From Bryoerythrophyllum caledonicum (taxonomy: Eukaryota; Streptophyta; Bryopsida; Pottiales; Pottiaceae): DNA of 64,000 nucleotides. Positions 1 through 64,000 of the stretch are shown one piece after another; position 1 is the first letter of the stretch; each line of letters opens with the position of its first letter. The stretch lies in contig OZ020514.1 of the NCBI GenBank assembly GCA_963971425.1, forward strand, positions 47,993,788 to 48,057,787, read 5' to 3'. Made by a program: the position numbers and the translations under genes. The notes beneath the pieces were generated by a model. It ran no database searches. It was not told where the DNA came from and saw nothing but the letters and a program-made list of their open reading frames with translations.

Positions 1-333
1 CTTGCCGCAGTGAATAAAATTAGCACTATTCAAAGGAGCATAAGTCACTTAAAAAGGATCGAAATTACAGTCATGAGATGTTTTTGACATCTGTATTTTC
101 TGTAGATTTCAAAAAATATATCATATGTTTAATTTGAAGAAAATATGAGTAAGTTATGGGCATTTCCAGATTTTGGTGATGTAAATTCAACAAAGTGGCA
201 AAAATGAAGGAATATTTGTATAAAAAAGACTAAAATCATAAGACATGCAATATATTGAATAAAATAGGGGTAAAAAAATATGTAAGGAAAATGAAAGTAG
301 AATTGCAAATTCCTATTAAAATGAACTCATGCA
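1..333. other. AT-rich sequence without a recognised gene
   Basis: AT-rich DNA downstream (3') of the minus-strand transposase gene. I see no coding frame, clear terminal repeat or RNA gene. It may hold the 3' untranslated region and one end of that transposon, but I could not identify a terminal inverted repeat. Confidence 0.5.
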
Positions 334-1821
334 TTAATTTGCCATAGGCAAATTTGGGACTTGTTGTCCTTCAAAGTAAGGACGATATTCTGCAATAATT
401 TCCCAAAGGTGGGGAAATAGTTGCTCAATAGTCCAAGTGCCATCTAAACCTAATGATAAACCGCATCTAATCATGGCTTTTTGGGCATATGAAATATGTT
501 GAGAATCAACTATGCTGTTTACTTCATCTACGGCATTTGCTGCTAATTGAAGAAAAAATTGCTTACCCGGATTTTGAAGCTTCCAGGACCATTGACCGTC
601 ACCACGTGGAGTATTTTGCCATGCATTTGCTTGGATAAGGTTGGTTTTTTTTGCCTCCCAACGCTTCGTCCATGCGTCTTTAAGTTCTGAAATAATAAAT
701 GTGTCGGCGGGTTGGCAAAGGTGAGTCGTACAAGGAGGTAAGTATTTTAAAACGGTTCTCTTGACCGCTAAAACGACTGCCAACCGAGGGGTTACATTGT
801 GGGGCATACAATTGTCCACCCACACGTATTTTTTACGATTGTGGATGTCTGGTTGGGAAGCCCTAGCTTCCTCCAAATGTTGGTCGATCCACCCTTTAGG
901 CCCCGTACGGTAACTAACACCCGGAATAGAGTTGTCCAAACCTCTAATTGGGTAATTACTGTTTGTGTTAGAGAATATCAACATTGGTGCCTCTATCATT
1001 GCTCTACGGCCCCCGGAAATCCTAACCACCATGGTCATTGCCTCTCCGCCGGCAACAACATCCGCATACTTCACGAAAGTATCTCCACAAAAGCCAAGGG
1101 TTTTACCACTGTCAACATTAATGGAAAAGTGAGTTTCGTCCAAATTTTCCATCAAATTTTCATCAAATTCGCCCGAAAGAAACCCACACTGTAAAATACC
1201 TAAATGGAAAGCCGTATTCATTTCAATGCGTGTCTCTTTTTCCGGACTACAAGTTAGACGGCCTCTTTGTGACAATAATACTATACTATAGGCATCCATA
1301 AAATGGGAAATCCATATGTTTGTTATTTTCTGTGTTAATAGAACATTGTCTTTAGGGTCGGTTGATTGGGAGTTGTAAGGTGAATCCATCGATAAAAGAA
1401 TAGAAAGGGCCAGTTCTATAAGGATGACGGGAGAGAATTTTACCCTGGAGGTGCGGTACACTTCAAATGATTGCAGCAGCATTGAATATAGCCATTGCAC
1501 CCAAAGTGAACAACGGGGCCCTCGTCCTGCGGCAGCTTTGGTGAGAAGCCGCTTTCGGATGCCCATGGTGCTACTCGTGATTTGGGCGGGTTGGAGGTGC
1601 AAGTTGTTTTCTACAAAAAGGATGCTATCGCGTAGGCTCCACCAATGGCTAGCGCGGACGAGGTTGGTTTGATATTGGCCGCGAAAATGCTCTGGAAATG
1701 TTGTAATGGCACGGGTGGTGAGTCTAGAAGTGCCATGGAGCGCATTGTCCTCCACCATCCTCGCCACCACGGTCCGTCGTGTTTGGATGGTGGCAACTTG
1801 CTGAACCGCTCGACGAGACAT
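334..1821 (-). CDS. DDE superfamily (pogo/Tc1-mariner-like) transposase, intact ORF
   Basis: An uninterrupted 495-codon ORF. The C-terminal two thirds read as a DDE_1-type transposase catalytic core: a first acidic site in NLDETHF (about residue 228), a second in VWVDNCMPHN (about residue 342) and a third in CQPADTFIISELKDAW (about residue 375). The last resembles the H-x-QPxD block of pogo and CENP-B-like transposases. The N-terminal region is arginine-rich and probably binds DNA, but I cannot assign a helix-turn-helix precisely. Family knowledge: such enzymes cut and paste DNA at TA targets. This is one of the few transposon genes in the window without an internal stop or frameshift, so it may be a recent insertion. 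I could not delimit terminal inverted repeats. The start is the first ATG of the frame and no upstream exon is evident. The class is fairly sure; the exact family is not. Confidence 0.8.
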   Translation of the reverse strand: MSRRAVQQVATIQTRRTVVARMVEDNALHGTSRLTTRAITTFPEHFRGQYQTNLVRASHWWSLRDSILFVENNLHLQPAQITSSTMGIRKRLLTKAAAGRGPRCSLWVQWLYSMLLQSFEVYRTSRVKFSPVILIELALSILLSMDSPYNSQSTDPKDNVLLTQKITNIWISHFMDAYSIVLLSQRGRLTCSPEKETRIEMNTAFHLGILQCGFLSGEFDENLMENLDETHFSINVDSGKTLGFCGDTFVKYADVVAGGEAMTMVVRISGGRRAMIEAPMLIFSNTNSNYPIRGLDNSIPGVSYRTGPKGWIDQHLEEARASQPDIHNRKKYVWVDNCMPHNVTPRLAVVLAVKRTVLKYLPPCTTHLCQPADTFIISELKDAWTKRWEAKKTNLIQANAWQNTPRGDGQWSWKLQNPGKQFFLQLAANAVDEVNSIVDSQHISYAQKAMIRCGLSLGLDGTWTIEQLFPHLWEIIAEYRPYFEGQQVPNLPMAN

Positions 1822-2733
1822 GGTGGGAGTGGTTGATTCCGTCCCTGTGCAAATGAAAAACGGGAGTTACATCTCTGATTTCTACTCAACTTCTGCAAAT
1901 GGATGAACCTCGTGGATGTATTTCATACCTGGGGGCGGTTGTGCTGTGGCGTCGTCACGTTGGTCCATGGTGAGCGCGGAGCTGTTGACCGTGGACATGG
2001 TGCCGCGGTGAGTGGATTCGTGGTGTCGTGGCGGAGTTTAAATCCATAAGGTTTGAGACTGCTGCCCCCCCCCAAGTGTAGGTGCACTTCCGGATTCTGG
2101 AGGGCAGCTTGCACGGACTCGCACGGTGGGCAGCTCGTAGGTGGAGGGCATCTTGCACGGACTTGAAGACTTCAAGTAGTTTGCCAGAGGTTCAACTCCA
2201 AGACTTCAAGCAGTTCGCTAGGAGTTCAGCTCGTGAATTATCTTGTGATGACGCGGGGGAATTATCCCATAAGGTTTGCCACAACTCCAACCAACTTCCC
2301 CGCAAGTCGAGATATAAGCCCCCTCCCCTCCCCGTAGGAAGTTGCAAACATAGTTTTTCTTGAACCCCAAACCGGGAGCCCTCGTCACCTAAAACCCCAC
2401 AATTCCAGAAACCCCACAAACTCGTATCCCAAATTCCAGCAACCTCAAACCAGAAATTCCCAACTTTCCGTGAACAAACAAGGTGAGAGAGAGAGAGTTC
2501 AAGAAAGGGCTCGAATTATAGGTAGGATTTCAATAAAGAGAATTAAGGCATGACGGTCGATAGGCAAATGATTGGGGGTAGGGAGAAGTGGAAAACAAGA
2601 AAAGTCAACATAGAGAATAAATACTTGACGGCTAGTAGGCGGTTGGTTGAGGCATCATTAATGGTGTTGGCCGCTAACACTAGTTGTGAACAAGTTCGCA
2701 AATAGTGTAGTAGGGTGATTACACTATTTGTGT
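1822..2733. other. Non-coding stretch upstream of the DDE transposase
   Basis: Moderately GC-rich sequence with a C-run near 2065 and a TATA-like GATATAAG followed by a pyrimidine-rich block near 2310-2335 on the plus strand. The short ORFs on both strands resemble nothing and overlap one another. I see no convincing gene. It may contain the promoter of the minus-strand transposase. Confidence 0.35.
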
Positions 2734-2764
2734 GACTACACTAAATGCGATGTTTAGTATAGTC
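2734..2764. repeat. Short inverted repeat related to a MITE end
   Basis: Two arms of about 13 bases (GACTACACTAAA-type and its complement) around a short loop. The motif ACTACACTAAA also forms the outer end of the MITE at 6073-6297, so this is probably a remnant or solo end of the same family. Confidence 0.45.
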
Positions 2765-2795
2765 ATGCCACTACAAAATCAAAGTTAGTGCACCG

Positions 2796-3580
2796 ATGCC
2801 AGAAAGACTCGTCGAGAACAATGGCCCGCACCTACGATGCCTTCGCATGGGCACGGTGCCTGTTCTGCCTATTGATAAGAGAGGATACGTAGGTTATCCA
2901 TGTTGGGTCTATCACAACCATCTCCAGGGCATTCTTCACTTCCAAGAGTCGATGGATCATTATGTAATTGCATGCAAACCTTGTTGCTACCTGCCACAAC
3001 AAAGACAATTTTGGCGAATATCGTTGAAAAAGAGCCATGGGCACATGGTGGTTCCAGATATACAATGCAATCTATTTCGCCTTCTGGACGAGGTGTGCAA
3101 ATATGTCTTCCTTCCCCCAGTCCTTGAAGAGGAGGTCTAAAATATGTGCGCAACACCCTTGTGTACGTACGTGCGGGTACTCCTCGATGACCTTCTTCAT
3201 TGCCCCGAACACGTTTGAAGCATTATTAGTGCATACTTGGACCACATTCAATGGTTCAACCTCACGGATAAAACTTTTCAATTGGTCCCCTACATATGCC
3301 GTGGATTTCTTCATACCCGTGGTGTCTATAGACCCGAAGAAGATATCACCCATTGGACATACGAGCATGATATTCATGAGAGGGCGACACGTAATATTGT
3401 CCCACCCGTCCGAGCATATTGTTGCCCCATACTTGGCAATATCTTCATCAGTCTTCTTGTCCACAAGGTCTTCCACTTTTTTTTAGAGTTTGAATGTATG
3501 TCGTCCTCATGGCATTGTACGATGGGGGTGTATAATCAAATCGTGCCTTTGATGTTGCGAGTGTAGCCTTGATGAAGGCC
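2796..3580 (-). pseudogene. hAT-type transposase fragment (DUF659 region), frameshifted
   Basis: Read on the minus strand. A short segment with PPSYNAMRTTYIQTLKK (about 3480-3540) leads into 134 codons resembling the DUF659 part of hAT transposases: ICSDGWDN, then a target-strand acidic region, then TNNASN and GCCAHILDLLFKDWG. The frame then shifts, and the continuation PMALFQRYSPKLSLLW followed by ATRFACNYIMIHRLL (about 2860-3060) is the next block of the same family. At least one frameshift and a poly-T tract break the frame, and the C-terminal hATC dimerisation region is not visible, so this is a dead fragment. The hAT assignment rests on the order and spacing of these blocks as I remember the family. 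Confidence 0.7.
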
Positions 3581-3825
3581 AGGGTTGTTATGGGGACCTC
3601 CCCATCCGAAAGACCGGGAGGACCGCTCGTCCGTCCGTTAAGGGTCAGGGGAGGTCTGTTATGGGTCAACTTAGGATTGACCACCCGAAAGGTTAAAAAT
3701 GTTTTACCTCGTCCACCAAGCATGCCACGCGTCTGACACGTCACCAAATTATTCGAAGAATAAAGCTGATATGGAGGGTTAAGGGTCTTCAAGTTTAGGT
3801 TGCAAGCATTTTAGGGCGTGAATGT

Positions 3826-3962
3826 CTCGGGGGGCGGGGGGCGCGGACGGGTCCAAAGGCGCGGACGACTCTAGGGGGCCCGGACGTCTGGGAGGGCTTG
3901 GACGTCTGGAGGGGCGCAAACGTCTTCAAAGGGGCCCAGACGTCTCGGAAGGGAGTATTTGG
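3826..3962. repeat. GC-rich degenerate minisatellite (GGCGCGGACGTCT-like)
   Basis: Imperfect repeats of about 12-16 bases built on GGGCGCGGACG and GGACGTCTGG. Related arrays occur at 5897-6055 and 8130-8330, on the other strand. The short ORF across it is low-complexity translation and is not called as a gene. Confidence 0.6.
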
Positions 3963-4149
3963 CGCGAATGCATAGATGGGGGGCTTGCTTTCCCTTCCTT
4001 TATTCCTCCCAAACTTAAACTAGTCATACATCCTTTTCATCGCAATTATAACACATAGTTAACAACATCAAGATTTATTTCTATCATGCAAGTGTACAAA
4101 CAATGCCACGTAGGCAATCAAAATATTCAAAAATTGTTCTATAACTACG

Positions 4150-5736
4150 CCACTACAATGTACATCTAAAACAATTGTCGGGGACTTTGAAGTTGTAGGA
4201 GGGACCTAGGAAATATGCTACAACTTCAGCAAGTGATGGCCTCTTTGTGGGGTCTTCGTGAACCAAAACATCCAACTTTGTTGAGAATGCTATGGTGTCC
4301 ATGGTATTCTTGAAGAGGTCTGGACACTCCTCGCCTTGCCATATCATTTTTGCCAAAAAACCGACCGCATATGTATCAGATTCCATTGTACATGGATGCA
4401 ACCTCTTCATGCGTTCCAAATTGCGCTCCTCGTCGTTTGGTCCCCCTAATACAAAAAAACAACTCCCGGGCGACATACCGCTTCTGTTCCTTCATTTCCC
4501 GGCATCGATCTTCATCTTGGAAACCAAAATACAAGGCCTTGTTTTCTACAATTCGGCTTGCCATCCCCAATCACACACTCCAATATATACTTTCTCCACA
4601 TCCTCCGGTGGAAAGTGGAGTAGAACATTTGACGGTGTTAAATCATTGTGGATATTTTTGCCTTATGGACTAGGTCCATTACATATTTGAGAGCCCAAGC
4701 CAACATTGCTCTGTTCTTTCGAAAGGCAACAATTTTTTTGCTCTGCTCGATGGTGAGATGTTTTATTTTCATTACTTCCTTGTTGCTCATTGTCTCAGAC
4801 GCCAAGCTATTGAATTTTTGTAAGTTGTAAATGCTATCACTGTTCCACCACAATTAATAGGCTTCTATGCTATTTGAATGAATAGCCCAAAACTTAATCA
4901 CACCTGGATGCTGAACGGAGCAAACTAGAGCCTCAATTGAACGTAGTTCATGCTTTTCATGTTCAGTTTTAGCCATTGAAAGTTTGCCCGCAAATTCAAT
5001 GTGGATTGGAATATCTGGCATATCTGCAATCCATACTTTCCACACTTTGCCGTATCCTCCTTGAGAATCAAACCGAGACAATGGCACAATCTTTGCCTTC
5101 TCTGGAATCCACACTACTCCCAAGTACATGTGTTGTTCCATCGCCGCCTTCAGCGCATGTTCATTCCAAGGCATGCCTTTTTTTGTTGCCTCTTCAATGT
5201 TTTCCACATTCTTTTCTAACCCACTTTTGTTTCTCAAGAAATTGAGCGTCTTCATCGCTCCTCGCTGCTCCCCTCGCTATTATTACCACGCATTCAAACA
5301 CATGCGTGATGTTTATTATAGCTGTGCTGACTTGTTGTGCCATCCATTTTGGAGCATGAAAATACTTGTTCATGCAATCCATAAACTGCTCAGATTGAGC
5401 AAGTTTGCTCCAAAATTCACGTTCCAAATCAGCCTGTAGCTTTAAAACCCCCGCATGTCCATAATCCAAAAATGATTTCTTCAACATATCTTGTGTACGA
5501 ATACGATAGTAAGTGATGGTCACCTCTCGAATGAAATGTATCTATTCCTTTGGTGGATATTCTTCATCTTTCTTGTTGGCGGAAGTATTCTTCTTCTTCT
5601 TCTTCTCCCCAGAGCCGGAAGAGGGAATTGAACCAGTTCCCGATTCTGATCCTACCCGGCTCATGGGGTCCATCGCCTCCGGAGCATCCAAATCTTCATA
5701 CATGGGCCTTTTGCCAAATCCTTGCCTTAAAGACAT
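4150..5736 (-). pseudogene. Kinase-like gene with HND and DWG motifs, frameshifted
   Basis: The N-terminus begins at 5736 with a basic and serine-rich leader (GKRPMYEDLDAPEA), followed by a helical region (about 5200-5520) and then a protein-kinase-like fold. A glycine loop reads GGYGKVWKV, a VAIK-like lysine lies in FAGKLSM, an alpha-C-like glutamate lies in ELRSIEAL, and in other frames there is a catalytic loop HNDLTPSNVLL and a DFG position reading DWG. The C-lobe ends with EDPTKRPSLAEVVAYFLG near 4200. The HRD arginine is replaced by Asn. Several frame changes are needed to read it through, so I call a pseudogene, though some could be introns or assembly errors. Paralogous pieces occur at 16411-16990 (N-terminus) and 61142-62794. 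The gene lies downstream of a TATA box and a GC-rich array at 5880-6055. Repetition among transposons suggests it travels with a mobile element. Confidence 0.55.
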
Positions 5737-5879
5737 CCTGAAATAGTTCCTGCAAAAAAAAAATCAAAAATCTCCCCTTCCAAATCTGAACATTCCACAG
5801 TAGTTCCAAGCAAGACACGCGTTCACACGTCAAGACAAGGAGCCACTATGGAATGGAACAAAGTTGGCCCGAACTCCTT

Positions 5880-6055
5880 GAACTTTATATATTTGTCCGC
5901 GCCCCCCCCCCACCCGTCCGCGCCCCCCCTCCACCCGTCCGCGCCCCATCCCCAACCCGTCCGCGTCTCCCCGTACCCGTCCGCGCCCCCTCTCCCCCCC
6001 GACCCGCTAGCACCCCCCGCCCCACCTGTTCGCTCTCCGTTTGCGCCCCGTTCAA
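5880..6055 (-). promoter_or_regulatory. TATA-like box with upstream GC-rich minisatellite
   Basis: On the minus strand a TATATAAAG box lies at about 5882-5890, roughly 145 bases before the ATG of the kinase-like gene at 5736. Directly upstream of it (5897-6055) is an array of GTCCGCGCCCC-type units with long C-runs. The same TATA-plus-GC-array layout recurs at 10.04, 12.53, 15.75/16.24 and 62.9 kb. That it is a promoter is inferred from position. Confidence 0.5.
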
Positions 6056-6072
6056 CACTTCAAGTCTACACC

Positions 6073-6297
6073 ACTACACTAAATATCACTTTTAGTGTAG
6101 TATACACTAATTGACTTATAATTGCTATAAGTATTCACTCTTAGTGAATCTTTTTACCATCTGTATCCACAATGATCCGCCTCTTTCAGTAGTATAGATA
6201 GTTGTGCTTTCAGTAAATTCATTCATTAAAAGTAAAAAGCTATAGCACTTCAAAAATTGTGTACTGTGGATACACTAAAAGTGATATTTAGAGTAGT
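6073..6297. mobile_element. MITE with about 27-bp terminal inverted repeats
   Basis: The left end begins ACTACACTAAATATCACTT and the right end is its near-perfect complement, ending GATATTTAGAGTAGT. The 225-bp body is AT-rich and non-coding. The superfamily is not assigned because I could not define a target duplication unambiguously. Confidence 0.65.
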
Positions 6298-6514
6298 CTT
6301 TACTGTAAAAAAGTCCTTAGTGTAAAAATAAGTTTCCTCCCCAATAAAAAATTTCCTCACATTGTTAAGCAAGAGGGCCTTTCCATCTCACCTCCGAGCC
6401 TTATATACTAAGTTCCTTCATCATAGAAACTTGTAGTTTATCTCTAGTTTCTTTTATTTTCTATTCCAAAAGAAGACTTTCTAATCCAATAGTAGACTCT
6501 CTATTCCAATAGTA

Positions 6515-7885
6515 GACTTTTATACATTCCACTACGTATGTCAAATAAATCATTGGGTTGAGTTGCATTTTTAGATTTATACATTCCACTTCACTTAAAG
6601 AAAAAATAAACAAATGACGCATGTCAAATAAATCACTGGGGTGAGTTGCATTTTGGATTTATACATTCCACTATACTTAAAGAAGAAATAAAATCAATGA
6701 CGTATGTCAAATAAACCATTTGGATGAGTTGCATTTTGGATTTATACATTCCACTACACTTAAAGAATAAAATATACGAATGTCGCATGTCAAATATATC
6801 ATTTGGGTGAGTTGCATTTTGGATTTATACATTCCACTTCACTTAAAGAAAAAATAAACGAATGACGCATGTCAAATATATCACTAGGGTGAGTTGCATT
6901 TTAGATTTATACATTCCACTACACTTAAAGAAAAAAAATATACGAATGACGCATGTCAAATATATCATTGGGATGAGTTGCATTTTGGATTTATACATTC
7001 CATTTCACTTAAAGAAAAAACAAACGAATGACGCATGTCAAATATATCACTGGGATAAGTTGCATTTTAGATTTATTCATTCCACTTCACTTAAAGAAAA
7101 AAAAAAACCAATGACGTATGTCAAATAAATCATTTGGGTGGGTTGCATTTTGGATTTAAACATTCCACTTCACTTAAAGAAAAAATAAACGAATGACGCA
7201 TGTCAAATATATCACTTGGGTGAGTTGCATTTTGGATTTATACATTCCACTATACTTAAAGAAAAAATAAAACCAATGACGTATGTCAAATAAATCATTG
7301 GGATGAGTTGCATTTTGGATTTATACATTCCACTTCACTTAAAGAAAAAATAAAGAAATGATGCATGTCAAATATATCATTGGGGTGAGTTGCATTTTGG
7401 ATTTATACATTCCACTTCACTTAAAGAAAAAATAAACGAATGATGCATGTCAAATATATCACTGGGGTGAGTTGCATTTTAGATTTTTACATTCCACTAC
7501 ACTTAAAGAAAAAAATATACGAATGTCGCATGTCAAATATATCATTGGAGTATGTTGCATTTTGGATTTATACATTCCACTTCACTTAAAGAAAAAATAA
7601 ACGAATGACGCATGTCAAATATATCATTGGGGTGAGTTGCATTTTAGATTTATACATTCCACTATACTTAAAGAAAAAATAAAACCAATGACGAATGTCA
7701 AATAAATCATTTTGGTGAGTGGCATTTTGGATTTATACATTCCACTTCACTTTAAGAAAAAATAAACGAATGACGCATGTCAAATATATCACTTGGGTGA
7801 GTTGCATTTTAGATTTTTACATTCTACTACACTTAAGGAAAAAAATAAACGAATGACGCATGTCAAATATATCATTTGGGTGAGA
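6515..7885. repeat. Satellite of about 83 bp, roughly 16 tandem copies
   Basis: Each unit contains GAGTTGCATTTTGGATTT, then ACATTCCACT, an A-rich stretch and ATGACGCATGTCAAATA. Successive GAGTTGCATTTT motifs occur about every 82-85 bases (for example near 6555, 6640, 6726, 6809 and 7800). Copies differ at a few positions and by small indels. The ORF at 6862-7128 is a translation of this satellite and not a gene. Confidence 0.9.
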
Positions 7886-8129
7886 TGAATCTTACATTCA
7901 TATGCCTTATAAAATTCGTTTAAAATTCTCTCTTTGTTCCCTTTTAAAATTCGATTTTTAACTTCAAAAGTTGCAATTGTGTTAGTAATTCTTAACACAT
8001 AAGACGTTTCAAAAAGTAAAGGTGGAAGTCTTAAGTTTCAAAAAGTGAAAGTGAAAGTCAAAAGTTCACTATATAAACTCAGAATTTTCACTTGAGTACT
8101 TTGTCAAGAATGTATTGAAAATTATTTTA

Positions 8130-8330
8130 GACGTGCCCCCCCCATCCCCTAGACGTCCGCACCCTCCTTTAGACGTCCGCGCCCTTCCTCTAGACGTCTG
8201 CGCCTCCCCAGACATTCGGGCCCCCCCCAGACATTCGGGCCCCCCCCAGGCGTCCGCGCCCCTAGACGTCCGGGCCCCCACAGACGTCCTTGCCCCCCTG
8301 AGACGTCCGCGCCCCCTCCAAATTTGAAAT
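8130..8330. repeat. GC-rich degenerate minisatellite (AGACGTCCGCGCCCC-like)
   Basis: Tandem units of about 15-18 bases with the core AGACGTCCGCGCCC or AGACATTCGGGCCC and C-runs. It is related to the arrays at 3826-3962 and 5897-6055. A TATATAAAC motif lies about 60 bases away at 8068. No gene is supported across it. Confidence 0.65.
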
Positions 8331-9049
8331 GCCGATGTGGCCTTTCAAGTCGTCCATGTCACCAATCGCTTGTCCATGTCATCGTATCACTTTAACTTTT
8401 CGTAAATTGTGAAAAAAAAATTCATCGCAGTCATTTTTGCTCCTCCCCTCAATGTCCGATTTTTCTTGGGGACCGCTCGGTCCGTCCGTCCGAATGTCCG
8501 TCCGGTCCGCAATATTTGGGCCATGTCCGTACTTTATGACAACCCTGATGAAGGCTGGATGTCTAACCACGTTGAATGCAAAGTTTGCTTGATAAAAACA
8601 TTGTGCTCATAATTCGTCCAACTCTTTTTGTTTTTCAAGTTAATTAGCCTCTAGAAATTAGCTCCAATGGGGTTCGTCGCGATCAATGTGTGGCCAATCG
8701 CGCACGCTTTGGGGCCGGGCGCGTTCTTTTTGTGGCCGAGCGCGCACATTGTGGAGTCCAGTGCATACTCTAAAGGTCAGACGTGCACGGTTTAGATTAT
8801 TTTAAATACTTCAAGGTTTCCACGAATTCGTCGATATATTGAAACATTGCAACACTTAACATTTTGATATATAAAAAGTCTCATAAAATTCTTTTAAAGA
8901 TACATGATGCCACTCAATATACAATATTTCATTTGATATACAAAATTTCACTCGATATTTAGTGGTAGTTACAAAATTGGTGAAGGCTCTTGTTCCAAAA
9001 CGATTCAACATTGTTCTATGAACATTTCTAGCAATTTTAAAACTCTAAA
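8331..9049. other. Non-coding spacer with GC-rich debris
   Basis: It contains GTCCGTCCG-type repeats near 8470-8510 that resemble a segment near 3600-3650, and a degenerate GCGCGCAC-type array at about 8655-8790. The remainder is AT-rich. No gene is recognised. Confidence 0.4.
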
Positions 9050-9930
9050 CTCTACTATAGCCAGTCAGAAATGCAAGAAGACGGTCCTTGTCCCAAACTT
9101 GTTCTTTCAATTCTTGAATTTCTTCATGGCATTTCAAAACTTCATTTTCCTTCTCTTGAACTTCTTCTCCTAGATCCTTGATTATCTTTAAACTTTACTC
9201 AAATCGATTCAAAACTCAAAGATAATCGTCACGACTTACCTAGTCACCCTCCGTGGATTTTTTGGAATTATTCACGCCCACCTCAGGTACCGCATCCGTC
9301 TTCGAGGCATCCCCTTCTTGTTGTGAAATCGACAACTCTTTGTTCAAGCCTGATTTGAAGGAAAATTCTTATTGCCTACGCACAGTCCGATGACATCCAG
9401 TATCGGAGTCAACTAATGAAGTTTCAGACCACTTGAATTTCACATCCGAAGGTTCAACTTCCATGGTTCTTTCAAGACCTTCTCCCGGAAACTTCCGCAC
9501 AAATGGTATTATCAATCCGATGATTGGCGCCATCTTGGAGTTTGTTTGGATTTCCATTGTCTTCCAATCAACCGATACGCCAAGTACCACCTCCACGTAA
9601 ACCATCCGTAAAATTGAAGAATTTACCAAGTTGCGGCGCACTTTTGCCTCTTCATAAATATTATGCTGATACGCTTGGATGCAACACTCCTTGAAGATCT
9701 CATTGGTGCAGTACCCTAAGTTGGCCTTGTTTGTACGCCGCAATAGTGAATATCGCGAGTATAGCCACAGGTGCCCCAAATGACATCATCCAATATATTT
9801 TGCACATTGTGCAAATGTCTATGGAATTGGAACTGCCTCCCAACCAGAAAATGCCTTCAGCTCTTCATCAATCAATATGTCAAGGCGTTTTTTTTTTTTG
9901 CATGCGTGATGTTTATCACGTCGTTTTCCG
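9050..9930 (-). pseudogene. Unrecognised protein family, copy 1 (decayed)
   Basis: Read on the minus strand: an N-terminal LIDEELKAFSGWE-like block, then YCTNEIFKECCIQAYQ, then SILRMVYVEVVLGVSVDWKTM, a variable acidic region, and a C-terminal coiled coil (EEIQELKEQVWDK, about 9070-9180). Copies 2 (11.5-12.3 kb) and 3 (14.5-15.5 kb) share the same blocks in the same order, so this is a real protein family even though each copy is broken by stops or frameshifts. I do not recognise the family. A perfect TATA box (CTATAAATA, minus strand) near 10037 and a GC-rich array lie upstream. Repetition within 7 kb suggests a mobile or tandemly duplicated unit. Confidence 0.5.
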
Positions 9931-10024
9931 AGTAAACTGCGAGTGGTAGATGGCTCTCCAAAAGTGCCAAGCAAGCAACCGCCACGTGGCAGTTGCATGC
10001 CAAAGCGCTTAGGAAGTGGGGCCC

Positions 10025-10260
10025 AAAATTAGGAAAGCCAATATTTATAGAAAACCAGTGACCTACGGCGGACGCATATGACCTAGAGGCACGCGTATAC
10101 AAGGGGCCGTGCGCATACGCGAGGGGGTTGCGCGCTTATGCGATGAAGCTACACGCGTACGCGTTGGGGCTGCGCGCATACGCGATGGGGTTCCGCGTGT
10201 ACGCGATGGGGCTGGTTGGGCGCGTTCGAGCAGGGTTGGGCGTACAAATTTCTAGGTCAA
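10025..10260 (-). promoter_or_regulatory. TATA box plus GC-rich GCGCGTACGCG array
   Basis: CTATAAATA on the minus strand near 10037, with a degenerate array of about 19-bp units (GCGCATACGCGATGGGG and variants) at 10060-10230 directly upstream. It precedes copy 1 of the unrecognised family. Promoter function is inferred from layout and recurrence. Confidence 0.45.
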
Positions 10261-11488
10261 GCACGTACGTAGTGGAGAGAACTTGACATAAAATAAATTT
10301 AAAAATTCCATTTCCGACATATAGAAATGCCAATGTCAACAGCAATCAAGTTTACATGACGGGCCATCTAAATATCCAAACTAATTTGCAATATCCATGA
10401 ATTCTATAAAAGTAAAAATTGCACAAAGTGGATAGATTGGATTTGTATCTGGAAATTTTCATTTCTATTAGGATATATTATAACAAATTTGGCAATATTA
10501 CAATTTGGTGAATTTGTTTGGTTGGCTCAAATGATTTGGCTTTTATCTTCCATAAATCTATGAGCATATATTCTAAAAAATTGATTTACATACAAAAAAC
10601 ATAAAGAATCCAATATTTTAGAAATGTTCAAGGAAAGTAGTCAAACACTATAATGTTTTGAAAACATCTTCAAAAAATGTTATAAACACAATACATATAC
10701 TTACTCATTGATTTTTTTCCGGGAGTTAGTACCTTCAATTAGCATGGAAATTAATTTGTATGACAAACTTATACTCATATTTAGATATAAGATGGATAAT
10801 TTTTATGGTAGAATGCCATCACTAATCATTTGGAAGGCCTTAGCAATTATTTACATATAATATAATATTCAACCAAGAATAATAATGTTGCATTATTATT
10901 GGGGAATTTGGTACATCACAAATCATTTATTATGTAAGTAAGTAACATGATTTTTATTGCTTAGTCTTCAATGATCAATTATCTTCACAATGAAACGTAC
11001 AAATGACACATGTTTGAGACAAAATTGAAGTTTTATTCTTCAACACATGATATAAATTCCACTACAAAAAAATTCTTGATGATTCTACAGACTACTAGAG
11101 TGGGTTTTCAAATATTAGACAAAAGTGAATTTAATTTATAGATTGGAGTGCATGAAGTTGTACAATCATGGAAGATCAATATACAGTCATCAAATATTTA
11201 ATTTAAACATTTACAAGGTATTACAGAACATTCATTTTATTACATGTTACAAACTCAAAAACATGTTGAACCATAAAAACTTGATTAACATCATAGATAA
11301 ACATCATTGTTTTGGATTCAAGCCACTTACAAATGAAGTGCGAATTACAAAATTCTCAAGGTCTATGATTTCAAAATGTTACAAAATTGCGCATTTATCA
11401 ATCATGGCACTACTTCCATTGCTATCAAATTCTACGACTTTAAGTAAATACCAACTTTGCATATTCATGAATTTATTCGTCCTTTTTC
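10261..11488. other. AT-rich spacer
   Basis: Long AT-rich stretch without recognisable genes or clear terminal repeats. The plus-strand ORF at 11125-11526 has no recognisable domain and biased AT-rich codons. I do not call it. Confidence 0.5.
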
Positions 11489-12340
11489 TTAAAGTGGTGC
11501 GCGTAATTTTTGAAGTTCTTCTTTGATGTGGCTGGCTTCTTTTACTAGATTCTTGTTTTTTTGTAAACTCTGCTCATATTTAGCAAGAAGTTCAAAATGA
11601 ACTTCGCAGCCAATTGGAACATCATCTGAAGACCCTGGGATTTCATTGATGTTCACATATGCAATCGCGTCGATCTCAATTGCATCTTCTTCCTTGCCGG
11701 ATTCTTTTCCAATTGTCGATGTTTCTTGGAGGGTAGAATTAAGCCAATGGCATTTAATAAAGCCTTTAATCTGCTTGCGATAAGATGGGTCGCATCCAGT
11801 GTCCGAGTTGTCACTGGAAGTGTCAGACCCTAGGACTTCCTCGTTTGGAACTTCAACCTCCTTCGCCTTTTTTTCTAGAGCTTTGCCTGGAAACTTGCTC
11901 TCTATTAATAGTATTGCTGTATATATTGTTGTCATCTTGGAGTTTGGTTGTATTTCCATCGTCCTCCAATGGACTACTACTCCAAGTATAACTTCTGCAT
12001 ACACCATACGTAGAATGGATAGATTCAGTTTGTTCCGGTGAACCTTCACCTTGTTGTAGATGTGCTGGTACGCTTGGATGCACCGCTCTTTGAATACTTC
12101 ATTGGTGCAGTAATTTAAGTTACCCTTGTTGTACCGCCGAAGTTACGAATACGGCGAATGCGGCCACATTCGTCCCAATTGACACCAGGCAATGTACTTT
12201 GCACACTCTATAAATGCCCACAGACTTGGTACACCTCTTCAGCCTCGATATGCTTTCAGCTCATCATCTATGAATATGTAAAGGCGTTTCTTCTGCTTGT
12301 AATTGCGTACCTGACCCGCATCAGGTAGTCGTTTCTTCAT
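11489..12340 (-). pseudogene. Unrecognised protein family, copy 2 (partly open)
   Basis: Blocks in order on the minus strand: LPDAGQVRNYKQKKRLYIF then IDDELKAYRG (about 12240-12330), a frame change, a YCTNE and IQAYQ block (about 12080-12130), and SILRMVYAEVILGVVVHW (about 11960-12020). An acidic region and a C-terminal predicted coiled coil with LAKYEQSLQKNKNLVKEA (11489-11600) follow. The last 186 codons form one ORF. It aligns by eye with copies 1 and 3. Function is unknown and no catalytic motif is seen. The acidic middle plus coiled coil suggests an interaction protein, which is speculation. A TATA box (CTATAAAAT, minus) near 12535 and a GC array lie upstream. Confidence 0.5.
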
Positions 12341-12524
12341 TCTCTCTCGAAATTCCAAATCTCGAAAGGGCCACTTAAAATCATACTTAGAACTGACGTG
12401 AAGGGGTGCCGAAAGTAAAAAGGTGTCAATAGGCACCAAAAAACACTTCCCAATAGTGCCAAGCAAGCAGCCGCCATGTGGCAGTTGCAGGCCAAAGTGC
12501 TTGGAAAGTAGGCCCATCGTGGTT

Positions 12525-12900
12525 TGATTTCCAATTTTATAGTGAAGCACCCATGCCCCCCCTAGGCCGTGCGCATTCGAGATGGGACGGACACTTACCA
12601 ATCATAACCAGGCGCTTACGAACATTGTGGCCGGGTGCGTGCAAATAGGAGGAAGGGGCCTACGACTAGGGGCCGGGCGCGTGGAGACATGAGCCGTGCG
12701 CGTGGATTCTGTGGCCTTGCGCATACGATGAAGGGTCAAGCGAGTGCGAACAGGGGCCGGGTGCGTGGAGTCTGTGGCCTCGCGCATACGGTCCAAGGCC
12801 GGGCGCATGGAGAAATGGGCCTGGCAGGTGGAGTCTATGACCTTGCGCGTATCATCGGCGGCCGAGCGCGTGCGAACACACGCCGAGCGCCTGTTATCCA
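12525..12900 (-). promoter_or_regulatory. TATA box plus GC-rich GGCCGGGCGCGTG array
   Basis: CTATAAAAT on the minus strand near 12535, followed upstream by degenerate units of about 18-20 bases (GGCCGGGCGCGTGCGAA-like) to about 12890. The ORFs on both strands here are translations of this array. It has the same architecture as the arrays at 10.05 and 15.8 kb. Confidence 0.45.
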
Positions 12901-13234
12901 TGTAAAGTTCAATTCTTGCAAATTGAGGGAGTTAAATGTTACAAAATCCTTTCGGTGTTTCAAAGTAAGCTCCGGGAAATGGGACAATGTTTTAAAGATG
13001 TCCGTATATTGCCTTTGCAAATGCTGCAACATACAAAATGTTTATAAATGCTACGCCTTCATCTTGCATTCTATTTGCCTATGCTCCACTTCATCATGCA
13101 TCAGCTCCACTTGGTTCACCACTTGTTCCAGCCCCATCATCAAGCAATTTATGAGCCGCTTGCGTCCTCCGATAAGGTCTATCCGAGTCTAGAAGAGCAC
13201 GTAACATGGATGAGTTCCGAAGTGCTTTGAGAGT

Positions 13235-14470
13235 CTTCATAGTCGCCGGACTATGCTCCTCAAGAAGGAAGTCAATAGCTTCCTCCTTCCAAATTTCCTT
13301 CCACTACGATTCTTCCCATTGCATCGCATTGCGAAGGTCAAGATAAGTAGCCTCTCCCAATTTTGACACCACACGTCCTTGTTGATTCCACGCTCCCCAT
13401 CTGGATGTCGCTCGAATTGGAATAGCTTCCGTCTAGCATCTAAATATCTGCCCAGGATTTGGTAGAAGAAGTTTTGTTTACCAACATGGTCAGCAGTGGT
13501 TCCCGATATGAGCTTCTTGGCCACTCGTACAATTTCTTCGTGGTCATTATTCCAACCAAACTGCGAGCATACACTCGACTTATATAGCTGGTGGCACCCA
13601 ACACGTCAACTCCACACAAAATCTTCTTCCCACTTTTGAGCATGGGCATCCCCAGGTGCAGTCTCCGGGTTCAACTCCCAACTAGGTGGCATGTAGGTGG
13701 TGAGGCCATACAAATCATACAAGCGCTCATGAAATGGTGCTCTATACTTTGCGCAAAATCTATGTGTCAAGAGACCACCTAGGAGGCACATTGGATGGTA
13801 TAAACACCAGCACGTGCCAAGAGCATATGCACCTTCTGGCCCAAAAGGATTTAAACAAACTAAGCAAACATCTCCGTTTTGCATGAAGCTTGTTGGTGTT
13901 GGCCATAACTTGCGTGCTTCCACGTTTCCGCTTGGTCGAAGGGAATGAGAAGACATAGCCTCCATGTGGTTCCACCCCAACTTTGCCCAGTCAATAGATC
14001 CACCATCACGCACTGGCAATTCACTTGGAAACATCTCATCGATGTGTGCCCAAGATGTGAGTACCCAAGTCATGGCGCGTATTTGCCATCAGATATTCGT
14101 TGTCAATCTTCTTGAGCTCTATTGCCATTTGCCTCGCACGGTCAACATTCAAGATGCATGCCACCTTCCATTGATAGTACTGCTCGCCCATTGATCTAAT
14201 CATTTTTTAAAGGACTTTGTTAACAGTGCAAAGCTGAACGACAGAGAATCCTCAATGCCGATGGAATCTACAAATGGTTGCGCTGCTATAGTTACCAACG
14301 GTAGAATAACCGACGGACGTCTAGCGAAACATTGACGTTGTGGTCTCGGCGGGGTCTCTAGTAAGCAGCTAAGAATGTTGCCAACTAGATTGTCGAGAAT
14401 TATGTCGTCCACACTTCGAGCAACAACTCCAATATTAGCCTCGCTCGCAACAGCTATATGACGCAACTCT
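13235..14470 (-). pseudogene. Gene with RING-like Cys/His cluster, decayed
   Basis: Minus strand. An upstream segment (14200-14466) is followed by a helical stretch (about 14080-14190: MGEQYYQWKVACILNVDR). Next come 155 codons at 13606-14073 with CLVCLNPFGPEGAYALGTC, then HPMCLLGGLL and CAKYRAPFHERL. This C-x2-C, C-x-C, H-x2-C, C-x2 pattern is RING-like, without being a textbook RING-H2 spacing. Further C-terminal pieces lie at 13237-13640 in shifted frames. RING domains usually act in ubiquitin ligases, but here the assignment rests on cysteine spacing only. Stops and frame changes make it a probable pseudogene. It sits in the same orientation as copies 1-3 of the unrecognised family and may belong to the same unit. 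Confidence 0.45.
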
Positions 14471-14479
14471 TCTTGGAGA

Positions 14480-15470
14480 TAATATCACCTTTTTCACTCG
14501 ATTGCAGCTTGAGGTTTTGAATCTCTTCTTGGAGACGTTGAATCATCTCATCCTTCAAGCTTATAGTGTCTTATAACTCCTGGTGAGCATCGGCTGCCGT
14601 ACTTCTGGACCTTGATGCTACATGCCTGGTGTTGGAAGTGGTGACTACGACATCCATCATTGGCGTTTCATGCATAACATGGATGGGTTCTTCATCTCCA
14701 ACATCGCCAAGGCGGGCTATGGGTTCATCAACGCTAGGAGGATTTACGATTAGTAAATCTTCTTGGCCACCTCCTTGAACCATTGCAAGTGTTGCTTGTT
14801 GAAGCTTTACTTGTTGCCGCTTTTTTCGTGAAGCACGCGCCATTGTAGAACTCGATGAACGCCGACCTACACGTCCATCTGAGTCCAAATTAGGTGATGA
14901 ATGTGACTCAATTGGAGGTACTTCTTCTGGGCCATCCGCTTTCTGTGGCCCTAGTGCCGTAAACATAAACCTTGGATGCTGCTCCCTAGCATATCAAAAT
15001 GCATCCACACCCTTGGCATTTTTGGAGTTTTCCGCACAATCCTCCAATCCACTTGCTTTTTGAGAATGACCTCAGCATATACCATGCAAGTAAGATAGAG
15101 TGGACAGTCATTGCGGGGCATGAATTCAAGCTCGTATAAGTATTGGTGCGCTTGGAAGACACAAGTTTGGAACTGCTCGTTGGTGCAATACTTAAAATTT
15201 GTCTTGTTTGTGCAACAATTTAGTAAATGGCAGTGTGGAGCAAACAATTTTGACAAGTAGCACCACTCGATGTAATTTTTGCAAGTGAAGAGAAACCATG
15301 GCGATGGCTCATCTTGCCTACCCTCGAATGCAACTTTTGTTGGATTGTTAAACACGCGCATCCGCTTTTTATGGAGTTTTCCATGCCTCGGCCTATCCTT
15401 GTCTTTCTCCCTCTTCTTTTGCACAATGGACATTTGTGGCAGTTGTTGGGCTTTTGGCTCACTCCCACTT
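14480..15470 (-). pseudogene. Unrecognised protein family, copy 3
   Basis: The N-terminal lysine-rich part (KKREKDKDRPRHGKLHKKR) starts near 15433, followed by NYIEWCYLSKLFAPH, then YCTNEQFQTCVFQAHQYL and TCMVYAEVILKKQVDWRIV, which match copies 1 and 2. Near 14960 the frame shifts into an acidic and serine-rich linker with a basic patch ARASRKKRQQVK, and then a coiled coil (KDEMIQRLQEEIQNLKL, about 14500-14560) after a TAA that could derive from CAA. Function is unknown. A TATA box (GTATAAATAG, minus) near 15754 and a GC array precede it. It is the best-preserved copy at the N-terminus. Confidence 0.5.
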
Positions 15471-15739
15471 TCTATAGTGGAAGACTATAAAAAACCCACC
15501 AAAATATCCGTTAGCTACGCTAAGCTCTATGTCAAAAAAAACAAACAAAAATTACCACGTTGGATTTCAATTAAAATCCAAGGTAGTGATATTAATTAAT
15601 TTGAAACCTAAAACAAAGTGATGCAATACCTCGTTAGTGTGCAAATCAGAAGCCTCAATCAAAGATCACGCATTCAGCCACTTTAAATAGATAGTTGAAG
15701 GCTACGATTTCCAATTGGAGTTTACTAAAATGGGATGGG

Positions 15740-16255
15740 TGCGACCCACTATTTATACCTACAGACAGGAGCGCACGTAGCATGGCAATTGGACGCATGT
15801 CGTATAGACCGGGCGCATACTCTGGAGGTCGCGCACGTACAATTTGAGGTCTCGGGCGTACAATTTTGGCTCTCACGCGTACCGTTTAGGGTTCGGCGCG
15901 TGGAATTTAGGGCCGCGCGCGCACACAAAAGCGGTCGACGCGTGGCTAAGGGAGGGTCCAAGCGTGGGGTGGGGCCCGATGCATCATTAGCCGGGGCAGG
16001 CGCATCTCAATTTGGGTCGGGCGCGTAGTGTTGTAGGGTAGGCGCGTCCCAATCCATACCTCCCGCGTACTGTTGTAGGGCAGGCCCGTGGCAATGTTGA
16101 ACAGGCGCGTGCGAGTCGGGCTAGGCGCCTGCCAATCCGGGTTGGGCGCGTGGCGTTTGGGGGCTCGTGCGTTTTGGTCAGAGATTTAGAAGTCAAGTGC
16201 ATGCGGACCCGCATGCGAGGGGTTGGTTTATCATTTCACTATAAATGGGACAGAT
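15740..16255. promoter_or_regulatory. Divergent TATA boxes around a GC-rich array
   Basis: GTATAAATAG on the minus strand near 15754 faces copy 3. CTATAAATG on the plus strand near 16240 faces the gene starting at 16411. Between them lies about 430 bp of degenerate GC-rich units (GGGCGCGTGG, GGCGCGTAC and similar). This looks like a bidirectional promoter with a minisatellite core. Function is inferred. Confidence 0.5.
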
Positions 16256-16410
16256 TCTATTCTCAATTCACATAGGCTCCTCTCAAGTGGCTCCTTGTCT
16301 TAGTACTATTTGTACTTTGCTGGAAACTAAGAGGGGGCCACCACACATTGCGGGAGGATTTTTTGCTTTTTTTTTTAAATTTTAGCTTGTGTAAGGTTGC
16401 AATTATTGCA

Positions 16411-16990
16411 ATGGCCACTCATCGTAATATTGGAAAGCGCCCTGGGTATGTTGATTTAGATGCTCCAGATGCATCTGAGCTTCTACCTACTAACGTTGCA
16501 AAGTCGAGCCGCAATCCTTCCGATGAACCGAAGGCATCGTTGAAGATGGCGAAGCAGAAAATGTCTACGCACAAGAAGGATGCGGGTTATCCACCAAAGG
16601 AATATGCTGCATTTCTTTGAGGTGTGGCAATACAATATTACCATCGATGGTGTGAAACTGACAAGGTGCGATTCCGTCAAGTTTATTTGGAGAAGGGAGA
16701 GCCAGGAATCATGTGCCTTTAGGCCTACCTCCAGTCAAAGTTCAAGCGCATTTTGGAGAGTTTTGAATCGTACAAGGATGCATACGGCATGTACCACTAT
16801 GCGTCATTCATGGAGAGTAATCACTCAATGCACAAGTAATGCATCGCATGTATTCGACTCTGAGGTGAAAAAAACCTCGCGGGGGCCAGCATCTCCCTCG
16901 AGACTTGGAACTCCGCAAGTTCCTCAAAGGTGTGAAGACCACCATCGACAGGTTTTCAAGCTCTCGTACGAGAGGCATGCCTTCGAATGA
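16411..16990 (+). pseudogene. N-terminal part of the kinase-family gene, with stops
   Basis: The start MATHRNIGKRPGYVDLDAPDA parallels the start of the 4.15-5.74 kb gene (GKRPMYEDLDAPEA), as does the later HKKDAGYPPKEY block. After a TGA at 16618 the frame continues in another phase with a helical region (VYLEKGEPGI, FKRILESFESYKDAYG), again like the other copy, but with further TAG/TGA stops. The kinase core is absent because the gene runs into an oppositely oriented fragment at 16.9 kb. It therefore appears truncated. It has its own TATA box near 16240. Confidence 0.5.
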
Positions 16991-17516
16991 ACAAGCAAGA
17001 AGTCAGCCATGGAGATGCATATGTTGCATATCCACTTTTTTTGCTTCAAGCATGAGCCCTCTAACAAACGCAATCCCAAATTCTCCATTGTCTGGGAATG
17101 TTCCTCTATAAACATGTTGGTACATTCGAAGCGCCCTTGCTGCAATTTCTTCATCCATGTGTCGTAGAAGATGTCGATTCTCGCTCCTGTTGAGAAGATA
17201 GGTGCCCACCATTTGCTCTAAAGGAATATTGATTTCTTCCTTCAAGTGCTTGAATGGAACGTCCTCCTACCTCATGGAATAATTCTACATTCTAGAGTGC
17301 ATTGTCACCAAGGAGGAATGGGGCACGCATTGTTAGTTGCTTCCTAATGTTAGGTCCCAAATTCCCAAGGTCAAAAGGGTTAGTCCAGATGCTAGGATTG
17401 ACAATAAGAAGAGAATGAAGAAGAGCTTCATCACTACTAAAGCTAGAAATCTTGTCAACATGACTCGCATCCAAGTTTCGAGGATCGCCTTCGACTAGTT
17501 TCCCATGTTTGTCCAT
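16924..17516 (-). pseudogene. Unrecognised gene fragment
   Basis: Starts at 17516 (MDKHGKLVEGDPRNLDASH), with a frame change near 17290 into an 80-codon stretch with EEIAARALRMYQHVYRGTF then GEFGIAFVRGLMLEAKKV, and a further piece to 16924. I do not recognise it. Codon use looks like a real protein, but no domain or catalytic motif is evident. It converges on the plus-strand fragment at 16411-16990. Confidence 0.35.
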
Positions 17517-18190
17517 TCTAAATGCGTGCTATAGCAAATGGTGAATGCGTGCTGTAGCAAACTTTGGTGACAGTTGTTGCCAAGGTAATGTGATGGTAAG
17601 TTGTTGCTTGTGCTAATTAGACCTTGGGCCATGCAAGCAGTGCATGAGGGCTCGAATTTAATTAATCACATGACATTGACTTCATGATGTACTACAGAAA
17701 AATGCTTGGGCCTTCGAAGGATTATTTTTTTTCCACAAACTACTTGTATTCTGAGAGACTCGTACAATTTATGTTTATTCTAAATACGTACGTTAAAGAA
17801 TAGTTAAGTCAATACAATGTACTCCTTCATGTGGTGACTTGCTCAATGAACCATCATTGGCATGTTAGTGGGATGGTGAAAGGTGTGCATATTGTCCCTT
17901 TTGCATGGAGGTCCCATTAACAATAAAATACAACATGTTTGGGCATGTTCGAAAGTGTATGTATCTTTCTATGGCGGGTACAGATAGATAATCAAGGTTT
18001 GTGAAGAATCTTTAGGATTTAGGGTAATATTTAGGGTTCAATAATTAAAATAATTTTGGCACACCAAAGATGCATATTGTTTGTAGTAGAAATTGTTGAT
18101 GCAAACTTAGACAACTTATTGCCATCTAGGCATTTAGTGCACTAAAAACAATGGAATATCATATCATAGCATAAGTATTATTATTATATA
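17517..18190. other. Spacer without recognised features
   Basis: AT-rich sequence between the gene debris and the small Helitron. No ORF of note, no clear repeat. Confidence 0.5.
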
Positions 18191-18712
18191 CTATTATTGA
18201 TACCCGTCGTTTCAACCGAAGCAGGTTTTTTATTAGTGCTTTTCAAAATAAAATTTGTTTGACATATTATATTTTAAATTGCAATTTGCATCCCTCGGAA
18301 TGTAGTGCGTTGATCTGCGAAACGTCGTCATTCCGTACGGTAAGTATAGCACGACCGCTGAAGTTCTCGGGCACAATTGCTTCGAGGTCAGTAATTCCTC
18401 CATAGACGGGATTGATCAAGCCGTTCAAGGTGTGATTAAGGGTTTTTAGGGTTTTTTTGGGTTTTTAGGATTTTAGGGTTTTAGGGTTTAAGGGTTTTAT
18501 GGTTTTTATAGATTTTAGGATTTTTGGGTTTTCAGGGTTTTAGGGTTATAGGGTTTTTAGGATTTTAGGGACTTTAGGGTTTTAGGGTTTTTAGGGGTTT
18601 CTAGGGTTTTTTGGATTTTGGATTTAAGGATTTATAGGGTTTTCAGGATTAGGGTTTGGATTAGGATTAGGGAGCGACAGACAGACAGACTGTCGCTTAT
18701 TATATAGGTAGA
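18191..18712 (-). mobile_element. Small non-autonomous Helitron
   Basis: On the minus strand the 5' end begins TCTACCTATATAATAAGCGA immediately after a host A. The 3' end reads GACGGGTATCAATAATAG followed by T. The ends match those of the plus-strand element at 47351-47972: the TCTACTTATATAATAGGCG start and the GACGGGTACCAACCCTAG end. The terminal tetranucleotide is ATAG where CTAG is expected, presumably one substitution. The element is 522 bp and non-coding. Its body holds the telomere-like block. Confidence 0.6.
18430..18665. repeat. Telomere-like TTTTAGGG/TTTAGGG block inside the Helitron
   Basis: Irregular tandem copies of GGGTTTTAGGGTTTTTAGGG. TTTAGGG is the canonical plant telomere unit and TTTTAGGG a green-algal variant. 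Here the units are irregular and interstitial, so this is a telomere-like minisatellite carried by a transposon and not a chromosome end. Confidence 0.75.
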
Positions 18713-19870
18713 TAGCATATGTATATAATATAGCATATGATTGTCTTCTATTAAATGAAAGAGGTGGAGATGAAACATGGTGATGACACGTGGTAGATAT
18801 CCGATATCTGCCACTTGTTATCACCTAGATTACCTCAACGGTCCCTTTTATTATTCAAGAGTAACTATTTACATTAGATACATGTTATTTACATTAGGTA
18901 TTCAAGAAAATTACTTTAGATATCTATCCTTTATTTTGTATACTTAGAGAAGTACTGAAGGAGGTATTGCCACATATCATCACTGGGATTATCCCCACAA
19001 TTATTATTAAATTACAATACATACAATATATACCACACAATATTTCATTACAATACATATAGTGTGTATAACATTATAATGCTTCTAGTACAACATTTGT
19101 ACATTCCCATATATAATGCATATCTCAATAAATAAAAATAGCACATATAATCATATGTGGTACATATATTGTATATCATTTGGTACATATAATAAGAAAT
19201 TTATGTACGATATATATAAATACAAACATGATATTGTAAATATAGCCTATGGTATATACAATATGTATATACAACAATACACAATATATTCATATTCAAT
19301 GTGTAAATTTTTATAATAGAAAATATTTATAGTATTTACAATACACATATTAACAACATAAAATGATAGTATATATAATATATTTGGCATATGGTATTTA
19401 ATTTTCCAATATTTGTATTTAATATATTCCAAATCTACTATACACTTGGAACCAAATAGCAAAAGGTTCAATTAGTACATAATATAAATTATACACATGA
19501 TACAAAAGCTTTAATTAGTATTTTCTTTTAATAATGTATAATATAAAGTGTATGTAGTATAATTTGTACATGGTATAGATAGTAAATTGGTTTTGTTAGT
19601 ACTTACTATAAATACTATAATTAGCATATAGTGAAGATAGTATAATTAGGATATGGTATAGATAGTATAATTAGTTCTAAGTGAAAAGAGTCTAATTCGT
19701 TCATATGTGACTGATTTAATTGGTTTATAATATGAAAAGTATAATTACTACATATTATAAATAGTACAATTGGTACTTAGCATAAAATATTTAATTAGTT
19801 AATAGTACAAATGGTACATTGTATAAAGGTTTAATTACTATATAATATAAAGAGTATAATTGGTATATAT
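18713..19870. repeat. AT-rich satellite flanking the 17.7-kb element (left)
   Basis: Diffuse repeats of the type TAGTATAATTAGTACATA and CATATTGTATATCATTTGGT. The same motifs resume on the right flank (37590-37665 and 38220-38400), which suggests the large element landed in this satellite. No gene is present. Confidence 0.6.
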
Positions 19871-19894
19871 GCCACATTTAACTAAATTTGGACT
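19871..19894 (+). repeat. Left terminal inverted repeat of the large element
   Basis: It begins GCCACATTTAACTAAAT and pairs with 37562-37585. Immediately inside is a perfect short hairpin (GGACTTTTAAAAGTCC). Confidence 0.75.
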
Positions 19895-20884
19895 TTTAAA
19901 AGTCCAGATTGGTCAAAGTCCCGATTTGTTAAAAGAATACCCAATAAAAATATGCAATGACGTGCTTCGAAGGATCCTACGAAGAATACAACTTATGCAT
20001 GATATATCAAAGGACTCAACCAGTTGTAGACCATACTTAATGTGAGAAGAGTCCCAGCTGTGGAGATAGTAGGATCCTTCGATCCCATTCATCCCTGCAA
20101 GACCCACAGAATCCTACCTCCTCGGTCTACTAGCAATAAAGGGAAAACAAGATGCAAGTAAGTACAAAACGCAAGATTAAAGAGCTTGAATCGGTTGGAA
20201 CGTGTAAAGTAGGATAGAAGTAGTGTAGGGGGTAAATAAAGTTACTCAAAAAAGAATATACATTTCATAAGTTCAATGGCAAAGCCAAGAGATGGGTACA
20301 TAGTGGCGACAGATGTCAAAAACCACGATCAACAGCTATAGAGAAACAATATCGTAGGATCCTACGATCTGTGTCGATGACCTGTTAAAGAGAACTTCAG
20401 CCGTAGGATCGGAGTAAGCAGCCCAGTGGGGTCGAAACTGTCGAATGTTGTGAAAGTGTAGACTTGGTAGCTTTGAAGGAACTAGATTGTAGGATCCTAC
20501 AATGTGGGTTGACTAGTTCTAGGAGATGATGACCAATGAAAAATAATTGTTCGGTTGTCTTCTAATCCTGGTTGCAAGATCGCCTTCGCATCAAGGGTCC
20601 GCTGCGTTTGCAGCTTCCAAGTTAGCCAACGCTGCTAATCGGTCTCTCCTTGGAATAGATCGAGTCTGGGGATTCGTTCTTCCCGACGAGGATGCAAATA
20701 CAATTGAGTTGACATGCATTTGTACAGGCCGTTGACGTTTGGGAATCCAGGTGTCTTCCCAACAGTTTTCATACTTCTTCTACGAGTTCTTGAATGCATT
20801 TCTTGGTTCGCAGAATTGGACAATGAACATTCCGAACTCCGCATGTCCTCTTTCGCAGTTCACTGTTGAGCAAGCTCTCCCCAT

Positions 20885-23800
20885 CTAGACGGGATATATA
20901 TGGAGATCGCTTGGACGAATATACACCCATGACCACGGTACGATATGTCGCCATGGATTCAAGGGGTCCTTCGGTCTCTCCTTCATGGGGCCGCAATACG
21001 GTTCAGGAGAGTCATCTTCAGGTAGGTCATCTTGACCTGTGATAAGGCATAGCGGATCTAGATCAGTAGCTCTCAAAACCTGACTTGGCCAGAAACCTTC
21101 TACCAATGCCGCAGGAATAAAAGGCAGAGATTTTTCCAGTTCTGCAAGTATTGCACTCCAGTACTCAATATATGGAGGAAAATCCCTTGCCCAACCAGTA
21201 CAATAGCGCATTCCCTCCTGCCAAAACTTAATATAACCTTGAATTCCTGACTTGATGAACGACCTCTTCTCAACCGCCTTCAAAGCCTTCTCTCTAGCCT
21301 TGTCTTGGTTGCCGGTGGTAGAGATAGTTATATCGCCCCACAAGTATCTGAAAGGAATCGGATTGGGCAGACCAATAGGTATCATGGGATTCCCATCTGC
21401 GTCCTGCTTCCAAAAACAAATACCTGGCTTATCTTTATGCAGCTAGTAGGAATCAACAACCAATTCCTTAAATCGCATGACTGGCCACCCTTCTTTGTCA
21501 ACATAGAATTTCAAGAGGTGCATCTCTCCGAGGCCCGTAATCCTATCAAAACCATCACGGATATAACCTTTAACAAAAGATTTAAAATCTGCTACCTCTT
21601 GGACAAACTCAGGCATGAAACTCATGTCCTCCGATTTCATGAAGGCCATCATCAAATCCGCCACAACAGAAGTATTTTGATCCTTCAACGTCTTCAACAA
21701 GTGGCTAAAATAAGCGTCAATATCCTCATGGGTGTGCCCCACTAATAAGAATCCAACTTGGATTTCCTTGAACACACCTCGATGAGTTAGCATAGATAAG
21801 AATGCCATGAGGAATTGATTCTTATTTTCCTTCGCAGAGTTGTCCAACTGCAGGTACAACTTTTCGAGTAGGGGAATGGGGTCTGCAGAGGTATTCAACA
21901 CCGCCGCCAACAAGTTCATGCATCTGGACTTCTCTCTTAGCATTGCTTCAAAAAAAGAATTGGCAGGTGCGTAAGGAAACATTCTACCAGTTTCACGCAT
22001 AGGTGGTTCCTACAGACGCTGGAGCAATCTTGCAAGGGAGGAAATAGTATATTAGAGTCCCCCGGCCAAAGGTCGGAGGAATAGTGGGCGTAGGCACCAT
22101 CTCCATGTCCGTGCGTCACCATACTGGTGACGTTAACTGGGAACAGACCAAGGGGGGAAGTGAGTTTGGTGTTAATTCGCATACGAGGGATAGGGGTCTT
22201 CGCTGTATCCATTTTATTGTGGATTATACACAGGATTCTACCCTCCCTTATCTTAGATTCCTCCCGCCAAGTATGGTGCACACGCCTACACGATGCTTGG
22301 AGGTTATAGTGAGCCAATTTCTGTTTCACGAACAAATTATATTTAGGTGATCCCTTAACCAACCTCCCAATGTACTGTTGTAGAGTGTCACAGAGGGTGC
22401 ATTTTGCGAAAGAACTCCCGACCGGTTTAATTGCAACATTATTAAAGTGCTCCCTCTTCATTCTACTAACGGCCGATTGGGATACGGGCGGTAACCCGTA
22501 CTGGAGATTAGTCTGCAATTTTGTCAAATTAAAGTTATGAGAAACTAAAAGAGCATGTGATACAGTAAGGACCACTATGTAAAGAAATGATCATAGGATC
22601 CCACAATACAAGACCACACAAACATCCCATAATCTTATATACAATGAATGGCGAACTAATTATAACCTCCGTAGCTGCAGCTTGAATCATCTTCCTCTTC
22701 TGACCAAAGGCCAAGAACTTCGGGGTGTTCATCCGCGTTGGTGTTGTTGACCTCATCTGATTTGGCATTTGATCAGCACATTCATCGACTATGGCCGTAA
22801 TACTACCGAGGGCTTGCATGGTTCCAAGTCGTGGACGTTTAATGTCCTTGTTACCGTGCGTCAAGGACACAACTCCCTTCTTGTATTGGTTCATATACTC
22901 ATGGAATGTTGACTTTGCGATGCCATGAATCTTATACCAAGCGGTAGCGCAGACGTCCTGCCAACACAATGTAACAAACTTTCGTTTCCGATTATTACCG
23001 ACAATCGTCGAAATTCTTCAGCCAGAATTTCGTCCGGTTGTATAGGGTATCCTGGGGTTTGAATACTCGAACGCACTCATCTGGACAGCACGAATGTGAA
23101 CTCATAGCCTGAATCACTTCCAAGAGCATCTTCTTAGCAAAAGCGTTGAGCTTCTCATCAGTACGCTTCCTGCGGGCAACAAAACGGTATGGTGATTTCT
23201 TGCCGCCGCCCAGGTGCGCAATCGGGTCAGCAACCTCTGGAATTCGGTCGAAATGGGCAATAGTATCGCGTAGACTATGTCCACCCTCGAACGAACACTC
23301 TCCAATGGGCCAACGTCGGTAACTCATAATATCACTTGGATCTCCTATAAAAACATCGAACACCGTGACTCCAATGTAACCCTCGCCCAATGTGCCGTGC
23401 TCAAACGGTTCCTTAGGACCGACGCAATTAATGCGACCGGATGACAATAGATCACCACTGCCATTGAAGCGTGCCACAATTTTTTCCTTCCATACCATGC
23501 GAGGTAGAAATGGGATACCGTCTCGACCATCAGAGTCGGCACGTATGTCGGAAGTGAGAACAAGGCTTTGAGACATCCACATGATCGTTCTACCAAGCGA
23601 ATCAGTGAAGACAGGAAGGCTATCCTCCATCGGCAGAAGGAGAAGACTTCGAGCCACAGGATATATGACGGTCGGCCTGACGAGACTGAAGTTGCCGAAG
23701 GTTTGATCCGTATCAACGCCCAGCCATGTCCTAGAGACAACGGCTTCGATGATCATGGCTTCTCCAACCACACCGTGACCAACATAGGAAAGAAATACGG

Positions 23801-23889
23801 ACTCACCCGGTTCGAAAGGTGCAGGTCCGTCGGCCTCGCCATCTTCAGGGTTTGTAGTCTCGGGACTAGAAGAGAGCAATTCATCCATG
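20885..23889 (-). pseudogene. DUF7869-like protein, candidate transposase of the large element
   Basis: Exon A (23889 to about 22986) encodes an unrecognised N-terminal region, starting at an ATG two bases from a palindrome copy. Exon B (to 22667) carries WQDVCATAWYKIHGIAKS and HGNKDIKRPR. Exon C (from 22512, after TTGCAG) carries KCTLCD, IIHNKMDTAKTPIPRM and WPGDSN, then LQLDNSAKENKNQFLMAFLS and LLVGHTHEDIDAYFSHL, and a long C-terminal tail. These blocks are those I associate with the uncharacterised DUF7869 family. The acidic sites MDTAKT, QLDNS and HEDID could form a DDD/E-type active site, but this is not established. The intron 22666-22513 contains a palindrome. Frame changes near 22985 and 22050 and TAG stops at 22010 and 21443 (both compatible with former CAG) indicate decay. 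That it is the transposase is inferred from its position and conserved acids. Confidence 0.6.
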
Positions 23890-23891
23890 AT

Positions 23892-24213
23892 ATCGTAGGA
23901 TCCTACAATGGTATGGCCCGCTTGCAATACGTCCAGAAAACTTGATATGTACTACCCACACAAAATCAGTATGTAATGAGTGATGAAATCGATGCAGGTG
24001 TCTTGAGTACAAAGCATACAATGTTGTCTTATCGTAGGATCCTACGATCTACATTGGGAAGTTAGTGAATTGCTCCGCAATCTCTATCGTAGGATCCTAC
24101 GATCTACATTGGAAAGTTAGTGAATTACTCCGCAATCTCTATCGTAGAATCCTACGATATCCGGTGCGGATGTGCTGAAAGACACCGTGATATTTATCGT
24201 AGGATCCTACGAT
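23892..24213. promoter_or_regulatory. Cluster of five palindromes upstream of the DUF7869-like gene
   Basis: Copies at 23892, 24031, 24086, 24141 and 24196. The three from 24031 to 24141 are spaced exactly 55 bases apart with the intervening sequence also repeated (CTACATTGGGAAGTTAGTGA). The first lies directly before the putative ATG at 23889. The placement suggests an operator or promoter role, or a binding array for the element's own protein. Confidence 0.5.
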
Positions 24214-24318
24214 AACTGAAGAAGTCCGTCCGTTTAAATGTAGATTTGTCTACACACATTCACAAGAAAGAGTCGTCCGTACACACATACATCGGTGAAT
24301 TGACATCGTAAGAGTAGC
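24214..24318. other. Leader side of the spacer
   Basis: Short non-coding stretch between the palindrome cluster and the tandem duplication. It could hold the minus-strand gene's promoter; no TATA box is convincing. Confidence 0.3.
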
Positions 24319-24815
24319 GAAGGGAAGATCCACCCCTCACACGATGACAAATACTAATACAATGACCATACGAATTGAAGAATCGCCTCAATTCCATAAA
24401 ACAACAGGAAACGGATCAAAAGTAGAAGCAGCACCTACAGCTGCAACCGAAGAGATGACAAGATTGGCACCCTTTCCCACGTTGATGACCTTGAATGCAA
24501 TGCTGGAATCGCCAATCGCTCAACTCCACGCGCTCCACGCCATAGGCTGAACTCCTAAATTGCTATAGAAGGGAAGATCCACGCCTCACACGATGACAAA
24601 TACTAGTACAATGACCATACGAATTGAAGAATTGCCTCAATTCCATTAAACAGCAGGAAACGGATCAAAAGTAGAAGCAGCACCTACAGCTGCAAGCGAA
24701 CAGATGACGAGACTGGCACCCTTTCCCACGTTGATGACCTTGAATGCAATGCTGGAATCGCCAATCGCTCAACTCCACGCGCTCCACGCCATAGGCTGAA
24801 CTCCTAAACTGTGAT
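24319..24815. repeat. Tandem duplication of about 249 bp, two copies
   Basis: Both copies begin GAAGGGAAGATCCAC and end near GGCTGAACTCCTAAA, with few differences. A small plus-strand ORF (24344-24550) exists only in the first copy; the second has a stop (CATTAAACAG), so it is unlikely to be a gene. More diverged related sequence continues to about 25130. Confidence 0.8.
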
Positions 24816-25339
24816 AGAAGCCTCCGAAACCTAATAACCAAGGAGGTGTTCAGTTAAGGCGGAAATAAGGTCAGGGACGAAGGGGAGTAGACAATTCAGC
24901 AGAAACTGTAGTAAATCCAGAATCAACACCAGGTACAAGAGCGAGAGGAAAGTTGATAAAACCGGCTCCATTGACAGCTTGTTGACGTCCTCGACTGCGA
25001 TGCTGGAATGCGATGCGAACGTGTGACGACAGAAACCTCCGAATCAACATTTAGAGGTATTCAAGTAAAGAGGAAATGAGGTTACGGAGGAAGAGGGAGT
25101 AGGAAGTCAGGCGCTTGAGCAAGCCTTGGAATCAAGAAGTTTTTTCCCTCCATCGGGGGCACGGGACTTCAATCATTACAGAGAGTGGTATACGTGATTA
25201 TCGGAATATCAAATAACATAATCAATTACTATATAGAATACTGTTTACAGTGCCGACGATGAACAATCATGATCATCCACCTGTACTATGTGTAACATCC
25301 AACTACGTGTAATGATTACATTTAGGCATGCCGTCGGGT

Positions 25340-25610
25340 ACATGGCTTTCGTCCACGGCTTTCGTCCAGGGTTTGCATTCAAGGTTTACGTCCAGGGTTT
25401 ACAGTTTAGGATTTACGTTTGAGGACTAGGATTTAGGATTTAGGTATAGAATGAGGGTTTAGGTTAATCACAAACATCCGGGATTTAGGATCAGGATAAT
25501 ATTCTTTGACAAATTTAAACAAATAGAGAAAAATTAAGTTATAGGTTTAGGGTATAGGTTAGGGGTTGCATATAGGTTTAGGGTATAGGGTTTATGGTAA
25601 ATGACTTTGT
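25340..25610. repeat. Degenerate telomere-like GGTTTAGGGT motifs
   Basis: Irregular runs of GGATTTAGG, GGTTTAGGGTATAGG and similar. They resemble the block within the small Helitron at 18.4 kb but are more diverged and lie inside the large element. Confidence 0.55.
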
Positions 25611-25879
25611 CTTATTTATGTGATTTACATAATCTATGTTAATATGTTCAATGTGATATGATATATAAATTGTCTGTAAATAATTATGTATTACATACAT
25701 AATTGTATGTATATAAGTACGTATTAAATTTTGTATTTAACGTAAATGTCTCATTTATGTATTTTACATAATTAATGTAATAAAACGTATGTATACATAA
25801 TTGTATGTTGTATATATATAAAAATTGCCTAGTACATATTGTTTTATGCATATATGATTGTCTGAAATATATGTATATA

Positions 25880-26475
25880 TAAAAGTAGAAGTCATAAGTA
25901 GTAGTTAAAAGTTAAAAAGTTAAAAGTAGAGATTAAAAAGATGAAACTAGAAATTAAAAGTAGAAATTAAAAAGTTAAAAGTATAAATTAAAAAATTAAA
26001 AGTAGAAATCAAAAAAATTAAAGTTAAAAGGAGAAGGTAAAAAGTATAAATTAAAAAGTTAAATGTAGAAATTAACTAAAAGTTAAAAAGTTAGAGGTAA
26101 AGGAAGAAGGTAAAAAGTAGAAGGTGAAAATTGGAAATATATTGTCTATTTGTATGTACGTATATATGATGTATGTATGTATAAATGTATATAATGTATA
26201 TATATATAAAGAAAATGAATGAATGAATAGTTGTATGTTGCATATATATAAATATAAATATATATATTTAAAATATATATATACATATATATATATACAT
26301 ATATATATATACATATATATATAACGTATCAATCCATAATTATTGTATGGTGCATATATGTACAAAATGTATGTATGTATCATTGTATGTTGTATAAATA
26401 GATATAAATCGTATGGAGATATAATTGAATGTTGTGTATATATATATAACATCAATGTATGTATAGTTGTATGTT

Positions 26476-26509
<34 letters not shown>

Positions 26510-28750
26510 CATGTTTCCATATATAATTATTGTATGCAGAATATATGTACAAAATGTATGAATGTATAATTGTATGTTGTCTACATAGATACAAATCTTA
26601 TGGACATATAATTGTATGTTGCATATATATAAATAACATCTGGGTATGTCTAGTTGTATGTTGAATATATAAATAATTATATAAAATGTACCGATATATA
26701 ATTTTCGTATGTTGTATATATGTACAAAATGTATGTATGTATAATTGTATGTTGTAAAAATAGATATAAATCATATGGAGATATAATCGTATGTTGTATA
26801 TAAATAGATAACCTTTGTGTATGTATAGTTGTATGTTGGATATAAAAATAATTATATAAAATGTACCGATATATAATTCTTGGATGCAGAATATATGTAC
26901 AAAATGTATGTATGTATAATTGTATGTTGAATAAATAGATATGAATCGTATGGAGATATAATTGTATGTCGTGTATATGTATATAACATTTGTGTATGTA
27001 TTATATATGTTGGATAAATATATAATTATATAAAATGTACCGATATATAATTTTGGTATGTTGTATATATGAACAAAATGTATGTATGTATAATTATATG
27101 TTGTATAAATAGATATGAATCGTATGGAGATGTAATTATATGTTGCCTATAAATATATAACATCTTTGTATGTATACTTGTATGTTGGATATAAAAATAA
27201 TTATATAAAATGTACCGATATATAATTCTTGAATGTTGTATGTATGTTTCAAATGTATGAATGTATCATTGTATGTTGTATAAATAGATATGAATCGTAT
27301 GGAGATATAATTGTATGTTTATTTATGTAGATAATATCTGTGTATGTATAGTTGTATGTTGGATGTATATATGAATATATAGAATCATGTATCGATATAT
27401 AATTATTGTATTCAGTATATATGTACAAAATGTATGTTTGTATAATTGTATGTTATATAAATAGATGTAAATCGTATGGAGATATAATTGTATGTTGTTT
27501 ACATATGTATAACATCTGTGGTTTTTTGGCTACTTGATCCATAGTGTTTAGCCTCGGAAGGGGGGAAATACTTCTAGCTTACTAATTCCTCGTTGGTGGG
27601 CATGGTCTTAGTAGTGTCAAGTACAAGTTAGAAGTACAAGTCAAAAAGTTATAGTTGGAAGTTAAAGTTTAAAATTAAATTCAAAAGTTGAAGTTAAAAG
27701 TAGAAGTCATAAGTAGTAGTTAAAAGTTTAAAAGTTAAAAGTAGAAATTAAAAAGGTAAAACTAGAAATTAAAAGTAGAGATTATAAAGTTCAAAGTTGA
27801 AGGGAAAAAGTGAAAAGTAGAAATTGAGTAGAAGTCAAAAAGTCAAAGTTAAAAGTAGAAGATAAAAAGTAGAAGGTAAAAAGTTAGAAGCAGAAGTTAA
27901 AAACTTAAAAGTAGATATTAAAAAATTAAAAGTAGAAATTAACTAGAAGTTAAAAAGTTAAAGTAAAGGTAAAAAATAGACGGTAAAAATTAAAAAATAG
28001 AAATTAGGTAGAACTTAAAAAGTTAAAGTAAAGGTAAAAAATATACGGTAAAAAGAAAAAAGTAGAAATTAGGTAGAACTTAAAAAGTTAAAGTAAAGGT
28101 AAAAAGTAGAAGTTAAAAAGAATAAAATAGAAATTAGGTAGAACTTAAAAAGTTAAAGTAAAGGTGAAAAGTAGAAGTTAAAAAGAATAAAATAGAAATT
28201 AGGTAGAACTTAAAAAGTTAAAGTAAAGGTAAAAAGTAGAAGGTAAAAAGAAAAAAGTAGAAATTTAATAGAATTTAAAAAGTTGAAGTATAGGTAAAAA
28301 GTGGAAGGTAAAAAGAAAATAGTAGAAATTAGGTAGAACTTAAAAAGTTAAAGTAAAGGTAAAAAGTAGACGGTAAAAAGAGAAAAGTAGAAATTAGGTA
28401 GAATTAAAAAAGTTGAAGTAAAGGTAAAAAGTAGAAGGTAAAAAGAAAAAAGTAGAAATTAGGTAGAACTTAAAAAGTTAAAGTAAAGGTAAAAAATTGA
28501 AGGTAAAAAAAAAGTAGAAATTAGGTAGAAGTTAAAAAGTTAAAGTAGAAGGTAAAAAGTAGGACGTAAAAAGTTAAAAGTTGAAATTACCTAGAAGTTA
28601 AAATGTTGAACTTAAAAGTAGAAGGTAAAAAGTAGAAGGTTAAAAGTTAAAAAATAGAAATGAAAATTTAAAAAGTAGAAATTTAGTAGTAGGTAAAAAG
28701 TTAAAGTGAAAAGTAGAAGGTCAAAAGTTGAAGGTACAAATTAAAGTGAG
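25880..28750. repeat. Minisatellite spacer between the divergent gene blocks
   Basis: Three sub-blocks. 25890-26120 and 27620-28750 are purine-rich arrays of AAAAGTTAAAAGTAGAAG; in the second the unit is about 60 bp and includes AAATTAGGTAGAACTTAAAA. 26150-27530 is an AT-rich array with a unit of about 176 bp containing GTATGTTGTATAAATAGAT and CGTATGGAGATATAATTG, at least six copies. The ORFs here are repeat translations. The region separates the two transcription units of the large element. Confidence 0.85.
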
Positions 28751-29570
28751 AAGTGAGATGTTACTTGAATAATTTGTGAATATCACTAGTATTATACGTA
28801 TTAATTAATGATGTACTTAATGGACGGCTGAAATCTAACATGCCACCCGAGTCGAGAAATCCTACGATCGAGACCGAGCTCAAGACGTCGCGTTCAGTCA
28901 TAAGTACATGAATCATTTCGTCACGCACCTCTGCCATCGTGGAGGCGCGATTGTTTTTTCCATCATTTCGTACTTTCTCCTCTCTCGACTCCCACGCTCT
29001 CACCTCCCTCACTTTCTTTTCGCACAGCTTTTCCTCTCTTTTGTGTTTTGTGTAGTTTTTTTTCACGCTTCTTCTACAAAGGTCTGTCTGTGTGGTGTGA
29101 AGTGTAGTCGTGAGGTTTGTTTGTGTGAGTGAGCGTGAGCGCTAGGGAGAGTTTGTGTGAGGTCGCATTGTTTATGTGAGTTCGTGTTCATTGTGTTACT
29201 GTGCATTTTGTGTTCATGTGTGAGGGTTTTAGGTGACAAATGTTTGTTGGTGTTTTAGGCGCGTTTGTGTGCCACATTTTTTTAGACACTATTTGTACTG
29301 GTTGTGTGATTGGAGTGAGCGTGAGTGACTGTATGTGTCTTCTTGTGTGAGGATTTTAGGTGATTTTTGTTTGTGAGTGTTTTAGGTGGGTGTTAGGTGA
29401 GTTTGCATATTTAAGCGAGGTCAGGTGGACGTGACTCCTGCCTTAGAAGACGAGCGGACGCGTGTATCTTTAACTGACGACGATTGGAGCTGGAAAATTG
29501 AGGAAGCAAGTGCAGTCCAGTCCTCTCCAAGTGAATTGCTGCATATTGTAAGCAGAGGATCACAACGATC
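28751..29570 (+). promoter_or_regulatory. Probable 5' region of the ParB-like gene
   Basis: Unique sequence between the minisatellites and the first ATG at 29571. It contains a palindrome half site at 28858, a strongly pyrimidine-rich stretch (about 28975-29035) and a GT-rich stretch (29080-29400), as often seen in plant 5' leaders. I see no certain TATA box. The small ORFs are not supported. Confidence 0.4.
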
Positions 29571-29605
29571 ATGGCCGGCATGGACGATCCTGAGTGGAAT
29601 TTCAC

Positions 29606-30689
29606 GTGAGTACCATAAATCCATTGATTTTGTATGTATGTATGGCTTGTAGTCACGTTATACAATCAGCAAGATATTATTCATATCTAATATTAGAAAC
29701 CAAATCGATGTTGTTCGCTTGATATATCGTATGGGAATCAGTTTGCTCTAGGGTTCTTGCTAACGTTAGTCAAGTGAATAGGGTTTTATGGTTAATATCA
29801 CCTGATGTTCTGAAGTTCATATTACAGTCTTGTTTGTATTGCAAGTTCATATCGTAGGATCCTACAATATCAGCACTGGAGAGGTCAATTAGATTTGTGG
29901 GTTGCTAAGGTTAGTATCGTCCGAAACTCGCAAGTTTATATTACAATCCATCGCACTTTGGAAGTTCATATCGTAGGATCATACGATATCAGCCAAATGG
30001 TCAGTCAGGTTTCTGGGTTTTGAGGTAAATATCACCAAAGTTGTATGTTACATATTACAAACCTGCTCTCTTTGCAAGTTCATATCGTAGGATCCTACGA
30101 TATCAGCCGAAAAGGTCAACTAAATTTAGGGTATGATAAGGTTACTGGGTCCGAAGTAGTTTAGTTCATTTTCCAATCATGCTCTGTTTGCAAGTTCATA
30201 TCGTAGGCTCCTACGTTAGCAGCCGGAAGACGTTGTTATTTCTGGTATCATAAGATGATATCGTCGTTTGCTATTGTAGGATCCTACGATGGTGTGGCAG
30301 GCCACGCCATCGTCGAATCCTTCATTATATCCCTCTGCAAACTGAATAATCCATCGTAGGATCCTACGATGACACCTTCATCACAAATGATTTTTATAGC
30401 AGGGTGATCAGAAATGTGCAAGGTTTGATCAGAGATCGTAGGATCCTACGATGGCAATGGGCACTAAGATCCGGGACTAGAGATCTTAGCATCCTACAAT
30501 ATCAAAAGGCACGAAATGTGCATCGTGCCTTTTGATATTGTAGGATGCTAAGATCTCTAGTCGCGGATCTTAGTGCCCATTGCCATCGTAGGATCCTACG
30601 ATCTCTGATCTTGGATCTAAGTCATTAACCTGCGCACTAGTACGGAGGCAATCTGTTGCAATTCCTAATTCTTTGTCTTTACTGTGTAG
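29606..30689 (+). other. Intron 1 of the ParB-like gene, with a palindrome array
   Basis: The donor GTGAGT follows codon bases AC and the acceptor TGTGTAG precedes G, restoring the frame. Inside, four units of about 117 bp (29851-30217) each carry GCAAGTTCATATCGTAGG with a palindrome, followed by palindromes at 30273, 30353, 30435 and 30585. This is the densest site cluster in the element. Confidence 0.65.
30427..30610. repeat. Near-perfect inverted repeat with arms of about 88 bp
   Basis: It runs from GATCAGAGATCG to CGATCTCTGATC, centred near 30518, with a tiny loop (AATGTGCA) and about one mismatch. A perfect 18-bp palindrome lies near each outer end (30435, 30585) and a half site near the middle of each arm. 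It could fold as a large hairpin or cruciform. Confidence 0.9.
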
Positions 30690-33600
30690 GGAAAATTTTA
30701 AGGAGGTGGATGAAGTCGATGAGGACTGGCGTCCAGTTAACCTGATCGACTGCATTTTGCTTGCAATTTGTGAGGTGAATCGACCTCTCCATACACACGC
30801 CTAGGTGTTGCAATATTATGTGGCAGAGAACGTCATCGAATGGGGTCTACAATGGACTATCGCACCATTGAACGAAGCTCTGGTTGCGCCCATAATGTGC
30901 CTGACGAATCCAGCAGCCATTGTAGGGGAGTTGTTCACATGTTCAATAAAGAACCTGGAGGTTCTTGACATTGCGCTTGCTGGTGCGAACATGATGATCG
31001 TAGTGATCGAGGAGGACGTTCTTAGTGTTGGCTATAAGCGGGTGTATGCACTGATTGTGAAGACGGAGTCGTTAGCCCCGAGACTGAACGAATCTGTGAA
31101 AGACTACGGCATGACAGTTCTTTCGCAGAACATGAAGCCAGACAGAATCGTCAGCGGCTGGAAGGAGCTGAAGAGTCACCGGGACCGCTACAACAGAGAC
31201 TTGGTCAAGCCCGTAGCGCCTTCTCCATCGGGGAAGAAGAAGAGGAGCAGTTCCGCGTTGGCGAAGACAGATACACGGAAGAATACGAAGAAGACTCGAG
31301 GTAACAAGGAGGACCAGATGACATTGGAGGAAGCCATTGCATTAACGAGCAAGAAGGTGTACTCGGCGAGCCCGGAGTCTATCCTAAGAGTGAAGCAACA
31401 GTACGAGGCAAATTTTCGTGACCCGCACGTCTTCGGGACAAAGCCAACCAAGATTTCGGGATCGTTGAAGGAGGACCTTTTTGTCGACATCAACCGCCTC
31501 CATCGCGCACCGCCTGGGACTGTTGTTTATCGATCCCTCGTAAGGGTTCGGGTCCTAGAGCTCCTTCAACAGTTGAGAACAAACCCCTTCCAGCTTGCGC
31601 TGCAGCATATCTACGTCATGCTGGTGATGGGCCAATACCGTGTGAGGGATGAAGATTACGAGGACATTCCTCATAACATGTACAGGTATTTCGAGCAGAA
31701 GCCGACGTGGGCTGACATCACGAATGACACGCACTATGTCATCATTGGAGGGCAACATAGTGTTGCTGCGCACGTGATCTTGATCGGCGAAGGGGGATTG
31801 AGTGACGAGGCGAAGGAAGATGCGACTAAATTCCAAGTAACAATTCTCTGGGAGGATCCAAAGAAGAAGTGGGAGATGATGCAGCTGTACTCCAGAGTAC
31901 TTAACCAAGACCTTGCTGGATCCAGGGCAGAGAGAAATTACATTCGGTGCTGTAAGATTGCTCGGAAGACTTGGGTTGAAATGGTATGTCCTGAGAAAGC
32001 AAGGAAAGGGCAGCCAAAACATGCAAACTTTGTTGTGAGTATTCTATTCCTTCCGCATTTACCATTATGCACTATCGTAGGATCCTACGATAGTAGATAG
32101 TTCTTTTATTGTGTGACTGTCTTGTAGGATCCTACGATGAAGTTAACATTGTTGGCACTTATTGTACAGTTATTTCAGTCGAAACTCTCGACAATCATGC
32201 CCAGGAAGAAGGCAAAGGATGACGCGGCGACGAGTATTTTTAAATACCCTCTGCTCTTCGTTCCAGAGGATATCTTCGTCATGTGGGAGACGATTGAGTA
32301 GCGATGGATGAGCGGATTGCTCCCTGATCCATGGAATAGGACGTCAAGCTTGGTCGGCCTTGAAGACGAAGACATGGAGCAAGATATCACCGGGACATCG
32401 CAGCACGAACGAGTGAAGCAGCGTCATATGACCTCCAGATCATTAATGCCAAATGATTTACAGCCCTTGTATTTTCTCTGGGACAGTGACAATAGGGTCA
32501 TCGCAAGGAAGGTCATTGACAAGGAAATCTCCGTGAAACTGACGAAGGCGTCGAAGATTCCTGCCACGGTGACTTCGCTTGAATTTGCGTGCAAGCAACA
32601 GAAGAGGAAGAGAATTCTAAAGAACGAATTCATGCATGTCATGTGTAATGCGCCGCTGAGATCTAAGAAGCTGAAGGGACTCCCCTACACTGAGGCCGAG
32701 TGGGATGAAGCAGTAGCAAAATACAAGATTACGGACGACGTTGTGGAGACGTGGTTTCATATGGTGAACAAGGATCCTGGCGGCGAGAAGTTCTTTCTAT
32801 GTCGCGAGCAACTGAACGCATCTTCTAAGGACGAAGATCGGATCGAAATCCTAGACACGCTATTCAAGCACCAGAAGACGGTCTCCGAGGGTAGCGCTCA
32901 GGAACTGGAATTTGGCTCATCTTCCGCGACAGACTTCGAGAAGCAGTACAAGGTAATGTACATGAACAGGGGGAAGGGCAACCTGAAGAAGACTATTGAT
33001 CTGGAAGGCGACACTATGAACTCCTGGATGAAGGCCGACTCACAGGTGGTTATTGTCTACTGCTTTGTCAATCGGAAGGACAAAGGTATTGCAGACTACT
33101 CCACTACAGAGCATTTGAATCGAACGATGCAAGCTATGGAGTATAGAGATAGTAGCCAGTTCAGACGGGCCCAATACCCGGGAGTGTTCATTACCAACCG
33201 GGAGGGCATGGTGGACGTTGCGAATATCGTATTCGAGAGAGGGTCTGTGATTAAGCAGCAGTGACCTTGGCACGTCCTTCCGACATTATATATGACGTTG
33301 GGCATCGAGTGCTTTACGCAGCTGCCATCTCCGGAGGCTACGTGTCCACTGTATTTCAACTTCATGTTCGGGAACGAGGCGAAACATGATTTAAAAGCTT
33401 GCTTCACCAACGCCTTCGGCAACGATATGCCGTTTACTAGTGTGGTTAATGTAGCAGACTTTCTTAATGCTTCCCGTCAGTGGGACCAGCCTACTTATGC
33501 GAATTTCAATCTTGACGCGGTCTCCTCGATTTTGGCTACATTGGGAGCCCCCAAATACGTCCTGATCAACGTCGGCAGCGGTCCAAGCATCACCTGGATT

Positions 33601-34784
33601 GGTCGGGTAAGTCTATTGTAGGATTCTACGATCATTGAACTTCATCTCTTTGTAGTGCACTGCCTCATTCATACCTTGTACTTAAAGAATGTCTTCTGCA
33701 GACAGAAGGAGCACAAGTCTTAGAAGTTGTTTACTCCAAGAGCGAGGTGAAGAAAGCTCTGGAGACTTCCAGCAAGATCTATGACACCAGTCGAGCGCTG
33801 GCTTTGGCACTACCCGAGCAAGAACCTTCGACATCCCGGAAGAAGCAGCAGAAGGGGAAGGAAAGGCAGTTGGATTCGTCGAGCGATGACACGACGGAGG
33901 ATGAAGTTGTAGAGCTTGACAGCTCTGACTTGGATGACAACGATGACGAGGACAATGGTAGTGGCGACGAGGAGGAAGGGGATGGTGATGGGGGAGGTCA
34001 TCAGGGGAGGGGAGACATTGCGGCGGAGGACGAGGACGCGAATTCTAGTGGAGATGCTTCTCCTCCTCAGGAAACGCCTTCTGAGGAAGATGTTCCTCCT
34101 CCTAGGGCGACAAGGAGTACCGCGAGGCCTAAGCAACGGGTCCAACGGTTGAAAACGTGCACCATGCCTCTGACTAGGTTGACAAGTGGGAAAGCGTCCA
34201 AGCAAGAAAGCTCAGACCGAGAAGGGGATGAAGGAGTCTGCCGCCAAGGAAGTGTCCAAGGGAGCTCGGCCTTCTAAGCGGAAGTTAGAATCCGTTGCCA
34301 AGCAAGTGTCCAAGGAAGCTCGGCCTCCTAAGTGGAAGCTGGAGTCCGTCCCCAAGCAAGCAAACAAAGAAGATCAGGCTAGTAAGCTGGAGGCCACTGC
34401 TAAGCAAGCAGTCAAGGATGCCCACACGAGTAAGCCGAAGAAGGATTTGTTTGGCCGGAGCCAAGTATGACCTAGAGGCTTTCTCCGAACTCTGTTACCA
34501 GGCACATTTTTGGATTGGCCGTTTTAGAACTTTTGTTACCAGACAGATTTGTAAATAATTGTACCATGGGCTTGTGACCTGTTATTCAATGCATAATATA
34601 TTTTTCTAGTATTCTTCATTTCCACAATGAGTGTTATAGAATTTCACAACATTGTAATCGAACTTTCCTCCAGGTATCGTAGGATCCTACAAGGGTCTTC
34701 GGATTGTAAGAACCTGCGAACTCTTCCATTCTCTTTGATGTTTAATATCCTCTATATTCCATTGTTTCGTGGACGCAGTTGACA

Positions 34785-36174
34785 ATGGACTACCCGGATC
34801 TACTCTTGGACGCACAGCCTGCGAGAGACACATGCGTTGTGTTACCTCCTACAGATTCAGCAGTGAATGAACCCTACGATTTTGAGGATCAAGGAATAAT
34901 AGATCAGGAAGGTCTTACGGACGGGCGAGGGATTCTAGAGGAGATCCGTGCTGATTCTCTCCCTAGTTTGGGAAGCAGACCATGGCAACTGTTGAGTCCC
35001 ACTCTTCTTTGGGGCCTTCGACGACGGTGGATGACTCTACGGCTCGAGCATCGGACAGTGGCGCAGTTATATCCGCTGCGGATGTATTAGCTAGCTTCGT
35101 TGCGGTTGTCCCCACAATGGAGACCGTCGATACTATTGCTTCGACGATCGCGCAAGAGGTACTTGCTGGCTTGTTAGAAGAGGCGAGTCAGGAAATATTG
35201 CCATTGAGCCCTGTGAAGCAGACTCCGACATTGATTACAGAGGAGAAGTTTAGCGACGTCCCTTAGACTTCCGTCAAAGACCAAGAGGCTCAGAGCTCCT
35301 GTGAAGCTAATTCTGGTCGCGACCAAGGACCACAAGGTATACCACTTCCCTCCGCTAATTCATGTAAAACTTTGGTCTTGATCGTAGGATCCTACGATCT
35401 TTGGATCCTCATCGTAGGATCCTACGATCCTCCCGTCCAACCATATCATTTATCCCACCAGCGTCCTTGTTCCTAACCACTATGTCTTCTGTAAACGTAT
35501 TGTGTATTCCAGTGTCTTACGTGAAATGACGGGCTGTTGTAGGAAACATATGTGCGGACATTGTAAAGATATCGCCTCTGACCAACAAGGTGAGATTGCC
35601 TCAATACACCGTTATCTTGGACTTGAACGGATTTCTCGTTCACATGAAGGATAATAACAGACAAAGTATCCCTAGACCCGGTAGTGCACAATTTCTGAAC
35701 ACCCTGAATGATCTGGCTACTGTTGTAGTATGGAGTTGCGCCGTCGAGAGAAACGTGCGTAAGATGCTGGAGAAAGTCCTCGGATCTGATATGATGGAGG
35801 GCATAGTAATCATGACACAGGATCATACGACAAGATCCTCTTTCCCAAGAGAGGAGAATAGAGATAAGCCCTACCTGCTTAAGGACGTTCAGAAAATCCC
35901 TACTATAGTTGATCACCCGGACCTGGACCTGACATTACTCATCGACGACAGCGCTGAGAAGAACCTTTTGAACGATGAGTTCAGTGCGGTTCACCCTGAA
36001 CCTTGGACAGGTGACATGAATGACAAGTTCCTCATTGACATCATGCTTCCCTGGTTAGGAAGGATGTTTAATTCCGGCCTTTCTGTGATTCAATATGTTC
36101 GTAATAATCCCCTTCCCGGATGTCCGTCTTCTACCATCTTTAGGACTTCAAAATTAACACAAAATATATATTAG
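34785..36174 (+). pseudogene. FCP1/SCP-like HAD phosphatase-like protein, first copy
   Basis: Exon 1 (34785-35336) is an acidic leader (MDYPDLLLDAQPARD) with a frame change near 34975 and a TAG at 35264. The intron 35337-35512 has a GTATAC donor and an ATTCCAG acceptor and carries two perfect palindromes; the join restores the frame. Exon 2 (35513-36174) has a TGA at 35527, then the phosphatase-like domain. It contains TVILDLNGFLVHMKDN (HAD motif I, normally DLDETLVH), VVVWSCAVERNVRKML (motif II region) and LTLLIDDSAEKN (motif IV), then a conserved PWLGRMF. FCP1-type enzymes use D-x-D-x-T/V; here the second Asp is Asn, so catalysis is doubtful. Known relatives dephosphorylate RNA polymerase II CTD or other serine phosphates. 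The role in a transposon is unknown. Confidence 0.6.
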
Positions 36175-36436
36175 GGTGTTCACGGTCATGGGACTCGAGA
36201 AAGAAGACATTTGTTTGACCACTCATTCATGTGGGTGGTGTTTGAAGTTAGAGTTTCTGTTGGACTCAACAATTTGTAAGAAACCTTGTTGTATGTAAAT
36301 AAATATTTTTTCACTATCATCTACTCAATGTCAATTTCCATTCTCTTGTACATCGTAGGATCCTGTGGTCATCCAGGTCATTGTAGCAGTTGATTTTGAT
36401 ATTGCTTACAAATGTTTTCGTTCTATATGTGCACAG

Positions 36437-37080
36437 CGTCCCCCCGAGACCTCAAGGAAAGTAATCACGGTTCTGTCAATGAACGGATTGCTTTGCTTCG
36501 AACAAGAATGCCACCCCACGACGTTTCAAGCTTGAGAACGTTATCGTGCGGCCTGGTCTCCTCGAGTTCTTCACAATACTTCTTAGGTACTTCAAAGTTG
36601 GTATATGGTCGTCTATGAATTTACCCCGCTTGAAGAAGGTTCTCAATTTTCTTCTACCTGAGGGCATCACGTCACGACTTCTTTTTTGTATGGACAAGAG
36701 CACTGTTCTAAGCCCGAGATGTATCCATACTGCGACAAGAATATATTCACATTATCAACTTACCAGAAGACGAAGCACATTTGCCTCCCTGGTCAAGTAA
36801 TGATGGTTGATGACCAACCAATGCGGCATGTCTTCAGCGGAAACTTTGCTTGTTACTTTCCGACACCCTGGCTAGGAGAAATGACTATACCTAACACGGT
36901 CGGTGTTATACTAAACATTGCGACAGCACTGATTCCGTTTATCCTCCCGCTGAGATCTTACGCATCGGTGAATCAATATCTCAGGGGGCACCCGATGGAG
37001 AAAAAGTTCCCTTGTAGACTGTTAGAAGGTTGGCACTATGACCGTGTTCTATACGGTCATGCTTATGAGAATCCATAATG
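36437..37080 (+). pseudogene. FCP1/SCP-like HAD phosphatase-like protein, second copy
   Basis: Starts after a probable acceptor (GTGCACAG). Blocks in several frames: KVITVLSMNGLLCFE (motif I, catalytic Asp lost), then RPGLLEFFTILLRYFKVGIW (the R-P-G/x-F region and motif II) and QVMMVDDQPMRHVF (motif IV), followed by PTPWLGEM. It has the same order as the gene just upstream (LLIDDSAEKN, PEPWTGDM), so this is a tandem paralogue, more diverged and broken by stops. A palindrome copy at 36352 lies between the two. The end is uncertain; another open frame runs to 37220. Confidence 0.5.
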
Positions 37081-37561
37081 TGATTGATTTTGAAGCCAGT
37101 GGTATGTTCCCAATTTATTATGTGAATAAAAATGGTGACTCACATGTTTATGCCTTCCATGTCCCTTACTATCTCGACGGTTATTACTACTTATATTCAG
37201 ACCATCATGTTCTTTTGTAGATTGGCAGCCTAAACAATCGTAGGATCCTATAGTCGTAAGCCTCTATCAATGTCTCAAATCTTCTCAGCACATATTCGTA
37301 TATGTTTACTAATCCAAATGCTTTCATGATTTGTATCGTAGGATCTTACTATATATGCCACGTATTCTGGTTTGCCACATGATACAACGTCGTCTGATGC
37401 TATTTTGAACTCTGTGATACAATTTCATATAGTATGAAGGGCAATTCATAGCAAAAGAAAATTTTTGTAGTCCTATTTCTTTGTTTATAGTTTAACATCG
37501 TACTATCCCACGATCTTCACTCCATATTGATTTTTGACTCTAAGTCCAGATATCCTCAAAT

Positions 37562-37585
37562 AGTCCAGATTTAGTTAAATGTGGC
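37562..37585 (-). repeat. Right terminal inverted repeat of the large element
   Basis: Reverse complement of the left end with one mismatch (T/C near position 18). A further AGTCCAGAT motif lies just inside at about 37545, echoing the same motif inside the left end. Confidence 0.75.
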
Positions 37586-37665
37586 ATATATAATATAAAA
37601 GGTTTGATTTGTACTTTGTATAAATAGTACAATTAGAATATAGTACAAATTATATAATTAGAATA

Positions 37666-37695
37666 CTAGTAGTTGGCGCTTGCTTTGCAACGCAT
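37666..37695 (-). mobile_element. Helitron 3' end (1 of 3)
   Basis: On the minus strand: a hairpin GCGTTGCAAAGCAAGCGC, then CAACTA, then CTAG followed by host T. This is the canonical Helitron terminus (hairpin about 10 bases before CTRR, inserted before T). Confidence 0.6.
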
Positions 37696-38421
37696 TAATT
37701 CAACCATTTTAATGTAGTTTCTATATCAAAAAATATTTCAAAAAAATGTAACAACAATCTACAAAAATATAACTATGTCTTTGAAACCTATGCATGAATC
37801 TTAATAATGTAATAGAATAGAATAGAGAAAATAAATAAGGTTTTAGATTTTTTGCATTTTAACATGGAATTTCAAAAATGTTATGAACGTCAAATTTGTG
37901 ATCAAGAGTTTCAAATTTATTTTGGATAAGCACAAATTGCACCACACAAATGCAAATTTCACACACCCACAAATTCAATATGGTATAATAAAGGAGGAAG
38001 GGTTATACCTAGTGTTGGTCTCGAATAACTCATTAGAGAGCATCTTTTGTACAGATATTTGTATAAATTTTATAAATTATCATATTTACAAAAAAATATC
38101 ACATTTACTTTTAAATGAATATATATACACTATATTAAAGCATATTATAAATTGTAGTGCTATAATTAGTTTATTTTGAATTAATATTATGTAAAAATTG
38201 TACTATTATTAAATCATGTGATACATATACTATATATCATTTGCTATATATAGTGGAAGTACAATGTATAAATATAGCACATATATTTCATGTGGTACAC
38301 ATATTGTATATCATTTGCTACATATAATAAGAATATTATATATGACACATATAATATATCATATTATATTGTAAATATGGTGTATGTTTTATACAACAAT
38401 GTATTTATTTTATAAATACTA

Positions 38422-38451
38422 CTAGGAATTGGCGCTTGCTTTGCAACGCAT
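38422..38451 (-). mobile_element. Helitron 3' end (2 of 3)
   Basis: The same hairpin GCGTTGCAAAGCAAGCGC, then CAATTC and CTAG before a T. It is nearly identical to the ends at 37666 and 38615. Confidence 0.6.
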
Positions 38452-38614
38452 TGTCTAACCACTTCACTGTAGTTTTTATTTTACAAACTATAAAAAGAAA
38501 AAGGTAACATGATTCACTACACGGTTGGCTGCAGCATTTTTATACTTCACTGCACAAATCACACTATAGTTTGCTGTGTGGTTCAATGTGCAAATTATGA
38601 TTTCAGTAATATAA

Positions 38615-38646
38615 CTAGTGGTTGGCACTTGCTTTGCTACGCATTA
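38615..38646 (-). mobile_element. Helitron 3' end (3 of 3), likely that of the RepHel element
   Basis: GCGTAGCAAAGCAAGTGCC hairpin, CAACCA, CTAG, then T on the minus strand. It is the end closest to the minus-strand RepHel gene (39.4-44.5 kb) and so the best candidate for its 3' terminus. Confidence 0.55.
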
Positions 38647-39394
38647 GTCCAATCATTCTAGTGTAGTTTTAGTATTGTAATTTATTTTTCAAAATTTCAT
38701 CCGGAGTCTGATTATCATCCGCTGCGAATATTTTTATCTGTTGCAAAAATTTCATCTGCAGTCTATTTTTCCATCCGCAAACTGGTTTTTCATCCGCATC
38801 TTGTTTTTCATCCGTTGCGTTGTTTTTCATCTGCTGCTTAAAAATTCATCCACTACGAGATTTTCCTTCCGCCGCACAAAATTTCATCCACAGTGGATGA
38901 AACTATTTTTTTGGCAGAATTAACTTAACTGCAAGTTGATAACTTCCAAAATATTCATTTTTTTTAATTCCAACTTCAGATTTGGGCTTTTTAGGTGCAT
39001 TTCATGTAGTAGGAAAGCAAAAAAATTATTACAAATGATTTGATAAGGTTGACATTTTTGAGTGTATAAAAAACGACCATTTTAGGGACTAAAATTTGGA
39101 GGTAGATTATGGGTAGAGAATATGTTCATCACATTCGCTTTCATGCATGTTTTTGTGTGTTTGATGTTGGTTTTGTTTTCCAATTTGTTATATATAGCGA
39201 TATTCATTTACAAGACATGTATGATGTCTCATTTGAAATCTCATTTGAAATAATAATATGATGATGGACACCAAAAGAATACAATTGGATGGAAGGAGAC
39301 GTCGCCAAAGCATGCATAAACCTTAAACATGGAGAGTTTGAATCAAACTTTTAACTTTTCCATCCACTTGTTTCAGGTGTAAATATTTAGAAGA

Positions 39395-42300
39395 ATTTTC
39401 TTGACAATGTCATGGAAAAACCTCACGATAACAGATGTTTTTCACCGTTCCCACGACTTCATTGTTGTCATTGGCAACCTTAATGTTTGCAGGATATCTA
39501 CCACGAGACAATGCCACATATAGTTGACCATGGCTAAATACTTCATTGCGAAGATAAATGCCAACTCGATCAAATCATTGGCCCTCCGATTTGTTGATTA
39601 TCATTGCAAAAGCGCCAGTGACAGGAAATTGTCTACAACAATGTGTGAATGGCAAGTGGCTATCATCGCAATGATGTGTGATTCTAGGAATTAATACCTC
39701 TTGGCTAGGATAGCGTCCATCTACAATTTCACATAGAAATACACTTGATGACACTTGCAAAAGACGCAAACGACTACCATTATACAAACCTTTTGCCGGA
39801 TTTAACCCCTAAAAGCCCAAGGCATTTTCCCACATGAAACACTCCAAAACTGCCATCATCAACAAGTGGCAACAAAATCTAACATTAAAGTCTAATTTTA
39901 GACTTTCAACCGTACAATCTTTAAATAGACACGTATATAAACTTACCATACAAATTTGGTTGCAATCCACCGCACGGATGTGAAGATTATAGCGTTTGAA
40001 GTGCAAAGAAAAAAAAAATTCCCCTTGCCCGGCAAGGTTAGCCTACTTTGACTAGGCATATCTTCTAGTTTTTACTTTGAAATGTAATAAAATCTTTTAC
40101 CAATATGACCTAAGTGTTGTTAGCTATTTGTGTGCAAAATTTGAGGTCAATTCAAGGGGTAATAGATGTAGAAATATACACTTTAGTGAAAGGGGGTACA
40201 AAATGATGACAATTACTACATAAGTGATATGAAATTGTTTGTTTCATACAAGTTGTTGCATTTGAGAATCCCAATGGTGGAAACTTTCAATTTATTTTTT
40301 CACTAATTTAAGAAAAAGAAACGACTAAAATTAGTAAAATCCATAATTTTCATGAATATATGGAATAAATAAAGCATTATGGGAAAGGGCAGTGCTTGAA
40401 ATTGGGTGGCCAATTTGTCCCGTTGTTGACCGCCCTCACAGCTAGACGGAAAGAGGGGGGGGGAAATATATATATATATATATATTTTTTAATTTTTTAG
40501 TGGCCGGCCCGCTTCTGGCGTGGGACGCTGGCAGGCCAGCTGACAACTAGTTGTTTGTTGTTTTTAAAAAAAATATTAATAACACTTTTAATAATTTTCA
40601 ATGTTTTTTCTACTTGGACTTCGTGCATAGAAGTCTGGATTCCTTTCCTCGCCCTTTTTGTCCCAAAATTTTGCCCCTTTTTTCTCCTCAAATTGCATTG
40701 GTTGACATGGCAGCCCCAATAGTCCACTCCCCATTTTGACCTTTGAAGGCTAATAACTTTTGAACCAAAAGTCCAAAATCATATTTGAAAAATTTCCCAT
40801 ATAGATTTCATCAAGGACAATGCAGTGTAAAATTTTCATAAGAATCGGAGTATATTTTTCACTCAAAGGTACATGCCCAAAATCCAAAACGTACGCCCCA
40901 AGTACACTTGGGCTTTTAGGGGTTAAGTTCCTTAGCAACATCAAATATTGGCCACATTTAAGACTTAACTGGTGAGGAGGCAAACCACTCATTTGTAATG
41001 AATTTAAAAACTCTATGGGATAATGATGGGCATGCTCATCATTCTCATGGACAAAATCAGCACTAAAACATTGATGCACATCACCATATATGCGATCAGT
41101 GATTCTTCGGTTGATTTCTTTGGCATCATCATTTCGGACATCCAAAACAACGTGCTCCAAAAAATCAACCGGATCATCAAAAATTGCATCAATGAGACCA
41201 ACTAAAGAATTTCCAGGAGCAACTAATTCTAGCGGTACATCTACCTTGGAACTGATTTTGCCCTCACCAATATCTATCAAAAGCGTTGAAAGTTTGGTTG
41301 ACTTTGCAAACGCATGTTAGTGGTCAAATAAAAATGTTGCATGTGTAGAAATAGATATGAATGTTGCAAGCAAGCCTGGACAGTTTGCTTGCAACCTCTA
41401 CGGACAACTACATGCAAAGTTTGACGAAAATCACCGCCATACAGAACGACAAGACCGCCATTTGGACTATCTATATTGCGTATTTCTTGCAAAGATTTGT
41501 CTATACCTTCAAACATAAAACGATGCCCAACACAAGCTTTGACCTAAGCTTTGACCTAATGTAGATTGGGCACTAATGCTACAAACTGATGCATCGTGCA
41601 ATTGTAATGGATAGCAAGAGAAGAATGTCTCGTTCACCCTTTATTCAAAAGGCATGCAGCAATTCCCCTTGTTGCCATTGCCATACACTTGACATTACGA
41701 CCACAACGATAACCTAATATGGTGTTATACAAAAAAGTCTTACATGTGCCACCAAGACCATCTACAAAGAAAAGCCGATTTGGAGAATCGGAATTTAAAG
41801 CGGCAGTGGTTACTACATTGAAAACAATGTTTTTCTCTTCATTGAACCTACCTACATCCTCTTCTAGAAAATTAATGTTTTGGTTATCAAATTCAACGTT
41901 GCCATTGGCATCATCGCCAACATCAACATTGTTTGGATAACCAAACTCATTCAATTCTTTGATATTAAAAAAAATCCGTGAGATGTTTATCTGATGATAA
42001 TAAATATTCTTCAATGAACAAAATTGCTTTGCAATAGCGATTTTGATCATTGCGCCAATCATCAGACATAGCATTAAGATGTGTCTTTAGTAAACTAAGA
42101 GGGTCTAGCGCTTGTCCAAACACAAGAAGTCTTGCAAACAGCCTCCAAATTTGTTTAGGCAGTGCAGTGACGGTTGCCTCTTGGAGACAATTTTCCCACT
42201 CATAATCATCCTATAAAAGTCCTTTTGCAATGCAAGGAGCTTTGTACGTTGGATGCACAATATCATGAAAACTAAGTAGGTCCTCAAATGAAGTTGGTGC

Positions 42301-44545
42301 CTCGACATGAGGCAACAACAGACGCAAGTAAAATACTTTGGTACTAATGGGAACCATATTTTTTCGACCAAAAACTTTTATCTTACGTTGTCTTCCTTTC
42401 CACATGTTATTCTTCACATCCCACTTGTAATGGAGTAGAAGATCTATATAACGAAGAAGCATATGATTGCCTTGATTGCCAAAAGAAATTATGGCACAAA
42501 TACGGCTACTGAGCTCAAAAAACTTGGTGAGTTTAGTCTCAACATTTTGATCAATCGCCAATTGTAAAGATGTTCCTTCCTCAAAAGTTACATGTTGTTG
42601 ACCGGGAAGGTGAACAGGTAAACGACAATTACTATGGCTTTTATTATTAGTTTCAAAACCGAAAAGCCTCCAACATGCTTCTTGGGCGGCCACATAGCGG
42701 CCCTCCAAGGAAATCCCTAATCTCATCTACAACTTCATCCGTTTCCACAACACCACGATCTGGACCTTTAAAAATATACTTGTGGAAATATTTGACAGTT
42801 TTTACCGAACTGCAAATTTCCACATTAATGTGACAATTAAACCGCCCTATCAAATATAGATTGTATAGCACAACCCATCAATTATCTATACGGACAATTT
42901 GTCCATGTACGCGTTTCTCAACATATTGACCTTGGTTTCGACGACGGTACAATGGTACAATACATGACCATCACCATCCACTTCGGTAGTATCTCGAGCT
43001 TGCATCGGATAGTCTTTTGTACATCTATTATCTTCCATGCATGGACAATTGGGATTGTCTAAACCATGTGGTCCATGCATCATGTGTTTGGCAACCGCGT
43101 CATACAATTCCGGTTGTCTATCTAAATGGAGAATCTTCGCGCATACTATCTTATCTACAAGGTCACAATCATTGACCTTCTCTTTCAACCAAAGAAGAAT
43201 GTGTGCATGAGGAAGACCACGTTTTTAAAACTCAATAGTGTAACAAAAAGCAATTGTCTCTCCCATGACATTCTTCCTTGTAATCTCATCCATCAACGCT
43301 CTTAACTAGAGCTCAAAAATATGCACGACAATATCTGCACGATTGGGAGGACTTTGACCTGGTTCAAGCTCATCAAGAATCTCAGGCCAATTTGGATTAC
43401 ATGTCATTGTTAGAAACAAATCAAGTTTTTCTAAAACTCTAACTAAAACCATACAGTCATAAAAGAGTTTTTGCATGTATCGGGGGGAACCAATGAATGT
43501 TGCAAGTAAGACAATGCGACGCCCAATGCGTGCCGTATTGTCTTCCTGCAAAGCATCCACGACACCCTCATAGCATTCTGCACAAAGTTCGTTCTGATGA
43601 TGATTAATGAAAAGCAAATTTACGTGTTCTACACGTAAATACTAATCCACTACATATTGTTGGAATAATCTACCAGCCATATGTAATACAATAGATTGTG
43701 GCCGCTTTTAAAGCAAATATTAGACATATGACTTCAAAACTACTCCACTATCTGCTTTAAAAGTCGGTGACCACCCACATCGTCCGTCAGGAAACAAAAA
43801 AGGATATAATAAAGCATCTTAAGCTGGAGGAATTTCTTTTATTCGTAAAAATGTCCACCATGTTGGTGAAGAACAATATCTCTACCAAAATTCATGTATT
43901 GTTCGTCAAGAATAATAGCAGCAACTTCTGGAACTACTTGGCGATTATAACGATGGGGATGTTCTCCAAAAAGAACTTCACCGGAGACACGAAGTCCCAT
44001 GTTTTGTCCCCTTTGAAGAATATCACGCGAAGACTTGAATCCACGAACCAACGCATTAATGGATTCTAAAACTTCTTGAATGTTGTTAACAATATCACGA
44101 TGAAAATCATCAATAATCTCCATACAACGATTTGTTTGTAAATCATCATCCAAGAAATAAATTTGTGCAAATCTAGCACCTTGGTATAAATCGAGTTGTA
44201 AATTTCCAATGTGATGACATAACTCTCCGTTTACACGAAAAGTATATACCCCTCTACCTTCAACTTGGCCAGACTAAAACTTACTTTGTATACTTGTAAA
44301 TGCAAAAGCTTGATTATACTTTCAAATGGATTTAAGAAACTCTCGAGATTTAGGTGTTGTGCCCATGTAAAGCTCATCGAGCGTTGGATGGACAATGGGG
44401 TGATTAATATGTTCATTGGTAATTTTGCCATTATAACAACAAATGGTATTTTTTTTTTAAAACAAAATGCCAAACATTTTGGACATTGAATGTACAGTAC
44501 ATTGATCCAACACTATGAACATTGACATCAACAAAATTATCAATG
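39395..44545 (-). pseudogene. Helitron RepHel (Rep nuclease plus Pif1-like helicase), decayed and interrupted
   Basis: Order on the minus strand: ICCYNGKI zinc-like start near 44430; VYTFRVNGELCHHIGNLQL near 44200; EVAAIILDEQY and RDIVLHQHGG near 43880. The Helitron_like_N core follows: YEGVVDALQ, GSPRYMQKLFYDCM and TCNPNWPEIL (43306-43617). The RCR HUH motif sits in GLPHAHILLWL (43200-43220) and the tyrosine region in VKYFHKYIFKG (about 42770). A linker leads to a Pif1-like helicase with Walker A GLGGTCKTFLYNT (about 41750), GGDFRQ (about 41430), PPHQLSLKCGQYLMLLRNL (about 40950) and FPVTGAFAMIINKSEGQ (about 39600). The Walker A glycine is replaced by Cys (GTCKT for GTGKT). Stops, frameshifts and a 1.1-kb insertion at 39806-40922 make it inactive. 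Family knowledge: RepHel drives rolling-circle transposition. Confidence 0.85.
39806..40922. mobile_element. piggyBac-type MITE in TTAA, inside the Helitron helicase
   Basis: The outer ends are perfect 13-bp inverted repeats, CCCCTAAAAGCCC and GGGCTTTTAGGGG, each bordered outside by TTAA. The helicase frame resumes across it: MLLRNL on one side, NPAKGLYNGSRL on the other. TTAA duplication and CCC-GGG ends are the hallmarks of piggyBac-type elements. There is no transposase gene. It includes an (AT)n run near 40470. Relatives lie at 48145-49089, 55658-56450 and 60598-60893. Confidence 0.85.
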
Positions 44546-45780
44546 GTAGACAAACCACGAGCCATTCTCTAAAAAGTAGAATTTAGGACAGGATAATGAA
44601 GATCCTATCGTAAATTCTAAATTCAACAAAGATAAAAGTATTTTAAAAAAATCCTACCTAAGATCTTAAGCTCCACAAAAATTTATTTTTTATAAAAAAA
44701 GTAGAGTTTAACAAAAACCAAATCCAAAATCAAAACAAAAACTTCAAAAGTATGGTTCTTCATACTACCTCTAATAGCTTTGTTCCAAAAAAGTTGCACC
44801 TTTTGATGAAAAAGTTTACTCTACTCCAAAAAGTTTATCTTGAATGCACTACACTTCAAAGAAATAAATAAATTAGGCTTTAGATGTTTTTGCATTCTAA
44901 CATGAAATTTTGATTTCAAACTTTTATGTTTGAAAATTTAGTTTAAAATTTCACTTTCCAAATTTCAAAACTAAACTTATTCAACAATTTCATGAAAACC
45001 TCCACTTCCTCTCCAAAAATAAATAAATACATATATATATATATATTTTATTTTATTTTATTTTTTATTTTTATTTTTAAAAAAATAAAAATTATTATTT
45101 TAAAAATACTTTCTGCGATATGCATTGTATTGTAAAGAATTGTGCCCAACAATTTTTTTTAAAATGGATATAAATTTCTTTAATTTTTTTTTAAATTAAA
45201 AAAAATCTTCCTACAACATGCATTGCACAGAAATTGTGCCCACCACCCAAATAAAAGTTTAAAAAAAGTAAAAGTAAAAGTAAAAGGTTTAGTTCTGAGC
45301 ACAACACAGGATTGCGAAGAGCAGCTGCTGCTCGTTTTCCAATTTTTTTATTTTTTATTTTTTTGGTGTTTTTGCACTAAATTTCCACTTGATTTCAACT
45401 TGATTTGAAAGATTAATGTTTGAAAAGTTGATTTTATAATTACCCAAAATAAAAAATTATCAAAATTTTGCAATCTCACCTCAAATTTCTTGAACAAATT
45501 TCTTGAACAATTTGTGTTTGCAATCCAACTCCAACTCCAACTTTCAACTTCCAATCTCCAAGATCACATCAATCAACTCCAACTTTCAACTTCCAATTTG
45601 CAACTCACAACTCACAATTTTCAATTCACAACTCACAATTTGTAGTTTTCAATTCACAACTCAAAAGTGTAATCAAGAGCTTCAAGAGTGTCATATATGT
45701 TTTGGGTAAGTACAAATTGTAACATACACTTGAAATTGCATACACCCACATATCCAACGTTCACATTTCAAAATGGCTCT
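44546..45780. other. AT-rich spacer with simple repeats
   Basis: It contains (AT)n and TTTTATTTT runs near 45020-45080, two similar copies of a GCATTGTA...ATTGTGCCCA motif near 45120 and 45215, and a CAACTTCCAA-type simple repeat at 45525-45665. The 5' end of the Helitron presumably lies here but I could not fix it. No gene is supported. Confidence 0.45.
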
Positions 45781-45781
45781 C

Positions 45782-46178
45782 TAGGAGCATCTCCACCCGG
45801 AGACAGAGAACCACCAATTTGGAGTTTTGTGAGGACAAAAAGTTGCACCGGACATCTCAAAGCAGGGAAACTTTATAAAATTTTAAAAGTTTTGTTGCAT
45901 GGCACAGAGAAATCTCCTTGGATGGGGGGAGTGCGCCATTTTTTTGTGTTGGCAACACACCCATACCCTTGCGACACGTGGCGCCATATCAGTGGTGGCG
46001 ACACATGGCGCCGTGTCATTGGTGGCAGGAGGTGAAAGGTTTTAGAGTCTTTTCGGAAAAAAAGATTTGGAGCTTGCGTTGGAGCCAAGCAAACGCCAAA
46101 CCCTAAACCACTCTTGGCGTGGAGAAGATTTTCCGTCCGAGCGTGGAAAATTCCACGCCAGGAGAAGAGATGCTCTAA
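45782..46178. mobile_element. MITE with GAGCATCTC-type terminal repeats
   Basis: The left end TAGGAGCATCTCCACC and the right end GAAGAGATGCTCTA are imperfect inverted repeats, as in the GAGCATCTCC ends of common plant MITEs. The interior is GC-richer, with a repeated ACACGTGGCGCC-like motif. No transposase. The flanks (A/T-rich) do not settle the superfamily. Confidence 0.5.
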
Positions 46179-47350
46179 ATAGCTACAGTAAAAGAAAAAA
46201 TAAAAATAAAAATAAAAATAAAAATAAATTATAAAGTAAAAGTAAAAGTAAAAGTAAAAGTAAAAGTACAATTGCCTTTTGAAGGGGGCTTATGATTTTA
46301 GTAGCATGATTATTATTTCAAAACAAAATAAAATGCAACACTAGTGGTTTAATATAGAAATTATTAAATCAAAACTTCATATAAAGCTTTATGTTTTCTA
46401 CATTCTATACCCATTTTTGCTCTCTACACTTTGCATAGAGCTTTCCGCTATCCACGCTTGCAAGCTGGGGCTCAGTGTCATGCTTGGATGGAAGCTCACT
46501 CATTCCATCAAGGACATCCTCAAATCAAGATAGGCGACCCTTTTAAAACCACAACATAAAATAGTTATGATATTAATATTCTTGGCTCATAAAATGTATA
46601 AAATCAAAGGTGCAAGGATAGATATTACACGTCCTAGCAACAATATCTTTGAAAGAACTTAATACTTTCAACTTCACCACTAAACCTTTTCAGTTATAAG
46701 AAGTGCAAAAATACCAAAGTATTTGGCAATATGCTCACCTTTAGCTTTGACCAAATAACATGACCGTTGCAACTTATCTTAAGCTCTAAAAGCCTAAAAG
46801 TCTCCTTAGGGAACTCTTGAAGGTTTGGGCAGGTTCTTGTGGTGTCAGTTAATAACATTCATTTTTGAAATTTCCATTGTAGATGGACATTGCCAAAAAC
46901 TTTGTGTGTGTCCGATTTTTTTTCCTACATCCGACATATTATGAACTTAAAAATAAAAATTATGATGATTTGATTTGATATTGATAATGATGATGATGAT
47001 GACTTTTTTATGATGATAATGATGATTTTATGATGATGATGACGACTTTATGATGATGATGATTTTATGATGATGATGGCTTTATGTTTGATTTTATGTA
47101 ACAAATGTATAAAGAACAAGGATGATATTGAAAATAGGATTTGAGGATTTTACAGACTTGCAAAACATAGTATGTGTGAAAACATCAAAATTCCATGTGA
47201 CATTTTTAAAGAAATGGCATTGATATATTTACCTTATTGATGTTTCTTATCCAAGTGGGTAACATGACTAGTTGATTGGTTAATAGTACTAGGAACCCTT
47301 CTTTGGCCACATTATGCACAATGGTCAATGTGTTTTTCAAGTTCACTTTA
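46179..47350. other. Spacer with microsatellites
   Basis: AAAATA/AAAGTA runs at 46195-46270 and a (GATGAT)n-type microsatellite at about 46985-47085. A stretch near 46790-46920 is similar to the left part of the TTAA-family element at 48145. No gene is recognised. Confidence 0.5.
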
Positions 47351-47972
47351 TCTACTTATATAATAGGCGTCAATGTCTGTCCGTCCGCCGCTCCCGGTCA
47401 CATGACCTTTGGATTTGCCATTTGAAAAAAATGTGCCCTTTGAATTGAATGTGAACTTTGAAAGAATCCTCCATATGTGCCCTTTGGAGGAATCCTTTAT
47501 AATGCCCTTTGGAGGAATCCTTTATAGTGCCCTTTGGAGGAATCCTTTATAGTGCCCTTTGGAGGAAACCTTTATAGGGCCCTTTGGAAGAATCCTTTAT
47601 TGTGCCCTTTGGAGGAAACCTTTATAGTGCCCTTTTATTCAAATTTGGCTTATAGAGTTTTGAAATTGTACTATGTATCAAAAATAGAAAAATAAAACCA
47701 TAATTTTCAACATATTGAAACTACACAATGTACTACCTCGGGTACATAAAATAAATGATAGTTATCTATCATTTATTTTTATTTTTATTTTTGCATTTAT
47801 ATATGTTTATTTAACTTGGGATTGCAACGCTCAGTTGATGACAACGGGGAATGGACTTGATTCGATTTAGATTCGATTCGAGCTTATAGGTTTTAAAATA
47901 AAAAACATGCAAATGTAACTTTAACACACCACCCTCCGCTCTCCCCGTCGGGATGACGGGTACCAACCCTAG
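47351..47972 (+). mobile_element. Non-autonomous Helitron, 622 bp
   Basis: It begins TCTACTTATATAATAGGCG directly after A. It ends with the hairpin CCCGTCGGGATGACGGG, TACCAACC, CTAG and then T. These are complete canonical Helitron ends. It shares both ends with the minus-strand element at 18191-18712. It is non-coding and includes a 28-bp tandem array. Confidence 0.8.
47450..47640. repeat. 28-bp tandem repeat inside the Helitron
   Basis: About six units of TGCCCTTTGGAGGAATCC followed by TTTATAG, with few substitutions. It occupies the interior of the Helitron in the way that the telomere-like block occupies the related element at 18.2 kb. Confidence 0.85.
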
Positions 47973-48144
47973 TAAGTAAATAAAAAAATAAAATTTGTAC
48001 CTTATAAATTTGTATCTAATATAATTGTGGGATTTATTTCATTTTGAAAAGGTAATGATCTACACTACCAACTACGAAGTAAAGAAACATTTTATCCATG
48101 ATGGTTTAAATAAAACAACCAAATCATTTATTCTTTCATATTAA

Positions 48145-49089
48145 CCCCTAAAGGACCAAGTGTCCAAATTTGGCTTTTTGAAAAATCGGTCAAGTTCCTA
48201 TGGTGTCAATTTCCAACATTCCACTTTGAAATTTTTACTCTAGAAAGACATTACCAAGAGCTCAGTGGGAAAACAATTTTTTCCTAAATTGGACATTTGA
48301 TGAAAAAGTTATAGGGTTTTGAATTTTAAATGGGGAGGGCGGGCACCTTGGGCACCTCCAAAAACTTTTGATAGGACACTCTATTGAAAGTGAGATTTTC
48401 AATACTCGCAAGTAATATTATTTCCCTTCATGTTGTCAAAAAAAAGTTCTTGTCTTTAGTGGAAAATAGCATACCAACCCAAGTCAAACATTTTCACACA
48501 TTGTCACTCATTGTCGGGCAAGGTACCAAAAAAACTTCTTCTTTTCCACATAAAACCTAGAGATCTTCATATTTTTCACTTTTTATTTTTTCCACAACAA
48601 TATGTAATGTAAACCTTCCTATTAACCATTCGGATTATCAATCTAAAACATATTAAGTTCAAAAAAAATTAAAGTGTGAATTAACAAATTTCGAACCTCC
48701 ACTCCTTACACACTTGTTTTAAATATGCTACACCCTGTCTCTACCTCTAAAAATTGGTGTGTAAGGAGCTAACATCATGCTTAACAAGATGGTAATAGAT
48801 TTAGACCTTGTGTAGTGAAATTTTTTGACACCAACTGAAGTCAAAGTCTGCTGATCCACTAAACGCAGGGAAGGAAATGAACCATTTGCTTGACTTCAAA
48901 CATTATAATCTTTCAATCCGTGCGGTCAAAGTTTATGAAATTTTGTACATGTATTACTTAATAAGCCTTTATTGAGATCCTACGGTCAGAACTAAAAATC
49001 GAAGGTTTTGTTACCTTCTTTATTCATTGCACTAGAATCCATTAATTTTGAAGTGTTTTTGGTGTAAAACTGCCTTGGTACCTTAGGGG
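48145..49089. mobile_element. TTAA-family (piggyBac-type) non-autonomous element, 945 bp
   Basis: TTAA on both sides; ends CCCCTAAAGGACC and GGTACCTTAGGGG are imperfect inverted repeats matching those at 39806 and 60598. The interior aligns in inverted orientation with 55658-56450 (for example the segment around CTTTCAATCCGTGCGGTC). No coding frame. Confidence 0.8.
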
Positions 49090-49513
49090 TTAAAGATATC
49101 ATAATAGAGTAAATGACACTTATAGTATTGAAATAACTAGAATAAAAAGAATCACTCCATATCATTAAGAAAATGGAAGTATGAGGAATAGTAATTGAAA
49201 ATCATTCATAATTTCTAATTATGTAAATATCTATTACTAATTCTCTCAAATATAAGTGGTGAAAAATTTAATTTAGTGTTTTGATCATTACAAAATTGAC
49301 AATAACTACCACAATGATAAAATGCATATTTCTTGAAACTATCTTTTTTATAGTTGTAATGCCAACAATTTTTAGTCTTGATACAATGCAATTTGCAAGT
49401 GAGGCACAAATTTTACGATGATAAAACAAATTATATAAGAATAATTTGTATATAACATATATCTTAAACACTTTCAGGCATTATAATTTTGTCAAAAAGA
49501 AGATTGTATCATC
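49090..49513. other. AT-rich spacer
   Basis: No gene recognised. The minus-strand ORFs at 49215-49471 are AT-rich and unsupported. Confidence 0.45.
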
Positions 49514-50080
49514 ATGGCTGAAGTAGGAAAAGATGAACCCATGGGACCCGATGCCAACCCACGGAGGGTAGCAATGGAGGCCTATGGCGCACGTCCAGAT
49601 GTCCACGACTTGCTTTCGCGCTTTATGACAGATCTACTTTGCACACAACCCATAAGTATATCAATTTTATTTTTGAAATTTCAATTTATTTTGTACATAA
49701 AATTGTCATATATTCCATAAATCATCTTAGCTTTAAAACTTCACTGTCACTCTATCATTTCAATTAAAATAATTACAATCAATTTATGAAGCAATTATTC
49801 ATAAGGACATTATTTATCTAAATTTTTTTTGTTCCAAAACTATTAGATCAAGATACTCATTGAGGTGTAGATTATGTATCGCATCTTGGAAAGAATTGTC
49901 ATTAAGTTACAAAAGCTTTTGTGTTTGGTACTAAAAAATTTCATTTAAATATAATTTTAGCCTAAACACTTCATGGTTTTATCAACCTTAGATGCTTTGG
50001 AATTCATGGTGACTTGGGCAACAAAAGAACAAGCAAACCCACCTTCAGCACCTGCCGCCAAAGCTCAAGCAAAAAAATAA
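49514..50080 (+). pseudogene. Small two-exon gene with altered splice donor
   Basis: Exon 1 (49514-49651) encodes MAEVGKDEPMGPDANPRR, then MEAYGARPDVHDLLSRFM. Exon 2 (49961-50080) follows ATAATTTTAG, keeps phase 0 and ends PPSAPAAKAQAKK and TAA. The joined product would be 86 residues. The sequence after exon 1 reads ATAAGT, exactly the plant donor consensus GTAAGT with the first G replaced by A, so splicing should fail unless the site is edited or another donor is used. The helical core faintly recalls RII-alpha/DPY-30-type docking domains, but this is weak. Codon use and the amphipathic core suggest a former host gene. Confidence 0.4.
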
Positions 50081-52438
50081 TATTCATTGTTATTTCAAAA
50101 GAATTCAAAATATTTCACTCATAATTTTAGTTTTTTCTCTACTATGGTTGCATGATCTTTCTACAAATTATTCATCCATTTCCCATAATTTGGTAAGACA
50201 TCATCACTTCAAGAAGCATAAGACAATTACTTTTTATCTTTCCAATTCATTTGATTGGATAGGCCTCAGAAAGAGGTAATAATATTACAATGATATAATG
50301 ATAACAATACTTTTGATAATATTAATCCAAATAATAAGTTGATTTAATAATAATGGTTTAAGTGCAGGAAGTGGTTAAGCACAAAAAAGAATTTAAAAAC
50401 ATAGTCACATGGTTTGAAGAAATTTTATATGAAAAATATGACTCAAAAAATTAGTACAAAGGAACTACTTAGATATGTATATGATTTATAACTTAGATTT
50501 AAAAAGATATATGAAAAAATTAAAGACCTTCAGATATGGCTTCTACACAAGCTTTTAAAGACTAATGGATACACGCAATTTTGGTATATGTGCTATAGTT
50601 CACAAATTGACCAAGTAACATATTCAATTTTACACTTTAGTATACAAATGAATCATGAATGCAATCTTTTGATTTCAATATTCCTCAAGGTTGAAGTCCT
50701 TTTCAAGTTGCCATGCCTTGTGTAGGCATTTATTTACGATTATTACATCAATTAAAATTTTCACTAATTTTAGTCAAGATTTAACTCTTTAAAAGTCACA
50801 TATACAATATATCTATTGTGAATTAAAATCATGTAAGCATGATAAAAGTGTTTTTTTGTGGATAGTGCCAACTTGTCAAAGAATATTTTCTATATATGTA
50901 TTCAAGCAAATAGTCTATACAAGACATTATTTTGACATGGAAAATTTATGAAAACTCTCAATAAACAAACCTAATTGTTATGAGATTATCTAAAGACTTC
51001 ACTATCACATGTTGACATTGAGAAAATGTTGAAGCAAATGGCCAATTTAAAACTCAATCAAACTGTTTGTAGTCTTTTTCGATACCTTGTTTACAAAGAT
51101 ATATTGTCAATATAGGATTAGGTGGTGCAATAATAGAGGATAAAAAATATGTTCAAAGTCCATATGATTTAATATCTTGTTTGGAAGCAAGTAATCAAAT
51201 TAATGTTATATACTAAAGAATGTAATAAAAATATCGATAAGGATGCTATAAATTGCTTACCAAATTGTTGTTAGATTTGACATGCGCAATGAAGTTGCTC
51301 TAAAATTTGATTGAAACAAAGTCTTCAATATAATTTGTGATTCTAGTAGATTTCTAGTTCTCCGTAAGCTTAAAGACACTTTTGACCAAGCTTCCAATTC
51401 TTATAATCCAACTTCCAAACTTTACAAATATTTTTGAAAATCTATGATAAAGAGTTGGTTTTTTTTTACTTTGGTCAAAATGAAAAAGTCATAGCTGGTT
51501 GTTTTTTAACCACCACCAATCCAATTTCTTGAATTGCTCTAAAGGAACTATTGGGAGAATCCAATCCTACTTTTGACAATTAGTTTTTATTAAGCATTAA
51601 TTTTCTTCATGATCACCTCACTATCGGCTAAAACTAAATTCTCAAGTTCGTGATTTTTGGTCATTCATGAATCAAAACTAAAAATGCCATTTTTTGGACA
51701 TTAAAAGTAGGATTTGGCATAAGCAATTAGAATTTAGAAATAAAAGCAAGAACTTAGTCATAAAAAAAGAATATATTTGTACTCTGGAATTTTACATAAA
51801 ATGCATAGATGAAAATATATCCTACAAATTTTTACAATCCATTAAAATCATACAGAAACTTAGAAGCTAATGATAATGAAACAAGCGGCCATCAAAAAGA
51901 AGAACTAGATGTGTGTCAATGAAAGAGTCTCAACAAAATTTTAGAGAATTTTTTTTTAATCATTCTTAAGACTCAATAGTGACTTAAAAAACCTAAAATT
52001 CCATCTTATTGTTGGTTTAGAATATTGTGTTAAATTGGTGGGTTATTTCCTAAATGTTTACTCAAAAAAAAAACATCTACTATAAAATAGATATATGGAA
52101 ACATCATGGCAATTAAGAAAGGCAAAGGAAGAAAGATGAATTTCAATCTACATTGGCACCAAGATGAAGCTTGTGTCACTTCATTTCGTCAACCACACCT
52201 ATGTCTACAAGACATAAATTAGAACTATTACCCTTTCTTAAAAATAGATACTTTAATAACAATAACCAATAACTAAATCATGGTAATATTGTAAATCATT
52301 GTCGAATCAAGATTCTCTATTGTCCAATCATAATGTTCCACTGCCCTTAAATTATTTAAATCCTTTATAGGTCCAAAATACAATAGTAGGGAAGCAAAGT
52401 AGGAAAGGGACAAAGAAGACAACAACCCTATCAAAAGA
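50081..52438. other. AT-rich spacer
   Basis: More than 2 kb of AT-rich DNA. I see no coding frame, RNA gene or terminal repeats. Confidence 0.5.
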
Positions 52439-52654
52439 CTAAACTGTAGAATGCATCAAATCACCTTCTTGTGAAGCCAAATCTTTAGGAATTGAAACCA
52501 AAAACAACTCAATTATGCTGAGATATGCCACTATCACAAAGAGAAGATTTATCCAGCTAATGAATGTTGTGTGACGACCTCCATCATCCTCTAAACCAAC
52601 CCTAATTCTATTCATTTGGAGCGTCTTCAAAGCATTGTTTGTATGCCCACTCAA
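52439..52654 (-). CDS. Small hypothetical protein with one membrane segment
   Basis: 71 codons; a hydrophilic N-terminus (MSGHTNNALKTLQMNRIRVG), then one hydrophobic stretch (FISWINLLFVIVAYLSIIEL, residues about 31-50) and a short tail. A TTTATAAATA box on the minus strand lies at about 52657-52668, too close to the ATG for a normal leader, so the true start may be further in or the ORF may be fortuitous. No family recognised. Low confidence. Confidence 0.25.
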   Translation of the reverse strand: MSGHTNNALKTLQMNRIRVGLEDDGGRHTTFISWINLLFVIVAYLSIIELFLVSIPKDLASQEGDLMHSTV

Positions 52655-53352
52655 TCTCTTTATTTATAAAGCATAGATGGGCGCCCTATGACCGTGCGTT
52701 GGTGCTACCTTATAATGAAGAAGCGACAAGGTGAGGGTAGAGGCTCTGCTTCCAGAGAGATTTTTGGAAAGGCAGAGTTGGTTGGGCACACGAGTGGAAG
52801 GCAAAACCCATCAGACCTCACAATTTATAAGTAGATCAAGGAGATCATTTGTTCATGGCAAGAGTTTATGTTCCCATTTATGCTCCACTTTTTACTTTCA
52901 TCGATAAATCAAGGCTGCTTTTCTGAAAAGAAGCAAAAAATAAACAAAGCTGCCGCTTCTTGGGTCCAATCATGGATGAATGACAGTTTGAGTCCTAATT
53001 GGTCAGCTTCACACATTAGATTTTATTTGCTTTTATATATTTATTGTTTGCTTTGGCTACTGATGTCAGAAATTGTATTATGTTCAAAAAACATGATTTA
53101 GAAACAAATTAAATGAGGTGTAGCAAGAAAGTTTAATAATAAAGAATAAAAATCAATATATATAGTCCTCCATACTTTTAAGGGGTCAGGGACGGAGTCT
53201 ACGAACTAGAGATCGGGGACCAGATGATAGGGGCCAGAAAAGTAAGAAAATTGCTACATTGGCCCGTTGGGGACAATGAGACAGTATACTAGTCTTTAGA
53301 AGTTGAATACCATGGCACCATTTCCATGAAAACAAGGGAACTCGTTCTTTAA
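52655..53352. other. Spacer without recognised genes
   Basis: Mixed-composition sequence including a GGGGCCAG-type stretch at 53190-53290. No supported ORF. Confidence 0.4.
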
Positions 53353-53577
53353 CCCTTGAACATCAGAAGGTGCCACTGGTGGCACAATATTCTACACGCA
53401 AGATGTCATATTTGAACATGATAAGGTTGAGATATTGAAATAACCTCCACATGAAAGATGTCACTTGAAGAATTTTCAATCCGAAGGTGTCAATCCTGCT
53501 AGACTTAAGTACTTTTTTGGTATTCTACAGAGTAAGATACATCCCTATATATACGATTCCCGACTGACGTTTGAGGG
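53353..53577. mobile_element. Short MITE in TTAA
   Basis: Ends CCCTTGAAC and GTTTGAGGG are imperfect inverted repeats, each bordered by TTAA. 225 bp, non-coding. By ends and target it belongs with the piggyBac-type group, but the interior differs from the other copies. Confidence 0.6.
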
Positions 53578-53965
53578 TTAAAGATTGAGAATGCCCATCT
53601 TCACCTCCTTCACCTCGTAAACTGGAAAACTGCAGAATGGGCGAAGAATGTACTTTGAAGAATCAATTCACCTCCTTTTTTATCTTCTTTTCCATCTCCT
53701 TTTTCACCTTCTTTTTGACCTCCTTTGGATATGAATGCCCATTACCCTACCATAGATTTATATGGGGTGTCACATGGTGAAGAATGGTTTCCATTCACAA
53801 TCTTCAAATAATCTTTCTCTAGAGAATGGTGTGACACTACTACTCTTGGACCCCAATCAGAAGGTGTTTCCTGAGCTGCAGTGGTGAGATCTCAGCTGTG
53901 TAAGGTCGAGAGAACAACACTCATAAGCCGATGACGAAAGCAAGTAGCCACATAGAAAGCTTTTA

Positions 53966-55584
53966 CTAGGGATTTGATTTGAGAGAGAAGTAATGAGCCC
54001 TTTCAGGGTATTGGGCATGCCGCAGCTGGCTCGGAGTGGGCTTGGCACGCCCCTTGTCCGGACAGCCGATAATTCCCCAACTCAAGAACTGCTCGTGACG
54101 AGCCCGACCTCGGGCCTTCTCGGCGTAGGACATGCAACACCCTCTTCCCAGAGCAGGGACTCCATGTCTGTGGCGTTCACAGGCTTCTTGCAGGCATAGC
54201 ACAGCGTGTAGGTTCCCTGCCTGAGTTCGTGCCCCACCGCGACTCTCCTGTCGAATACGAAGCACTCGACTTCCCAGAAGCTCTCGGATGCGGGCGTCTC
54301 CTCCAAGTACTTCTCCTCCAAGTACTTGAGGATCCCTCCCTCCAGATGGTACACCTGCATGCATAGAGAGCAAATTCAACCAGTGCTTCCTTTTCTGTCG
54401 CCCAGTCATAAGATACCTCTTCTTGTTATTCTTTTCCATAGAGTTTATAATCAGCCGTGTGCTGTCTTCACAATGCATAAGACCTCTCACAAGCTGTCCT
54501 ATTATTACTCTGAGCAAACACACACAAGCGGCTGTTACACATACCTCAACAAATCCATGATCGACCTGATATGAAGTGGCCTTCTCACACCGGATGCCGC
54601 CTGTGCAGTACATGGCAATGCGTCGCGGACTTCGAAGCTGATCTGTTGATCCCTCCGACACGGAATTCTGCGCTATCTCCTCATCATTTTGAGTTCGCAA
54701 TTGCTCTTCTTCCCCGTTCTGTGATTGACCCCCATTCCAAGGTTCTCCTCAACCCAGGCAGGGAACTGCCCGAAGGAATCCGTCTGTGGATCAATGGCTC
54801 GTTTGAACTTCCCAACCCGAATCTCGTACGAGTTTCTCACTTCAACTACCATCTGGAACCAGAACCGCGAGGTTACGAGAGGTTTATGCTATGTCCATAT
54901 CTCACCGAACAGGACATAAAAGATTCTAGGTACGTGCTCATATCCACATGTATGCCGCCAGGACACAATCTCCTTGAAGACACAAGGCTCACAATTTCAC
55001 ACTCAGAACCAGTAGATGATTCCATTCTGAACAGGTGCCATCAATTCCAGACGGTCAAACACACAAACAATTCCATAGCACACTCACTCACCGTGGTTGG
55101 GTCGCTAATGAGTTTGTTCCAATCACGTATTTTCCTACTTTGTCAGCAGGGTTGACTCCTAGCACACCCATGGTTACTACCTGCAGCACGACCAACGATA
55201 GTTTCTCAGGACACAGTGAAATCATCGACAGTTCACAACAATCCTTCCCATACGATTGTGGACACAACCAAAGAAATACCCAACGAGAGCAAAGGAAACA
55301 AGCAAACGTAAATATTCAGCAACAAGATGGGGCCAAAAAACGAATCTCCTTATAGAGCTTCACACGCACGTGATCCCAACGGAAGGGCGCATTCTCGCCA
55401 GCCCCGAGAGGCGACTTGCTGGTGTGACCGTGATGTATTTCCTCGTCCTTCAGCTCGGCCGGCGCCTCTGTCCATCGCAGACCCGCCAAGCGCTCGTCGC
55501 TCTCGATGGCGGAAATCACCATCTCCACAGACTCGCGCGTCCCGCAAATGCTCCAACAATCTTTCTGACGACAAGGTTTACCTC
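53966..55584 (-). pseudogene. Rhodanese-like TrhO-type tRNA uridine hydroxylase gene, four frame breaks
   Basis: Four exons on the minus strand. E1 55584-55342 (ferredoxin-like N-domain; VNLVV, GTRESVEMVISAIESDERL, VRVKLYKEI). E2 about 55180-55092 (TMGVLGVNPADKVGKYV, DWNKLISDPTT; donor GTGAGT). E3 54852-54545 (MVVEVRNSYEIRVGKFKRAI, QFPAWVEENL, MYCTGGIRCEKATSYQVDHG; donor GTATGT). E4 54354-53966 ([54 protein letters not shown]). The rhodanese Cys lies in YCTGGIRCEK. Family knowledge: bacterial TrhO hydroxylates uridine 34 of tRNA; plant homologues are rhodanese-domain proteins, often organellar. Each exon contains one frame change, near 55548, 55124, 54731 and 54126, each explicable by one missing or extra base. 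It is either a pseudogene or affected by assembly indels. Upstream exons beyond 55.6 kb were not found; a TTAA-family element sits there. Confidence 0.85.
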
Positions 55585-55657
55585 CTGACACAAACTGCAA
55601 ACCATCAGCCATGTCTCACCACTGAAAATTGGCGGGAAAATTCTGCGCACACCTTAA

Positions 55658-56450
55658 CCCCTGAAAGCCCGTGACAATTTCGCACCAAAAACACTTCAAA
55701 ATTGTTGATTCTAGTGCAATGAGTAAGGAAGGAAATTAAACCTTGTAATTATCCTTTTGATCGTAGGGTCTCCATAAAGACTTACTAAGTAACGTACTCG
55801 CAAATTTTCATACACTTCGACCGCACAGATTGAAAGATTATAGTGGTTGAAGTCGAGAAAATGGTTCATTTTCTTTTCTACGTTGAGTGGATCAGCAGAC
55901 TTTGGCTCCACTTGGTTAAAAAAATTTGCACTACACAAGTTCTAAATAATTTACCATTGTGTTGAGCATGATGTTAGTTCCATATACAACAATTTTTAGA
56001 CGTAGAGAACAGGTGTAACATATTCAAAACAAGTGTGCAATGAGTGGAGGTTCAAAAATTGTCAATTCATAATTTAGTTTTTTGAGAATTTAATGTGTTT
56101 TAGAATGATAATTCAAATAGCAAATAAGAAGGTTTATCCCACATATTGTTGTAGAAAAAATAAAAAGTGAAAAATATGAAGATTTATAGATTTTATGTAG
56201 AAAAGATGAAGTTTATTTCTTTGCTTGGCCAAAATTTGTAAAAATGTTTGACTTGAGTTAAAACGTTTTTTTACAACAGAGAAAAGAATTTTTTTTTACA
56301 TTTTCAAAGAAGGTAATATTCTCTACACGTATGGAAAACCTCAATGTCAATAGAGACTTCTAGCAAAATTTTGGAGCTACCTGGAGTCTCCATTTCTAAC
56401 TTTGAATGGTACTAACTTTCAAACCATGAATCCAAAAACAATAATCAAAA
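55658..56450. mobile_element. TTAA-family (piggyBac-type) element, inverted copy, one end lost
   Basis: The left end CCCCTGAAAGCCCG follows TTAA. The body matches 48145-49089 in reverse orientation, including the CACCAAAAACACTTCAAAAT and AGTGGAGGTTCAAA segments. The far end has diverged or been truncated beyond recognition, so the right boundary is approximate. It lies just upstream of the TrhO-like exons. Confidence 0.7.
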
Positions 56451-57552
56451 TATCTCCATGGAGCTTCTTTCAGAGAAAACCTACTACATGAGTTTCAAAA
56501 AAAGAAAAAAGAGAGTCAGCCGTAGTTCGACATCTTATCTTTGCCGTCCCATGATGCCATTCCCCAATCACACACCCCCATGGTATACTACATCATTTTT
56601 TTCCGGCATAAAATGAAGCTTAACATTAGTCTGACGCACATGGCCCCGTGCGGGGGGCCGTCGACTGTTGTGTGGGCGGTGGCGGGTCCCACCCGACGAG
56701 GCCCAATTTCTGCAACCACGCACACACATGGACGGCTGCGGACCAATTTTTTTACTTTCGTCTGTTGTTTTGTTTACTTTCAATTGATTTTACTTTTGGC
56801 TGTCGCCCCCCTATCGATTATTCATTTTTCAGAATAAACTCTTTGTCCACATGCTTTTCTCCTCTCTTGGTTGCTCTTGTGCAAGGCAAAAAATATATTT
56901 CACATAGTATTTCTCTTGTATATTTAATTGTAATTTATTTTTTCCTAAGTGTAAATTGATATTAGATGAACAAAAACGTTTCTTAGATTCGCAATCATAA
57001 ATTTCAAAGACCTTTGTGGCCACTATAGTTCAATCAAAGTCTGACAAAATTGTCTATGATAGTGGGGGAATTCTTTGAATAGCAGCTGCTGCATATGAGG
57101 TGATTTGAAAACTAATTAGAAGTATACTCAATGAAATAAGAAGCAATTAATCTTATCAAAACTTCGGCTCCCTATTCTAATATTTTGGATTTAGGGTTTT
57201 GTTTCCAGTTTAAATATTATATTTGAGTATACTTGCCAGTTAGCAACATACGATAGAGGTTGCCTATAAACATAAAAGATGACCTAATTTCTTATCAAAA
57301 TATCTTTTACCTTCTCGTAGGTGGTGGAAGGGTTTGTTGGAGGTTGAACTGAACATCACCGCACCGTGCACATGGTATGAAGTCTTCTCAATGTTTTGCT
57401 GTCATTAATGTGTTAGAATGTTTGCAGGCATTTACTGAGTGTTTTTTAATTGTATCTTTTCTGTTGTAGGCGCTTGTAAGCAACAATGGACCCTACTTTC
57501 TACAATACAGATTTCATCATGTAGATGTCCTTGTTGATGACAATATGCCACA
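56451..57552. other. Spacer between the TTAA element and PIF/Harbinger
   Basis: Non-coding by eye. It probably includes the left end and 5' exon sequence of the PIF/Harbinger element, with TATAAACATAAAAG near 57265. I could not define its terminal inverted repeats. Confidence 0.35.
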
Positions 57553-58812
57553 GTGTCATTGGGTACTTCTACCAAACTACTACCTAACCTAAGAACTCTA
57601 AAGCTAAGGGCAATGTTGTCTCTAGAGCGTATGAGTTGCTTCTATCAGCTTTCTATGCTTTGTTTATTAGCCAACAAGAAGACACATCCTCCACGGATGT
57701 TTTGGGTGGAGCCTAGACAACACATCCACTGGAATTACGTTGAGCCTATTGTGTGGAGATCGTTTGATGAAATGTAACATAATAAATACATGGAGTTCTA
57801 TAGAATGAGCCCTGAGGCATTCGGCGAGTTCGTAGAAATATTGAGACCTTCTGTGCAGTCGGACATCTCAGACCCTGTTAGGCCCCAATTGGAAATTAGA
57901 AAGATTGTCGCTGTAGTCCTCTTTAGGTATGCACATGATACCTCACCTGAACACATGGCCGATCGCTTCCATGTGGAAGCTTCCACAATTTGCAAGTATG
58001 TAGACATAGTTTCGAATATCTCTTCTAACCAGAACAAACTATTTGGTAGAGGCATAAGCATTTCCGGAGGAGCACTATTGTGAAGGATCATTGATGATTT
58101 CGAGGGCATCACTGGGTTACCAAACATTTGTGGTGCAATTGATGGTACACACATTCCTCTAACTAGTCGACCTGAAAGAAGAGCCACCCTTGTACCAAGT
58201 GACTTCTACAATAGGAAGAAATTCAACTCTATTGTTCTACAGGCTGTTTGCGATGCAAATAATATATTCTGGAATGTATGTGCAGGTCAGTCCGGTGGTG
58301 TTTATGATGGAGGGTAGTTCAGATTATCCAGCTTGTATAAGGCTCTACAGAACCGGACTATCTTGCAGATTCCAGTCGTAGATGTTGGAGGGAAGCTGTG
58401 CACACCGTACTTGATAGATGATTCTGCGTATCCGATCCGCACGTACTTGCAGAAAAATTGGAAGTCACCAGAACATGAAGACAAAAAACGATTTGATAGT
58501 GCTATGAACTCGAGAAGGGTTGTAATTGAGAATGCATTCGGATCGCTTAAGAACCGATAGCGTATTCTGAAAAACTTTAATTTAAGAGTTGATAGAGCGG
58601 CTAGGATCACGGTAGCATGCTGTTGGTTACACAATTTTTATCAAGAACGCAATTTGCCGGAGCTAGGGGGTACTACTATTCGACATCGTGATGATTTACA
58701 AGGTTTCAGGAATGTTAGGCTAGGAGTTCACCGTGACAGAGAGAGAGGAAAATCAGAAGGCGAAGCGTTGAGAGCCAAGTTATTTGAACAATGGATTCTT
58801 ATGAATCCTTAG
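57553..58812 (+). pseudogene. PIF/Harbinger nuclease (DDE_Tnp_4), four in-frame stops
   Basis: One continuous frame: FYRMSPEAFGEFVEIL, FHVEASTICKYVD, GAIDGTHIPL (first Asp), SIVLQAVCDANNIFWNV, YLIDDSAYPIRTYL (second Asp) and VIENAFGSLKNR (Glu), ending ACCWLHNF and FEQWILMNP. This is the full DDE order of PIF/Harbinger nucleases, about 340-420 residues as usual. Stops at 57775 (TAA), 58081 (TGA), 58315 (TAG) and 58558 (TAG) interrupt it without any frameshift. Each is one transition from CAA, CGA, CAG or TGG, consistent with methylcytosine decay. The partner DNA-binding gene lies 350 bp downstream on the same strand, the usual two-gene layout. Confidence 0.9.
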
Positions 58813-59166
58813 TTTCAAGTGAAATTGTACTAATAATAAATTTGTTTCTTGATTTTCATTGCAACCCCTAAATTTTACTTTATTGTTTTTTTTTCAACTA
58901 TAATTTCACACTTTTACTTTACCCTCTTTTATGTCATCATTTTTTACTTTACCCTCTTTTACTTTGTATTGTTTTTTTGTTTTTTCCCTCCTACCTAAAA
59001 AAGAAAAAGGATATACAAAGAATATATATATGGGATTACGTCCTTTGATTACGTATGTTTCTCAAATATATTTTGTGTCTATCTCTCTGTTAGTGGGATC
59101 TTGTCTTTGTTCTTATTTTTGGCATTTGGAAGTATTCATTCATTTGATTTCTAAATTGTTGCCATC

Positions 59167-60191
59167 ATGGCTGAACCGAAGCCTCTTGGGAATCGTAAGG
59201 AAGAAAAGGAGAAGGGGAAGAAAAAAAATCCTAAAGAATGGATAGATCGTAGTATAAGATATCTTCTCAGTCTTTATGCTACAAGGTACAGGGAGTCATC
59301 AAGTAAGATGTTCAGAGAGAATCATTAGATGGAATTTACAGCAAAGCTAAATGCTGAATTTCCAAATGATCTTCTAAGAATGGTGAACCAGTGCCGAGAT
59401 AAATTTAGGACCTTGAAGAGAGAGTACATGAAAGAAAAGCAAATTCAAGGACAAAGTGGAGCAGCAACGACCACCTCAAAATACTATGAGATCTTCGACG
59501 GTCATTTGGTGGCACTGCAAAAGCCCAAGGTATATAGTTTTCCCAACCTTAACCACTGCAATCTTTCATACACAAATATAAATTTTATTATGAAAAGAGT
59601 TGGACTAATTTCAAGTTCCGCGTTACATTTCTTGTTGTGTAGGGGTACCGCATGACGTCGATCAAGGAACGCACCTGGGACAACAAGAAGTTCACCAGCT
59701 TAGCAATGAGGACGAAAATCCTCCACCGGCCAGCTACAGGGGTTCCGGCATCTACAAGTGGCTCCTCCGGCGCCGAGTTGTCTCCTCGTTCACTGGCGGC
59801 ACAACAGCCGCACACATCAGGACAGGTGAATAGCAGTGCCGAGAAGCGGAGGAAAACCGGCTTCGGAAATGATCAATCACTAGTGTCGGCCATCGCTCAA
59901 TTCTCTGATCGAATGTTACAAGTACAAAAAAACTCTCTGGAGGCTGATGCACGGGCAAGAGATGAAAGTCTATAGCTACTAAAAGAGCAGCAACACGAAA
60001 ACGTAAAGCTACAAAGAGACATGCAACAGGAGCAGTTGCAAGCTGCGAGGGAGATTCAAAGAGAAAACAATGCCCATGTTACTCCACTATTTAATGTGAT
60101 TGCTAGTGCAGTGTTGGGTGGAGTTCCACCCCCACCTCAACAACCACCTCCACCCCCATCCCCACCTCCATCTCCACCCCAACCTCTATAG
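59167..60191 (+). pseudogene. PIF/Harbinger second gene: trihelix/Myb-like DNA-binding protein
   Basis: Starts MAEPKPLGNRKEEKEKGKKK. A trihelix-like region follows with WIDRSIRYLLSLYATRYRES, LNAEFPNDLLRMVNQCRDKF and LKREYMKEKQIQGQSG. An intron 59530-59642 (GTATAT donor, TGTGTAG acceptor) joins to GYRMTSIKERTWDNKKF. The C-terminal half is a serine-rich linker, a coiled coil rich in Gln (LLKEQQHENVKLQRDMQQEQ) and a proline tail. Stops TAG at 59326 and 59973 both fit former CAG. In this superfamily the Myb/trihelix protein binds the element ends and brings in the nuclease. Inactive as it stands. Confidence 0.8.
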
Positions 60192-60597
60192 CAAGTATAC
60201 GGCAACTATTGTTCATGGTGGTGTTTGTTAGTTGAGACTTCCAAGAAAAAATGAACTTTGGTTAGGATTTTGTACAACTTCTTTTCTGGTTTTTTTCTAG
60301 AGCACACGTGAGGAAATCACAATTTAGATTATGCACTAGTGAATATCCATTAAAAATAGTTGTACATACTTAGATATCAAGGATGTAAAATATTATTTCA
60401 CAACCTCTATTAATATTGAGAGGGGCATTTTGGGTGTACTTCTTTTGTTCACAATTTTCTCATCATTGGAATTCGTACGCACCACTTGTATATTATGCAG
60501 TGATGTAGCAAAATTACTAGGTTTAGAACAATCATTACTAAAATCACTCTTATTTAGGTTAATCAGAGTACGTGAATTTGAATAAGTGAATGTTTAA
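60192..60597. other. 3' flank of the PIF/Harbinger genes
   Basis: AT-rich, no gene. The right terminus of the Harbinger element should be here or just beyond; I could not identify it by eye. Confidence 0.35.
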
Positions 60598-60893
60598 CCC
60601 CTTAGGGACCAAGTGTCTTAAAATGGCAATTACAAGGTTTGGTCATCTTTGTATGTTCTACTCAATGCAAGGAAGAAATGAATGGTTTTCTCTACTTCAA
60701 ACGATATAATCTTTCAATCCGTGCAATTTTTTTTTTGAAATTTCAACAAGACCTCACTTAATAAGTCTTAATTGAGATCCTACGGTTAGAGGTAGAAATA
60801 CTATTTTTTGTTCTCCTCCTTAGTCATTGCAGTAAAACAAGGAGTTTGAAAAATAGTAATGCATAATGTGAAAATGCCTTCGGCCAACTTAGG
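60598..60893. mobile_element. TTAA-family (piggyBac-type) short deletion copy
   Basis: TTAA on both sides; the left end CCCCTTAGGGACCAAGTGTC matches 48145 and the right end is CCAACTTAGG. The interior retains only the outer segments seen in the 945-bp copy (for example AATCTTTCAATCCGTGC and GAGATCCTACGGTTAGA), so this is an internal deletion derivative. Confidence 0.7.
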
Positions 60894-61141
60894 TTAAAAA
60901 ATGAATAATGAAGGATAGTAATGCATTAATTTTGCATTAATTATGTAATAAGTACTCTTCACTAACGTAATATTTGATAGAGTAATTCTTGTTTATTTTG
61001 CATGTTTAAGGTCGACCGCAAACGCAAAACACAAATAGAGTAATAGAGAATTGGAGAACCCGAATGGTAAAATTGGGGGAGAAAGTGGAAGAAAAAGTGG
61101 GGTAAAATAACCCCATAAATTACTAAATCAGGCTCCACAGC

Positions 61142-62794
61142 CTACTTCCACTTCGAGTTGGGCAGTCCACCCGAAATGGGTGGAACCAGCCAAACCCAGG
61201 CCCGGCGCTCCCGCATCTGGGAGCTCATTTGCGTCGGCCTATTGTTGGGGCTCAAATCGTTGTGCAATAGAAGCTGGGAATGTATCACATCCATGATGTA
61301 GATTAGTGCCCATGCTAAATAGGCCCGATTTTTACGATACACGCATAATTCTAGACGGGCCTCAAGGTCGATTCCAACTGTTTTTAAAATATCATCCTCG
61401 TGTTCCTTGTCATATTTTGAATCGATCCTCCAAATGGATGCTAGTGAGCCATCGTTCCACCATAAAGTATACGACTTGTATGTTCTTCTATCCAGGTATT
61501 GAATTTTGATAACCCAGGGATGGTCCACTGGACAAACTAGCGCCTCAATTGAACCCTCTTTCATTGTCTTCCGTGCAAAGTTCATGTGTAGTAGAATGCA
61601 ACTTACACCCTCGATACTCACTCGACGGAGAACTCCAAAGCCTCTTTCATAATTTCTACTATGCAACGCCTTTACCTCCGCATGCATTGGAAGCCACACT
61701 ACACCTTCGCGACCTCGACTTGCAACCTGCGCGACCAAATCTTGCTCAACCTAAGGAATAGTGAGGTTAGATCTCCCTTTTGGCTTGATTGCTTCTACCC
61801 CCTCTTTGAGTCTCTCAAACAATACCTTGAAATCCTTTGCATCATCGCTTAGGCGTTCTCGGTCTGCTTGCTTGTATCGTACATCACAAATAATCTTCAC
61901 AGGGTTGTGAACAGCTTGTTTGGCAAACAATTATGGCCATTAGTCCATCGAATGCCTCATTTTATCTTTGCAAAATTCTTCTTCATTAGCAATATTTTTG
62001 ATAATCAGTACCAATCTCGCCTCCACAGCTTCTAGCCCTGTAGCGCTGTTCACCAAGTACCGTTTTTTCAACCTGGATAGACCTTTCTCTATCATCCAAT
62101 ATGATATATCTGCTACAACCCTGGCCTTAAATTCCTTGCTCATTGCATCCAAATGGCTTGTCCTTGCTCTTTTCTTTTAGGGCTCTGAGTCTTCAAAAAT
62201 GGCTCGCTGTTTACTCCGTCCTCGTCCCGCTCCAACTGAAGGTTCGCTTGTAACCAAGGAATTTGATGCCCATGGTACCCCACCTTGTGAAACGGCCCTC
62301 AACAATGGCTCTTCTACCCTAGGCTCACCACTTGATCCGCCTGAACTGCAAGCTCCCGGGTTTCGAAATCCGCTCAAATTTTGTAATCTTCGTGACCGCC
62401 CGACTTCATTGGTCTCCCACGCCGATCCTCGTAGAACCCCTCGAGATCATACTGTGCCTCGTGAATGCGATTGCGACCCACGAGAATTATTTTGTCCAAG
62501 AGCAAAAAATTCTTGGTCAATTTCCATGCCTTGCCTGCGACCCCTATCACTTCGCCCACTTCCACTACCTTTTCCTCTCGCCAACGTACCACCGATCACA
62601 TTGTCGGCTGCAGCAGTGGTTGATTGAACTTCCACTTGATGAGCCTTGTGGAGTTGCATGTCTGCATCATGATAATGCACCCTGCTATCGGCCATTCCTG
62701 CAAAATTAATTAACCGGTCACTTAAAGTGCAGTGTGAAAGTGAGTGAGTCTGGAAAAAAATGATAAGGGTTTCCCCAGCATTTCTCTCTCTCAA
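61142..62794 (-). pseudogene. Kinase-like gene related to 4.15-5.74 kb, decayed
   Basis: Leader from 62794 (MADSRVHYHDADMQL, Arg/Ser/Gly-rich), then a helical region (DAMSKEFKARVVADISYWM, NEEEFCKDKMRHSMD). The kinase-like part has GFGVLRRVSIEG (glycine loop), NFARKTMKEGSIEALVCPV (lysine and alpha-C), TLWWNDGS, AYLAWALIYIMDVIHSQ and LLHNDLSPNN (catalytic loop, Asn for Arg). It matches the gene at 4.15-5.74 kb block by block (SIEALVCSVQHPGVIK, YTLWWNSDS, AMLAWALKYVMDLVH). The DFG region is missing and the end is truncated near 61142. Frame changes and stops occur near 62170 and 61930. A TATA-like CTATATTAAG and a GC-rich array lie upstream at 62900-63140. Confidence 0.55.
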
Positions 62795-62894
62795 TTCCTA
62801 TATCCTCAAAATCCGTGCAATGGTGCTTGTGCAACAAGGTCTCAAGTTTCTATAGGGCAAGGAAATGGAGGGAAAAAAGTGAGGACGTCAATGG

Positions 62895-63140
62895 CCTATC
62901 CGCCTTAATATAGGCTGCAAGGGGTCGGGAACATAGCCGATAGGGTTGGGAACCTGGAGAATAGCGCGGTCGGAGAGCGGATTGATTGCGAACTGGCCGC
63001 GGACAGGTTGCGTACTGGCCGCGGACTGGCAGCGGACTGACCACTGACTGCCCGCGGACTGGGAGCGGATTGCCCGCGGCTTGGCAGCGGACTGGCCCCG
63101 GACTAGCCGCAGACTCGCTCCCATAGACCGCGGACTGCCC
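62895..63140 (-). promoter_or_regulatory. TATA-like box plus GC-rich GGACTGGCCGCG array
   Basis: A minus-strand CTATATTAAG near 62910, then repeats of GGACTGGCAGCGGACTGG and GCGGACTGCCCGCG to about 63140. The ORFs across it (62850-63124) are translations of the array. Same layout as upstream of the other repeated genes. Confidence 0.45.
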
Positions 63141-63565
63141 GCGACCTGTCCGCTAAATGGGCGTTGATTTTCTCCTTTGAATTCCTCTTTGCAATCGCCT
63201 TTGCTATAGAGGTGGGGGATGGGGTGGACAACAAGGTTGTTGTGTAACTACAAGTTTTGGCAATGTGAGCAAACATTTGAAACGGTCACGTCAAAATTTG
63301 CTTTGAACCTCAATATAAATGCATTCAAAATGGGCAAAAAAATATCCCATTGTGTACAACTCACTATGAATTCTATGTTCATAATGTCAAAGATAAGAAC
63401 ATGAGAGCTTCGGTTATACTAATTCAAGCGGGAATTTAGTCGTGGTCATAGGTTACTGAATTTTTAATCCTTTACTTCCGCAAATTAATGTGGTGCTCTT
63501 GCAACGTCTCTTGCACGAACATTACTCCGCGTTCGATATCCATGATGTCCATGGCCTTGGCGATA
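63141..63565. other. Spacer
   Basis: No gene recognised; the small ORF at 63219-63404 has no supporting features. Confidence 0.35.
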
Positions 63566-63802
63566 TCAAGGTATCTCCCCACCATTAAGCCATTCCTTCA
63601 CCTCCGGGGCGACGTCATCCAAAATGACATCGAGCGCCGCCACCAACAGTTGTTTTTGATGGTAGCGTTCTTCCCAATACAATTCCTCAGTTCCAGTAGC
63701 TTGAGCTAGTGTTGTATCACGATAAGCCCTCCGTAGTTGTTGCAATTTGTAGAATGAGTATTCCTTTGGATAGCACCTAGTTGTAGTTAAATGTACCCAC
63801 AA
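63566..63802 (-). CDS. Hypothetical protein fragment
   Basis: 78 codons (YPKEYSFYKLQQLRRAYRD, YWEERYHQKQLLVAALDVIL, VAPEVKEWLNGG), helical and charged, with plausible coding composition. It continues past the stop in the same style, so it may be one exon or a fragment of a transposon gene. I do not recognise it. Confidence 0.3.
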   Translation of the reverse strand: MWVHLTTTRCYPKEYSFYKLQQLRRAYRDTTLAQATGTEELYWEERYHQKQLLVAALDVILDDVAPEVKEWLNGGEIP

Positions 63803-64000
63803 GTATCCGCTCTAAATTTGTTCCCACATAGACCTATTGTTTCTTTCTTAGATGATAAACTCAAACTAACTAACTACCACACTCTTAACTATTGGTTAGC
63901 TTTCCTACTCATTCCTTGATCTACCATCCGGATCATTCCGGATTCCGAAGTTCCAACACAAAGCTTCTGGATCCTTCCGGATTCCAGACAACTTTAGGCA
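63803..64000. other. Window edge
   Basis: Contains two copies of a CCTTCCGGATTCC-like motif near 63935 and 63975, possibly part of a repeat continuing outside the window. No gene seen. Confidence 0.35.

Follow-up and report, generated by a model that had tools for sequence, protein, structure and literature searches.

What does an 18-bp palindrome do some thirty times within a single stretch of Bryoerythrophyllum caledonicum DNA, and what would read it? A first-pass annotation of the window, by which we mean the whole 64,000-nucleotide stretch that was analyzed, had reported about 28 copies, 11 of them perfect, confined to one element and absent from the remaining 46 kb. A motif scan bore this out, with 30 matches (≤3 mismatches), 11 of them exact, between 19966 and 37514 and none elsewhere in the window; the other 46 kb held 0 matches even at ≤4 mismatches. 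The chance expectation, from 100 shuffles, was a mean of 0.01. The element is a DNA transposon of what we call lineage A, in a host genome of 437 Mb, and has the following outline.

19869..37587, unstranded: lineage A DNA transposon, ATGCCACATTT...AAATGTGGCAT, 17,719 bp (terminal inverted repeats [TIRs], termini compared across copies, blast to other copies)
19865..19868 (left) and 37588-37591 (right), unstranded: 4-bp target-site duplication ATAT (sequence)
19869..19897, plus: left TIR (inverted-repeat pairing over 34 nt, 94% complementary including flank)
37559..37587, minus: right TIR (inverted-repeat pairing, termini compared across copies, genome-wide end count)

Target duplications of 4 bp were present in all three copies with both ends read (ATAT in the window, TTAC and AAGG in the other two), and ends of this TIR type number 203+198 across the genome (≤2 mismatches), with 0 for the reversed control. 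Between its ends the element encodes several proteins.

20885..23888, minus: M gene, DUF7869 protein, fragments M5-M1 (Pfam PF25273, E=3.4e-37 in M2; conserved across lineages)
30805..34277, plus: R gene (R1-R4), a fast-evolving protein of no known family (cross-lineage comparison)
35590..36171, plus: NIF/FCP1-like phosphatase-fold gene (PF03031, E=9.3e-16; Tim50 in PDB, E=0.0028)
36686..37078, plus: R6 gene (59% identity to its L038 counterpart, 62% to that of L026)

The M gene product is probably the transposase, and the R protein is a candidate lineage-specific DNA binder. DUF7869 received no mention in the literature searched. Between lineages A and E, R is 33-50% identical in pieces of R1, 36% in R2 and 40% in R3, whereas the DUF7869 gene is 56-72% identical over M1-M4. 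M5, the N-terminal part of M, is also divergent (41-68% identical between lineages), which leaves the transposase as another candidate for the binder. Judging from its reading frames, the window copy of the M gene appears interrupted, and that of the R gene looks decayed. The NIF-like protein has DLNG at the place of what we take to be the family's catalytic DxD.

The palindromes group into 11 clusters (all unstranded).

19966..20083: near the left end, at 19966 and 20066 (motif scan)
20351..20503: 20351 (exact) and 20486 (motif scan)
22590..22607: one, in the intron between the M4 and M3 exons (motif scan and locus comparison)
23892..24213: five (23892, 24031, 24086, 24141, 24196) lying upstream of the minus-strand gene, some of them within a 55-bp tandem array
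29851..30602: array of ten upstream of R1 (29851, 29970, 30084, 30200, 30273, 30353, 30435, 30483, 30537, 30585)
32074..32138: two, in the R1-R2 intron (motif scan)
33615..33632: one, directly after R3 (motif scan)
34676..34693: one, between R4 and R5 (motif scan)
35381..35428: two exact, upstream of the NIF-like gene (motif scan)
36352..36369: one, between the NIF-like gene and R6 (motif scan)
37237..37514: three degenerate, near the right end, at 37237, 37335 and 37497 (motif scan)

None of the 30 overlaps conserved coding DNA. A permutation test of this avoidance (0 of 20,000) exaggerates its strength, since non-coding DNA seldom has room for the long array, and a plain estimate is ~0.43^11 = 1e-4. 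The earlier statement that most copies lie in unrelated contexts outside larger duplications needs qualifying, as several belong to local duplications. Palindromes are included in 55-bp units at 24031-24213, ~115-bp units at 29851-30217, 30-bp units at 35381/35411 and, at 30427-30610, an inverted duplication of 88 nt; the other copies aligned at this last place are missing ~30426-30518. The ATTG...CAAT variant, previously read as a self-complementary form, is present at 20486 but looks like the product of two CpG decays, since the majority of five copies, including the window, have ATCG...CAAT.

These positions bear on two possible functions. The palindromes might be sites at which the transposase or an accessory protein gathers the element ends for transposition, as TnpA of En/Spm does; some lie ~100-650 bp from both ends, and the probable transposase, with its divergent M5, is at hand as a binder. 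We consider this unlikely, as most sites are interior (introns, intergenic DNA, >1 kb from either end), the M and R genes have the densest arrays upstream of them, and the pairing of ends would need no sites in small introns. Somewhat less likely still is a promoter or enhancer role, in which an element-encoded activator would use the sites to coordinate transcription of the element's genes, with no part in silencing. The arrays that precede the M and R genes, and the pair of sites ahead of the NIF-like gene, would suit such an activator, but sites also occur within several introns and close to the right end. Present evidence fits activation and anti-silencing alike.

Over 28 of the 30 sites, each compared with 3 to 8 other copies, the first-pass annotation's statement that the 18-mer is kept while its surroundings diverge held overall: divergence was 223/3168 = 0.070 in the core versus 1431/16024 = 0.089 in the flanks, and 105/2378 = 0.044 versus 867/10353 = 0.084 once CpG-type positions were removed (bootstrap 95% of that core-flank difference, -0.059 to -0.019). 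The core is thus better conserved, changing at about half the flank rate, if methylation-driven loss of its two CpGs is left out of account. It did not hold site by site, as several degenerate sites (e.g., 22590 and 37237) are less conserved than their own flanks. Among the copies, C>T excess was 0.110 at CG and 0.120 at CHG versus 0.048 at CHH, decay scars that suggest past silencing.

In the loci examined, the 18-mer is also restricted to this family. It occurs 220 times exactly in the genome (reversed control, 0), and all 50 exact copies in the loci examined lie within element sequence. Related lineages bear different palindromes of 18-20 bp with the common architecture GAYCG-NNN-core-NNN-CGRTC. 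The central four bases are self-complementary as well (GATC, ATAT, GCGC), and dyad symmetry persists across lineages despite the differing sequence; the lineage B and F motifs, and the C motif as it stands in L029, are imperfect palindromes. Genome-wide, the E motif is found 108 times (≤1 mismatch), the C motif in 78+69 exact strand matches and the F motif in 179+185 strand matches (≤1 mismatch), each with a reversed control of 0. A perfect palindrome predicted for lineage G was rejected, with no exact match and just 16 at one mismatch; neither the CAATGGATCCATTG motif of L026 nor the ACACGAGCTCGTGT array of L030 could be established as a lineage motif. A viral or phage source of the 18-mer was likewise set aside, the lone IMG/VR match, in what looks like a ribonucleotide reductase gene on a phage-like contig, being taken for chance. 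Viral contigs searched with R1 and a DUF7869 fragment yielded no relatives.

Several of the different palindromes occupy matching slots. The M4-M3 intron bears its own lineage's palindrome in 6/6 loci (window, L027, L029, L031, L032 and L033). In lineage E (L038), E palindromes lie in the R1-R2 interval (2034), just past R3 (3552), upstream of the NIF-like gene (5447, 5537) and between that gene and R6 (6441), matching the window sites at 32074..32138, 33615..33632, 35381..35428 and 36352..36369, respectively. Arrays of other motifs lie upstream of R1 in L038-L042, and palindrome arrays occur also in L031 and L039-L042. Across six loci, 69 of 71 other-lineage motif matches fall outside tblastn coding spans and 2 inside.

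Motif identity tracks both the protein lineage and the terminal-repeat variant. The A motif lies ≤8 kb from R1 in 7/7 A-type copies and 0/17 others (C1 below 34.49 Mb). For the C motif the counts are 20/26 C-type, 0/28 A-type and 1/29 others, the remaining 6/26 C-type copies having no exact C motif within that distance. In C1, the F motif accompanies 9/10 ends of TIR variant CGACATTT, the A motif 4/5 exact A ends, and the C motif 8/15 ends of variant AAGTAAAT, with none within 18 kb of the other 7/15. Some motif places have no listed R1 within 20 kb (A 5/25, C 17/62, E 25/35, from lists thinned of close neighbors).

This pattern weighs on two further explanations. It is improbable that the palindromes are functionless repeats propagated by duplication and gene conversion. 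The local tandem and inverted duplications would explain part of the copies, and several degenerate sites are conserved no better than their flanks, but against this stand the overall conservation of the non-CpG core, the absence of window-copy sites from conserved coding DNA, the dyad symmetry retained in lineages of differing sequence and a palindrome swapped in the same intron with no other clear similarity (by eye, unaligned). More improbable yet is that the sites work as RNA hairpins in splicing or in the making of small RNAs, as the many intronic sites might suggest. Self-complementary central bases would be needless in a hairpin loop, the center and the arms change at about the same low rate (36 changes over the four positions 8-11, 67 over the six positions 5-7 and 12-14), and some sites are intergenic.

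We favor, with a probability of roughly 55%, the reading that the palindromes are homodimer sites of an element-encoded protein, most likely R, serving anti-silencing of its own lineage. A homodimer of the fast-evolving protein would occupy the palindromes, loading at many sites in promoters, introns and ends throughout the element, and would maintain or restore an active, unsilenced state of the whole element, allowing expression and transposition. Protein and sites would have changed together within each lineage, so the system would target its own lineage and leave relatives and host genes alone. The binder is unlikely to be a host factor because related lineages within one genome use different palindromes. 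The earlier proposal of a dimeric, element-encoded binder gains from the dyad symmetry, central bases included, and from family restriction, coding avoidance and lineage-matched palindromes; against it, the element proteins scanned, R1-R3 and M5 included, showed no recognizable DNA-binding domain. Single-sequence AlphaFold models (n=2) had mean pLDDT of 35 and 42 and were unusable.

Dispersed palindromic sites of ~16-20 bp near the gene of a dimeric binder are known from bacterial ParB-parS, which the arrangement here resembles, the dimeric binder being putative. The conserved R1 stretches GGQH..AAH and LNQDLAG also loosely resemble ParB boxes by eye. Homology of R1 to ParB gained no support from searches, as Pfam, PHROGs, NCBIfam and PDB gave no ParB match at E ≤10 (HMMER filters drop most matches above 0.1); the single-sequence model for checking a ParB fold had a mean pLDDT of 35. 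TnpA of maize En/Spm (CACTA) gathers ends via a subterminal 12-bp motif, and its binding is linked to methylation loss. A repeated motif is common to both systems, as putatively are an element-encoded protein and a link between binding and demethylation. Here, however, the sites are spread across 17.7 kb, not only subterminal. CACTA elements have CACTA termini and a 3-bp duplication, whereas the present ends are ATGCCACA with a 4-bp duplication.

The closest comparison is VANC/VANDAL, the anti-silencing system of Arabidopsis MULEs (PMC5735166; Sasaki et al. 2023, PMC10398659), in which VANC binds family-specific motifs in VANDAL non-coding regions (Hosaka et al. 2017, PMC5735166). That system shares with ours a short motif that recurs through the non-coding DNA of introns, intergenic stretches and termini, often in tandem arrays (here 24031-24213 and 29851-30602), different motifs among related families, a variable companion protein beside a more conserved (here probable) transposase, and a plant host with DNA methylation, to which the decay scars point here. 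VANC motifs are 8-9 bp in one orientation, unlike our 18-20-bp palindromes of shared architecture, and VANC has DUF1985, which a Pfam scan of R1-R4, M1-M5, the NIF-like protein (window) and R6 (L038) did not find. R1-R3 and M5 showed no homology to VANC, and binding of the motif with loss of methylation, a property of VANC, is a prediction for our system. The element is no MULE, having TIRs, a DUF7869 gene and a 4-bp target duplication. That of MULEs is 9 bp. Site, protein and ends all differ; the literature searched described no such palindromes outside VANC work.

In the literature searched, VANC is the one well-studied case of a transposon-encoded protein whose relief of silencing is confined to its own family. 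If an unrelated protein in a different type of transposon did the same, with several lineage codes coexisting in one genome, sequence-specific self-recognition would prove a more general transposon strategy. More tentatively, and at somewhat less than even odds, there may be programmable self-recognition across a large superfamily of plant DNA transposons: a dimeric, element-encoded protein family with one scaffold (GAYCG half-sites) and variable half-site bases that switch between lineages, dozens of dispersed sites being rewritten in step to shield a lineage's own elements from silencing, so that VANC-like anti-silencing would have been invented independently with a palindromic clamp- or coat-like binder. 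If the favored reading is true, these lineages would offer naturally matched sets of protein and site for deciphering a code of DNA recognition, and perhaps a means of directing chromatin states in plants.

The DNA transposon that carries the palindromes is 17,719 bp long, and its termini, compared across copies, are ATGCCACATTTAACTAAAT in inverted orientation. ATAT flanks this copy on either side, and TTAC and AAGG flank two further copies, all the others with both ends read, so the target duplication is 4 bp. CACTA membership was rejected, as was membership of VANC/VANDAL (the Arabidopsis anti-silencing protein and its MULE transposons): a Pfam search of R1-R4, M1-M5 and NIF of the window and R6 of L038 found no DUF1985, and the ends and target duplication differ.

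Features of the window element
19869-37587: lineage-A transposon
20885-23888, minus strand: DUF7869 gene (M, fragments M1-M5), Pfam E=3.4e-37
30805-34277, plus strand: R1-R4 gene, without a Pfam match
35590-36171: NIF-like phosphatase-fold gene, E=9.3e-16
R6: a further ORF

Many other copies are broken by stop codons, the window copy appears from our reading of its frames to be interrupted likewise, and the family looks like one of mostly decayed copies. The NIF/FCP1-type gene has DLNG at the place of DxD, which we take to be the catalytic motif of that family, and a relative of it is present in lineage E (locus L038). An inverted duplication of 88 nt (30427-30610, 99%) holds four palindromes, and about 30426-30518 is missing from the other copies aligned there. 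AT-rich, AAAGTTAAAAGTAGAAG-like tandem arrays of 65-bp and 175-bp units fill 25859-28760 and are aligned to by several other copies. The window also contains a degenerate TTTTAGGG/TTTAGGG array a short way outside the element (18439-18643), an 82-bp tandem repeat in 16 copies (6534-7884) and an ORF of 495 aa with a DDE_1 transposase domain (334-1821, E=3.7e-7).

The first-pass annotation had described about 28 copies of the 18-bp palindrome, confined to the element. Both points held: 30 sites at ≤3 mismatches, 11 of them exact, span 19966-37514 (0.01 expected), and the other 46 kb of the window holds none at ≤4 mismatches. A scan of the 437 Mb genome (894 contigs) finds 220 exact occurrences of the 18-mer and 0 of its reversed control. 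A PsbO gene on contig C4 matches PDB chains of spruce, spinach, pea and Arabidopsis better than those of green algae, which makes a land-plant host probable. Among the first 50 places listed of these 220, 49 fall inside the genomic loci that we fetched, C1:29606739 not being among them. The fetched loci contain 50 exact copies, 48 of which lie ≤60 bp from element homology that is still detected after masking the motif in the query; the remaining two, in L023, lie in sequence that matches the element when no masking is applied. All 50 lie in element sequence; of the 220 genomic occurrences, this comparison covers those in the fetched loci and the window's own 11. At ≤3 mismatches, 171 of 181 fetched-locus copies lie near element homology, again with the motif masked. 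Terminal repeats occur 203+198 times genome-wide at ≤2 mismatches and fall into variants among the first 100 listed. Small contigs C821 and C590 carry rbcL genes (loci L036 and L037, the former also with an ORF read as accD), and a third lies on C894; the L036 and L037 proteins differ, and these may include contamination.

Conservation was measured at 28 sites, each with 3 to 8 other copies. The core diverges less than its flanks, as had been suggested (0.070 vs 0.089 at all positions), and the difference is 0.044 vs 0.084 when CpG-type positions are removed. The core changes most often at positions 3 (C>T) and 16 (G>A), 32 times each, within its two CpGs. Taken slot by slot, the majority sequence equals the 18-mer exactly in 15 of the 28 and the window's own sequence in 10, so the window copy has lost matches. 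Window cytosines read T in other copies frequently at CG (889/8100) and CHG (768/6387) and less so at CHH (1359/28378), a pattern consistent with the decay that methylation of the plant type would leave at CG and CHG. None of the 30 window palindromes overlaps conserved coding DNA (7187 of 17719 nt, read manually from protein alignments).

Related elements carry palindromes of their own. We compared eight loci beside variant terminal repeats, L038 (more of the L032 element) and four loci with R1 relatives. The M-gene region is 71-77% identical to the window in nucleotides (longest piece) at six of the eight variant-end loci; alignment of L026 is limited to the R6 region and ends, and that of L030 to the ends.

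Palindromes of the lineages
A: ATCGTAGGATCCTACGAT
B: GATCGGTAGATCTTCCTATC, GATCGGAATATATTCCTATC and variants
C: GATCGTAAGATC(C/T)TACGATC
E: GACCGGAGGATCCTCCGGTC
F: GATCGGGAGCGCACCCGATC
G: loosely defined, close to GATCGATGGATCCATCGATC

These share the frame GAYCG-NNN-core-NNN-CGRTC. When motifs were counted by locus at ≤4 mismatches (shuffled means 0-0.4), B and F stood apart from the others: all 23 matches in L031 are to F and none to the four remaining motifs, and L027 has 11 B, 1 A, 1 C, 1 E and 0 F. L026, with the TCTAGACT end of L027, has 4 B; L030, with the CGACATTT end of L031, has 3 F; and the distant DUF7869 loci L034 and L035 have 1 B and 0. A and C, one base apart, are unseparated in these counts (12 and 12 in L029). 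A and E differ by exactly 4 mismatches, so A sites are counted as E too, giving 12 for the window element and 2-8 for the table's other five A loci. E sites are likewise counted as A: L032 has 4 E and 1 A, and L038 has 14 E, 6 A, 1 C and 7 F. The F matches in L038 could come from an adjacent F element. At L030:1605-2371, the element with the CGACATTT end has a 46-bp tandem array with GCTCGTGTGATCTTC units that do not form a clear palindrome.

Positions also correspond between lineages. In lineage E (L038), palindromes occupy an array upstream of R1, the R1-R2 interval, a place 2 bp after R3, two places before the NIF-like gene and one between it and R6, and each of these slots holds A's own palindrome in lineage A; L038 also has matches at 4496 and 7310, beyond those assigned to slots. 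The M4-M3 intron holds the lineage's own palindrome in 6/6 loci (window, L027, L029, L031, L032, L033). In the six other-lineage loci, 2 of 71 motif matches overlap tblastn coding spans (L031:2911 and L032:3950), and the span at L031:2911 extends beyond the exon end seen elsewhere.

Genome-wide, the E motif, derived from five sites in 4 kb, has 108 matches at ≤1 mismatch (control 0), mostly clustered and apart from A clusters among the matches listed. C has 78+69 exact strand matches and F 179+185 at ≤1 mismatch (controls 0). Lineage G did not hold up as a perfect palindrome, with 0 exact and 16 one-mismatch matches (control 0). An R1 protein search returned 103 matches in identity bands, of which 96 were classed according to where they start; six second fragments of counted copies and one C-type match on C52 were excluded. 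Over the part of C1 that the A list covers completely, below 34.49 Mb, the A motif lies ≤8 kb from 7/7 A-type R1 copies and 0/17 of other types. Up to C10:2.5 Mb, the end of the C list, the C motif is near 20/26 C-type, 0/28 A-type and 1/29 other copies. The E motif is near 2/32 "other" copies, 0/30 A-type and 0/34 C-type. Motif places without a listed R1 within 20 kb number 25/35 for E, 5/25 for A and 17/62 for C in thinned lists; perhaps E-type R1 ranks below the listed matches. Twenty of 30 classed A-type copies are on C1 (65.2 of 437.4 Mb, 15% of the genome), which may be a sex chromosome or some other place where transposons accumulate.

Terminal-repeat variants co-vary with the motif at 74 C1 ends, drawn from the first 100 terminal repeats listed. 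F sites accompany 9/10 CGACATTT ends, the tenth (C1:20824636) having one-mismatch F sites 9.5 kb inward; C accompanies 8/15 AAGTAAAT ends, A 4/5 exact A ends, E 1/5 CCATATTT ends (the L032 element itself) and A 1/14 TCTAGACT ends (the right end of an A copy). All remaining cells of this comparison, made without the B motif, are 0.

We take the M gene to be a putative transposase; by eye, a DUF7869 relative shows the pattern D..D..DN..ENKN..GHTHEDID. DUF7869 is hugely expanded in the assembly (3613 first-look candidates; of 150 scored, many have frames of about 1066-1092 aa), and a search of 14 control genomes, the named ones prokaryotes, gave 0 matches. Between A and E, identity is 56-72% for M1-M4, 41-54% for M5, 33-50% for R1 pieces, 36% for R2, 40% for R3, 48% for NIF and 59% for R6. 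Elsewhere among the lineages, identity is 46-81% for M1-M4 pieces, 48-68% for M5 and 37-47% for R1, with 34% for the L038 R1 fragment. The R gene beside the M gene resembles the VANC pattern, in which a fast-evolving protein accompanies a conserved transposase (PMC5735166). R1 had no convincing family match in Pfam, PHROG, NCBIfam or PDB searches, and its single-sequence structure model was unusable. A likeness to ParB is only a lead.

The shared architecture, the switched bases and the rewriting together of a lineage's slots argue for a recogniser that acts in trans and evolves along with its sites, and the self-complementary centres and intergenic positions point to a dimer on DNA rather than RNA. 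On these sequence grounds, we commit to the reading that the palindromes would be recognised by an element-encoded dimer specific to its own lineage, recogniser and sites changing together. As to their use, activation and transposition are less likely alternatives. We think anti-silencing the likeliest, for two reasons: like those of VANC, the sites are spread through introns and the starts of genes along the entire element, and the copies bear apparent methylation scars.
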